A DNA stretch of 64,000 bases from positions 24,181,375 through 24,245,374 of the forward strand of contig CAIIXF020000005.1 of assembly GCA_903813345.2 (NCBI GenBank), given 5' to 3'. Positions 1-64,000 of the stretch are shown here, piece by piece. Origin of the DNA: Owenia fusiformis. Its lineage: Eukaryota > Annelida > Polychaeta > Sabellida > Oweniidae. Position 1 is the stretch's first letter. Every line of letters begins with the position of its first letter. Position numbers and translations under genes: made by a program. The notes beneath the pieces are model-generated. The model was not told where the DNA came from and did not search any database. It worked only from the letters and a program-made list of their open reading frames with translations.

Positions 1-3000
1 ATATCATCAAAGCTCCAGTATTATAATGATGATGATCCAAATAATTCTGAACTAAAGCAAAAGGTAAGGAAATCATTCTGATTTATCAGAGTCCCTCTTT
101 ATCTTAAATCCGATTAATTAATCTTTATTTGACATTATGATTTGTCAGTCTCCCTTAATATGTCATCACCAAGGTGACATATTGTTATTGTCCCCAACTT
201 TTTGTGGATGGCTGTCAGTATCTGTAACAATTTTTTTAAATCATCTACAGGTTCTCAGAAGTTCAAATTTGACTTAAGATTTGACCTGCAATGATCTTCT
301 CAAGGTCAAAAAGGTCAAAAGTGTATTTTTCAACTTGCTTCTTTACAAATCTTTTTTTCAAAATCAGCTACCTGTAGCTACAACATTTCAGAAGTTCTAT
401 TCTGACTTAAGATTTTGAGATCTTACCTTCAATTGCCTTCTCAAAGTCAAAAAGGTCTTTTTTCAACTTGTTTCAAATTGACCAAATTATTTTTCAACAT
501 CATCAGCAAGTTCTCAGAAGTTTGAATCTGACTTTAGATATGAGATTCGACCTTCAGGCCAAACAAGGTCAATAAGGTGTCTATTTAACTTGCTTCAAAT
601 TGACCATTTTTTCAAAATAGTTTTGAGATTTGACCTTTGGTTGACCTCCAATGACCTTCGAAAGGTGATGACATTTTGTCATGATAATGCTTTGACTTAT
701 ACAATGTACTTTTGAGTTACCTGCTCTTTTAGATCTAGGCTGTGGAACTCGCTTTGTATGGAAATCTCTATATTTTCACAAGTCCCTGACAATTCATGAG
801 ACCATGTGGTATAAAAGATATTTAACTAAAAATATTACATCATATTGACTTTTTCCTTTGATTACAAGAACATGGAATATTATGAAAAGAACCACTCTAC
901 ATGTATTGTAGACTCTATACAATACATATGCATCTACCTTTCAGGATCGGGCAGAATGGGCTGATATTAATGATCGGCTGACAAGAACATTGAGAGCTGC
1001 AGCCAATAAAGCTTACAAGGAAAAGAACCTTGATCCAGAACTGGGCCAGAAATATTTCATTTCAGGTAATACACCTGAGATTATCCAGTTTTTTTTATTA
1101 ATTTCAAATTCATTTATTGTGTCACATCATACATGAAAATGAAATGAAAATTCAACAAAGTTTACCAATTTAACATTTGTGTCCAGTGTAAGTCAATATC
1201 ATCTCAGATTGTCATATTCTACTCTACATAATCCCCTTTCTCCCCATTCAACAGTGTCTGCGAGAGAATGGGGGGAGGTCTTCACGAAAAAATGAGTTAA
1301 GTGCTATATAAGTTAAATGCTTATATGAGACAGTAGCATTAGTGTAATAATCCTCATCACAACATCTAAAACAATCAGATGCATGGTTTGCCTTGTCCTT
1401 ATATCAATTTAGATCCCATTCTACAAAATTGTGATTGTTTCAGTAACTGAACAGGAGATTGTGAGTGGCCTCCTTGAAGCAGAAGATGTCAATACCAATG
1501 TTCTGTGCTACATCAGAGAGTTTGACAACATTAACATCAATCATACAAAAGCAGGTGCAGTACAGTATATGATTCATTTCTTCAAACTACATTATTTTGT
1601 GCCTTTTTCACTGTACGATATGTATTCATATTTGAAAATAGCAGTATGAAATAATAAAGGGAGGGCATTGTATTTTTGAAATTGAATTGTTATCAAAACG
1701 TGAATAATATATTGAGATTCAATACATAGCAATAATAAACAAGAAGGAAAAAAGTGAAAATATTTCTAAGAACATTTGGGACCCACACCATTTGATTCAA
1801 CCATATTGTATCTACTCAAGTAAACCTGCTAGTATATTCACTTTCAGTGCGCTTCGTAGATTTAACAGAAGAATGGGAACCTGATGGTGAGGCTCAATAC
1901 TTCCTTGCAGAACTCAAAGACACAAAAATACCAGATATTTTATCAAATAAGAACATAACCACAAATCTAGTTGACTGGCAGCCTATTGGGATTGATGAGA
2001 ATCACGAGAAACATGTTAAATATTTGGAAAAATTGACCAATAGTTTTACAGAACACACAAAACGACTTATTGATGGGAAGTTGTCTGAAGGGACAATGTT
2101 TAAAGTTGACAATCGACTGTATACTGAAATTCTACATCATTTACATTTCTGCAGTGATAAGATCCAAATATTCTGTGGGAGGGAAGAAATACTGAACGAA
2201 ATAAAGGCCTGTTTATCAAAGACATATGAAAACAAACAGCTAGATGAAACAAAGAATGAAACAAAGGATGAAAAGAAGGCCCTGATATATAATGAAACTC
2301 CAGAGCTGGAAGAAGACAATGAATCTGATGAAGACAATGACTCTGAAGAAGATGATGAAGCTGAAAAAGAGCAAGCAACTGAAGATAAATCCCATGAAGT
2401 TCCCCCAGAAGAGAGAGATTTCTACAAACAGCGCAATATAGGAGTGTCCATGCAGTTAGAAGAAAATGCTGAATTACAGTTCAATGCTCAGCAAGGCGCA
2501 GCCTTTATGTCTGCTATGGAGAATCTACCTCCTCTAACAGAATACAACAAACCCATTGTAATACATGGACAATCTGGGAGTGGAAAAACTGCCCTGGTTG
2601 CCAAGGTCCACCAGCTTATTCCTAAGTGGTTAGGATCCAACTGTGTACGTGTAATCAGGTTCTTAGGAACATCAGCTGAATGTACTAACATCAAAGAAAC
2701 ACTCTTGAGTATCATTGCCCAGATTATAAAGGCATATGACTTAGATGATAGTAACACTAAGAGTCTTGTTGAATCAGTTGACAGCATCTCAGAGATTAGC
2801 CAAATCTTCAATTGGATCATGAGGAAGATCAGCCCAGATAAGCCTCTGGTGATCATTTTGGATTCCCTTGATCAGCTATCCTCACAGGGTCTGCCACATC
2901 ATCTTCACTGGCTACCACCCCTCTTTCCCACTCATGTACATATCATTCTATCCTGTTTTCCTGATAACAGCAAATACAATTTCCTCGCAAGTGCAAAGAA

Positions 3001-6000
3001 GTTCATTGAAGACCCCAATCGTTTCATTGAGATTCCAGCACTTGAATATGATACTGCTAGTGAGATTCTAGACATGTGGCTGAAGGATACAAGTCGTACC
3101 ATTACTGCTGAACAAAATGAGTTCATATTGGAGATCTACAAGAAGCATCAGCAGCCACTCTTTCTGAAGTTATTATTCCACAAGGCAGCCTTATGGAAGT
3201 CATATACCAGGTCTGTACTAACAATTGTGTTCTCAGACAATGGCTCATTGGTAGGCTTTTGGTTATTCATCTCTCACCTCCAGTTGATGTTTGTATGTAT
3301 GCATGCCTACTTCAACAATATACATGTACACTGTATGTGATAACTCATGATTTTATAAAAGTTTACATTGAATAACACAGTTCATATCTTTAAATTCAGA
3401 CATCTTTAGCCTGGATCATGCAACTTGGAACTACTAGCCTCCTCTTCCCCATCCCCAACACCTTTGCAGAGCTCCCTCAATTTTTGGATTGTAAAAGAGC
3501 TATTGTCCTGCAAATCGCCCACCCTAGCCTTGCCCAAGTCGGTCTCTTTTACTATCTGATTTCTATTATGACTGGCGGTAATAATTCAAGATCAGATAAG
3601 TAAAAAATACCGACTTGGGCAAGGCTACGCCCACCCAGGAACATTGTGATATAGTCATTATATGAGTGATATTCAACTCTCTCGTTTACACATTGATTTC
3701 AGAAATGTTTCCTCATAGCATATTGAATTAAACATTACTTGTAGAATTAAATGTTTGCTTTGTATTAGGGAATGAGTGAGGGGTTTTCACTGTAATATTA
3801 AATTTTTAGCTTACTGATCTGATTGCAGAGTGTATGAAGTGAGATTGGGACACAATGTCAGACAGGCCATTGATGAACTATTTGAAGATCTTGAGAAAAA
3901 ACATGGAACAATTCTTGTACAGAAAGCCTTGGGTAAAATGATTAATAATATTTATCATTATGCGTGTACATATTTCAAAGCTTTTATCAGTTGTCCTACT
4001 GAATGTCGATTATGAGGGATTAGACAATAGCTGTCTGTGTCTTTGTTTGTCCAATTCATCCATATGTCTGTGTGTTGGGCCAGGAGATAGCTCATATACC
4101 AGTTTACAGATTTGCTTCAAATTTTATTCGTTGTTGACTTATAGGCATAAAACCACAGCTGGAGAAAGAATTTGCAATATTACACTTGACACGTACTGTA
4201 CTTTATATGGTAGGTTACCACCAGTATTGTATTGTTACAGTCTCCAATTTTTGGATGGTGTTTGTTGGTTGGTGTTTGGCATCTGTAACATTGTGACATT
4301 GCTTGGTGGTCAGCATCTGTAACTAATGACAGGTGGTGACATTTTGCATGTTAATACCTTGTTTACTTTATGTTTCATATTTTTGCGGATATTCTTAGGC
4401 TATTTGACTGCATCCAAGTCTGGATTAAGTGAGACAGAAATGGAGGATGTTCTCTCACTGAGTGATGAAGTGCTCCAGGATACATACCTTTATCACCTAC
4501 CTCCCAATGAAAAACTCATCCATCTTCCTCCTTTGCTATGGACCCGTATTGTCAATGATATCGGACAGTACTTTGTGACAAGGAAATCAGATGATGAAAC
4601 TGTGAATGTGTGGTACCATAGACAGTTCCATGAGGCAGCACGAGAGAGGTACTTGCGCACCTCTCTGGACAGTAAAAACACACTACATGTGGAACTGGCA
4701 GATTATTTCAAGGGTACCTGGGGAGAACAAGTGAAACCACTTGAGCTGTATAAAGTAAAGAAAGGAGTATATCCGGATGCAGATAGAAAGGTCTCAAGCC
4801 AACCATTGCAATACTCTACTGAGGGTGTGGGTTTATTCAATAAGCGCAAGATGAGTGAGCTTCCATACCATTTAGTCCACAGCAAACAACTTAGGTAAAT
4901 GGGCAACATTCACAATACGCTAGTATTTCACATATTTTCATAATTTAGAAAGAGATATGTTGAAGATAAGTGACAAAACTAAAACTTTTAGCAATGGTGT
5001 ACCCCGGGGGTGTACCTTAGAATCAGATTAGTATACAAGTCCCTTGTAAACAATGAAGTAGTAGGTACACTGTATATAGAAATAGAATTTTACTTCCATT
5101 TTTTCTAAAGTGAAAAGAAATTCATAACCATACATTCATTCCTTAATATTCAATGCTTTTTAGGTATATTGTGGAGGAGATTGTGTGCAATTTTGACTGG
5201 CTATACTGCAGATGTGTTGCCTCTGGTATAGGAGAAATACTCAATGATATCAAAGTAAGTCCCTTTTAACCATTGAATTGGATAAGAGGTCTAGCTCTTG
5301 AGATTGCTGTTTATGGGGCCCTTTCAAATCTCCGATATGACAATTTTCATTTTAAGTATCACAAGTTTTTTTTATCTAAATATTAGCAAGTATTGTACAA
5401 AAGGTGTAGCAGCATGAAAAATATTTGTACATATAGCTATCCTTTAAGGTAACTCATATTAAACAAGCAAACCTGATGATGTTTTACTTTAGTACATCCT
5501 GAGTGTGATAGAAGAGGAGGGTTTAGGAGTAGAGTATACAGAGGAGACCAATGATATAGAGTTTATACACAGCCTTCTTCTACTCTCTAAGGACGTCTGT
5601 AAGAGAAACGTCAAGATGCTGGCTGTTCAGGTAAACTTTTCATATATATTATGTATGTCCTTTTTATAAGCTAACATGGTAAGTTATTGCAGTCATTCAC
5701 TTATCCTTCTGTCTGTCCTGTCTGTCAACAATAGTGGCACATTTCAAAACTTTTGCCAATAGGATTCCTATTTTTCTCGTTTTGATCAGTTCGACTCCTG
5801 ATTCCAAGGCTTGCCTAATTTCAAAATGGCTGCCAATTTTGTTGTGGAAAATTCACTTTTAGCTATAAAGGAATTGTTGCATTAATTTGCATTTAAGTTT
5901 ACAGGTATGTTTTGAAATGTATAACCAATGAGGTGGTAAAGTCTGAACAAGAATTCTTTAAAATCCAAAATGTCTACCACTTTTATTGCAGAAAAATCAT

Positions 6001-9000
6001 CTTTGGAGCCTTAACTTAGGAAATGCATCAAAATCTAAATATTGCTTTAATTTGCATTAAAATGTACAGGTATATTCTCATATGTGATGTCAATGAGGTT
6101 TAAAGTCTTGACATAAGTTCTTGCAAAAATTCAAAAAAAAAGTCACATTCAGAGCCATTACTCAGGAATTATTGCAAGGCAAGGAGTTATTACTTCAGCA
6201 GGCCCGTAGCCAGGGGGGGAGCGAAGGGAGCAGCCACTCCCCCCCCTGGCCAGAAATTCTTTCAAAATCATGCAGTTTTTCACCATTCTGAGCACTTTTC
6301 GCATGATTTTTTTTGCCAAAAGCTGTCAAAAAGCTCCCTCCCTTTGCAAAAGCTTCCCCTTGTTAAAACTGCTCCCCCACCAGGTAAATCCTGGCTACGG
6401 GCTCGCTTCAGTATGCATTAAATGTACTGTATGTTCTCTTTAAATCAATATGGCTGTCAATGAGTCTGAAATCACTACACCATGTGAATCCAGTACAAAT
6501 GGTACTATTTATTAGTTCACATTTGTGAGCTATTGTAATCGCCCACTTGTCTGTCCATCCATCTATTTGTGTTAATATGTTAATATTAATGTTAATAGTG
6601 TTAATATCAATGAGAGATTAAATCATTTAACTCACATCCGATTCATTTAAATTTCACTTCAGATAATTGGAAGACTTGGTACAAGTCATCATAAGAATTA
6701 CTCCAAGGATATCAAATCACTTATAGAGGGGGCTAAAACTTGGTTGGCTTCAGTGGAGACACCTATGTTGGTTCCCAGTGACAAATGCATGTTCTCACCA
6801 GGAATGTTGGTTACAATGTTCAACATGGTCTTCACACACCCTGGAGGTTTGTATTTTATGTTTTCCCCTTGAGGGATGGTGTCAAAATTCAACAGTTGAG
6901 GAAGAAAGAAAGTTTTATGTGTGTTATTATTTTGGATTGCTGAACTGAAAAAAAAGTAATGGAGCCATTTTGTCAAAAAAAAAATTATGTGAACATTACA
7001 CTGTCATTTTTAAATGTTTTATTTTACATTTATATGACTATAACTGGAAAAGTAGTGGACCAATTTTTATGTAAATACTTAAAATGGCATCGATTTTTAT
7101 AGCTACATAGCTGTTCAATGGGATTTGCTATACCTTTGCGCTGCTGTTATATATTAATCAAAGGCCCACTTTGCATATTTTCAACGTTTTTGGGCAAAAT
7201 AAAGACTTACATTTGAATTTCATAGAATGTCCAATATATTGATAAGAACCAGAACCTTATCTTTCATTTGACACCAACAACAACTCAAACGGACCACATC
7301 AAAGCTAACAATAAATTATCAAAAACCATTTTCAATCTGTCAAGCTTTATATATCAAGTTTTTATCAATGTCATTGAAAGATGGCAAACTTGTTTGTATT
7401 ACATGATACATTTATTTTTATAGAAGTGTCTTTTAAATCAACAGAAGTTTAAAACATGTACTTTGTTTAACATGTGCATGCATGTCTAATGATCTCTGAA
7501 CTTCAAATGCTTTTTTCTATGTGAGTTATTTTTTTTCTTGATTCAAGGTTAAGGCAAATCAAACTTTGTGTCATATTTGAGCGGGTATGTGAGTAACATG
7601 TTTTTAATATGATATGTAACATGATATTTTTTTATTTTTTAATTCTAAATTAAGTATAGTGGGCCTCTAAGTGCATTATGTTTCCAAAAATTCAACTGAA
7701 GCAACAATATCAAGAATCATCACTGCACACATACAAATGAATGTTTCTGTATAACGATGCATTCTGATATATAAGAGCCAGATATGTATGGATGCACTAC
7801 ATTGTCATTCTGTTAATCAGCTGTATACATACAGGATATAAACACAATGAAACAATATGGTTTGAACCTAATCACAACAATCCTTTAGGAGTGACATCTA
7901 TCTTGAGGAAAATTATTTATTTGATAGTTATACTTTCTAGATCCCACTCCGAAGAATGTATTTTTCTTCAACAAGAGCTCCACAAGGTTGATCAGTTGTG
8001 AATTCATCCGGAACAGAGGTAGCCTTATACACAACCAAGACCTCAGCAATTATGGTGCAACAATCACCTCAGATCACATTAAGAGTCCTGTCCGGGCACT
8101 CAAATTCATGGCCAATGAGAGGTATGTGTATTTTTGTCTTTCATTTAGACATTTTTTGTTTTTATTCTAGTTGATACTTTAGTTGTTTGTCATATACAAT
8201 GTTTTCACATCATCAGCATAATGTATCATGGAACAATTTTTAAAAATGTATATAGGTTATGTGTATAGGTATAGGTTTCTTTTTGGATGTGTATCTTGAA
8301 TTATCAGTGTACACATATTTCATTCTTTGTATGTAGATATGTGCACCATGAGATATGGGATGTGAAAGACAAGTACGACCCTAAGACACATGACATGTTG
8401 TTGGATACCACAACGCAAAGTTGGCTCTCCTTGCCAACTAGGAGAGGGGTCGTCTCAGAGGGTGGCAGGTTTATCGCTTTCTATGGAGGTAAGTGAGAAT
8501 CTTAGTTTGCTTATAGGTTTGAGCTTTTTATGGAGAAAAGTTGAGGGTCAAGCTCACATTGTAACAGGTTCATATGCAGGCCTGCAGCCGGGGGGGGGGG
8601 GGGGGGGGTTCAAGTGGCCTAATATTTCTTTTTAAATCATGCAGGTTTTCATCACTCTGAACGCTTTTCAATTGATTTGGGGCCAAACTTGTCAGATGTT
8701 AACCCCTCCAGAATCTTTTAAAAAGTGAACCCCTTGGCAAATTTGGCTATTAATGGGCCTGATAGGTTCCTCTTGAATTAGAGAGACCAGGTCTGTATGT
8801 GCGGGCATATTAAGATTCATCTCATAAGGTACTAGCTATGGGGCAATAACAGAATTTACGAATACATTGGTCTATATTGTTCTACATATATCCATTGTAA
8901 CAACAATTGATTTAGGAATTCTAAATTTTATGAAATGACTCCAGGTTCATAGCTCTTAATGGAGGTAAGAGAGAGTTCATCTCAGAGGGTCACATATTAC

Positions 9001-12000
9001 CTACAGTATATTGGCACCTATTTCTGGAAATTGGTAAAATTTTAGTGTAAATGTCAGTTATCAGTAAGAAAAAATTAAGTAAGATCAATGGAAATATTAC
9101 ATGTACTTAAATTTTTGGTAGTTGATCACCCCTCATCATTACACCTCTTTTCACATTCTTCAGATTTTACTCTGCAACATTCCTTCTTGCACACTTCCGG
9201 GTTGCATTCTTTTTCACAAGTTTTCCTTTTATTTTGCAAGCTTTCTTGCAACCTTTTTGTCATCTCATATCTCTGTGCAGTTTGTATCTGAAGCAATAAT
9301 GAGAACTAAGGTACCAAGTTCAAAGCTTTCTATTGAGTTAAGCAAAGCGTCATTTCATATGGTACCAAGTTCAAAGGTATTGCTCGATAGAGCAATATAT
9401 TAGGCACATTTTCTGAAAAATTCAAAAGATTCTGTTCAGTGACCTTTCCCAAGCTCCTTTAAACTATTTTTCAGTCACATTTTCAGAGGGCTGAAAAAGT
9501 TATTTCATCATGTTTAGGGTCATTCTGACCACGGCCATGTGATCCTGGTCATGTAAATGTTATGTGGAACTAGTTAAACTGACTGGATGTCAAAACAGAA
9601 CTCTGATATCTTGGTCCAAAAAATGTTTGAAATCCAGCATTGATTTGTCATTTCCTGTTTTGTCATTTCCTGCTTAACTACCATGGCACCTTAACCCTTT
9701 CACGATGATGGGCCCCATATGGAACCCTATTATGTAATATCTTTCAGGATGATAGGCTCCTTTTGGCACCATTATTTTTATTCATATACATCAATGAAAT
9801 GACAATATCTCCTGTTCTATTCAGTATTTTTACACCAAATTTTTACTTGTTAAAATGTGATAATTCTTACTAAAAATTATATTTCAGTGACGAAAATTGA
9901 GGCATACATGTAGGTGCCAGGGTATGGGTATCTTGCAGATTTTCCTTAAAAACTGCTATTACTTTTCAGTCACCTGACTAACATTTTCCTCTTGTATTCA
10001 TGTCGGGAAAGGATTAAACAAATCTACATATACATTGTAACATTATGTTCTTGATATTAGGGAAACCGTGTGAACAATTAAAAATATCAACATTAAGCCA
10101 GCTTTATTGTAGAGAAAGAAACTATTTTTATGTATGTATAATCTGCATGACAGTTATTCATTTAACATAAACAACATAGGATCTCTTTGAAACATCAATG
10201 TGTTCATAATTCTATCGGGCATCTGGACCATCAACAGTTGCTTTTTCACATTCTTTTTTACATTTTTCTTTTCCGTTACACTTTTTTATGCAACAGTTCC
10301 TCTTGCAATCCTTAGGGCCACATTTCCTTCTACAGTTTTTCATCTTATTTTCATCCATGTCTTGGCAATCCTGCTTGCACTTGTCCTTTTTATGTTCACA
10401 TTTTTCAGTGCAGTCTATAACTGTAAAAAAAGTGGTAGTGGTAAGTAAATATCAGTTACTAAATTGAAAAAAATCAAATTACAGGAAAGGGTGGATGTGA
10501 AATGTTCTTTTAAAAATCATTTGGTGGGAAAAATGTGGATTCTTTTTCTAAAAAAAAGCTGTCTAAAGAATTTGGTTCTTTATTTGAAAATTGAACCCCA
10601 TTTTTGATTTTTGCAAAACCGACCCATTTTCAAATAAGACTCATTGCTCAGAAATGATGTATTCAAATTTTTAATTATGTTTCATCACTGCGCCTTGTTT
10701 TCTTTGGCTCTGCCCTCAAAGGAGGCAGGGTGGTGGTAGTCACTCATTAACATAAATAAGATTTACATAAAGCATCGAATAAATCAACTCTTATGATATG
10801 TTTTGCTGCTCTTACTTTCAACAGATGCTTCTTCACATTCTTTTTCACATTTTTCCTGTCCATCACACTTTTTCATGCAACAGCTCTTGCAATTCTTGCT
10901 GCATTTCCTTTCACATTTCTCCAATTTATTTTCATCTATGTCTTGGCAATCCTGCTTGCACTGTTCTTTTTTATCACCACATTTTTCAGTGCAGTCTGTA
11001 ACTGTAAAAATGATTGAAAAAAACATGTACAAAATGTTCACACTGTAACTGCATGTTTTAAAAATAATAAGGGGGATAAACTACACATGTTTAAGAGCAC
11101 TTGTACGTAACCATATAGATTTATTGTACTTTCGGGATAGGTTGTACCTTTGTTGTATTTACATGCCCGTTTGAGTTGAAAGGTATAAGGAAATTAGTTG
11201 TAATTAGATCACTGGAAAAAACAATTGAGTGGAGGACAGTAAACCCTGGGAACCATGATATTAAACGTTCACTTTAACCTCCCTAATATACATGCTCATG
11301 TAACTAATTATCGTAACTTAAGGACTTTTTTCAAATTGACAACATTTTTGAAATATTATGAAATTTGATCCAATTTTTTAAAAGGATGCCCAATTTCTAA
11401 ATAAGGCCCATTTTCTCAAAAATGAAGCCCAAAAATGAAGCCCATTTTTATTTAAAAAATAAAAGAAATATGCGCACAATTTTTTTCTTAGGTCCGCCAG
11501 TATGATAGTCACTCATTTAACATTAACAAAACATAAATGCAATCATGACTCTTACCATCTGTTTCAACGCTCTTATTTGCAACAGATGCTTTTTCACATT
11601 CTTTTTTACATTCTTCTTTTCCATCACACTTTTTTACGCAACAGTTTCTCTTGCAATCCTTGCTGCATTTTCTTTCACAGTTCTTCAATTTATTTCCTTC
11701 CATACCTTGGCAATCCTGCTTGCACTGTTCTTTTTTATTTTCACATTTCTCAGTACAGTCTTTTACTGTAAATATGATAGATAATTGTAACTTATACTAA
11801 CATTATTTAAAACTAGGCCTTATTTTTCAAAAAAAAAACTGTCACCTGCTTAGTTCAATCAAGGACGTCCTTGGTTCAATCATCTTGCACCTGTTTCCTA
11901 AAGAGGGTTTGTTTCTTAATATTCTTACCAGTTTTATTTTTATTGGAGCCCTTTGGCATCACAGTCGTCTCCATTGGCAACATGGTTGTTTCTTGTGACT

Positions 12001-15000
12001 CACACTTCTTGCCCTTACATTTTTTGTCAGTTGTCACTGTTGGCTTCTCAGTTGTTTTGTCAAAGTCATTTGTTTCACCACAGTCAGTTGTATTATAAGT
12101 TTCATCTGAAGCTTCTGGCATCACATATTTTCCCCAAAACAATATGGCATCTGTCTTTAGGTCACGAATGAAGAAAATAAAAGGATGGTCACATCGCACA
12201 ATGTTGGGAGGGGGAGGTCCAGATCTTCCACCCGCAATAACTGTCACTGCTGCTGCCTCAGTACCTTTAATATTAATATATTAAGCATTTTGCTAATGTT
12301 TCTGTATATACTGGAAAGGTCCCACTGTACAGAATGTACAAATTGTAACCTATAGAAACTGAGATTGTAGATATTAACAATTGAAATATTGTTGAACTGA
12401 CACAATCTCTATACTTGTCCCAATGTCAAGCGACAATGAAATAACTTAAAGGTATAGGTATTGTGGATAATTGTTAATATATCATAATTATAATTGATGT
12501 AAGAAGCTCACCTTCCTCATTGACTTCTATGAAAGCCTCATGAATGACTTCATCTATTGACAGCCTGCTATTAGTTCCCATATTGCTCAGGTCTGCCCCG
12601 GAAAACACATGATCCATACCCATTCTTTTCAAGTTATTGTTCAAAATATACCTCTCCTTTAGCTTGAACTTTGGAAGATATACAGTGATGTTTCTATCAG
12701 GCACCAGATACTTTAATTCACTTTCCAGTGTTTTTGAGTCTAGTTTTGCTTCCAATTCTTCAATAGTGGTGGAGCCATTGTTTGGGAGTATTATGACCAT
12801 ACTCACACAGTCTCCAACATATGGGAGTTCCACAAGTTGAGCATCTAGGATAGATGAAGGGCTACTTGTGTATTTAAAGAAAGTGGGAGGACGTGTCATC
12901 ATGCAAACTTGTACAACTTCATCTGCTGAAACGTGAAAATCTGCTTTTTCTGTAAGGGCTTTATCAAATTTGTATTTCCATGCACCTTTGAAATAGATTG
13001 CATTGACAAGCACAATTACAGTCATGGCATCAATATTGTCTGGCTGGATGACATCCTTAAGTTTATTGTTGGTGACAGTCGCTATCCAGTCATTAATATA
13101 TTTACGACTTTTTTCAGTGTCTTTGAAATTAAGTTTCTCAATCCTGGCAGCTGTACCAAAATATTTGAGAATGTCAGTCACAAAGGAGGAAAGTAAATGT
13201 AAGGTCAAGTCAGGATAGATGCGGTTGACTGTGTTCAGCTTAACAGATGTCTTGCCATTTATTGAATCATCCAGGCATTTTCTCATGCTATGGACTGTTC
13301 CTGTCATACCATCTACATGAAAGATCTTTGCAATGGAGTCGGAAGTATGCCCAGCAGTACCTAATAGAACCATCATAAAGCATGTGGCAATGCTATATGG
13401 ACTAAACAACAGATTAGCATTGGGGTCATCTTTGATCATATCCATGTGCAAATCAATGCCAAATTGATTGAAAGCATTTACTATGCTTGCATCACAATCT
13501 TTCTCACACTTGCCCTTTTGTCCAGTTGCCATTGTTCCCATGAAGAGAGACATCACACCAAGGGTCACCGCCACGAGCATCATTTTGCAGGTCATCTTCC
13601 TCAGGTGACAGGATCCTACCTGACGTGTTACTGATCTTTCATTATATTTTATAATAATTTCTATTCTGTGTGGTAACTGTATATGTGGTATACATAGCGT
13701 CATCAACATACGTTGGCGATTCCACTCCAAATTATTTAGCTTGAACATGTCCATTGAATGATTTTCCAAGACTGTACCTGATAAATTAAAAAATATTTAA
13801 CCTTCCTAACAACATAATTATAGTCTTATCTTCATACATGTTTGTTCTTTTCTAGTTCTTTGTATTTCCTATATATTGAATAAGGAAAATCTCAACTGCT
13901 TCGTTTATTCCTTGTAGAGGATTATTGTGAATTAATTCAACCATCTGAATAAATAACAGGCATACCATTTAGCTAAGGGATTGTATAAAAACATTAAAGT
14001 TTATTTCATCATTAATATAGTACCCTTATTTCATGAACAAATTAATACATTGAATTTTTATTTGCTAAAATAATATCTTCTTTAGGGCAATAAACATTTA
14101 CCCCCTCCCCTAAAGAACATTAAGTTTTGCGAATATTGATATAACAATGCATTAAATGACAGATTTCTGGATTTATATATGCCAGTGGATTGTCAGTTTA
14201 TGAGTTGAGCTGACTTCATGCTTTTTGTATTCAGATTACAATTGTAGTAATATTAACATTCAAAGTTATTAACCATAAACAGTAATATATATGGAGATAA
14301 TGATATTAATGTTTTCAGCTAAATAAAGGCAAAGGGCATACTAGATGTTTAAAAAATGTATATTTGTAGTAGAATCATGCAAGCATATAATTTTGTCACT
14401 TAAACTTCTATAACAAGAGCATTTAATGATTTTTTATATGCTGTAAATTGCTTTAATGTGAAGGCCGTTTTTGATTTGGTGGATGGATAGAAACCACCAA
14501 ATTAAGTCTTCGCCAATTTTTTTAAAGTGAAATTCCTGGGAATCCCCTTTCGTACCTTGCACGATAAAAATTTGGTGAATCATGAATAAAATGTCAATTT
14601 TAAACTATTTCCAAAGACTTTCAGATTCCCCGCTGGTTTATAGAAAACAATCTGATACCAGGAGGGATACAATTTTGTTATTGGTGGCGAGATATGAACT
14701 GAGTAATATGATTGATGATGGTCAATCCGCCAAATTTAAATAGCACCAAATTAAAGCAAATTACAGTAGATAAAGAGCTGCATTGATGCAGATTTAGAGC
14801 AACTATACATACACAAAACTTGCATTTCTGTGACATCATTTGTTTTTATCGTACCTAACAAAAGGTACGATATTGTAGTCAGCTTGGTGGGCGGGCGGGT
14901 GGGCGGCGGGCGGCGTCTCACTTTTCAGCTTGTCTACAGGTTTCCAGCCAAACCATTTGAGGGATTCATCTGAAATTTTCAGGGATGTTTCTACATATCA

Positions 15001-18000
15001 ACGTCAAGAACTGATTAGTTTTTGGGCATTCTGGGTAAATCTTAAGGTGGCCATTTTGGATTTTCCGTCCTAAAATCTTCACTTTCAAGACTTGTCTACA
15101 GGTTTCCAGCCAAACCATTTGAGGGATTCATCTGAAATTTTCAGGGATGTTTCTACATATCAACGTCAAGAACTGATTAGTTTTTGGGCATTTTTGAAAA
15201 ATCTTAAGGTGGCCATTTTGGATTTTCCGTCCTAAAATTTTCACTTTCAAGACTTGTCTACAGGTTTCCAGCCAAACCATTTGAGGGATTCATCTGAAAT
15301 TTTCAGGGATGTTTCTACATATCAACGTCAAGAACTGATTAGTTTTTGGGCATTCTGGGTAAATTTTAAGGTGGCCATTTTGGATTTTCCGTCCTAAAAT
15401 CTTCACTTTCAAGACTTGTCTACAGGTTTTCAGCCAAACCATTTGAGGGATTCATCTGAAATTTTCAGGGATGTTTCTACATATCAACGTCAAGAACGGA
15501 TTAGTTTTTGGGCATTCTGGGTAAATTTTAAGGTGGCCATTTTGGATTTTCCGTCCTAAAATCTTTACTTTCAAGACTTGTCTACAGGTTTCCAGCCAAA
15601 CCTTTTGAGGGATTCATCTGAAATTTTCAGGGATGTTTCTACATATCAACGTCAAGAACTGATTAGTTTTTGGGCATTCTGGTTAAATTTTAAGGTGGCC
15701 ATTTTGGATTTTCTGTCCTAAAATCTTCACTTTCAAGACTTGTCTACAGATTTTCAGCCAAACCATTTGAAGGATTCATCTGAAATTTTCAGGGATGTTT
15801 CTACATATCAACGTCAAGAACTGATTAGTTTTTGGGCATTCTGGTTAAATTTTAAGGTGGCCATTTTGGATTTTCCGTCCTAAAATCTTCACTTTCAAGA
15901 CTTGTCTACAGGTTTCCAGCCAAACCGTTCAAATTTTTACATATGTTACACAGTGATAAGTTCTAGAGCTGATTAACTTTTCTGGGGCCATCTTGCTTTC
16001 TTGGTCAACAAGACCACAATGCTGTGTTTTAGGTACGATATTGTTCACGTCTGTGCCTTGTTGAAAGTTTATGAAAAGTTCATATTTTCCATAAAACTAA
16101 GATTTCAATGGAATAACAGGTGGCCCACAAGTAGAATATCAGCTTCCCACTTTGACCACAGATCAAATAGAATATGTAAATTCAAAACATATCCGGATTC
16201 TTATTGTTATAACTAAACTACCCTCAACCACATATGAATGTATATGTATCATACAATAAAGTTTGATTAAAAGTAATTAATTCAATAGTAGTAAAAGCGA
16301 GGAATCAGCAAGAAGGACTTTTTCTAGTAGCAGCAAAATTCACAATTCTTATCTTCTTATCAAATCTGGTAAAAAGTCCTATTTTTCATGATCTTCTCAA
16401 ATGGTTGCAAAAGGGACCTGCTTAGGTGCATTTATGCACCCTCTGGGTCTCTGAGGATCGTATTGGCCCCATGCAAGTCCATACGACAATCCAACGCATT
16501 AGAGGTGGTGTTCACCGTCTAGGACCTGCTTTATTGCTGTATATATCACTGATTTACTCAATTGTGTAGAATTCAGGGCAAATGGTCACAAGTTCTATTC
16601 CACCTTAGTTTTGTGGACATGCCTGTAAAACACAAGAGGAGAGGATAGTGTAATTTTTGTTAGAAAACTCAACAGATTGCAAATTTCTTTTCTTTATAAG
16701 AATCTACAAAATTGCTCAGTAAATATGAGCACCTCGTAAAGTCTCATTTTGTCCCGTCCTCAGCCCTGCCATGTTTTTGTTGTTTCAAGGTTACAGGGTG
16801 TTCACAAAAATGCAATATAATAGAGAATGAAGTGTGATACTTTGTAGGGAATGCATGTTTTGTTATAGAGTAATATATTCAGTTCATCAAAAATTCTTAA
16901 CCACAACAATATGCGGCTGCTACCCACCACTGCATATTAGCATACAATATGAATAATGACATAGAGGATACATGTATATATAGAATATGTATTTTTTATT
17001 CATAAAGATATTGTTAATTATGATAAAATGTCATCACCTGATTGCATCACAAAAGTGAAACAATTGTTACAGACATTGATAAATGCAGTCACAAAAATGG
17101 TGTCCATGTCACCCTTTCTTGATGGTGACATGAATGAAATATCACCTATGAATATGACATTTTACCTCCAGTATAGTGGGGCCAGGCATAATTGATAATA
17201 ATACGTATAAGGAGAATAAGATGTATGCGTCGAAATGAACTAATTTAACTGATCCAAAAAGGATGTCTTTCATGAGAAATTATAATGATCAAGGCTTGTT
17301 GTGACTAAGTATTTTCCTTCTAGAATCATTATAGTGTATCTTTAGTAGTTGGAGCATGCTGATCTGGGGAAATATTGTGACTAGAATTAAGAAATATAGA
17401 CCAAAGAGCAGGGGTAATATTAGCATACAATATGAATAATGACAACCCTTAGGGCTAGGCACAAAAGCTTTCGAACCCCTCACTCCCTTCGGTCGTTTGG
17501 GGTACAGAAAATGTTTGTGCCTAGCCCTGCGGGGTGTATTCGACAATATTACATCTACTCTGAGGTCTATATTACAATTCAAACATGAAAACTCACCAAA
17601 ATGTTTCGAATATTCATTATGGTCCGCCATTACTACGGCCCGCCGTTATGACGTCACACATTACACCTATTACCAGGGGTTTTGTTCGCGAATATACCCC
17701 GGATGAAATGTTGACTTTGTTTACAGTTTATAGAAGGCGTGAATACAGTCATGTTCGAATTTCAATTTAAGAACTTGCATTGGCACCTTCACATAATCGA
17801 TGTGTGATACATAAATATATTGTACATATTGAGTATTTTTCACATAAACCTTGGCAGACACTGTACAATACATGTTTAATGAATAAATTATGTACCTTAC
17901 ATTGTAGGTTCCAAAGCAGATCCCTCAAAAGATGGCTATGTGTGCATATTGGATACAATGAGAGTTGCTTTCTCACTAAAAGATCAGGGAAAAACTCTTC

Positions 18001-21000
18001 TAGTGCTCTTCTCTGCTGATGAGAAATATCTGGTTGCAAGGACTAAGGATGTAATCCATATATGGAGCTTGGAGAGGCAAATACGCCTACACACAATAGG
18101 CAAAGATTCAGGAGAATATTCATTTTACGGGGACCCAGATTTTTCTGGTGTGACATTTCTGTTAGCAGACTATACACTAGTTTTCCCCAAGATGGGCTAT
18201 TCTAATGAAGGCACACTGACTGCATACAATATTGAAACAGGGAAGAATTTATTTGAAACTGAGTCTGAAGGGGACAAAGATGGTCACTATGGGATCAACA
18301 TAATTTGCTTTGATTCAGTTTACAAGCGAGTGGCAACAGCATCTTCAAGTGGTGGGATTGTCAATGGAATCCGTGACAAGCCAGTAAGTGTGTGGAATAT
18401 GCAGAATGGAAAGCTGATGTCCCTTGTCAAACAAAACAAATGGCATCACAATACAATAGTCATAGCGGGTACAAATGACCAGTTTCTTTTGTCAACTCCT
18501 AACCCAAAAGGCCATATCCTCATCCATTATATAGGAACATTCAATAAACCTTGTTCTAATGGGGTTTTGGTCTATACCTTAACGTACCATTCCGAGGTTG
18601 TGTTTCAAATTGGTTTGACTGCAGACAGCACCAATATGGTAACTGCTGGCCGTGACAATGTTTTAAGGCTATGGAACTGGGGGAATATTGAAATGGAATG
18701 TAACTCACGTGTAGAAGAACTGGGTGAGAGGATTACTGAAGTAGAGGCTTATCCTGAAGACACTATGTGTGAAGCTGCAGCCGTTGTCCTCTCCAGGTGA
18801 GATATACCATAACATATTCATCATCTCCCAATCCCATATTCTTTAACATGGGCCAGGAAATAGATGTAGGGAATGAAAACAAAGTGTTCAATGAGAAATG
18901 TGATTTTGGTTTCCTTTATTTTCACTATTTTAAAAATGTTCTTCAAAATGATTTCAAATAAACACCTTATGGTTGAAGCATTTAAATTCAGAAATATTGA
19001 GATGCAACTGATAGTCATTTTATATGTCACCACCAAGTGATGACATATTGTTATAGTCTCCAACTTTTTGTGGCGGTGATTAGTGTTTGGTATCTGTTAC
19101 AAATGGCAGGTGGTGACTTTTGCATGTTAATATCATATTTAATTGAATTGTAATTGAAAAATGAATGTTGTGTTGCAGTCAATACAGATTAGCTATTATA
19201 GCATTGAGAGATGGCACTATCCTCTTCCACGATGTAGACAGCAATGAGATGGAGAACTCCATTAAGTTAGACTTGGAGTCAGTGTCCCACATGATTCTAG
19301 CAGATGATGGCCAAAGACTGGTGGTGACGGGTTCATACTCCAAGAAAGCAATGGTCGTCAATATTAACACTAGTAAGTAAATGTATCAATAGCGAGTGAA
19401 CAAATGAGTCGAAATGAATATTATATATGAGCCACTCAGATAATGAATGAGTATTGATTATTAGTGAGTGCTAAAACAAGTGAGTAAATGAATGTAAAAT
19501 TAAGCACTTGGTAACAATAAATTACTTGAAAGTAAAGAATGGTGAGTAAAGGAACAACAGTGAGCCAATGAGAAAAAATGAAAACTTAATAAATAATTAG
19601 TGAAATATATACTTGTAATGGCAAGTGAGTATATGAAGCACATGAGAAAAAAATGATTTTATGGTAGTAAATGAATGTCTTATAAATGATGAATCGATGC
19701 TGAATGGATGACTTGTTGAGTTAACTAATAACTTTTAAGGTAAATTAATAATCTCAGAGTTGATGAAAAACTAAATTGAATGAATGACTTTATTAGTATA
19801 AGCATAACAACAATTTATTGCAGGAGAGGTAGATCATGTCTTGATTAGTCCCAAGAAAGGCTCTGGAGAGGGAGGCAATTCAATCTCCTGTGTAGCAGAA
19901 CATAATGGTGTATGTGTAATAGGCCAGGGGGGCATGGCATGCTATGGTGTTGTATGGGATATCAACACAGGTATATTGGATGTACAGTACATTTAGTGAG
20001 CTTAGCTAATAATAAAATAAGGCTAGAATAATTCTAGCCTTGTGACATATTGTTATGGTCTCTGTTTTTTTTGTGACGGCAGGCTGGTGATCGGCGGTTG
20101 GTGATCAGCTGTAACAAATTGTTAAAACTTCCAATAACTTAACAAATACTGTTTAGACTGACTTCAGTTTTTTTTCAAAATCATCTACAAGTTTTCAGAA
20201 GTTCAAATCTTACTTTATATTTAAGATTTGACCTTCAGTGACCTTTTCAAGGTCAGAAAAGGTCAAAAAGGTATTTTTTCAACTTGCTTCAAATAAACCA
20301 ATTTTTTTGAGATTTTACCTTCATTAACCTTCTCCGGGTCAAAAAAGGTCAAAAAGGTATTTTTTCAACTTGCTTCATATATACCAATATTTTTTTCAAA
20401 ATCATCTAGAAGTTTTCAAAAGTTCAAATGAGATTTTACCTTCATTAACCTTCTCCGGGTCAAAAAAAGGTCAAAAAGGTATTTTTTCAACTTGCTTCAC
20501 ATAGACCAATATTTTTTCAAAATCATCTAGAAGTTTTCAAAAGTTCAAATCCGACTATAGATTTGACCTTCAATGACATTATCAAGGTCAAAAAAATTTC
20601 GACCTTCAGTGACCTCCTTAAGGTCAAAAAGGTCCTTTTCAACTTGCTTCAAATTGACCAATTTTTTCGAAAATCATCTACAAGTTCTCAGAAGTTCTAA
20701 TCTGACTTTAGATTTGTTTCACCTTCAATGACCTTCTCAGGGTCAAAGAAACTTTTTTTCAACTTGCTTCATCAAATGGAACAATTTTTTTTTTAAAGTC
20801 CTCTACAAGTTCTCAGAAGTTCAAATCTGACTTAAGATTGAACTCATACACTAGGTGGTGACACTAGGTGGTGACATTTTGTCATGTTTGCCTTGTTTTG
20901 ATTTTATCAGTATAGTGTACATGTATTGTAATACAATCGGAATGGCTTCATAGGAGTGAGATAGAGTCAGTCATGAACTGCTGATCACTTCAATTTATTT

Positions 21001-24000
21001 CAATACTTTACATACAAAGTAAAATCAGTTCAGTTCATGTAAAATCAGGATAACAACAAGAGTTTGGTAAATTGAGTGTTTAGGGTTATATCTTCATTTA
21101 TGTGTTGATAAAAAATTACTTATGAAGTTGGTTGTGTAGTTTGTGTTGTAATTGTTTGTCTGTTTATATTATTCTCCAGGGAGACACATCTCCACAATGG
21201 AAGGACTGTATGGGTTTGGCAATGTGACAATCACACAAGATGCAACCAAGGTAGGAACCTGCATCTAAAAATGATGCCAGATCAATACATTCAAACTTCA
21301 CTATGTTTTACATGAAGTATATTTAAAAAAGGTTTTCTGTGAAATACAATTAACAAGCATCAGTCCAAATAGGTACTTCTTAGCCCTTACTTAAACAAGT
21401 GAAAGTTTCACTGTTGATTTTACAGTTACTGAATGCAAGAAATTGACACTGTCACAACTATAATACACTTATTTCTTTTACACATTTCTTTCACATACAT
21501 CTCCTGAAGTACAAAAATAAATATTTTGACTGATGTAATGTTTTGACCAGACCTTCTAGACAGAATTACATGTACTTCGATTAAGTTAGAATGGTGGGTA
21601 AGGGTTGTTGGACACTATTTGGGGTGCTGAGAATGATTAACTTGTGACTGGTTGTATCTTTCTATCTTCATTTCCAATATGTGTTTTGTCATAGCTGTAT
21701 TTACAGTAGATATATTTTGTATTTATGTTAACAGGTGATCACAACTTTCTTCGAGTTTCCTATGGTGTTTAATGTTTCTACAGGGGAAACAGAGTCAGAC
21801 ATGGATGATACAGACGTCATGATGTCTGGGGCCTCTTGCGTAGTCCTCAGCCCTGGGGATAGATACTGTGCTGTTGGGAGTTCTGATGGTTTGTAACCAA
21901 GTTAATACTTACATGTAAATGTTGTAATTTGATAGATACTGTGCTGTTGGGAGTCCTGATGGTTTGTAACCAAGTTAATACTTACATGTAAATGTTGTAA
22001 TTTGATAGATACTGTGCTGTTGGGAGTACTGATGGTTTGTAACCAAGTTAATACTTACCTGTACATGTAAATGTTGTAATTTGACAGATACTGTGCTGTT
22101 GGGAGTCCTGATGGTTTGTAACCAAGTTAATACTTACATGTAAATGTTGTAATTTGATAGATACTGTGCTGTTGGGAGTCCTGATGGTTTGTAACCAAGT
22201 TAATACTTACATGTAAATGTTGTAATTTGATTCATTTTATATTTCAATTAATTTTCATAACCACCCCCTCCCTGAAATGTAAAAAATTACATTTGTGAGA
22301 GCATGGTTGAATTGATCTTGTCCCCGATACTGTAATTACATGCTAACATATACACAGTTGTACAATGAAATATCAACTCTTTGTTTGATATGCTATTTCA
22401 AAACCAATTAAGTATCAATGCAGTATTTCACAAATAGCTGAAGCATTTTACATCAAATCAGAATCAATATATCAATTCTATATTTTACAAATGTATGATT
22501 AGATAAAGAAAACTGTGATAAGGAAACACTGACCTTGTATGACTTGATTCAGTATCATAATGATTAGCCAAGTACATGTAGATGCTTATAGAGGAGGTCA
22601 AAATGTTGTGACACCCTTGGTTAAATTTCAATTCTGCCATCTTTTATAGACAACATTGTTCAAATATTTTTGCCTAGCTTGAAAATAATTTAAAACATGA
22701 CAGAATTGTGAGTAATTAATAAACCAGCTTCTTGTATGCTAGCCTTATACCCCCCCCCCAGCCTCGGTAAAACATTGCAAGGTGGATGTCCTGAAATCTG
22801 TTTTCATTCACAAAGAAAGTCTATAGAATTGCCCACTCATTCGTTTGTTATCCCACCGAACGAAGTTCGTGAGGGATATAGGAAAGCCGTCCGTCCGTCC
22901 GTCCGTCCGTCCGTCTGTCCGTCCGTTCGTCCGTCTGTCCATCCGTCCGTCTGTCTGTTTGTCCGGGCGATAACTCAAATACCGTTTCACGGATTTGATT
23001 CAAATTTTATAGGCTTATGCCTTATGGGTGTAGGACCTCTGCTCGAGAAGGAATTTTCAATATGGCCACTGAATTCAAAATGGCCGCCATTTTTCGTAAA
23101 AAATGTAATCTTTAATAACTCAAATACTAGTTTGCGGATTTGGTTCAAATTTTATATGCTGATGCCTAGGGACACAGTAGATATGTTAGAGGAAAAATTT
23201 TCAAGATGGCGGCTAGATTTTAAAATGGCGGCCATTTTTCGTAAAAAAACTTAATCTTTGATAACTCAAATACCAGTGAACGGATTTGGTTCAAATTGTA
23301 TATGATGATGCCAAGGGACACAGTAGATCTGTTCGACTTACAATTTTCAAGATGGCCACTGAATTTCAAAATGGCGGCCATTTTTCATAAAAAACGTAAT
23401 CTCTGGTAACTCAAATACCAGTGAACGGATTTGGTTCAAATTTTATATGATGATGCCTAGGGACAAAGGAGCTTCACTCAAGATGGGATTTTCAAGATGG
23501 CCACTGATTGTCAAAATGGCGGCCATTTTTCATAAAAAAACATAATCTTTGATAACTCAAATACCAGTTAACGGATTTGGCTCAAATTTTATATGATAAT
23601 GCCTAGGGACACAATAGATCTGTTCAAGAAAGAATTTTCAAGATGGCGGCTTGATATTCAAAATGGCGGCCATTTTTCGTAAAAAAGGTAATCTTTGATA
23701 ACTCAAATACCAGTGAACGGATTTGGCTCAAATTTTATATGATGATGCCTAGGGACAAAGGAGATCTGTTCGAGAAAGAATTTTCAAGATGGCGGCTGAA
23801 TTTCAAAATGGACACCATTTTTCGTAAAAAACGTAATCTTTGATAACTCAAATACCAGTGAACAGATTTGGCTCATTTTTTATATGATGATTCTTAGGGA
23901 CACAGTAGATCTGTTTGAGAAAATTTTTTCAAGATGGCGGCTGAATTTCAAAATGGTAGCCATTTTTCATAAGAAAAAACGTCAAATACCAGTGAACAGA

Positions 24001-24836
24001 TTTGGTTCAAATTTTACATGCTGATGCCTAGAAACATAGTAGCTCTGTTCGAGAAAAAATTTTTAAGATGGCAGCTGATCTTCAGAATTGGTGCCATTTT
24101 TCATTTTCATTTTCGTAATCTTTGGTAACTCAACTGCCGTTCGGTGGGATTAGCTACTCCGTGGAGTTGCTGTTTTTTTAATTCTTTATTCTGTTTGCAA
24201 CTGCCTTTTATCTGAATTAATGATCATATCTATTCTATAGGGGTTCATTTATTGCCATTTAATTAGAAATTTCAAACCATGATGTTGTTTGCTGTTACAG
24301 GATCAGTGCGAGTGATGGACATAGCCACACGCAAGTACAAGTTTAAAATGCAGCACAAATCCTCAGTGAAAGTATGCGAATTCACAAATGATAACCAGGC
24401 TCTTGTAACAGCTGCATTCTGCCATCTATTGGTCTGGAATCTAAATAATGGCCAACTCATGCGTATGCTAACATGTCACACAGCATTCATTAATGACATG
24501 ATCTCAACTCTTGGTGGCCGTTGCCTCGTAACATCAGGCGAGGATCATCGAATTGTCATCTGGAACAAGAAAGAACAGAAATCCATCACTATATTTGAAG
24601 GACAAAGTAGGATAGATCTGATTGCCGTGAGCAAGGATATGTCATATATTGCCTTTGTGCCAAATAATATCAGTCACATGTGCCTGCTGAAGCCTAATAA
24701 GGCGTTGGGAGAGGCCATGGGGGGTCAGCATGAATATAAGGTACCAAAGAGTTTGATACAAGCCCAAGCATATGCCATGGCTTTCTCAGGCTTGAGAGTG
24801 CAAAAGAAAACAAGCCAGGCGTGTTGTATTATTTAG
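1..24836 (+). CDS. NACHT and WD-repeat domain protein (NWD1/NWD2-like), 5' partial, 17 exons
   Basis: Seen: exons 1-63, 945-1065, 1444-1554, 1848-3210, 3829-3932, 4399-4894, 5164-5254, 5493-5630, 6663-6846, 7941-8121, 8337-8488, 17908-18796, 19179-19372, 19824-19970, 21180-21250, 21735-21888 and 24301-24836. All have GT-AG borders and matching phases, giving 4995 coding bases or 1664 residues plus stop; the N-terminus lies before the window. Residues about 248-290 are a Glu/Asp-rich linker. Walker A GQSGSGKT is at about 339-346 and Walker B (LVIILDSLDQL) at about 432. WD40 repeats fill about 1000-1640, with blade ends such as IWSLE, VWNMQNG, VWDINTG, VWNLNNG and IWNKK. The protein ends CCII-stop. 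Family knowledge: STAND ATPases of this type are signalling scaffolds or switches in which NACHT binds nucleotide and WD40 senses ligand; the ligand here is unknown. Assignment to NWD1 versus NWD2 is not made. Confidence 0.9.
64..944. repeat. Intron 1 with a hairpin-headed 'GGTGACA' repeat element
   Basis: At about 160-200 an inverted pair (ATGTCATCACC / GGTGACATAT) is followed by TTGTTATTGTCCCCAAC. A body of AAGGTCAAAAAGGTC-type motifs runs to about 660, and one arm (GGTGATGACATTTTG) recurs at about 664-680. Shorter copies lie at 4234-4362, 19022-19135 and 26876-26995 (+), and at 32515-32660, 44862-45145 and 63168-63292 (reverse). A longer one is at 20035-20905. Confidence 0.6.
1848..3210 (+). 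CDS. Exon 4 of the NWD-like gene: acidic linker plus NACHT ATPase core
   Basis: This largest 5' exon (1363 bp) follows a TTTCAG acceptor and ends at an AG|GTCTGT donor. It encodes a helical segment (start VRFVDLTEEW), an acidic stretch (bases about 2296-2420), Walker A (GGA at 2567 through ACT at 2590) and Walker B (2843-2878). Reading continues in frame past the donor to 3340 as intron, so the donor rests on phase agreement with the exon at 3829 and homology across the join (SYT-RVYEVR). Confidence 0.9.
3211..4398 (+). repeat. Introns around exon 5, with fragments of dispersed repeats
   Basis: Positions about 3512-3630 hold an inverted pair (GCCTTGCCCAAGTCGG / CCGACTTGGGCAAGGC). Positions about 4020-4150 resemble the 'ATACCAG..TTTGG.TTCAAATTTTAT' unit of the 22845-24165 element. 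Positions 4234-4362 are a short copy of the GGTGACA family ending GGTGGTGACATTTTGCATG. The only coding part is exon 3829-3932. Confidence 0.4.
4399..4894 (+). CDS. Exon 6 of the NWD-like gene: helical region after NACHT
   Basis: The exon starts GYLTASKSGLSETEMEDVLS, a winged-helix-like segment also seen after the NACHT core of NWD and TEP1-type proteins. It continues through YHRQFHEAARERY and ends SELPYHLVHSKQLR. The TTCTTAG acceptor and AG|GTAAAT donor give phases 1 and 2, matching the exons on both sides. Confidence 0.9.
5631..6662. repeat. Intron with a decayed 'TTCAAAATGGC' repeat and a GGCCCGTAGCCAGG element
   Basis: Positions about 5690-6180 carry degraded copies of the 'caaaatggctgcca' unit. 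At 6203-6403 a ~200 bp element starts CCCGTAGCCAGG and ends CCTGGCTACGGGC, a terminal inverted repeat typical of a MITE. Related fragments lie at about 8577-8760 and 42411-42500. Confidence 0.5.
6847..7940. other. Intron, no recognised feature
   Basis: AT-rich intron sequence. I see no coding exon, no terminal repeats and no tandem array. Confidence 0.5.
8589..8608. repeat. Homopolymeric G run inside an intron
   Basis: An uninterrupted run of nearly 20 G lies within a degraded copy of the CCCGTAGCCAGG-type element (about 8577-8760). Its length is probably variable and hard to sequence. Confidence 0.8.
9126..9290 (-). pseudogene. Degenerate fourth cysteine-rich module (or alternative 3' exon) of the serpin gene
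   Basis: Read on the minus strand, the frame ending at TGA (9126-9128) encodes CEKECNPEVCKKECC, then a CEKRC pair and stop. This matches the distal half of the three intact modules upstream. In the phase required by the serpin introns, the obvious acceptor (CTTCAG before ATACAAACTGC) gives an early stop; a weaker acceptor nearer the cysteines would be in phase. It lies 3' of the proposed poly(A) signal, so a relic is more likely than a used exon. Confidence 0.5.
10103..10108 (-). promoter_or_regulatory. Polyadenylation signal of the serpin gene
   Basis: TTTATT on the plus strand is AATAAA on the minus strand, about 105 bases after the serpin stop codon (10212-10214). Position and sequence fit a canonical signal. 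Confidence 0.6.
10212..10420 (-). CDS. Serpin cysteine-rich module C, terminal coding exon
   Basis: The exon starts after TTTTTTACAG, carries the same ladder (CTEKC, CKQDC, CRRKC, CC, CKKEC) and ends at TAG 10212-10214 after TVDGPDAR. Where modules A and B have a GTAAGAG donor, this copy has GTCCAGA, so it reads through to a stop. That makes it the natural last exon. Confidence 0.85.
10212..13595 (-). CDS. Secreted serpin with a C-terminal tail of three cysteine-rich modules, 5 coding exons
   Basis: Seen: coding exons 13595-12512, 12264-11929, 11765-11556, 11001-10816 and 10420-10212 total 2025 bases or 674 residues; all introns are phase 1. Met at 13595 is chosen because it opens a signal peptide (MTCKMMLVAVTLGVMSLF); the frame is open further upstream. 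Serpin marks: LLFSPYSIATCF, NAIYFKGAWKYKF, IDEVIHEAFIEVNEEG, hinge GTEAAAVTV, and the C-terminal strand PFIFFIRDLKTDAILFWGKY. The hinge is small-residue and Thr-containing, as in inhibitory serpins. The reactive loop holds Arg-Ser-Gly near the expected P1, suggesting a trypsin-like target (inference). After the fold come a Thr/Lys linker and three ~60-70 residue modules rich in CxxxC pairs. The whole gene lies antisense in an intron of the NWD-like gene. Confidence 0.9.
10816..11001 (-). CDS. Serpin cysteine-rich module B (phase 1-1 exon)
   Basis: 186 bp, 62 residues, same cysteine ladder as module A (CTEKC, CKQDC, CERKC, CC, CEKEC) with TTTTACAG acceptor and GAAA|GTAAGAG donor. Clearly a tandem duplicate of module A, diverged mainly in its C-terminal tail, which is 8 residues shorter. 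Confidence 0.85.
11556..11765 (-). CDS. Serpin cysteine-rich module A (phase 1-1 exon)
   Basis: Exactly 210 bp between TTTACAG and GATG|GTAAGAG, encoding 70 residues with 12 cysteines. The pattern is CTEKC..CKQDC then CERKC..C..CC..C..CKKEC. It has many Lys/Glu residues and little hydrophobic content. Because the exon is symmetrical (phase 1 at both ends) it can be duplicated or skipped without breaking frame. Confidence 0.85.
11929..12264 (-). CDS. Serpin exon: reactive-centre loop, C-terminal strands and Thr-rich linker
   Basis: The acceptor splits the hinge Gly codon (GAG GAA G|GT ACT GAG). The exon encodes GTEAAAVTVIAGGRSGPPPP, the NIVRCDHPF strand and the serpin end (WGKYVMPE). About 55 Thr/Lys-rich residues with N-glycosylation-type sites (NTT, NKT) follow. 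The donor is ACT G|GTAAGAAT; reading through it gives 15 further residues to TGA at 11876-11878, a possible shorter isoform. Confidence 0.88.
13600..14849. other. Serpin 5' flank and intronic sequence
   Basis: No coding exon was recognised. The serpin frame remains open upstream to an ATG at 13769, but those 58 residues look unlike secretory sequence and probably represent 5' UTR. A non-coding first exon ending at a CGTCAG|GTAGG-like donor (about 13620) is possible. The rest is AT-rich. Confidence 0.4.
14849..16040. repeat. Hairpin-headed element with seven 162 bp tandem repeats
   Basis: The element starts with ATCGTACC / GGTACGAT arms (14849-14871), then a GGGCGG-rich stretch (14888-14915). 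A core of tandem repeats each contains TGTCTACAGG, at 14931, 15093, 15255, 15417, 15579, 15741 and 15903: exactly 162 bp every time. One hairpin arm (GGTACGATATTG) closes it at 16033-16044. Despite the period of 54 codons, no long ORF runs through it. Confidence 0.85.
16045..17907. other. Intronic sequence with a small inverted repeat, no gene recognised
   Basis: A 70-80 bp inverted repeat lies at about 17451-17526 (AGGGCTAGGCACAAA / TTTGTGCCTAGCCCT). The motif 'ATTAGCATACAATATGAATAATGACA' occurs twice (about 16936 and 17419). Positions 17600-17710 are locally richer in GC and CpG. I see no supportable exon. Confidence 0.4.
17908..18796 (+). CDS. Exon 12 of the NWD-like gene: first large WD40 block
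   Basis: This 889 bp exon follows a 9.4 kb intron. It carries at least three WD40 blade ends (VIHIWSLERQ, VSVWNMQNGK, VLRLWNWGN). The acceptor is ATTGTAG and the donor AG|GTGAGA. The upstream exon (8337-8488) ends in phase 1 and joins as GGT, restoring frame. Confidence 0.92.
19022..20905. repeat. Introns with two GGTGACA-family elements around exons 13-14
   Basis: A short copy at about 19022-19135 starts TATGTCACCACC and ends GGTGGTGACTTTTGCATG. A long copy at about 20035-20890 begins GTGACATATTGTTATGG next to a separate palindrome (AAGGCTAGA..TCTAGCCTT), runs through many 'AAGGTCAAAAAGGTC' units, and ends with a doubled ACTAGGTGGTGACA. Exons 19179-19372 and 19824-19970 lie between. The intron 19373-19823 shows TGAG/GAATGA-rich low-complexity sequence only. 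Confidence 0.6.
21858..22230 (+). repeat. Five tandem copies of an exon end with its 5' splice site
   Basis: The end of exon 16 and the start of the next intron (GATACTGTGCTGTTGGGAGT..GATG|GTTTGT plus ~40 intron bases) recur at 21858, 21931, 22004, 22083 and 22156. The period is 73, 73, 79 and 73 bp. Each copy keeps the GATG|GTTTGTAA donor. The intronic part contains an in-frame TAA, so use of a later donor would truncate the protein. Confidence 0.9.
22845..24165. repeat. Hairpin-headed element with (GTCC)n and ~145 bp 'atggcggcc' tandem repeats
   Basis: A hairpin (TATCCCACCGAAC / GTTCGTGAGGGATA) at about 22850-22879 is followed by a (GTCC)n tract (22890-22960). About eight repeats of a unit with ATAACTCAAATACCAG, GATGCCTAGGGACA and TCAAGATGGC follow. 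The single closing arm is GTTCGGTGGGATTA at about 24139-24153. Reverse-oriented relics lie at about 49317-49720. The 172-residue frame at 22736 is repeat-derived. Confidence 0.8.
24301..24836 (+). CDS. Terminal exon of the NWD-like gene, ending in a CaaX-type box
   Basis: The exon encodes the last WD40 blades (LLVWNLNNGQ, HRIVIWNKKE) and a tail ending KTSQACCII before TAG at 24834-24836. The last four residues Cys-Cys-Ile-Ile fit the CaaX prenylation consensus and resemble the CCIL end of Ral GTPases (established knowledge). Membrane anchoring is inference. Confidence 0.9.
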
Positions 24837-25896
24837 GACTGTGTGCAACAAAAGTATTCTAGATGTTCTGTTCTCTTTTAAGCCTTGCCTAACAGGCATT
24901 TAATCCTCATTGCTTTCAGAAAAAAATATATATATAATAGTGAATTCTGCTGGTGCTGCCATCTTTATATCAGCCCAAAACCTTTTGTGTCCTCAAAACT
25001 GACGCAAATAATGACAAGCAAAATTTTACTTATAACAAATTAATATTCCTATTATGGGATCAAGGGACATAACCATGTAACCCATAGCTAGTTCTCTTTC
25101 ATTTTAGTTATGTAAGAAGCAGATATTTTATCTGAAATTGTGATTCCTGATCACCTTACTCAAACCCAGGCTTTGCAGTAGATGTATCTATTTACCCGAT
25201 TATCCAGTGACTCGATATACGGATAATAAGGTCCAAATAATTAAATACTTGTGAATAGGTGATACTATGCCTACATTCCCAGGATGATTGGCTCATTATA
25301 TGGGAAGCAAGGCAACATGATTAACATTGCATTGTAAATTAAATCCTCCATCTGAATGGAATGACAATGCCATTGTATTAGGGTCAGTTGAAGAGTAATC
25401 TACTTACATAGGCCAAAATAACTAACTCTCATTAACTCATGGTAACCGCAGGAAAAATACATCAGTTGCTGTGACATGAAATATTCTTAATTTTTGCCCA
25501 AACGATAGTGCTTTCAAAATTTGGCTCATGTATCTCTAAGTATATGACAGTATGAATAGCTCAGTGAGGTTTGTGATCTCCTACAGCATATTAAAGAAAT
25601 TATTTCTCTGTAAAATTAATATATATTTAACATCTCTTCATAGCACGACAATTGGGACATTAAACATATAATTAAATTTAAATGGCTTAAAGAGTCATGT
25701 CGCTACAAACATGAATGCTCAATCACTATGCATATGACTATATATAACTTTGAAATATCATTGATAGTCTCATCTTTAATGAGGGTTTAAGAGATTTTCA
25801 TTTTGAAACCATTATTCAGGATTTAAAAGTTTGAGACATTTGAATTCTGTGCACTTTTTTACAAGAACATGCTCAGTTCTGGATTTACACTGTTAT
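24837..25896. other. Region after the NWD-like stop codon, nothing recognised
   Basis: Probable 3' UTR or intergenic sequence, AT-rich, without coding potential, terminal repeats or tandem repeats that I can see. Confidence 0.45.
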
Positions 25897-25897
25897 T

Positions 25898-26526
25898 ATA
25901 GACTCCAGATGATAATCTGGAGTCTATTGTTTTTGCCTCTTTTCTTTCTTTCTTATTATTTACTGAGCAAGTTTTCTCAACAACCATAAATTATTCAATT
26001 TTAGACAACCATATGGTCAATTAAGGTACATCATCTAGTTGGTGGGAAATTGGGTCAATTTTTGATCTAGGTCAAAGGTCAAAATCTAGGTCAAATCTTA
26101 TATTTTCAACATTTTGTCAATTATCTTTGTCAATTTTCAATATATTTCTTGATCTTTTTTTTTAAATGAAGCCAAGAAAAAGACAATTCGACAGTGTGCC
26201 ATCTGTTTCTCGATTATTCTTACCACTTTTGAGATATTTGACGTGAAAAATGGTAAAATATGTCATTTTAAACTTGCTTCAATTAGACCGAATATTTTTT
26301 TAAAAAATCATTTACAAAGTCTTAGGATTCTAAATCTGAAATCAGAATCAAAATCCAACTTCCGGTTAAAATTCTACGCCATTTTGAAAATGTCGAAAAT
26401 CGATTTGATGGAATTCACATAGAAGGTCAAGAGAAGTGACAAAAATATTGCTAAATCTATCCGTCTAACTAACTGTCTATTTATCTATCTATAAACTAGA
26501 AGCAAATCTAACATCTGGAGTCTAAA
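25898..26526. repeat. Hairpin-headed 'AGACTCCAG' element
   Basis: A perfect hairpin (AGACTCCAGAT / ATCTGGAGTCT) lies at 25900-25925. The body contains TAGGTCAAAGGTCAAAATC and 'AAACTTGCTTCAATTAGACC' units shared with the 50871-57763 array. A single arm (CATCTGGAGTCTA) closes it at about 26511-26523. No ORF. Confidence 0.75.
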
Positions 26527-26600
26527 ATTGAACTTGTTCAATTTCCAATTTCTTGTTTTATTATATGATTTACAGGAACCATATGGGAAATATTTTATTA

Positions 26601-26821
26601 AATAAAACATGAAGTGACTTTTGTCAGTTTCCTTCATATTATGTAATGGTATTCTAGCTTTACCAAAACTACTAGTATAGTGCCATCTTTGTACTAGTTT
26701 ATATAAATATTTTATATTTATTTATTACTTGTATTTAAAAGTGCTATGTATATTAAAAAATTGTTTATTTTTATACATAAAAAATATTCATACACATCTC
26801 CTGTAAAAAGTGCCAAATAAA
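26601..26821 (+). promoter_or_regulatory. Candidate polyadenylation signals for the NWD-like gene
   Basis: AATAAA occurs at 26601-26606 and 26816-26821 in AT-rich sequence about 1.8-2.0 kb after the stop codon. No closer canonical AATAAA was noticed, so the 3' UTR may be long and contain the repeat at 25898-26526. A non-canonical nearer site is possible. Confidence 0.3.
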
Positions 26822-26875
26822 TTGTTTAAATAATTTAAACCTTAAATTTTAAGTTTGTTTTAAACAATATTTTCA

Positions 26876-28045
26876 GACAAAGGTGACGATATATTGTTAT
26901 AGTCGCCAACTTTTTTTATTGATGGTGTTTGCTGTTTGGCATTCGGCATCTGTAACAAATGGCAGGTGGTGACATTTTTCATGTTAATGCCTTCTTTGAA
27001 TTGTGAGGTAGCTGAAAAATATTTTAAGGGGACCAAGCAGAGAACTTGGCATTGTTTCCAAAATTCAGAGCTCATAAAGGACTCTCATTCAGGACATTCA
27101 CTTAAATGTAGAATCCATGTGTGTTGCCACTTATGGGGTGTAAGACCATAATGCCATATCAGAATTGTGATAATATTCATCAATGAGCCTTGACAGCACC
27201 GAAAGAATATTGGAATTTAATTACATATCAGTGAATAATTACTGAAATTACATAATTTTTCATAATCAAGTATCTATTTCCAACGTCTAACAGACTCAGC
27301 AAATGGTTGATGAATGAAATGACTATGAGATAGTACGTGTTTACATTTTACGACTTTTTGATGAGATCTATGGGACATTTTTCATTAAAAACTTTAGGTT
27401 TCACATGGAATTTCATGACGATTTGAAATTGTTGAGAATGCATCTAAAATAAGACTAATGTGTCATGTTTTGATACAATTGTCAATAAAAGAAATATATA
27501 TAAAACACACAGTATCATGATATTCATTCACTTAGCAATTTATATCTGGAGGCTCTTATGTTGTTGTTTGATGTTATATATCTATCTATATTTTTATCAT
27601 GATCCTTCCTTGTTGCATGGACATCAGGTGTATTTACAAGAAACCAGATGGTCTGCCAGAGGCAGTCAGGAGCAGGTATTTAATAAAACAACATCTTCCT
27701 GATTGTGCACTTGCAAAACAGCCTAGCTATGTTACTATGACAATTGCAAAAATCATTTCAGACAACTTTTTGCATTTGGGTTTTTGAAATCGTGGAGCAC
27801 AAATATGACATGTAATATCTGAATGGTATCTGCTATTAAAAAATACCTGTATTTGCAGTTTTGCACACAAGTTGAGAATAAAATGATCTGTCATTTCTAC
27901 ATTGGATTTTCATATAACAGGCATACCTTTTGCTAAGGGTAAGGTTGCGTGAACTTATTGTCACCTTTTAAGGTATGATAGTGCCTGTATAATTAAATAG
28001 ATATTTAGAAAAGCATTAAATTTGGAGTATGGTTTATATGATAAC
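26876..28045. other. Convergent intergenic region with a GGTGACA-family copy
   Basis: Positions 26876-26995 are a short GGTGACA-family copy. Positions about 27440-27500 resemble the 3' end (TGTCATGTTTTGA..TTGTCAATAAAAG) of the retroposon-like repeats at 42672 and 43227. A short AG..GT-bounded segment at 27629-27676 could be mistaken for an exon but has no recognisable partner. No gene is supported. Confidence 0.45.
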
Positions 28046-28051
28046 TTTATT
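28046..28051 (-). promoter_or_regulatory. SUPV3L1: Polyadenylation signal of SUPV3L1
   Basis: TTTATT on the plus strand reads AATAAA on the minus strand, 29 bases after the stop codon (28080-28082). This implies a very short 3' UTR. Confidence 0.55.
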
Positions 28052-28079
28052 ATATACGCTTTTATGAAACCATTCATCA

Positions 28080-28530
28080 TCACCTTTTCTTCCTAGGTTT
28101 TCTTTTCCCAGGAAGATGTCCATTATCCTCGTTACTGTCTAAATTTTGTTCGTGCAGCCACTCCCTTTGTAAACGTTCTAACACTTTCTCTGAGATAAGG
28201 CCCTGTTGAACCAAATAGTCACTCAATTTGCCCTTTTTCACTGGAACTTTCCTACTTAGTTTTGCTCTCTGATAAGCACCTGACAGTGTTTGTGGATGAG
28301 ATGGAATTACCTCAACTTCACGGTCTTCCAAACGATTCCTCGAATGGACTTGTTGTCTTTTCTTTATTTCAAAATCATCTTCATCATCTGGTGCTCCCGA
28401 GGACACTTTTGTTTCACTTGCCTTAAGGAGTCGTGTTATGTTATAGACACCATTTTGAATTATCTCATCTAATTCACTCTGCATCTCTCTGACCTGCTCA
28501 GCGTGAGGAAAATGGTCCATGAAGCGATAA
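28080..28530 (-). CDS. SUPV3L1: SUPV3L1 terminal exon
   Basis: The exon starts [20 protein letters not shown] and includes [11 protein letters not shown]. It ends with the SUV3-type tail [20 protein letters not shown] followed by a basic KRKPRKKR end and TGA at 28080-28082. The frame-continuous ATG at 28520 lies inside the exon and is not a start. Confidence 0.93.
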
Positions 28531-31500
28531 CTGGAACAGAATGTTTGAAGGTATTAAATGCAGTAATTTTAATATCTCATTTTATATGTGAATTTTGTTT
28601 TCAAATTTTGCACATATTTCAATGTTTGATTCCTCTCATGAAAAGTTTCAAACATATTTTCAACCTTCTGGAAATTGTGCTTGCTTACGCCAAGTACCAT
28701 GAGATAAAGCTGGGTGACATACCTTAGCCACAAATAGAGATCTAGTACATCGAAGACGCCCTCCAAGTGGACAAGGTCTGCAATGGTCCCCGGGGAAGTG
28801 AGGGGCCAGCTCAAGATTCGTGCCAGCCAATCCACAGTGAGAGGCTCCCCTGAGCTGTATCTTCTAGCAAACTGCAAAGCATAGTGTAAATGCAGGTAAA
28901 GACTAAAGATGTTAAGTTGGAATCCCAAAAATTGACTTCTATTGAAAGCCTGTACTTGGATGCAAGTTGCCATGGTCTGGAAGTCTGGGAATTCTAGTAT
29001 AGTCTAGAATTTCCTAAAAAATGGATAAAATGGTATGGGAATATTAGAATTCTCACAAAGGTCAGGGAAAGTCAAGAAATCCTTAGTGGGTGAAATTTGT
29101 ATAACTGCAAACACAATGCAACTGATTTTAATATCTCATTTAATATGTGAATTTTGTTTTCAAATTCAAAAATGAAACATTAAATGAAAGCTACTTAAAT
29201 GATATACCTGTAGACAGTGAACATCTAAAGTTTGTCCATAAAAACAACAAATTTGTTCAGGCTCTTACTTGAATCATGGAAAAGTCAAGAATTTTGATTT
29301 AAAATGTTGTTGTAACTACATGTAGTGGCGCAACTCAAATGTCAGTGCTCGCCACTCACTTGTCGAACCTGTCCAAGATAATTTATCAAGCATGATTTTT
29401 CAAACTCGAATATGCATGTTTTATTATTTCTGAGAATGATCATTTTGTATGCACTGAATGAAATAAAGTATCGATTCCGGAAGCAAAATGAAAAAATTTG
29501 AAAACAAGCAAACACAATTATGGTATAAATGATTATATAGAACATCAATAGTCACTAGTAGAGTCACTAAAATAGTATTCATTTGGTATTCAAACAGTCT
29601 TCAGGGTGGATTTTGAATTTTTTATGATTTTCCCTCATTCTTGCAAGTGACACTCTATCACAGTAGCATTTATATACAATTTCTACTCGATTGGCATTTT
29701 TCTGGGGAGTTGCACCACTAGTGGTAACCCTGTATAAGGGCTGTGCTTTATAGATAAATGACATGTACTAGTATATGTCAGACTAATGTGCCATGATGAG
29801 AAATTGCATTCATACATACTGTACATGCAATGATTCACACAAACATCCTTGCTGCAATACTACTACATATCAACAAAGTAGCACAGTAATGCCTGTGGGG
29901 CTTGAGGGAAACACGCAAGTATTGAATTTGATGCTTAAAAGCCCCAAAAGTATGAATTCTTATTGAAACCTGGGACAAAATCAGTACTGAATCACTTGGC
30001 CTCAGTAATGTTAGTTATAGGAAATAAAATACATGTAACTCTACAATCAGCATGAACAAAAACCAGTATAATAGTCTTATACATTTTAATCAAAAGTTCA
30101 AGATTATGAAACCTAAGATAGAGTAACTGATGCTATGATGATGTGATTTAGATAACCTTATACAGATATATAATATCAAATTTTGAGAAGAGGCGAGTGT
30201 TAATTTAATTAGTTCAAGATTATGAAACCTTATACATATATATTCTGAAATTTTGAGAAGAGGCGAGTGTTAATCACTAGTGCTAATATCTTTAATAACA
30301 GTTTTCTATCGAAAACAGAAATTGATTTAGTTGGATTGCAATGTGTTAATTATTCCAATTATCTTCCCTACGTATATTCCTTCTTATTGGTATGTCAATA
30401 GCCTTTAGGATATTACCTTTAGAAACATAGTGCAGACGAATGGTTGCTTTTTTGGAATTGGAGCACAACAAAAGATGTAGCGTGTCCTAAGACCAAGGGG
30501 AACATGCTCAATCATGTCTGCCAGGAACTTGAAGTCATCCACATTGCACATGAAATAGTATTGGTTGTCAAGCTCACATATAGTAACAAAGATATCCTGC
30601 AAGAGACAATATTTTATGAGCATGATATTTCCTCAATTGACGAGATGCATGTAGAAATAAATATTGTTTTAATCATTAAATATTCCAACATTTTTGAAAA
30701 TGTGATATCTTGATCAGTTGATTGCCCATGTGTTATAAAATCAGTTATGTAATGTTGCCTTGGAGAGAAAATGACCAAATACTCACTATTAAGACAACCA
30801 ATGTTGTTTTGGAGAGGTGGTAGACAAAAACTTACTATTAAGTTAGACAATGTTGCCTTGGGGAGGTGGTAGGCGAATAATTCAATCTGCTCAGCCGTAG
30901 GATGTAAACCAGCTTGCTGAAATAATACAAATCATAATATTCATGCAAGACTGTTCTCTAGTTACTTGGTGGCCTATATAATATAATGTATTATCCTACA
31001 CTTAGTGTACTAAATGTATAATAACATTAAAAAATAAATTTGATATTTATTGGCAAAATGAATAACCAGAGGATATCGTTACGATATACTCTGAGCGGAT
31101 GATATCGTGATGATATACTCCAGAAATTCCAATATGCAAAGGATATTGTGACGATATACTCCGCTTGATTTCCCGCCAAAATGACTCTATTTGGCATGAA
31201 ATTCATTTTGCAATGATATTATACATTTAGTACACTCCTTGTACATGTAAGTGTAGGATAATAAGAACATCCTATGATTTTTTGCAGAATATCATTTTAA
31301 TCTACTCGGTGATATTGATATATGCACTCGTTCGCTTTGCTCTCTCGTGCAGATCACTATCAAAAATGATCAATATCAATATCACCTCGTAGATAAAAAT
31401 GATATTCCTCAAAATCATAGGATATCCTAGAATTATTACCACCTTGCCGGGCCAGTTCTAGGGGTTTTAGTACTAGTTTAGAAGGCATTCATTTTACTAT

Positions 31501-34500
31501 ATCGACCTGAGCAATATGTGACGTCATAGTGGTGGTCAAGAATGCATTTAACGACTGGTCGAGAATGCATTTAATGACTGGCAATTTTCCCCAGGAAATT
31601 AGATATCGTTCAGTGCGTACAATTTTCTTGCTGTTTCAGTCCTGGTCATTAACGGTGGTAATAATACTAATAACGTCAATTCTGTGGGCAATATAGTGAA
31701 CTATTGGACCTTGGGCCTTCGGCCGGAGCCATAAATTGTTTTTGAGAAAGTATAATCAGAGGTATTACATTATTCTCAGGCAGTTACAGATGCTAATGAT
31801 GATGCCAAGCACTGAACACCTGTCACAGAAATGCCCCAAACAGCTATGTTCTGGTGTATCAAGATAGAAAATTGGCAAAATTATTTGTTGACCTCTTTGT
31901 CAAAATGGTCTTATTTGTTAGACTTTCTTTGCAAATGGTCTTATTTGTTGGACCTCTTTGTCAAAATGGTCTTATTTGTTAGACTTTCTTTGCAAATGGT
32001 CTTATTTGTTAGACCTCTTTGTCAAAATGGTCTTATTTGTTAGACTTTCTTTGCAAATGGTCTTATTTGTTGGACCTCTTTCTCCCTCAAAGCTCTTTAC
32101 AGATATTGGTACTGTGACATGTACATGTACTTGCCATTTATATTTTAATTTTATTAACAAAATTACTTTTGCACTCTTTTTTGTCAAAATGATACTCGAC
32201 TTAACCCTTCATAACCTAGTTGAAGAGACAATTACCTCAATAGGAGTTATCTCTTGATTGACAATCTGTCTTAATAGTGACAAATCCTCCCTCTTGAAAG
32301 TTGTCACCTCACCATTTGGATACTGAGTCCCATAGCGACCTGCGCGTCCAGAAATCTGCAGGGCAGTTGATGTGTCCAGTACATCCATTTCCTTCTCACC
32401 TTTCTCATTAAGAGTTGGCTTGATAAGTGAATAAAATACAATCCTTCGAATATTTCTGAAACAAAGTTATATTTCTTTCACAAATGGTATTATTCAAGCT
32501 ATTTGCCATTGATCAAACAAGGCATTAACATGCAAAATGTCACCACCTGCCATTTGTTACAGATGCTGACTGCAGAATGCCAACTGCCAAACACCATCCA
32601 TAAAAAAAGTTGGGAGAAAAATTGGATAACAATATGTCACCACTCCTTGTGGCGACATAAAAATATTGGCACTGATGTAAAGACTAATAAATATTATTGG
32701 ATCAGGATGGAGGTTATCTTGCACCCAACTTTTCAGCCAAGTATCAAATGAATACAGTAAGTTAAATTATGTGATAAGCTGCTTTCTCTGACCTGATGTA
32801 ATTCTTTCAAAGTATATTGTTCAGTGCTACAAACTCTCCAGAGTACTGTGATGACTTGTGCCATTTTTATTCAGGTAAAACATCTGACTTACAAGTTCAG
32901 TCCCATTCCTATTGCATCTGTGGCTACGAGTATCTTGCATGGATGGTTAGGATCATTGAACTTTTCTGCCTGAGCAACCTTTGTACCTGGTGAAAGATCA
33001 AGTGTGAACAAATATGGAAATATACATAAAAGAAAAAAATATATCTATATACAGGGTGGTCCAAAAAAAGTGAACCCCTGCAACTGGCCATATTTCCCTT
33101 ATTACTTGCAGGAATTCTTTTTTATTTTCACATGTTGTAGAGGAAGGTCTAAAATTTATGTTGGTACCATACATTTTTCTTAGTCTTGAAATTTGCAGAA
33201 ATTATAAGCCCTAACCAAACATTACTGAAAATGGACAAATTGTGATTTTCAATATCCGCGATTCTTCAACCCTTCAACACCTTCCTGCACATTATGGCTT
33301 AAAACTAGCATCCTACATTTGTTAGTTGCAAAGTTATTGTGATCCAAAGAGATGTGCTAAGCTTCCACAGACGAAAACATTTTCAAGTAAAATCATGAAC
33401 ATACCCCTATATGATCTTGAAATGTCAATATCTTCATAAATCATGGACCAATTCTAATGATGTATGGCTCAAAACATTGAATATTAGATTTTCTTTCGAT
33501 TTTTTTAAGATATTTGATGAAAGGGTTATCAGATTCCTGGTCACAGGGGGCAACTTCCCTCCATAAGAGGCCCCCCTCTAACTGTTGGTGTAGGTAACAT
33601 ACCCTTTACTGTTGAACAGTTAAAAATACTTCAAAATGATCAATGAAATGTGTTTTCTGCTTGAATAGTGTCTCTTTTGTCATATGCTAGGGTTTTAAAG
33701 TTGTATCTCTAACTGAAAGCTGTTTAAGATCATCCAATGTGTTTCAACAATTTCCGTGAATCACATTTGTAAAATTTTGTACAATATCTAATTTCCAGGC
33801 ATCTTTGTTAAACGCTTGTAATTTCTTCAAACTTTAAGACTGAGAATAAATTATGGCATCAACCAAAATTTTAGACCTTTCTCTACAACATGTGATAATA
33901 TGAGCCAATTCATGCATGTATTAAGAAAAATATAGCCTGTTGCAGGGGTTCACTTTTTTTTGGACCACCCTGTACACATGTATAGTACAGTTGCATTGTA
34001 TGTTTTACTATGTAAATATAAAACATATATCAATGAAAATTAAGAGGAATAACTATATCCATTTTCCTGGATTTGATATAATTCTTTTAAACTTTGTTTT
34101 GGTATACTGCAAATTATAGTTTAAAACAACATTCCATTATATATCTGTACTTCCGGTTAATTTCGCGAATTTTGAGAAAACACGATTTTTTCAATTGAAA
34201 GAAAATTTATTGTTTTAATAAAAAACACTGTATTTATGCCATGAAAGTACTCATGGTGAAAGATTTTTTTTTTTTTATTATTATTTTCAAAATCAAAACA
34301 TATTTACATATACATTTAATCAAGAATACAAAAGTTAAGTAAGGTGTGATAATATAAAATATAAGGCTACAGTAAGTACATAAACCTGCAGTAATCTCAC
34401 ATCTAATCTATAAGATGTAAAAAAGAATAAAATACACCTATAAAGACATGAAAAAGAAACACAGCAAGTACATGTCTATAAAGATGTGAAAAAAGTATAT

Positions 34501-37500
34501 CTACATATATTTATTTATTTATTTATTTATTCAGTAAGCTAAGTTTTGAAATACATACAATGAGCGGGTGACACAAATTGTGTATATTCCCGACAGGGTG
34601 GTAAGTTGCCTACATAGAAACAGAGGGGGATCTGTTTGTGTGCAAATGCTTGTAATGGATGGTAAATGAATTGTGTGTCATAGAGCCCAAAATATAAAGT
34701 ATACGAATGATAATCAATTATTGACAAAGTACTTTTTCAGTTCTCTTTTCATGATGTGAACACTTCGAGAAGATTTAATCTTGTTTGGTAATTGATTCCA
34801 AATTGTTGGTGCCGTGAAAGTTAACATTGAAATGCCATAGTTCGTCCTTACTTTAGGTTTATCATAAGAATCCTTGTTTCTGGTATTGTGATCATGTCTC
34901 GCCTGGACCATTTTGAAAAAGTTAGGAAAAATTTTCTGGTAGTTATCAAGCTTATTTATCCATTTATACATGAATAAACATTTCTGTTGTTTGTGTATGT
35001 CAAAAATATTCAAAAGGTTTAACTGTTTGAATAATGGTAGGGAATGAGCCCTATAATCGCTGTTTGTTGCAATGCGGGTGAATTTCTTTTGCACAAGATA
35101 TAGGGAATTTAATGAACTACATGTTTCACCCCAAATAACATTGCCATATATAAGATGGGAATATATAAGTGAATAATAGATACTCATAAAACCGCTGATA
35201 TTCAACAGTTGTTTAACTCTATATAAAATACCAATTGTCCTAGAAATTTTTGCATTAACAGAAGCAATATGCCGTTTCCAGTTCAAATGGTTATCTATTG
35301 TTATTCCAAGAAAGTTAATATGATCAACTTGTTCAAGTTGTTTGTCATTTAGATAGATTTTTATATTATTTGCATTAAATCTTTTTTGTCTTGAGGAAAA
35401 AATGATATATTTTGTTTTATTAGCATTGAGTGATAATTTGTTTGTGACCAGCCATTCCTCAATATGTTTGAGTTCAGTGTTTAAAGTTTCTGTCAGGTCA
35501 TGTAGATTTTTGCCTTTGATCAATAAATTAGTATCATCTGCAAATAAGACGAAAAATAGTGTCGGAGAAGAAAGATAAATATCATTAATATATAATATAA
35601 AAAACAGGGGTCCCAAAATTGAGCCTTGAGGAATACCGCAAGTGATCAACTCACGATTAGAGATTGTTTCCTTATATAAAGTTTGCTGAAATCTATTTTT
35701 TAAATAACTTTTTATCCAGTCAAGAGCAACACCACGTATTCCATAATATTGAAGTTTGTCAAATAGTATGTTATGATCTATTGTATCGAAAGCTTTGGAA
35801 AAGTCAATGAATAATCCTATTGTAAATTCGCCATCATCGATAGATTTTCTGATCTTTTCAATAAATGTTAACACACCCATGAAAGTTGATCTCTTTTCCC
35901 TAAATCCAAATTGATTAGTATACAAAATGTCAATGATATCTATAAACTTTGTTATTCTTTTATGCATTATTTTTTCCAAAATTTTTGAAAAAACAGGTAA
36001 AACAGATATTGGCCGATAATTGGTGAAAAAATGTTTGTCATCTTTTTTATAAATCGGTATAACTTTAGCAATTTTAAGTTGGTCCGGAAAAACTCCGTTT
36101 GAAATGGATAAATTAAAAATATGCATTAGAGGCTGATATAGAACAAAACCGCATTCTTTCATAATAAAAGGTTTAAAATCATCATGACCTGCAGCAGAAG
36201 GTTTTAAATTAGAAATTATTTTTTGTAGTTCGTTAACATCAACTGGGTCTAAAAAAATTGAAGAAGCCTGTTGACCTAATGTTTGCATAAAATCTAAAGG
36301 TTTTTTATCTGACTTTGGAATTTTGGCAGCTAATTTTTCTCCAACTTTTACAAAGAAATTATTAAACTGATTAGCTATATCCTGTTTGTTGGTTATTTTC
36401 ACATTATTTTGAATGAAGAAGTCTGGAATGTTATTATTTTTATTCTTTCTTTGAAGTATCTCATTAATTATTTGCCAATTTGCCTTTATGTTGCCTTGAT
36501 TCAGTTTAAATTTGTTATTATAATATTGCTTTTCAGATAATTTAATTGTACTTTTTAGTTGATTTGCATAAGTTTTATATTGTTTTTTATTTTGATCTGT
36601 GGGATTTCGAAGATATTTCTTGTATAGTTTGCTTTTATATCTAATTGACTTAAGTATGGCTGACGTAATCCATGGCTTTTGATTATTATTGTATAGTTTA
36701 ATTGTGATCTGTTTTAATGGGAAACATTCGTCATAAAATTCTGATAGTTTTTCCTCAAATTTATTATAAGATTCATTAGCATCATTAAAATTTGTAATGT
36801 CGATCCAAGATTCGTTAGAGAGAATTTCTTTAAATCTTAAAATGCTTTCATCAGTATATTTTCTAATAGACCTTTTCATGAATGTGGTTTTGTTAACAGG
36901 TTTATTGGAAACAGCAAATATTGGGAAATGATCTGAAATGTCATTGTATATAATTCCGCATAAGTCAACTTTAGAATCGTTAGTAAAGATGTTATCTATG
37001 AGAGTGGCTGTAGTAGAAGTTACTCTAGTTGCTTTATATATTACAGGAATAAGGTTATATGAAGACATAATGTTGCAAAAGTTTTCAGTATTTTCATGTT
37101 CCACAGATTTAAAAAGATCAATGTTAAAATCTCCAGCAATGTAGCTTAATTTGTTATTTTCTCTTGAAATTAAAGATAGGTATACATCTAAGTCATTGTT
37201 AAATTCCTCTAGATCAACATTTGGTGGCTTATATACACAGGTTATTAAAATATTCTTCCCCTTTTCAACAATTACCTCTATGGTTATGACATCACAATTG
37301 ATATTGTTAAATTTTAAATCAGTTCTTTCCTTGATATTAAGAGATTTATGAATAAGGAGACCAACACCGCCTCCTCTAGTTGTTCTTGAGTTGAAAAATC
37401 CTCGGTAATTTACAAAATCAGAAAAGTTGTCTTCTTGATCTTTATACAGCCAAGTTTCAGAGAGAGCAATGACAGAAATATTTTTATCAATTGACGCAAG

Positions 37501-40500
37501 TAGATTAGACAGTTTCCAATGATTAGATGGCAAACTACGAATATTGCAATGTAAAATTGACATATCGATGTTATTCTTGGAATTGAGATTATTATTGAAG
37601 TCAGAAAGTGTCACATATTCATTCTTTGCCATGTATTCCTTGGTTGTGTTATCAAAATCTGGGGCGTCAGGATCATCATCTCTGATTTCAAGAGGATTGA
37701 AAACTTTGTTTTCAAAACTAATAATTGAGTCTCCATTTGGCACAATATCAATAAATTCGGTAGAGTCTGTAATATTAAAAAAAGGAAATTCAGACCATGG
37801 GCATGACACATGTGCACTTAGATTATCCAGTATCCAAAAGTAGAAGCATTACACACACAAACAGATCCCCCTTATAAATGTTACGAGATTTGAAAAAAGA
37901 AAATCTCAATATGAATTGAGACATGATGTTCTGTAAGCACAGAACTAGGCTAGGCGAAATGAGCAAGTACATATTTGTGGCTCTGTTGAATGGCATATAA
38001 ACATAACAGTGAATGTAAGAACCAAAGCAAAAAAAAATACAAATTAACAGCTTTAAGAACATGTTGCGCATGTGCACTATATACCTGGCAGGTATTGATT
38101 AAGTGATAAAGTAAAACATGAAGTAATTATAGCAATCTCCCTGCCTCCGTGATCCATACTCCAAAGCATCTCAAAATGAGATCTCATTGTGGGATGACCA
38201 AAGCGGTTACAGCATAAACTGCACATGCGCTAAAAATACGAAAGGTGTTGTTAAATTCGTAGATGCATTAAAACATTATATATATAAAAGAATAAAGAAA
38301 AATGTATCGAATTCCCTGGCTCAATGATCTTGATTCCAGGACAACATTCTCATCATGGTATTGAATGAATACGTAAGTTTACATAAAGATGGCAGTGTTA
38401 CACCAACATAAATTCATACAGACATACAGTCTCCTGCACATCCAAAGAGAAATATATCTGCTTCAATAAACTACCCAACTGGAAATCATTGATACATACA
38501 ATATGTATATTTCGGAGGATTAATTTAAAGAGCAATGAACATTGACTATGAAGGTGGCAAAAGAATACCAGAGAGCCTTTTCAATGAAAGACACATGTAA
38601 AAAATAAGCCAGGATTTAAACGTTTAGGCAAATTGGTTTCCAGGTTTGGTTTGTGAATTGCCATATATATAGTCATAATATACAGTCGAATGCACATTGG
38701 TAAATTTTAACTCAGGAATGAATTGACCATGGGGGATTTAAAATAGCTTGGTTTCCAGGTTTGGTTTGCCAAATATGCAGTCAAATGCACATTGCAGAAT
38801 TTAATCTCGGTAATGAATTGACCATGGGGGATTTAAAATAGCTTGACTGTGAAGGATATAATACCATAAATATTTACATTGGCTAATTGCCAGATTCATA
38901 AATCGAGTGGGTGATCTAAGAAAAACATTAAACTCACCAACTTGATTCTTATTACAATACTAAGTACCAGATTATACTATACTATACTATGATCTACATC
39001 TACTATGTTAATATAACAAGTCAAAATTATTAATGCAGTCCTCTAAAAGGTGCAGCACTTCATTATTTTTCTTCTTCATATGTCTCATATTTTCAACATA
39101 CTTGGATAAATATAGAAAGGCTTGATTGTTAAAATTTACATCCTTAAGTCCTTCATAATCCTCTGAGTGTTTACTCCAATTTACATAAATGCTATAGCTG
39201 ACCACCGTTGTGACAATATTTCTAAATTCTTGAATATTTCCTTCATTCATATAAAACCCTAATATTATATTTTTCCATTGAATACTACATTTTAGAATCT
39301 TCCCAACATTGACCCAAAGATTTCCTACTAATCGACACTCAAATATCATATGCTTGATGTCATGAGTTTCATTGCAATATAAACACAGTTTCGAAATGTT
39401 ATTATTCCACTTACTCACAAGTTTACCACATGCCAATATGTTATGAATCAATTTATAGTTAAATTCAGCATATTTTTTGTCAACAATGTTTATAAATTTT
39501 GACATATAAATAGATCTATAAAACTGTGTTGTATTTGGTGTCTTAAACAATGAACTCCAATAAATTTCCATTACTGTGCTTTCAGCTTTTTCTTTTAAAA
39601 GTATATTATACAATGACTTTGTGCTGATATCATTTATTTTTGTCCATGAGCCATTTTTTAGAAGAATTTGGTTATGGTATCTAATGTTTGTGTACTTTGC
39701 TAACTCCCCATCATGTTCTTTTAATAATTTTACAATAAAACATTTTATTCGGATATATTCAGTCATCCAATTCCTTTTATCAATTAATTTATTTAAAACT
39801 GTTTTTTCATCTATCACGTTACCATTGATATCAATAAAATCTTTTAAATAAACAAAACCGCTTTTGATCCAGTGTTTGCAATAGAGGACACTTTTCTTGT
39901 TCTGAAACCTTTCATTTAACCATAATAATTCAGAAAATATCCTATTTTTATCTCTGTCTATCAATTTACATCTGTTGAATGAAATAAAGATATTTTGGTA
40001 AAAAGTTGGCATTTGTATTTTAACAATATTTAGAAATCTTGTTTTCAGGAAAGTGCTAAGGCTAAAACCACATTTTTTAATGTAAAATATTGGGATAAGT
40101 CGCCAAGCACTATTTTCTCCAATTAAACGCTTTACCCACATACCTTTAATTGCTGAAATTTTGGTTTGCAGATCAGTTAAGCCTAACCCTCCATTTTCAA
40201 GCTTTCCAATTATAACATTTCTCTTTATCATATCTTTTTTCCATATGAATTTATATATCATACTGTTTAGTTGATTTATAATAGTTTCAGGTACATCTAG
40301 GATAGAGATCGAAAATATCAGTTTTGAGATAGCTAATGAATTTATAATCTGTACTTTTCCAAAGAGTGATAGTTTTCTAGATTTCCACGATTCAAATAGT
40401 TTTTCAAATTCTAGAATTTTAGGATTCCAGTTATATTTCTGACACTTTTCATAATCATTTCCCACATATATACCTAGTATTTTTATTGGTTCATCTGGAA

Positions 40501-43500
40501 ACTCTATGTTTTTATATATTTTTTCACGATTCTGATATGTTCCGAGCCAAATTCCCTTTGTTTTTTCTAAATTTAGTTCTAAACCACTCAGTTTGGAAAA
40601 TTTCTGTATTTCTGCAAGCATACTTTTTACTGATTCCCTATTTTTTAGAATTATAGAAGTGTCGTCTGCATGCTGAACTATTTTTATTTCATTATCATTG
40701 ATACTTATTCCATTTATTTCATCATTATATTTTATATTTTTGGCCATTATCTCTGTACAAAGTATAAAAAGTAGCGCTGATAGGGGGCAGTCCTGTCTAA
40801 TACCTCTGCCAAGTTTAACTTCTCTCGAAAAGAAACCATTGTTCTTTATTTTCAAAATTGGATGATTATAAAAGATTTTAACCCATTTTATAAATCCTTT
40901 TCCAAAATTCATGTTTTCTAATACTGAGTACATAAAAGACCAATTCAAACTATCAAAAGCCTTTTTAAAGTCTAAGCTAATTAAGATACCATCAATGTTT
41001 TCAGTCTTTGCATAATCAATAAGATCTATTAACAATCTTGCATTTGTGGATATTGTACGATTTTCTAGATATGATGTCTGATTTATATCAACCAATTTTT
41101 TAACATAGGGTTTAATTTTATTTGCAAGGGTTAATGCTCATGGTGAAAGATATGACCGTCTAAAATCACTTGCCATACTGCACTATGGACCTTAGAGCAA
41201 TTTACAGTATATCAACTAAACTTAGCACTATATTCATCCTGAAGTAGCAAAGTTTTATTTGATAAGCCTGCATGCCAATAAGAGGTCAACATAGTCTTTT
41301 CGTTGCTTAAAATTTCTCTACTTATTTACACAATTTTCTCTCAAAATATGAATGATGGGCAGAATATCATGGGATTTTTTATAATTTGAAACATTCATCA
41401 CATTCCAGTATATCTTCTCTCTTCCTCATTCAATTTTTTTAATTAATTTTGCATTAAAAAATTTTACTCTTTATAATTTTCTCACTGGGACAAATATACA
41501 GACATACATGTAGACCTTATACGTGTAATACACATGCATGAAAGGCATTTACTGATCTTAACTACAAATAATCAATAAAAAATGAGGTTTGAAGGAAAAC
41601 GTGTTATTGTGACAGGGTCAAATAATGGGATTGGAAAAGCAACTGCAATACTATTCGCAAAAGAAGGCGCTAGTGTGTTAATACATGGAAGGGATTTGAA
41701 TGCTATAAATGAAACTGTCAAAGAATGTAATGATATTGCTGGGAAAGATGCAAAGTTTCCAATTGTCAAAGGAAACATTGAAGATGATGATGTGGTAATG
41801 AAAATCAAAGATACAGCAGTTGAGACTTTTGGGAAAATTGACATTCTCATTAATAATGCTGGAGGCGGAAGTGCCCAATCTTTAGGCGACACCCCTATGT
41901 CTGTTTTTGATGAACAGTACAAAATTTTGCTACGAGCGCCAGTGTATCTTTCCCAGTTGTGTTTTCCTGAATTGAAACGAAACAATGGAAACATTGTTAA
42001 TATATCTAGTATGATGGGAACTGAGCCTTCAGATTCCATTCCATTTTACAGCATGTCTAAAGCAGGATTGAACATGTTTACAAAATGTGCAGCGTTGGAG
42101 TTTGGCGCTCAGGGGGTCCGTGTCAATGCAGTTTGTCCTGGTTTTCTGATGACAACAATGCATCGAAAAAATGGAATATCTGATGAAGCTGTACAGGAAT
42201 TTTATGATTCAGTCGCCAAGACAGTGCCACTCGGTAAAGTAGGCACAAAAGAGGAAACCGCAAAACTCATTGCATTTCTAGCATCAGATGATGCATCCAT
42301 GATGAATGGCGCATGTGTGGTGCAAGATGGTGGAAATTCATTGATTGGACTCGATAAAAAATCGCTTGAAAATGCAGCAAATTAGAATCATTATGTATAT
42401 CTATAAACATAGACGTAGCCAGGAGGGGGTGCGATGGTGCAATCGCACCCCCCATAACCAATGAAAATATAACCATTACTGAGAGCTGGCTATGCCCCTG
42501 TTAATAAACATACAATACATACCTGGAGGTAGACCTCCATAAATGACTGCACACTCTAGGTTGCGACGTTCAACCTGCCTACTGACATGGTAGATGTCAT
42601 TCTTACTAAAGCAAACAATGCAATCACCAGCCTGTATGTTTTCAAATTTCTCTGAAATAAAACAAGAAATATATATATGAAGAGTGTACTAAATAATGAC
42701 TAAAAGTGCTTACATTTTACAAATCTGAGTTAACAGAAGCTTTGTTATGGGGATCTCATCATTTATCCTATACTCAGTAGTGTTATTATTATCATTATTT
42801 AAGGTAAAATGACATGCAGGAATATAATTGATACCTGAGATGAGTGGGGAATATATGTATATTAGAGTGCTATACTGCCAATCCCATATGCATCTAGACT
42901 TTAACCAAGGACTTACAATTGACAATTGAAGTCTTTCCTATATGTAATTTTATTTTAGAGTTAATTTTATCCATGTACATGTATTCTCATAGTTTATAGT
43001 TAGTTTTTAGTTAGATTAGTTTCTTAGTTTGTACATAGAGTAATGTGTCACGCTTTGACTCTTTTGTCAATAAAGTAATGCACCGACAGAAAGGCAATTT
43101 TGTTTTGCTTTTAATGGTATAAGTTTGAAGAAAAAACGGTGCAGTATGAGACTCGCAATCCTTGATTTTCGAGCATCTGGTAGGTCAAAAATTCAAATTA
43201 ACGGTCGAAGTTAGGACCGCGTGATATATATGAAGAGTGTACTAAATAACGAATAAAAGTGCTTACATTTTACAAATCTGAGTTAACAGAAGCTTTGTTA
43301 TTGGGGATCTCATCATTTATCCTATACGTAGTAGTGTTATTATTATCATCATTTAAGGTAAAATGACATGCAGGAATATTATTGATACCTGAGATGAGTG
43401 GGGAATATATGTATATTAGAGTGCTATACTGCCAATCCCATATGCATCCAGGGCACGCCTTAAGCCAAATTTCCCTGCTGGTCATCATGACCAGCAGTAT

Positions 43501-46500
43501 TAAAACTCGAGGTGGTCAACTGTAGAATCAGCTGGTCACAATGACCAGCAGCACTCCAAAACCTGCTGGTCATTGAGAGATTTAGCTGGTCAATGAAAAT
43601 AAATCAGAAAAAACATCACATCGTAGTAAAAATTATTTGATCGTAGTGAAACTCATTCATAGTCATCATGGCGCATGGATCTATCTAATGAGTGATGAAC
43701 TTATAACCTAAGCACTCATTACGAAACTTTTTCAACCGCCATTTTTAAAAATTGAACTGGAAATTATCATTTTGCGGCAATTTATGGCTTAAAAGGGACA
43801 TAAATTATAGTTCTAGATGATCTAGGATTACTGAGTAATCTTTCTAGCTATTCTGCATACCTTCAGAACCCTGCTTGGCGCCAGGTTTGGCCGGAATGAT
43901 TCAACCCGCAGATTTTGCAAATGCATCGAACTTGACCGGAAATAGAAATAGTTCCTGAATTAGGCAAGGAGGATTGGCTCCCAGGATCGAAACTCGATAT
44001 TTTCCAACAATGAAAACGTCGAAATGTCGTTATTTTCTGAAATTAAAACCGACTATAAATTCAAAATAAACAGTTCAAAAGATTCGAACCAATATCTCGA
44101 TCATTTCGACCAAAATTCACGATTTAAATGTTGAAGTGAACAAAATGGCGGCTGTTTGAATTCGAATTTTGTATAACGACATACCCATATATGGGACAGA
44201 ATATCGGTGGTGCACTCTGGGAGCCAATCCTCCTTGTGAATTAGGGTAAAATTAGCATTCGCTACTTTCCGTTACCTATATTTGGATATATTCGTATATT
44301 CACGTGATACTGATTAATTATGCATGCAGTGACGTAAGGGTTGATTAATTATGTATGCAGTGACGTAAGGGCTGATCTATTAATGACACTGACCCCTGTG
44401 GATCATCGTCGAACAGTTAACAAACGTAGGCTCCATTAATTAATATCAAATTAAATATAAGGGGCGTGTAAAGATGAATGAACAGCCACACTCCCAGCTA
44501 AGTTTAGGGGTCATGTCAAGGTATCGGACAAAATATCCAGGCCGTATTTCCAGTTGACTAGTATGTATCGGTCAGTATGTCCGACAGTTTTTAATTTTCA
44601 ACCGGTCCCATCAATATTCTACCAGACAAGTCCGACAGTCCGACGCTTAAGGCGTGCCCTGTATGCATCTAGACTTTAACCAAGGACTTACAATTGACAA
44701 TTGAAGTCTTTCCTATATGTAATTTTATTTTAGAGTTAATTTTATCCATGTACATGTATTATCATAGTTTATAGTTAGTTTTTAGTTAGATTAGTTTCTT
44801 AGTTTGTACATAGAGTAATGTGTCACGCTTTGACGCTTTTGTCAATAAAAGAAAAATATAACATGACAAAATGTCACCACCTAGTTGCTCACAATATTAT
44901 TAGTTCAATCTCAGATTTGAATTTCTGTGAACTTGTAGATGATTTTGAAAATAAAAATTGGTCAATTTGAAGCAAGTTGAAACCAAACCTTTTTTTGACA
45001 GTGAGAAGCTCAATGAAGGTGAAATCTCAAATCTAAAGTCAGATTTGAACTTCTGAGAACTTGTGGATGATTTTGAAAAACATAATTGGTCAAATTGAAG
45101 CAATTTGAAAAAAGACCTTTTTGACCTTGTGAAGGTCAAAAAGGGTATAACTCTTGGGAAATACCCCGTATCAGCAAAAATCCCGTATCAGATCCCGTAT
45201 CAGAAATATTCCCCCATCCCTCCCATTAAATAACCTCTATTTATCCTATGCCAAGTAGAGTTTAAGGGAGATAAGTTGGTAAGATATATCCTGTATCCTG
45301 ATTTTGAGGTTTCCATATCCAGAACCTCCATATCTCCCGCCATATCTCCCGCTTCGTGCATATCTTCCGGCTTCTGTGCATATCTTCCCGCTTCTGGTAA
45401 GTAGTGGAAATGCAATAAAATGACTATGCATATGAATGATTTGTTATTGCCCCTGAAACTCTACTTGGTATATAGGATAAAGCAGTTATGTACGGTCGGT
45501 TTGGATATTGGGTTCATCCCTCGTGAGATATGCACATCTACCTTCAGTCCCTACAGTCCCTCAGGTAGATATGCATATCTCCCTCTGGATAAACCCCATA
45601 TCCAAAACCTCCCAGTACATAACTCTTATTTATCTACCCCTGGTCCTTACAGTCAACATATTCTAAAAACATATTCTTTAGTTGATTTACTTTCAAAATA
45701 AGTATGGAATCAGCGAGATAACACTATGACCTTTGTTATTTCCAAAGAATATAACACATGTTCATATTATATTCGATTTATACCTTATTGATGATGATCC
45801 TTTTCTAAAAATTTCTATTCATATAACACTCCCATATAACACAAAAATAGAGACTTCAATCTATGCATTCCTGATGTTTTTTTACTCCAATTCTTCAAAA
45901 AAGTTTAATTTGATTTTAACTTGACTTTAATTTGGGCACTCTCTATTGCTTGTTACAACCTCTTTTCTGTTTTCCCAGCCCTTGTGCACACCCTGCCCCT
46001 GTGGATGAGCTGATACTTTTTACTTTGAAATTGAAATGAAAAAATTAGATTTTCCACTTATATCTGAGTTATTTTCAAGACTAATGGATATACTGACTGA
46101 CTGACAGAAGGACAGACAGATAGATGGAGGGCTTCACTATGTCTCTCACAAACTTCTTTCATTTGGATAATAAACCTTGGGAAAATAAAAAAATTCGCGC
46201 CAGAACCTAAAACCCAAGAAGAAAAAACTGTATCTTTTGCAGAAAAGACGATTCACCATGAGATGAGCTATGGGTTTAACTAAATACTGTACTTACCCAC
46301 TGCATAATCAAGGTACTTGAGTGGGGTCAGCCTTTTATACTTCCTCACCTAAAGAAAAATTTAGAGTTGATTGTCAAGGTGTCTTTGAGCTTGAGCAAGA
46401 TGGCAAGTCACTAGGGTGTATGGAAAAGACAGACCACTACTCTACCGCCACATAAAAGAGATGCATGCTGATTACAATTTCATCATTATCCATTAATTGG

Positions 46501-49500
46501 GGCTTAAAAGACTTAAATCAAACATACAGTGACTGAGAAAATAAATATAACGCTATGAAAGTTAACTTTAAATAACATGCCTAACCATCGACAAGGTACA
46601 GTGACAAAATATACCGTAGTACACTTTAGATGTACGATGTGGTTAGCTACGATGTCACTATTTAATTGATTCGAGGAAAAAACAATGATGCAGGTGTGAT
46701 GTAGGTTTTAAAAAATCAATCTTTGGAATACTTGAAAGATTTCATGTTTACTTTCGTGTGTATTCGTTTAGGAAGACATTTAACTTTCTAATGACGTTAA
46801 AAGATTTTCGAACAGTGCAGGATTTTTTTCGTATAATGTTATTTATGATTTAAAATTGTTCTTTTTGATACTAAAATTAAATAAAAACTTGAGGGACTGA
46901 GAAATTAAGTGCAAGGCATAGAACTTTTAAGGTCAAATGAAGAAATTAAGTGGAACTATCAGTCGCAGCTCGTTGACTTAAACCCCTCCAAATGTTTGGC
47001 AACCCTAATTCCCCAGTCTCTAAAGTGTAAGTCGGTACTTTAGCCTCCATCCACCAAATAGTCGGCTTTTGGTGTGCGTGTGTAGGTAGATGGATGGATG
47101 GATGGATTGGTGGATGGGTGGATGGGTGGATGGATGGAAAGTATCTCGAAACAATTGTCTTTTATCTCTCAATATTTATATTCTTTATTGGTGTCCAAAG
47201 ACGACTAAATTAAAACATCTATCTTATCTTATCTCTGAGTGGCAATACCACTGTTACAATATTATAAACATGTGAGCTAAAAATGAGAATCATGAGTAAA
47301 TAAATGAAAAATAGCAATGGCATCAAAACAAATAAAAAGATAAAACCATAAAAACTTTTGAGGGTGATAATTAATGTTTTCTAAAATCATACATATAGAA
47401 GATTAATACTAAGGATAATATTCTTCATATAATATAGTGACTCAGCATTAAGAGCTAGTTAAGACAGGATCATCAGGAGAGAAGCAGCAGAATGAAATAG
47501 AGTAATAATTTATTGCAGTAACACGCAGTCTCTTACATTAAGATATAAAGTTGCTGATATGGATTTGTTGTAAACAATACAAATATTCTCTTAGGCATCT
47601 TTTGGAATCGTAGACTTGAATGAAGATGACATTTTAATCTCAGCAGCAAAATGTACTGTGCTTCTTGTGACTTACTATGCTTTCATACAATTTGCAAGGT
47701 GTGGATAAATATCTAATTCAAGCAGACAGGATACATTTAAACAAGCATTAAAAGGATATACATTAAAAGTTTGACGTAACTAAATCAAATTAGATTAAGT
47801 TAAGTTGAGATCCAGCAATAAGCGATAAGATCTTGATGCTTGCAAACGAGTCAAAATCAGAGGAAAGACATTCACTGTTCTGCACAACTTTCATTCAGGG
47901 ATCACACATATTATTGTATGACAGGTGGTTTTAGACAGTCATAACTTTTCATGTACTATTTCCTTGAAAGCAACATTGAATCTCTAACTCTAGTCAGAGG
48001 AGTAAACCACACTATAATATGATCAAAAGTAAGCGCCAAAATTAATGTACAATTTTTACAAGATCAATGGATAATAAAAACATGATTCATGAGAACACTA
48101 CTACACTACTATCCATCAATCGTAAGGAACAAGGTTATAACATAGAGCCACATCTTGGATTATTTGTAATTTTAGGTTGTATAAGTGTCCTAATTCTACT
48201 CAGTAATTCTATAGCTTTACTGATTATCACACTGAACAAGGGGCTATGGAATTGTGCTGGTGCCATCATGGGGTCAATAGCCATAGCAGACAGTTTCATT
48301 GGACTAACGACACTTGTGCCTTTGATATTTGCATCTCTGAATTCAAAGATGAGCTTCATTGTCTGTGATGGTATAGGATTTCTGAATTCTGTTTCCATGT
48401 TTGTCTCGATATATTCTATGATGTTTCTGACTGTTAATAAATGGCTCGTCACATTGCAGCCATTTAATAACCATCCTAGAGGACCTAAAGCCCTATGTCT
48501 TGCTGGTATAATTGCCATATGGGTAATTAGCCTGACTTTGTGGAGTCTCCCTCTAATGAACATTGGCCAATTCACTTACAATAGCGAAGAGAAAACATGT
48601 TATTTAGATTTTGGGAAATACCCTGTCCAAGCCTTGTTGATGATGGCTATTACATTTGTCCCATCAGGAATAATAACTGGGGTATGTTACAGTAAACTGT
48701 GGAAACATACAAAGGCATACCAGAATCAAATCACACCTTCAACAAATCAAGTGAAGAGGGCTTGTAAAACAGGAGAAAAAGCTTTGCGATCACTGGCTCT
48801 GATATTTGGAATGTTTTATCTATGCTGGCTGCCTTTTGTGACGGAACATGTTGCTAAAGCAATCATGGGACATGATGAGTATATTCCAAAATGGTTGGAG
48901 ATAGCATCATATCTTTTAGCAATTTCTAACTCCTTTTGTAATCCCATCATCTACTACTGGACAAAAAGGGCCTACAGGGCAGCTGTAAGGAAGGCTCTAT
49001 GTAAGGGTGGAACAGAGGTTGTCCCCATAGACTCTAGCAGAGATTTGGTTACTTTGGCTAAACCCAAAGATAATCCTAATGAGGCACTAACAGCAGCTCA
49101 AAAAAAAGTGGAAGACAACTTTTGTACAACACAGTTTAAAGAGAACAGTAGACTTCCAACACACAATGATGTACAGTCTCAAGGAATCCAGCAGAGAACA
49201 TCAGCTTCAAGTGTAAGGATTGATGATCTGGGAATATCATTTACTACCATTTAGGCCAGTATTGAAAATATTTAATACACTGTACATAGAGCTTCATGCA
49301 CTTCCTTGATATGATGTGACGCCATTTTTGCAATTTGCATTATCAGAAAATTATATTTTCATGAGAAATGGTGGCCATTTTGAATTCAGCATTTCTTCTT
49401 GAGCAGAGTCCTATGCCAATAAGGCATCAGCACATAAAATCTGACAACTGGTATTTGAGTGAAATGAAAAATTATATTTACTCTGAAATAATAAGGCATA

Positions 49501-52500
49501 TAAAATCTGAAGCAAATCCATCAACTGGTATTTGAGTTATCAAAGATTACATGTTTCATAAAAATGGTCACCATTTTGAATGGAGTGGATGTAGTGGCCA
49601 TATTAGAAGGCTCTCTTTTTGGCCAAATCCTCTATCTGATTTTTGATAAATTAAAAATAACATTTTTCTTTGAATTCAGAGCAGCCATCTTAAAAATGCC
49701 TTCTTGAGCAGAGTCCCACATCCCTTGATTAACATATAAAATTTGAATCAAATATCCCTCCTGAACTTAATTAAGCAGGATATTAAAAACAGTTAACGTC
49801 AATGAAGGGACATTAGCAATTCAGCCAGCTCATAGTGATAATGGACTAAGATGATTCAATGGTTTTGATCAATTAAAATCGCCATTACTTGGGAAGCTGC
49901 TTTGTGTCTTAAAAGGATGCCTTAAAATGGTGACTTGGTATAGTTTTCACCATAAACAACCCTAAAATATTTAAATTTATACATTTACATTTGAGCATGA
50001 CTGTATCAACACCTTCTATAAACTGTAAACAAAGTCAATATTTCGAATTGATCTGATTCATTGTCACAAACATTATTACAATTTTTTTTGGTTTTAGACG
50101 TTTTGAATGCAAACTGCATCCATGATCACTAAATTTAAATTGAAAACCGTTGAAATGAATACAGGTAAATCTACTATTACGTCATTAAATTTTAATCTTT
50201 CATTCAAAATGTCTAAAATTGTAATAAAGTCTGTGACAATGAACACTAATAAATGGATTTAATATCACCAGACTATGAACTTATTTAATGTAAAAAGAAA
50301 CGGACAGTTTCTTTATATCACTAAGTTGGTAATGACTTTGAAGATGTATAATGCATTGCAGATTGGCAGGTTCACATCTAATGAGTGTTATATTAATTAC
50401 ATATCTGTACATATAAAATGGAATCTTATTCTGCTAAATATAAATAAATATAAAATACTGTTAATTGCAATGCAATTATTACCATGGAAATGAGTAAACA
50501 TGTATACTTATGTAATCATGTATGCGTAATGATACGATATGACTTATGTAATCATGTTATGATGCATGTGTTTCATTACATGATACCATATGTCAATTTA
50601 TTAGGAGGCCCCATCGGGGGGCCTCCTATCAATTTTGTAGATATTATTCTTTATTATTCTTTATTAGGAGGCCCCGACAGGGGGCCTCCTATTAATTTTA
50701 TAGATATTATTATTATTAGGAGGCCCCGACAGGGGGCCTCCTATTAATTTTATAGATATTATTATTAGGAGGCCCTCCTGAAAGGGCCTCCTATAGCTTT
50801 TGTAGCTTTTCTTTATTCTTATTATTCTTTATTCTTTATTCTTTATTTATTATTCTTCCAAAGCATTTTTCTCCTACTTCCAACTACCTTTCAACTACCT
50901 ACTATATGATCCTACTAGTAACCTTGGCTGGAATAGGGGGGAAAATATTTTTTATCTAGGTCAAGGTCAAAGGTCAAAATCTAGGTCAAATCTAAGTTTT
51001 TTTTCAAGTTTCTCAAGTTTGTCCTTATACTTCATTATTTCTTGCGATGAATTAAACTGAAACTACATTTAAGTATTCTCTACAAATTGTTCACTATATG
51101 TCAGCATTAAATTTTTACCATTTTTGAGATATTTGACGTCAAAAAACGGTCAAAAAAGGTCATTTTTCAACTTGCTTCAATCTGACCAAATTTTTTTTTT
51201 AAAATCATCTACAAGTTCCCAGGAGTCCGAATCTGACCTCAGATTTAACCTTTGACCTTTAGTTGACCTTCAGTGACCTTCGAAAGGTCAGAAAAGTTGA
51301 TTTTTCAAATTGAGTCTTTGGATTCAAATTTGGGTCAATCTAATTACAAATAGCCTACTGAGGTCTAAAAAAGTAAAAATTTCAAGGTCAAAGGTCAAGG
51401 TCATCAAATTAGGTCACAAACTGTGCTATCTAAGTTTCTCATAGTTCAAGACTACAAATCAATATTTTTAATTGAAAGTCAAGATGTACATTCCTCTGAG
51501 GGTTCTACACATATTAGTCATTGACTATTTATTAAAATTTTGTCCCGGTTTTGAGATATAAGAGCTCAAAAACTGAAAAAGGTCAATTTTTTAAAGTTTA
51601 TAAGGTCAAATTTTAACTTGCTTCAAATTCACCCAACTTTTTTTTTTAAATCATCTACAACTTCTCAGGAGTTCATATTTAACCTCAGATTTGACATTTG
51701 ACCTTTAGTTGACCTTCAGTGACCTTCAAAAGGTCAGAAAAGTTGATTTTTCAAATTGAGTTTTTGGATTCAAATTTAGGGTAAGCCTAATCATAAAAGA
51801 CCCACTGAGCTCTAAAACAGTACAATTTTCAAGGTCAAGGGTCACGGTTATCAAATAAGGTCAAAGGTCAAAATCTAGGTCAAATCTAAATTTTTTTCAA
51901 GTTTCTCAACTTTGTCCTTATACTTCATTATTTCTTGCGATGAATTAAACTGAAACTACATTTAAGTATTTTCTACAAATTGTTTACTATATGTCAGCAT
52001 TGAATTTTTACCATTTTTGAGATATTTGACGGCGAAAAACGGTAAAAAAAGGTAATTTTTCAACTTGCTTCAATCTGACCAAATTTTTTTTTAAAATCAT
52101 CAACAAATTCCCAGGAGTCCGAATCTGACCTCATATTTGACCTTTGACCTTTAGTTGACCTTCAATGACCTTCGAAAGGTAGGAAAAGTTAATTTTTCAA
52201 ATTGAGTCTTTGGATTCAAATTAAGGTCAGCCTGATTAAAAAAGACCTACTGAGGTCTAAAAGGGTAAAACTTTTCAAGGTCAAAGGTCAAGATCATGAA
52301 ATTAGGTCACAAACTGTGCTTTCTAAGTTTCGCAAAGTTCGAGACTACAAACCAATATTTTTAACCCGAAGTCGAAATATACACATCCCTCTAAGGGTTC
52401 TACACAATATATAAGCAATTGACTATCTAATAGAATTTTGTCCCAGTTTGAGATATAAGGGTTCAAAAATTGAAAAAAGGTCAATTTGGAAATTTTCAAG

Positions 52501-55500
52501 GTCAAATTTAAACTCGCTTCAAATTGACAAAATCTTTTTTTGAAAATCATCTACAAGTTCTCAAGAGTTCACATCTGACCTCAGATTTGATCTTTGTCCT
52601 TTAGTTGACCTTCAAATTGTCAAAAATGCCTAAGAGGGCCTCCGTGAGATTGCTTGCAATCTTCAAAAGTCTAGTTATTATTATTCTTTATTTATTTATT
52701 CTTCCTAAACCTTTTTCTCCTACTTCCAACTACCTTTCAACTATCTACTATATGCACCTACTAGGGACCTTGGCTGAACTTGGGGGGAAAGGAATTTTTA
52801 TCTAGGTCAAGGTCAAAGGTCAAAATCTAGGTCAAATCTAAGTTTTTTTCAAGTTTCTCAAATCCTGATTCTACACTTCAATATTTTTGGCTGAATTTTT
52901 GCATTCAGATAGATATTAGTATTCTATTAGTCTTAGCCTTTTGCCGTCTAGAGACATTTTGCCTAGATTTTGAGATATTGAAGGTCAAAAAAAGGTCAAA
53001 AAAGGTCTTTTTTCAACTTGCTTCAAATTGACCAAATTTTTTTTTAAAACTCATCTACAAGTTCTCAGGATTCCGAATCTGACCTTACTTTTGACCTGTG
53101 ACCTTTGGTTGACCTTCAGTGACCTCCGAAAGGTCAAAAAAGTTGATTTTTCAAATCGATTTTCTGGATTCAAATTTAGGTATATTTATTCACAAAAGAC
53201 CTCCTGAGGTCTAAAAAAGTAAAATTTGCAAGGTCAAAGGTCAAGGTCATCAAACGAAATCACAAACTATGTTTTCTAAGTTTCTCAAAATTGGAGACTA
53301 CAAATCAATTTTTTTTACTGAAAGTCAGAATATATATTCCTCTAAAGGTTCTACACATATTAGCAATTGACTATTTATTAAAATTTTGCTTCAGTTTTGA
53401 GATATTAGAACTCAAAAACAGAAAAAAGGTCAAATTTCGAAATTTTTCAAGGTCAAATTTCAACTTGCTCTAAATTGACCAAACTTTTTTTTAAAAAGCA
53501 TCTACAAGATCTCAGGAACTCAAATCTGACCTTAATTTTGACCTATGACCTTTAGTTGACCTTCAGTGACCTTCGAAAGGTCAAAAAAATTGATTTTTCA
53601 AATTGATTTTCTGGATTCAAATTTAGGTTTATTTAATCAGAAAAGATATACTGAGGTCTAAAAAAGTAAAATTCGCAAGGTCAAAGGTCAAGGTCATCAA
53701 ACAAGATCACAAACTGTGTTTTCTAAGTTTCTCAAAATTGGAGACTACAAATCAATTTTTTTTACTGAAAGTCAGGATATATATTCCTCTATGGGTTCTA
53801 CACATATTAGCAATTGACTATTTATTAAAATTGTGTACCAGTTTTGAGATATTGGAACTCAAAAACTGAAAAAAGGTCAAATTTCGAAACTTTTCAAGAC
53901 TAAATTTCAACTTGCTTCAAATTGACAAATTTTTTTTTAAAACTCATCTACAAGTTCTCAGGATTCCGAATCTGACCTTACTTTTGACCTATGACCTTTG
54001 GTTGACCTTCAGTGACCTCCGAAAGGTCAAAAAAGTTGATTTTTCAAATCGATTTTCTGGATTCAAATTTAGGTATATTTATTCACAAAAGACCTTCTGA
54101 GGTCTAAAAAAGTAAAATTTGCAAGGTCAAAGGTCAAGGTCATCAAACGAAATCACAAACTGTGTTTTCTAAGTTTCTCAAAATTGGAGACTACAAATCA
54201 ATATTTTAAATGAAAGTCAGAATATATATTCCTCTACTAAAGGTTCTACACATATTAGCAATTGATTATCTATTAAAATTTGGCTATAGTTTTGAGATAT
54301 TATAGCTCAAAAACTGAAAAAAGGTCAAATTTCGGAATTTTTCAAGGTCAAATTTTTACTTGCATTAATTCGACCAAACCTTTTTTAAAAGTCATCTACA
54401 AGTTGTCTGGAGTTCACATATGACCTTGTATTAGAGATTTGACCTTTGGCTGGCCTTTGAATGTTCAGAAACGAATATAGGGCCTCCGTAAGATTGCTTG
54501 CAATCTTAGATCGTTAGATCTCTAGTTATTATTCTTTATTTATTTATTCTTCCTAAACCTTTTTCTCCTACTTCCAACTACCTTTCAACTATCTACTATA
54601 TGCACCTACTAGGGACCTTGGCTGAACTTGGGGGGAAAGGAATTTTTATCTAGGTCAAGGTCAAAGGTCAAAATCTAGGTCAAATCTAAGTTTTTTTCAA
54701 GTTTCTCAAATCCTGACACTACACTTCAATATTTTTGGCTGAATTTTTGCATTCAGATAGATATTAGTATTCTTTTAGTCTTAGCCTTTTGCCGTCTAGA
54801 GACATTTTGCCTAGATTTTGAGATATTGAAGGTCAAAAAAAGGTCAAAAAAGGTCTTTTTTCAACTTGCTTCAAATTGACCAAATTTTTTTTTAAAACTC
54901 ATCTACAAGTTCTCAGGATTCCGAATCTGACCTTACTTTTGACCTGTGACCTTTGGTTGACCTTCAGTGACCTCCGAAAGGTCAAAAAAGTTGATTTTTC
55001 AAATCGATTTTCTGGATTCAAATTTAGGTATATTTATTCACAAAAGACCTCCTGAGGTCTAAAAAAGTAAAATTTGCAAGGTCAAAGGTCAAGGTCATCA
55101 AATGAAATCACAAACTATGTTTTCTAAGTTTCTCAAAATTGGAGACTACAAATCAATTTTTTTTACTGAAAGTCAGAATATATATTCCTCTAAAGGTTCT
55201 ACACATATTAGCAATTGACTATTTATTAAAATTTTGCTTCAGTTTTGAGATATTAGAACTCAAAAACAGAAAAAAGGTCAAATTTCGAAATTTTTCAAGG
55301 TCAAATTTCAACTTGCTCTAAATTGACCAAACTTTTTTTTAAAAAGCATCTACAAGATCTCAGGAACTCAAATCTGACCTTAATTTTGACCTATGACCTT
55401 TAGTTGACCTTCAGTGACCTTCGAAAGGTCAAAAAAATTGATTTTTCAAATTGATTTTCTGGATTCAAATTTAGGTTTATTTAATCAGAAAAGATATACT

Positions 55501-58500
55501 GAGGTCTAAAAAAGTAAAATTCGCAAGGTCAAAGGTCAAGGTCATCAAACAAGATCACAAACTGTGTTTTCTAAGTTTCTCAAAATTGGAGACTACAAAT
55601 CAATTTTTTTTACTGAAAGTCAGGATATATATTCCTCTATGGGTTCTACACATATTAGCAATTGACTGTTTATTAAAATTGTGTACCAGTTTTGAGATAT
55701 TGGAACTCAAAAACTGAAAAAAGGTCAAATTTCGAAACTTTTCAAGACTAAATTTCAACTTGCTTCAAATTGACAAATTTTTTTTAAAACTCATCTACAA
55801 GTTCTCAGGATTCCGAATCTGACCTTACTTTTGACCTATGACCTTTGGTTGACCTTCAGTGACCTCCGAAAGGTCAAAAAAGTTGATTTTTCAAATCGAT
55901 TTTCTGGATTCAAATTTAGGTATATTTATTCACAAAAGACCTTCTGAGGTCTAAAAAAGTAAAATTTGCAAGGTCAAAGGTCAAGGTCATCAAACGAAAT
56001 CACAAACTGTGTTTTCTAAGTTTCTCAAAATTGGAGACTACAAATCAATATTTTAAATGAAAGTCAGAATATATATTCCTCTACTAAAGGTTCTACACAT
56101 ATTAGCAATTGATTATCTATTAAAATTTGGCTATAGTTTTGAGATATTATAGCTCAAAAACTGAAAAAAGGTCAAATTTCGGAATTTTTCAAGGTCAAAT
56201 TTTTACTTGCATTAATTCGACCAAACCTTTTTTAAAAGTCATCTACAAGTTGTCTGGAGTTCACATATGACCTTGTATTAGAGATTTGACCTTTGGCTGG
56301 CCTTTGAATGTTCAGAAACGAATATAGGGCCTCCGTAAGATTGCTTGCAATCTTAGATCGTTAGATCTCTAGTTATTATTTATTCTTCCTCCCTCTTTTT
56401 CTCCTACTTCCAACTACCTTTCAACCATCTCCTATATGCACCTAACAGGGACCTTGGCTGAACTTGGCGGGAAAGAACTTTTTATCTAGGTCAAGGTCAA
56501 AGGTCAAAATCAAGGTCAAATCAAAGCTTTTTTTCAGTTTCTCAAATCCTGACACTACACTTCAATATTTTTGGCTGAATTTTTGCATACAGATAGATAT
56601 TAGTATTCTATTAGTCTTAGCCTTTTGCCGTCTAGAAAAATTTTGCCTAGATTTTGAGATATTGAAGGTCAAAAAAAGGTCAAAAAAGGTCTTTTTTCAA
56701 CTTGCTTCAAATTGACCAAATTTTTTTTTAAAACTCATCTACAAGTTCTCAGGATTCCAAATCTGACCTTACTGTTGACCTTCGACCTTTGGTTAACCTT
56801 CAGTGACCTCCGAAAGGTCAAAAAAGTTGATTTTTCAAATCGATTTTCTGGATTCAAATTTAGGTATATTTAGTCACAAAAGAGCTTCTGAGGTCTAAAA
56901 AAGTAAAATTTGCAAGGTCAAAGGTCAAGGTCATCAAACAAAATCACAAACTGCGTTTTCTAAGTTTCTCAAAATTTGAGACTACAAATCAATTTTTTTT
57001 ACTGAAAGTCAGAATATATATTCCTCTAAAGGTTCTACACATATTAGCAATTGACTATTTATTAAAATTTTGCTCCAGTTTTGAGATATTAGAACTCAAA
57101 AACTGAAAAAAGGTCAAATTTCGAAATATTTCAAGGTCAAATTTCAACTTGCTCTAAATTGACCAAACTTTTTTTTAAAAACTATCTACAAGTTCTCAGG
57201 AATTCAAATCTGACCTTACTTTTGACCTCTGACCTTTGGTTGACCTTCAGTGACCTCCGAAAGGTCAAAAAAGTTGATTTTTCAAATTGATTTTCTGGAT
57301 TCAAATTTAGGTATATTTATTCACAAAAGACCTTCTGAGGTCTAAAAAAGTAAAATTTGCAAGGTCAAAGGTCAAGGTCATCAAACGAAATCACAAACTG
57401 TGTTTTCTAAGTTTCTCAAAATTGGAGACTACAAATCAATATTTTTAAATGAAAGTCAGAATATATATTCCTCTACTAAAGGTTCTACACATATTAGCAA
57501 TTGATTATCTATTAAAATTTGGCTCCAGTTTTGAGATATTATAGCTCAAAAACTGAAAAAAGGTCAAATTTCGAAATTTTCAAGGTCAAATTTCTACTTG
57601 CATTAATTCGACCAAACCTTTTTTAAAAATCATCTACAAGTTGTCTGGAGTTCATATATGACCTTGTATTAGAGATTTGATCTTTGGCTGGCCTTTGAAT
57701 GTTCAGAAACGAATATAGGGCCTCCGTAAGATTGCTTGCAATCTTAGATCGTTAGATCTCTAGTTATATACCCATTTGTATTCTAGATGCTCATGGTCTA
57801 TTCATGGTCACAAGATATGAATAAATACACTAATTTCCTGGAAAGTCCTAAATCCTTAATAACAGGGAAGATAAAATGTACTTATCACCACATGTGACCA
57901 GTCATTAGTACCTTTTATCTTCCCTGCTACCTAGGATTGTAGGAGTTGAATGGCAAAATGCCTTTAAATGCCAATAAGAACCCTCCATGGTAAGCCACGC
58001 CCTCTCTGTCTCTATCCTTCTGAATCTGCGATGCAACAGAGAGAGATGCTATGAGTTTCAGAATGATAAGAACCTGTATGCATTAAAAGTTGAAATTAAA
58101 AGACTTTTTATTTTGTTATTGTTTACAGAGGACACATGGGGTATATGATAAAACAAATAGTGACTGCCACATTTTCAGGAAATAGTGAAAAACCTTTTCC
58201 CCTCGGGTAATATCCTGTCTACTGACATGTTCCCTCGACCTGCAGCCTCAGGAACATGTCAGTGGACAGCATATTCCCTCGGGAAAAATATTTTGCACTA
58301 TTTCCCTCAATGGCAGTCACTAATTGTACAGTATACAATTGTAGACCTCTCTTGAGGTCAACTGGCAAAATTGTACACTGATATTGTAAACCTTGAAAGT
58401 ACTGTTACATATTTTAGCAAAAAATCCACATAACCGTTGAATATCACTTCTAAAAAGTAGTTTGATTTTTTCAACTTTCTATTAATACTGCAAAATGAAG

Positions 58501-61500
58501 AGATTTAAAAAAATTTTTTTCAATTTATTTTTCAAAAATTTGTTAATTTAAAATTGATTTAAATATTTTACATAATTAAGAAAATGTATTTTTGCACAAA
58601 TTTTTTTTTCATTTTTTTTCATTTTTTCAAAATTTAAAAAGAATTCACAAAAATAGTGGTCAACAGTACCTAGTAGCGGTCATGAGGAAGTTGCAGACCA
58701 TTCTCTTGAAAGCCTGATATATTTATTACAATGTAACTATTTTTACTTTTGAATATAACTGCATGCACATGTATACATGTATATTGTGTAATGTTAAAAA
58801 AAGCTAATATTTAATATTTACTCTCCGGGGGATATCTAACAATAAATTATATCATATTATCTTAATTTTGTCAAGCCCTAGGACAATTTTCATCTGTTCT
58901 TGCTTTTGTTCATACTCGTTTCCAAGTTTGATTTTCAATATGAAAACATCATACCTTGGAAATCCAAGATGGCTTCTGTTCCGATAAATATCAGATCATA
59001 ATATTTTATTTATTTATGAGATATGATAATATTTACATTCAAATTTGAGCAATTTGTGCCTGGATAAAATCTTAAAGTGATGTGGTTTAACATGTATGTT
59101 AATTGTAGCTAATGAGTTTTGAGCCTACACATTACACATTGTCATTTCATTCATCAGCATCTGCAGATTTTACACACCCTCCCTCACTGGACTTTCATTG
59201 AATTTGTGGGTTTTTATATTGTTCATTATGTATTAGGTATTGTTGAGTCACAGCCTTTAGTTGACTGTGTGGGAGATTCGTTATCATTTATCAATAAAAT
59301 AATAACTTTTTGTGACATAATATGTTACATAATAAACTCCTACTGCTCCAAACACAGTCTTATGTTGTTCTTATTGTATCTAATTTATGAAAAATGCACA
59401 TTTACTTACGAAAAATTATGAATATATCTGAAAAGAGATATTCATAGTGTAGGCTATAGGTTGCTTTTTTGGGACTTCAAAAAGAACTCAAATTCAGATC
59501 ACATTAAATTCAAAATCCCAGATACATATTATTTTTTATTTTCTAGTCTATACAGATTTATTCTTACCTCAACTTCATCGCCCACATGAAGCATGAAGTC
59601 ATTCAACAGGTCAAGTGCAGAAGGGTCACCACACACATGAATTTCCTCAGCACACACACCTGAAATGAAGGTGCAATATAGATCTAATCTAAGCCATAAT
59701 GATTAATGAAATTAATGAGATATATGAGGAATGTAGACCATCCAATGATTAATGAGAATAATGAAAAATATGAAATTAATGAATTTATATGTCTGGTTGC
59801 TACATGTAGGTATGAAACTTAACTATTATTTCAACAAGTATGCACCAACTGGAATAACCAACTAGTAATATTACTAATATCACACCTTTTGGCATGGAAA
59901 ACATGAATATAGATTAGATATTGGCAGATATAGATGAAATCCCACCAGGCAAAACTGAATCAGTGAGATATGTGAAGCCCAAACCCAAAACTGTAGCAGG
60001 AAGGTTGTGCAACATGTAAATGTTGAGAAGATGAAGTCCAGTTTATCTAAGAAATTACAACACAGACAATTATATCAGTAAATTCTTGAAATGATATCAA
60101 AAGTTAATGTTCATAGTAATGATTTACAGGGTGAACCAAAAAAAGTTACCCAGATAAATCTCAATAACTCAGTCATCAAGTATGAGTTTGAAGTCAGATT
60201 TGGCATAATTGCCTTTTCATTCAACCAAGTCTATTGCGAATGGTAACTATTTTATGGCCATTTTACGAAACTTGCTCAAAATGCCAGTCTTGTCTTTGGA
60301 GACAAACTTGAATTATTTTACTCTCTGGTGCTTTTTGGGTTGTTAATATACACATTTTCTATGAAATAATCCAAACAGTAAGCTTCTGGAGGTTTGCATT
60401 GGGTGATTTTAGTAAGTTTTGGCATTTGGAGCATGTTTTGTAAAATGGCCATAAAATTGTGACTTAAAACCCAGACTGGATGACTGAGTTATTAAGATTT
60501 GTTTAGGTTACATTTGGCTCATTCTGTAATTGTAAACATAATTTTGAATGCCAATATCATATGAAAGAACATCTTTGTTATATATCATTCATTTAATAAT
60601 CAAGAACATTCAGCAATATTTGTCTATGGTAAATAGATTTTATATGCTTTTGTTATACATTCAAATCTGATACTTTGCATGTATAGTTACTATGCTAGTT
60701 TATCCTCTGGGGGTGATAATTGCTATATGACACCCATTATAAGGCATCACAATGGAGGTTTTGAATAGAAGTGTCAGTGTATTATAAGAACATCTCTAAC
60801 AGTTGGGAATCTCAAACAAATCAATAAACATGTACACTAATTGGAACATTCAAATGAAGAACTTAAGAATTACCTAGCAGTGCCCTTGTCCATGCCCATC
60901 CTCTGTCTTTACTTTTCAGCATCTGCACTTCATCAATTACTGCAACTTCATCTGAAATCAGAGGTACTAATACAATACATAGCTAAATACATACACCAGT
61001 TACAATAAACATGATGCTTACGTTATTGTTATATCCTAAGGGAAATATAGATATCCTACCAAGTGCTTGGAGGGATATACACTAAACCAAGTATCAGATA
61101 ACTTATTTATCCTATGTGTAGTGACTTCTGACATGATATTTTGGGTTGCTATTTAGTCATTTAGTCATTTTTGCTCTCACAGTTTGAGACACTTATACTA
61201 CTATAAACTAATGTAGTGTAGGTTCATATCAAAATAAAACATTGAATAAACTGTATTGTAGTCATTATCGTTTACACACAGCTGGAGATTCAACAGGAAC
61301 TAGAAATATAGCAATTCCATACATGACCAAATCCAACCAAACAAAACAAATTCTATCAAAATCATGAACATTCCTTGATAAAAAAAAGAGGTATCAATGC
61401 CTGCGACATTAAACTCCATTTAGAATAAATACAGTACATTGACAGTATTTAATCTAATTAATTTAATTTAATCAAAGTCACGCCCGGTGATCGTGAATAT

Positions 61501-63963
61501 GGGACGGAGGGGGGCAGCAGGCAATTTCTGCTAGGAAATTCAACAAATCTGGAAGATTTATTTTTTCAAGAAAAAGTTTACTATTGAATTGCTAAATGGA
61601 TAGGCGCACGGTATGGTAGAATATGTTAGGTTTTCTGGGATTTTTTCTGAAACGATCCGCATCTAAGGTATGAGATCTATTAAAAAAGGCGCAAGGCCAT
61701 CAACAGGGACAAATCAACGTTTTTGCTGTAAATCAAGCAACAATGGACTACACGACCTGTAATAAATACTTGTAAGTGATGTTATCATAACTAAATTAAT
61801 GTCATTGCTGAATTTATAAAATAAGTTTCCATACGTGAAATAAAAAATAATCGAAAATAATGAATTTGGGACGGAGGGGGGAGGGGACAGAGGGGGGAGC
61901 AATATGTATATAAGACATGATTAGAGATGTTTCGCGACTTTAAGTTCTTCTACTCCAAATGTCCCCATTTTTCAGTCTCCAGGGGTATATCATCCAGTTT
62001 CTTACTAAGTTAATGAGTTCATTTTTCAAATCCAAGAATTCGTGTGAAGTTGTTTCACTTTATAGAATTATTACTCCCCCCTCCGTCCCCTCCCCCCCCC
62101 CTCTGTCCCCTCCCCCCCTCCGTCCCATTTTGATTATTTTCGATTATTTTTTATTTTTCGTGATGTTATCATAACTAAATTAATGTCATTGATGAATTTA
62201 TAAAATAAGTTTCCATACGAAAAATACGATCACCGGGCGTGAAAGTATGTGAGAAAAAAGCTGTGTTGAGAAAAGTGTTTACTTAGTTGAAACATGATTC
62301 AAATATTTTACATTAAAAAAGAATTATTAACTTGTGTGTGTTTCAGGCATATTCTAGCTGGATCATTGTGACGACAAAGCTCTCTTTGGAGAAGTGAAGT
62401 CGAAAGAATGCAGAGGGTAATTATGTTGGGAAGTTAATGATAGAAATGACAGTAAATATCCAAATTTGAGCGCTATGCCTATCAACCTCTTTATTTAATG
62501 GGCCAACAACTGTAATTCTCATGCTAAATAACTAATAAAAAATATTTTAATTCACAATGATACTTTACTTACACAATCAACATATGTGGACATTATTTTT
62601 TGAAAATATCAGAGCTTGAGCACTCAATGAACATAACAAAATTGAAAAAAAAACTACTTGCACCTTTTTCCACTTTTAAATAAAAACCCAATGGATTCAA
62701 TATTTATGTGAAACAATTTTTTATTGATTGATTTTATTCTTACCAACATTACACACACCTAGGATGAAGGTTCAAAAGATTGCATAGTTCAAGGTGCAAA
62801 TAGAGATAATATAATGAAGACCAATTCTACCAATTATTTTATACAAGTTGCATTTATTGTTAAGCAACTTGTTTACCATATACATGAACTGTAAATCAAA
62901 TGAACAAAGGGTCAATCCAGGGTAAGGGAAGTGGTTGCAGCAGGTGCAACTCAAACGCAATTCAGATTTTCCCTCTGGATATGTATAATAATTCAATCTG
63001 CTTCTAGAATGTGTTTCATCCTGGGGCTGACCATTTAAACCTTGTCTCACTAGTTCAAACTTCACAGTCCGCCATGTTTGTTTTAAAATAATTAAATTCA
63101 AACTTTTACCAAAATGTAAGATCTTATTTCAAGATGGTTAACTTTGAAAATGATAAGAGACACTATGATAAACAAGGCATTAACATGCGCATTAACATGC
63201 AAAATGACCACCTGCCATTTGTTACAAACAACAGATGCCAACAACTGAATGCCAAACACAATCCACAAAAAATTTGGAGACTGAGTACAAGACTTGAACT
63301 TACAAGGAGTTGTGACACTTGTCATTTCCACTGTACAAGCAACATGGCTACTTGGCTCACCATCTGGATCTGCATAGCGACGTTCCTCCCCTGTTACAAG
63401 GTCACATGGTGTGCCCTAGAAGTAAACCCACCCATTTCATTTAACATGTACATATTTCAGAAATGATCAGATAATGCATGCAGGGTAGGGTTTCAAGATT
63501 TCACCACTGCATTCTTATCAGTCTCCTATGAATTAAGGCTATTAGTGATATCTGCAATCTCAATCTTATTTTACATAATATACATAAGTTATTCTGAGTA
63601 AATATTTGTGATGGAACCACTGAAGCCATAGGGCTATCAATGTCAATTTGATTACTCATTGTTTCAGAGATTCAGTTCAAATCGCAATTTTCTAGCTGAA
63701 ACATGGAATGGGATCATGTGCCCTGTTAATGCGATCTGTCATTAATCATAATAAGCTGACACAAAAACCTTTGATGTGTCTACTCAACACATACCTGCTC
63801 ATTTGACTTCTTATATACCTCAGCTGCCAGCAGTCTGAGTGGGCCACAATATACAGCAGACTTGGCAGTGAGAAACCTCTGGAGGGCATGGTAGGTTTTT
63901 CCACTGTTTGTCGGACCTGCGTGGTAAATTATCTTACGTTGAACACCCCTGGCCTCTGGGTAC
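28080..63963 (-). CDS. SUPV3L1: ATP-dependent mitochondrial RNA helicase SUV3 homolog, 5' partial, 12 exons
   Basis: Seen, in transcription order: 63963-63795, 63415-63304, 60951-60874, 59659-59568, 46348-46297, 42651-42523, 32986-32893, 32455-32236, 30916-30836, 30596-30417, 28871-28723 and 28530-28080. All have GT-AG borders and agreeing phases, about 602 residues. Motif [13 protein letters not shown], motif [18 protein letters not shown] and motif [10 protein letters not shown] identify a Ski2-like/SUV3 helicase. The C-terminal domain ([32 protein letters not shown]) and the tail with LVQQGL are specific to SUV3. Family knowledge: SUV3 unwinds structured RNA with polynucleotide phosphorylase in the mitochondrial degradosome. 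The targeting peptide and N-terminal ~185 residues are outside the window. The introns are large (up to 13.2 kb) and carry two antisense genes and many mobile elements. Confidence 0.95.
28872..30416. repeat. SUPV3L1 intron with a small tandem duplication
   Basis: About 88 bp is duplicated at 30155-30275 (shared TTTTGAGAAGAGGCGAGTG). A 50 bp segment (TAATATCTCATTT..ATGTGAATTTTG) occurs both at about 28568 and 29133. No gene. Confidence 0.5.
30749..30835 (-). repeat. Partial tandem duplications of the SUPV3L1 exon 30836-30916 donor region
   Basis: The last ~30 bases of the exon and its donor recur with a 49 bp offset (30787) and again, more degraded, near 30750. The 30787 copy has its own good donor (ATA|GTGAGT), but using it would add 49 bases and shift frame. 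Confidence 0.75.
30991..31262. repeat. Foldback element enclosing three GATATCGT palindromes
   Basis: The outer arms are TTATCCTACACTTAGTGTAC and its complement near 31229-31262. Between them, at 31067-31150, a ~30 bp unit (GGATATCGTnACGATATACTC) recurs three times, each itself a palindrome. Confidence 0.75.
31269..31423. repeat. Second adjacent foldback element
   Basis: Arms of about 50 bp (ATCCTATGATTTTTTGCAGA... and ...CTCAAAATCATAGGAT) flank a loop containing CACTCGTTCGCTTTGCTCTC. No ORF. Confidence 0.75.
31875..32085 (+). repeat. 61 bp tandem repeat
   Basis: About 3.5 copies of a 61 bp unit made of two related ~30 bp halves (GGTCTTATTTGTTAGACTTT and GGTCTTATTTGTTGGACCTC). The short ORFs crossing it are repeat translations. 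Confidence 0.85.
32236..32455 (-). CDS. SUPV3L1: SUPV3L1 exon with helicase motif VI
   Basis: 220 bp encoding [13 protein letters not shown] and [12 protein letters not shown], the arginine-finger motif VI, then [16 protein letters not shown]. It has a TGTTTCAG acceptor and GAG|GTAATT donor. The upstream exon (32893-32986) encodes [15 protein letters not shown]. Confidence 0.95.
32515..32660 (-). repeat. GGTGACA-family short element
   Basis: Reverse orientation: GCATGCAAAATGTCACCACC end at about 32528-32547, and an AATATGTCACCACTCC / GGCGACAT hairpin at about 32631-32656. Same family as 19022-19135. Confidence 0.65.
33052..33972. mobile_element. Non-autonomous Tc1/mariner-type element with TA target duplication
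   Basis: Terminal inverted repeats of about 45-50 bp begin CAGGGTGGTCCAAAAAAA at 33052 and are mirrored up to 33972, with TA immediately outside both ends (33050-33051, 33973-33974). The 921 bp interior has no ORF of useful length, so no transposase is encoded. Confidence 0.85.
34714..37809 (-). CDS. Intact endonuclease-reverse transcriptase ORF of a CR1/jockey-like LINE
   Basis: 1031 codons without a break. The apurinic-type endonuclease occupies about residues 80-330: [41 protein letters not shown], so all expected catalytic motifs are present. The reverse transcriptase covers about 570-860: [39 protein letters not shown] and the catalytic FADDTN. The element ends in (TTTA)n rather than poly(A), typical of CR1/L2-type LINEs. 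No ORF1 was recognised upstream. The intact frame implies recent insertion and possible activity. Confidence 0.93.
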   Translation of the reverse strand: MSCPWSEFPFFNITDSTEFIDIVPNGDSIISFENKVFNPLEIRDDDPDAPDFDNTTKEYMAKNEYVTLSDFNNNLNSKNNIDMSILHCNIRSLPSNHWKLSNLLASIDKNISVIALSETWLYKDQEDNFSDFVNYRGFFNSRTTRGGGVGLLIHKSLNIKERTDLKFNNINCDVITIEVIVEKGKNILITCVYKPPNVDLEEFNNDLDVYLSLISRENNKLSYIAGDFNIDLFKSVEHENTENFCNIMSSYNLIPVIYKATRVTSTTATLIDNIFTNDSKVDLCGIIYNDISDHFPIFAVSNKPVNKTTFMKRSIRKYTDESILRFKEILSNESWIDITNFNDANESYNKFEEKLSEFYDECFPLKQITIKLYNNNQKPWITSAILKSIRYKSKLYKKYLRNPTDQNKKQYKTYANQLKSTIKLSEKQYYNNKFKLNQGNIKANWQIINEILQRKNKNNNIPDFFIQNNVKITNKQDIANQFNNFFVKVGEKLAAKIPKSDKKPLDFMQTLGQQASSIFLDPVDVNELQKIISNLKPSAAGHDDFKPFIMKECGFVLYQPLMHIFNLSISNGVFPDQLKIAKVIPIYKKDDKHFFTNYRPISVLPVFSKILEKIMHKRITKFIDIIDILYTNQFGFREKRSTFMGVLTFIEKIRKSIDDGEFTIGLFIDFSKAFDTIDHNILFDKLQYYGIRGVALDWIKSYLKNRFQQTLYKETISNRELITCGIPQGSILGPLFFILYINDIYLSSPTLFFVLFADDTNLLIKGKNLHDLTETLNTELKHIEEWLVTNKLSLNANKTKYIIFSSRQKRFNANNIKIYLNDKQLEQVDHINFLGITIDNHLNWKRHIASVNAKISRTIGILYRVKQLLNISGFMSIYYSLIYSHLIYGNVIWGETCSSLNSLYLVQKKFTRIATNSDYRAHSLPLFKQLNLLNIFDIHKQQKCLFMYKWINKLDNYQKIFPNFFKMVQARHDHNTRNKDSYDKPKVRTNYGISMLTFTAPTIWNQLPNKIKSSRSVHIMKRELKKYFVNN
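37810..39007. repeat. LINE junction region with a ~105 bp tandem duplication
   Basis: This holds the 5' part of the inner LINE and the 3' UTR of the outer one. At 38636-38845 a ~105 bp unit (GGTTTCCAGGTTTGGTTTG ... GACCATGGGGGATTTAAAAT) is present twice. No coding region is supported. Confidence 0.6.
39008..41136 (-). CDS. 5'-truncated reverse transcriptase ORF of an L1/Tx1-like LINE
   Basis: The frame is open from the truncation point (41136; first Met at 41095) to the stop at 39008, ~709 codons. RT motifs: [25 protein letters not shown] and catalytic [12 protein letters not shown]-terminal zinc-knuckle of zf-RVT type follows ([17 protein letters not shown]). The endonuclease and first RT blocks are absent, fitting incomplete reverse transcription. 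The remaining part has no stop, so the insertion is not old. Confidence 0.9.
41582..42385 (+). CDS. Classical short-chain dehydrogenase/reductase, intronless
   Basis: 267 residues, the usual length for classical SDRs. N-terminal Rossmann motif [13 protein letters not shown] (residues about 8-20), NNAGG at about 91-95, catalytic Ser in NISSMMG, and YSMSK as the catalytic Tyr-x3-Lys (about 158-162). RVNAVCPGF and a C-terminal GACVVQDGG follow. It should be an NAD(P)-dependent oxidoreductase of unknown substrate, probably cytosolic (no signal or membrane segment). It is antisense inside a SUPV3L1 intron, between the LINE insertion and the exon 42523-42651. A candidate AATAAA is at 42503-42508. 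The lack of introns suggests retroposition or transfer, not proven. Confidence 0.92.
   Translation: MRFEGKRVIVTGSNNGIGKATAILFAKEGASVLIHGRDLNAINETVKECNDIAGKDAKFPIVKGNIEDDDVVMKIKDTAVETFGKIDILINNAGGGSAQSLGDTPMSVFDEQYKILLRAPVYLSQLCFPELKRNNGNIVNISSMMGTEPSDSIPFYSMSKAGLNMFTKCAALEFGAQGVRVNAVCPGFLMTTMHRKNGISDEAVQEFYDSVAKTVPLGKVGTKEETAKLIAFLASDDASMMNGACVVQDGGNSLIGLDKKSLENAAN
42411..42500. repeat. Fragment of a GTAGCCAGG-type element
   Basis: ACGTAGCCAGGAGGGGGTGC and a terminal GCTGGCTATGCCCCT form imperfect ends of a ~90 bp element with an internal GGTGCGATGGTGCAATCGCACC hairpin. Similar ends are at 6203-6403. Confidence 0.5.
42672..43085. repeat. Retroposon-like repeat, copy 1, carrying the empty hAT site
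   Basis: About 410 bp from ATATATGAAGAGTGTACTAA to a 3' end TTTTGTCAATAAA. The same sequence lies at 43227-43448 plus 44662-44850. This copy holds a single TATGCATC (42887-42894), exactly where copy 2 is interrupted. Confidence 0.85.
43227..44850. repeat. Retroposon-like repeat, copy 2, split by a hAT-like element
   Basis: Homologous to 42672-43085 over its whole length, apart from the insertion 43449-44661 and point differences. It ends GTCAATAAAAGAAAAATATA. No coding content. Confidence 0.85.
43449..44661. mobile_element. Non-autonomous hAT-like DNA transposon, 1213 bp
   Basis: Terminal inverted repeat CAGGGCACGCCTTAAGC at both ends and 8 bp target duplication TATGCATC (43441-43448 and 44662-44669). 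8 bp duplications with CAGGG ends are the hAT pattern. Several GCTGGTCA/TGACCAGC motifs cluster in the first 150 bp, as expected of subterminal transposase sites. No transposase ORF. Confidence 0.9.
44862..45145 (-). repeat. GGTGACA-family element, reverse orientation
   Basis: ACATGACAAAATGTCACCACCTAG at 44862-44884 is the closing arm. The body shows two ~115 bp units with AATTGGTCAATTTGAAGCAA. The hairpin end is missing, the sequence running into unrelated DNA after GACCTTGTGAAGGTCAAAAA. Confidence 0.55.
45146..46296. repeat. Intronic sequence with an inverted repeat pair
   Basis: TTTATCCTATGCCAAGTAGA at 45240-45259 is mirrored by TCTACTTGGTATATAGGATAAA at about 45460-45481. CATATCTCCCGC motifs repeat between them. 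No gene is seen in the rest. Confidence 0.5.
46349..48066. other. SUPV3L1 intron upstream of the GPCR gene
   Basis: A (GGAT)n microsatellite lies at 47086-47140. Otherwise AT-rich sequence without recognisable elements; the GPCR promoter and 5' UTR presumably lie near the right end, but no clear signal was found. Confidence 0.4.
48067..49254 (+). CDS. Class A (rhodopsin-like) G protein-coupled receptor, intronless
   Basis: 395 residues with seven hydrophobic segments and a glycosylatable N-terminus (NTT at about 10). TM2 has [12 protein letters not shown]3 starts at the disulfide Cys (FIVCDGIGF) and ends TVNKWLV, so DRY is replaced by NKW; position 3.32 is Asn, arguing against an aminergic receptor. 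ECL2 has a Cys (KTCYLDFG), TM6 FYLCWLPF and TM7 [11 protein letters not shown] (NPxxY). The C-tail is about 90 residues and Ser/Thr-rich. It is antisense in the 13.2 kb SUPV3L1 intron 46349-59567. Ligand unknown; I do not recognise the subfamily. Confidence 0.92.
   Translation: MDNKNMIHENTTTLLSINRKEQGYNIEPHLGLFVILGCISVLILLSNSIALLIITLNKGLWNCAGAIMGSIAIADSFIGLTTLVPLIFASLNSKMSFIVCDGIGFLNSVSMFVSIYSMMFLTVNKWLVTLQPFNNHPRGPKALCLAGIIAIWVISLTLWSLPLMNIGQFTYNSEEKTCYLDFGKYPVQALLMMAITFVPSGIITGVCYSKLWKHTKAYQNQITPSTNQVKRACKTGEKALRSLALIFGMFYLCWLPFVTEHVAKAIMGHDEYIPKWLEIASYLLAISNSFCNPIIYYWTKRAYRAAVRKALCKGGTEVVPIDSSRDLVTLAKPKDNPNEALTAAQKKVEDNFCTTQFKENSRLPTHNDVQSQGIQQRTSASSVRIDDLGISFTTI
49255..50601. repeat. Region after the GPCR with relics of the 'atggcggcc' repeat
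   Basis: Positions about 49317-49720 carry reverse-oriented, degraded units (CAACTGGTATTTGAGTTATC, ATGGTGGCCATTTTGAATTC) related to 22845-24165. The remainder shows no gene. Confidence 0.5.
50602..50793. repeat. Four tandem GGAGGCCC hairpins
   Basis: Perfect or near-perfect palindromes with arms TAGGAGGCCCC / GGGGCCTCCTA at 50602-50628, 50665-50691, 50717-50743 and 50766-50793. They are separated by AT-rich spacers (ATTTTATAGATATTATTATT). They head the array that follows. Confidence 0.92.
50815..57763 (+). repeat. Head-to-tail array of ~1.85 kb Helitron-like repeat units
   Basis: Four units, each starting with TTATTCTTCC-rich sequence plus CTACTTCCAACTACCTTTCA (50872, 52718, 54566, 56402) and ending GGGCCTCCGT, a hairpin (AAGATTGC / GCAATCTT) and CTAG at 52671-52674, 54522-54525, 56369-56372 and 57760-57763. 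Inside each are ~447 bp sub-repeats with AAGGTCAAAGGTCAAGGTCA. Units 2 and 3 are nearly identical; the last lacks one sub-repeat (1391 bp). Short ORFs here are repeat translations. A hairpin followed by CTAG resembles a Helitron 3' end (CTRR); rolling-circle origin is inference. Confidence 0.85.
57764..59567. repeat. Intronic sequence with a ~165 bp foldback element
   Basis: A foldback lies at 58158-58322: TAGTGACTGCCA and TGGCAGTCACTA ends, with internal GACATGTTCC / GGAACATGTC arms. Poly-A/T-rich sequence (58500-58640) follows. No gene was recognised; short ORFs around 59119 lack support. Confidence 0.6.
59660..60873. other. SUPV3L1 intron, no gene
   Basis: Apart from the MITE at 60127-60526 this intron shows only AT-rich unique sequence, including local ATTAATGA repeats at 59700-59790. 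Confidence 0.45.
60127..60526. mobile_element. Second TA-flanked MITE
   Basis: 400 bp with imperfect inverted ends (CAGGGTGAACCAAAAAAAGT at 60127, mirrored by a CAGAATGAGCCAAA end) and inner match AATAACTCAGTCATC. TA flanks both ends (60125-60126, 60527-60528). Older than the element at 33052, no ORF. Confidence 0.7.
61479..62241. mobile_element. 763 bp inverted-repeat element with G-rich inner arms
   Basis: Terminal arms CACGCCCGGTGATCGT (61479-61494) and complement (62226-62241), flanked by a 5 bp duplication AAAGT (61474-61478, 62242-62246). Inside, a GGGACGGAGGGGGG-type block at 61874-61898 is mirrored by a C-rich block at 62074-62126. A ~60 bp segment (TGATGTTATCATAACTAAAT) is directly repeated at 61778 and 62162. 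No ORF. Confidence 0.8.
62242..63303. repeat. SUPV3L1 intron with a GGTGACA-family copy
   Basis: Positions 63168-63292 match the reverse-oriented family (AAGGCATTAACATGC, GACCACCTGCCATTTGTTAC, AATTTGGAGACT). Nothing else recognised. Confidence 0.5.
63795..63963 (-). CDS. SUPV3L1: SUPV3L1 exon with helicase motif I
   Basis: The exon begins after CTCCAAG and splits an expected Trp codon. It encodes [20 protein letters not shown], then GKT (Walker A), and ends KKSNEQ at CAG|GTATGT. It is the first exon in the window; the remaining 5' exons lie beyond 64000. Confidence 0.95.
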
Positions 63964-64000
63964 CTTGGAGTAACAAATTAAATCACATTTTCATTGGGAT

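What the first reader, a model, noticed from the sequence alone, without database searches (positions are those of the whole stretch)
10212..13595. Serpin fused to a tail of exon-duplicated cysteine-rich modules
After a complete serpin fold the transcript continues through a Thr-rich linker into three homologous modules, each one exon, each with about 12 cysteines arranged as CxxxC pairs. The exons are symmetrical phase 1-1 and all five coding exons join in frame (2025 bases). The spacing recalls cysteine-stabilised helical folds, but I know of no named domain that fits. A serpin bearing a repeatable Cys-rich tail could be anchored, multimerised or targeted by it. The architecture may be undescribed.
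Basis: partly seen in the sequence, partly recalled or inferred. Interest (0 to 1): 0.82.

Follow-up and report, generated by a model that had tools for sequence, protein, structure and literature searches.

The report
Serpin with disulfide-rich helical tail
An invertebrate gene joins an ordinary protease-trapping protein (a serpin) to a tail of repeated cysteine-packed helical modules that match no domain in the libraries searched here, and related genes in the same genome carry shorter or simpler versions of the tail.

Summary
On the minus strand five coding exons join in frame (2025 nt, 674 aa, GT-AG): signal-like start, complete serpin (Pfam E 2.8e-104), Thr-rich linker, three homologous exons with exactly 12 Cys each. 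A paralog 4.2 Mb away has the same design with TWO modules. Module exons are 85-87% identical, falling to 38-53% just outside two of their borders; dN<dS in 10 of 10 module pairs; all 12 Cys are invariant in 5 of 5 modules. Three more distant paralogs carry, behind a similar linker and phase-1 intron, one exon with a single CxxxC-x(8-15)-CxxxC unit; none was found behind 5 other serpins. The five tailed serpins group together (100/99). An eroded fourth module lies downstream. Pfam and NCBIfam lack the module; its AlphaFold model is three helices, with weak, non-significant likeness to plant alpha-hairpinins and ascidian vanabin2. The bait loop is identical in some tailed and tailless paralogs, so I read the tail as a localisation/avidity handle on a trypsin-type inhibitor; that is inferred. 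No transcript data were available and no other eukaryote genome could be searched.

The parts
12512..13595 (-). Exon 1: signal-peptide-like N-terminus (by eye), short CEKDC segment, serpin body up to the hinge (EVNEEG)
   Evidence: frame, donor GTGAGC; Pfam Serpin; 94.6% DNA identity to paralog L006
11929..12264 (-). Exon 2: reactive-centre loop (GTEAAAVTVIAGGRSGPPPP), last serpin strands, 62-residue Thr/Lys-rich linker (14 Thr, 10 Lys, 3 Cys)
11556..11765 (-). Exon 3: 12-Cys module 1, phase 1-1
   Evidence: 86.7% identity to the paralog exon, 53.4% in the 60 nt after its donor, but 81.7% in the 60 nt before its acceptor
10816..11001 (-). Exon 4: 12-Cys module 2, phase 1-1; its donor lies upstream of the place used by module 1
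10212..10420 (-). Exon 5: 12-Cys module 3, ends DGPDAR-stop (paralog ends DDPDAR-stop)
   Evidence: 84.7% identity to the last paralog exon, 38.3% in the 60 nt before its acceptor
10103..10108 (-). AATAAA polyadenylation-like signal about 100 nt after the stop; also in the paralog at L006:7404
9126..9290 (-). Relic of a fourth module: acceptor and first part still alignable, then an in-frame TGA and two gaps (4 and 13 nt in the alignment); downstream of the poly(A) signal
   Evidence: 78% over 37 nt to module 2, E 3e-5; as DNA query it found only its own place in the genome

Best explanation
A secreted inhibitory serpin that traps a trypsin-type (Arg-specific) protease and carries a C-terminal handle. 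SHOWN by sequence: complete serpin domain with the inhibitory-type hinge (EEGTEAAA); Arg-Ser in the bait loop; Thr-rich linker; tail units encoded by phase-1 exons that can be duplicated or lost without breaking the frame. PREDICTED: each 12-Cys module is a three-helix unit that could be stapled by up to six disulfides; the simpler tail of the distant paralogs is a two-helix hairpin. INFERRED: the bait loop is the same in some tailed and tailless paralogs, so the tail does not set protease preference. It sets where the inhibitor works, by multivalent binding of the modules to an extracellular surface (matrix, mucus, tube, glycan or a protein partner), more modules giving more avidity. The tail arose once, as a single CxxxC...CxxxC exon in the ancestor of five serpins, and grew into a 12-Cys module that was exon-duplicated in the C5 pair.
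For: Gene model; Serpin 2.8e-104 (9); 202 distinct PDB sequences at E<=0.001, the 60 shown being serpins or serpin-fold proteins; paralog with two modules, same linker and end; exon/flank identity contrast, synonymous excess (Fisher p 0.003 on two pooled pairs; 0.01 and 0.07 singly; sites not independent), Cys columns 12 of 12 invariant against 18 of 48 other gap-free columns; CxxxC...CxxxC exon in 3 of 3 C12 paralogs, 0 of 5 control serpins; grouping of the five 100/99 on a tree of 12 rows; GTEAAAVTVIAGGRSG identical in the window gene, L019, L020 and in L024, L025, L026, in whose downstream 3.8-3.9 kb no such exon was found; helical models; tail net charge +8, pI 8.3.
Against: No transcript, protein or binding data. 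Module 2 has net charge -3, against a purely electrostatic handle. Module dN/dS of 0.25-0.57 shows only moderate constraint. The 12-Cys module did not find the C12 units in a genome search at E<=10, nor did one C12 unit find the others or the modules (its four other matches, E about 2, lie on C6 and C8), so their homology rests on gene position, intron phase, linker, motif and clade, not on sequence score. The models rest on 5 and 3 sequences and have pTM below 0.5.
Confidence: 0.5

Rival explanations
1. The tail is a payload: alpha-hairpinin-like modules with their own activity (antimicrobial, or a second trypsin-type inhibitor), perhaps cut free from the serpin.
For: CxxxC-x10-CxxxC core in 5 of 5 C5 modules and CxxxC-x8/14/15-CxxxC in 3 of 3 C12 paralogs; the weak PDB leads are a vicilin alpha-hairpin (E 0.31) and VBP-8 (Z 3.1). 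Plant alpha-hairpinins include trypsin inhibitors with a functional Arg between the CXXXC motifs and can be released from tandem precursors (PMC7191063 passages). The x10 loop of the C5 modules holds one invariant Lys (K25), so a Lys-type inhibitory site is not excluded.
Against: The matches are not significant. The x10 loop holds no Arg in 5 of 5 C5 modules. No cleavage site between serpin and modules was sought.
Confidence: 0.18
2. The tail is a cross-linking device: modules multimerise the serpin, or knit it into a matrix by inter-chain disulfides.
For: 36 Cys in the tail, 3 more in the linker, variable module number.
Against: 12 Cys per module, invariant and even in number, fits closed pairing inside each module; which Cys pair is unknown.
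Confidence: 0.15
3. The tail is a metal-binding or redox appendage that works like ascidian vanabins: Lys/Cys-rich helices that bind or reduce metal ions.
For: Vanabin2 (1vfi) was one of only two chains that Foldseek passed on for the module model (Z 2.2, rmsd 4.4, 49 aligned, 26% identity). Vanabins are Cys-rich with functional Lys/Arg (PMC9486056 passages).
Against: Z 2.2 is far below the level that says to trust; Foldseek itself gave 0 matches at E<=10; no vanabin in the PDB sequence searches with tail, profile or two single modules; 12 Cys against 18 (or 16).
Confidence: 0.1
4. The module exons belong to a separate or dead gene and the serpin ends in exon 2 (stop at 11876).
For: Read-through of the donors of exons 2, 3 and 4 soon reaches stops (11876, 11509, 10784), and an AATAAA lies inside exon 2, so shorter isoforms are possible.
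Against: Same order, phase and terminal peptide in the paralog; the two intron-2 read-through ends differ while the modules are conserved; no module exon has a start codon before its first Cys and each begins at an acceptor.
Confidence: 0.07

Closest known systems
Serpins (Pfam PF00079), inhibitory type
   Same: Complete domain, hinge EEGTEAAA, Arg-Ser in the bait loop
   Different: C-terminal extensions described in PMC8233489 (passages), thermopin and aeropin, are single tails, thermopin's packing on the serpin body. Alpha-2-antiplasmin's C-terminal tail is recalled, not looked up. In the listings and passages I saw, none is an array of Cys-rich modules.
Plant alpha-hairpinins / vicilin-buried peptides
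   Same: C-x3-C-xn-C-x3-C, helix-loop-helix, tandem modular precursors (PMC7191063 passages); weak leads 7lvg and 6o3q
   Different: C5 modules have 12 Cys and three predicted helices; fused to a serpin; animal-type genome; no significant sequence or fold match
Vanabins of ascidians
   Same: Cys/Lys-rich helical protein; vanabin2 weakly superposable
   Different: 12 against 18 or 16 Cys (PMC9486056 passages); no sequence match; I know of none attached to a serpin (recalled)

Membership tests
Serpin superfamily | Full-length serpin domain by profile | tested here: met
   PF00079 349.7 bits (cut-off 27), profile positions 2-370 of 370
Serpin superfamily | Inhibitory-type hinge of small residues (definition recalled) | tested here: met
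   EEGTEAAAVT in window and C5 paralog
Serpin superfamily | Loop insertion and covalent protease trapping | not testable with these tools
   needs protein
alpha-hairpinin | C-x3-C-xn-C-x3-C motif | tested here: met
   C12 paralog tails 3 of 3; also present as part of the C5 modules
alpha-hairpinin | Four Cys per unit (PMC11591084 abstract start in the listing) | tested here: not met
   C5 modules have 12 in 5 of 5, so the window modules are not filed as alpha-hairpinins; the C12 units do have four
alpha-hairpinin | Two antiparallel helices joined by a loop | tested here: inconclusive
   C12 unit predicted H2-13, H19-30, pLDDT 78.6, pTM 0.44, 3 sequences; Foldseek found no PDB match
alpha-hairpinin | Cys1-Cys4, Cys2-Cys3 pairing | not testable with these tools
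   no coordinates or mass spectrometry
Vanabin | 18 (or 16) conserved Cys | tested here: not met
   12 Cys; definition from PMC9486056 passages
Vanabin | Vanabin fold | tested here: inconclusive
   Z 2.2 to 1vfi; 0 Foldseek matches at E<=10
Vanabin | Vanadium binding or reduction | not testable with these tools
   needs protein

The most novel reading that the evidence does not exclude
A new disulfide-rich three-helix domain, so far seen only as a C-terminal serpin tail, that grew from a single hairpin exon into a duplicable 12-Cys exon and makes an adjustable-length, multivalent targeting arm: a natural series (none, 1 hairpin, 2 modules, 3 modules) on the same Arg-type bait loop.
Probability: 0.45. 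Interest if true: 0.62.

Novelty: new variant of a known kind. Interest (0 to 1): 0.5.

Why it matters
Serpins are mostly single-domain, and their cofactors usually bind the serpin body or short extensions (recalled). A group in which the bait loop stays nearly fixed while a modular tail appears, grows, shrinks and decays by exon duplication gives a natural experiment on how an inhibitor is localised or made multivalent, and points to a Cys-rich helical module that the family libraries searched here (Pfam, NCBIfam) lack. It is not a new kind of inhibitor.

Tried and rejected
Module as a known Pfam or NCBIfam domain: the only listing among 5 members scanned is SPRR2 at E 0.38 in 1 of 5 (Pfam); NCBIfam 0 of 5; whole tail RGS_DHEX at E 5. 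PDB by sequence: Nesprin-2 0.37 and T-cadherin 2.6 for the whole tail, 0 for the profile, 7lvg 0.31 for one module, 0 for another: taken as chance or lead only. Foldseek: 0 PDB matches at E<=10 for both models, so the second look had 2 chains and 0 chains to align; BFVD 4 matches, best E 3.1, rejected. Prokaryote or viral origin of the module: 0 relatives confirmed by tblastn from 80 and 221 pattern matches, two peptide patterns each. The degenerate module as a fourth coding exon: rejected for an in-frame TGA and a position beyond the poly(A) signal. Rfam: 0 matches at gathering scores. The first translation of the C5 paralog began at a wrong upstream ATG and was redone. A first blastn block suggested 91.5% identity across exon 1, intron 1 and exon 2 together; a global alignment gave 82.8% for intron 1 alone, which I use.

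Limits: no eukaryote collection could be searched beyond this one genome, so spread to other species is unknown. Of some 40 other serpin loci (my estimate from the exon-piece list) only 5 were read downstream of the bait-loop exon, for about 3.5-3.9 kb each; a longer intron could hide a tail. The tree used 12 rows, the 12 loci cut; for its rows L012-L018 the end of exon 1 was not trimmed, so they carry some intron-derived residues, and its root is a midpoint. The search of G000 scores only the best candidates, so its counts are lower bounds. PHROGs and PADLOC were not searched.
Full report
What is there. On the minus strand of the window five exons join in frame: 13595-12512 (1084 nt), 12264-11929 (336), 11765-11556 (210), 11001-10816 (186) and 10420-10212 (209), 2025 nt in all, with GT-AG introns and phase-1 junctions. 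The protein of 674 residues starts with a hydrophobic signal-like stretch (by eye), has a complete serpin domain (Pfam PF00079, E 2.8e-104, residues 41-411; best solved relatives conserpin and serpins B3/B4), a 62-residue linker with 14 Thr, and a 201-residue tail with 36 Cys and 47 Lys. The three tail exons are homologous: 12 Cys each in the pattern Cx3C-x6-Cx3C-x10-Cx3C-x3/4-C-x2/3-CC-x3-C-x5-Cx3C. Outside the modules no stop-free 55-residue stretch in six frames of the 64 kb reaches 11 Cys.

A paralog in the same genome. G000 holds the window at C5:24.18-24.25 Mb. The module as protein finds five places, the three here and two at C5:28.384-28.386 Mb; the last module exon as DNA finds the same five. 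That second locus (L006) is a serpin gene whose searched exon-1 stretch is 90% identical, with the same intron positions, linker and terminal peptide (DDPDAR against DGPDAR), but two modules instead of three: 1848 nt in frame, 615 aa. Module number therefore varies within one genome.

Are the modules real exons? Between the two genes identity is 86.7% in the first module exon and 53.4% in the 60 nt after its donor; 84.7% in the last module exon and 38.3% in the 60 nt before its acceptor; 93.2% in the 120 nt after the stop and 46.0% beyond. Not every border is sharp: the 60 nt before the first module exon keep 81.7%. An AATAAA lies about 100 nt after the stop in both. dN is below dS in 10 of 10 module pairs (ratio 0.25-0.57). 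Pooled over the two positional pairs, synonymous changes are in excess (Fisher p 0.003; singly 0.01 and 0.07; sites are not independent). Cys columns are invariant in 12 of 12 cases against 18 of 48 other gap-free columns (p 6e-5). No RNA data were available, so splicing is inferred.

Simpler tails in three more relatives. The next-closest serpins, three on C12 (66, 66 and 57% identical over the searched stretch), have bait-loop exons that run on into a linker rich in Thr, Ser, Lys or Glu and reach a phase-1 donor. Downstream, each has an exon-like frame behind a pyrimidine-rich phase-1 acceptor with one C-x3-C-xn-C-x3-C unit (n = 14 in L019, 15 in L020, 8 in L021) and a stop. The same motif scan gives 0 hits in the 3' regions of five other serpins (L024-L028, 19.3 kb) and, in the whole window, only the three modules and the relic. 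On a tree of 12 exon-1 proteins the five tailed serpins are split from the other seven with support 100/99 (ultrafast bootstrap/SH-aLRT, midpoint root). The 12-Cys query did not find the C12 units, and the L020 unit did not find the others, so their common origin rests on clade, position, phase, linker and motif.

Turnover. A relic of a fourth module lies at about 9126-9290: 37 nt from its acceptor on match module 2 (78%, E 3e-5), then come an in-frame TGA and gaps of 4 and 13 nt in the alignment; as a DNA query it found only itself. The serpin exon 1 of the two C5 genes is closer (dS 0.085) than exon 2 (0.168) or the modules (0.35 and 0.31 for positional pairs), and closer than intron 1 (82.8% identity), which suggests conversion of the serpin part, turnover of modules, or both.

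Fold. AlphaFold2 on five module sequences gives three helices (3-18, 24-45, 50-65), mean pLDDT 77.1, pTM 0.47; the C12 unit gives two (2-13, 19-30), pLDDT 78.6, pTM 0.44. Foldseek found no PDB match at E<=10 for either. The second look listed two chains for the module: vicilin-buried peptide VBP-8 (Z 3.1, rmsd 3.8, 46 aligned) and vanabin2 (Z 2.2, rmsd 4.4, 49 aligned); both are far below what that tool calls meaningful. By sequence the sole PDB hit of one module is a vicilin hairpin, 7lvg, E 0.31. I take an alpha-hairpinin-like core (C-x3-C-x10-C-x3-C) extended by further Cys and a third helix as the working picture; disulfide pairing is not shown.

How it most likely works. The bait loop of the window gene, GTEAAAVTVIAGGRSG, is letter-for-letter the same in L019 and L020 and in three C2 serpins (L024-L026) in whose downstream 3.8-3.9 kb no such tail exon was found; the C5 paralog and L021 vary it but keep Arg-Ser-Gly. 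Arg at P1 is inferred from loop position; it points to trypsin-type targets. Since the loop is nearly constant and the tail varies from none to one hairpin to two or three modules, the tail most likely alters where, or how multivalently, the inhibitor acts. Lys-rich modules (net +4, -3, +7 here; +8, +6 in the paralog) on a Thr-rich stalk suggest binding to an extracellular surface, but module 2 being net acidic argues against simple charge. Payload, cross-linking and metal-binding rivals stand in the rival list.

What is known. Seven paper searches on serpins showed no serpin with such a tail in their listings; five of them listed only part of the papers that matched (15 of 227, 20 of 205, 20 of 52, 20 of 28, 12 of 25). 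I saw passages of PMC5691223, PMC8233489 and PMC4224354. PMC5691223 reports a Cys-rich C-terminal extension, but on an alpha-2-macroglobulin. PMC8233489 says N- and C-terminal extensions were left out of its superfamily alignment, so such tails would not have shown there, and describes tails of thermopin and aeropin. Only open-access papers were searched, so 'undescribed' is provisional.

Organism. Unnamed. A 498-Mb assembly whose serpin hits fall on contigs numbered C1 to C12 and one other contig, C483, fits the annelid Owenia fusiformis (505.8 Mb, 12 chromosome-scale scaffolds; PMC9977687 passage), but this is a guess.

Noticed in passing
window 1796-3337, 4323-4895, 17883-18797, 24267-24833 (+): NACHT, NWD1-type winged-helix and WD40 stretches on the plus strand on both sides of the serpin gene: the serpin probably lies nested, antisense, inside an NWD1-like gene (not shown that they form one gene).
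   Followed up: partly
window 9126-9290 (-): Eroded fourth Cys module with in-frame TGA.
   Followed up: yes
L016 (C9:24372075 and 24372253), L018 (C1:52893423 and 52893593), G000 C3:19158153 and 19158358: Other serpin loci with two adjacent bait-loop exons each (the first two), which look like alternative exons that would switch protease specificity.
   Followed up: no
L006:6180 and 6201: Paralog module 1 has two phase-1 donor-like sites 21 nt apart: possible isoforms.
   Followed up: no
window 12512-13595 against L006:3478-4561: Exon 1 of the two C5 serpins is 94.6% identical although intron 1 is 82.8% and the module exons 85-87%: possible gene conversion.
   Followed up: partly
window 34717-41137 (-): Large open frames that look like a non-LTR retroelement; reverse transcriptase and zf-RVT in 39011-41137; 34717-37848 was not scanned.
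   Followed up: no
window 48046-49251 (+) and 41579-42382 (+): Rhodopsin-type GPCR frame (7tm_1) and a short-chain dehydrogenase frame.
   Followed up: no
C2:17806077-17817417 and C483:224465-235425: Similar arrays of serpin matches on C2 and on contig C483, perhaps an uncollapsed haplotype.
   Followed up: no
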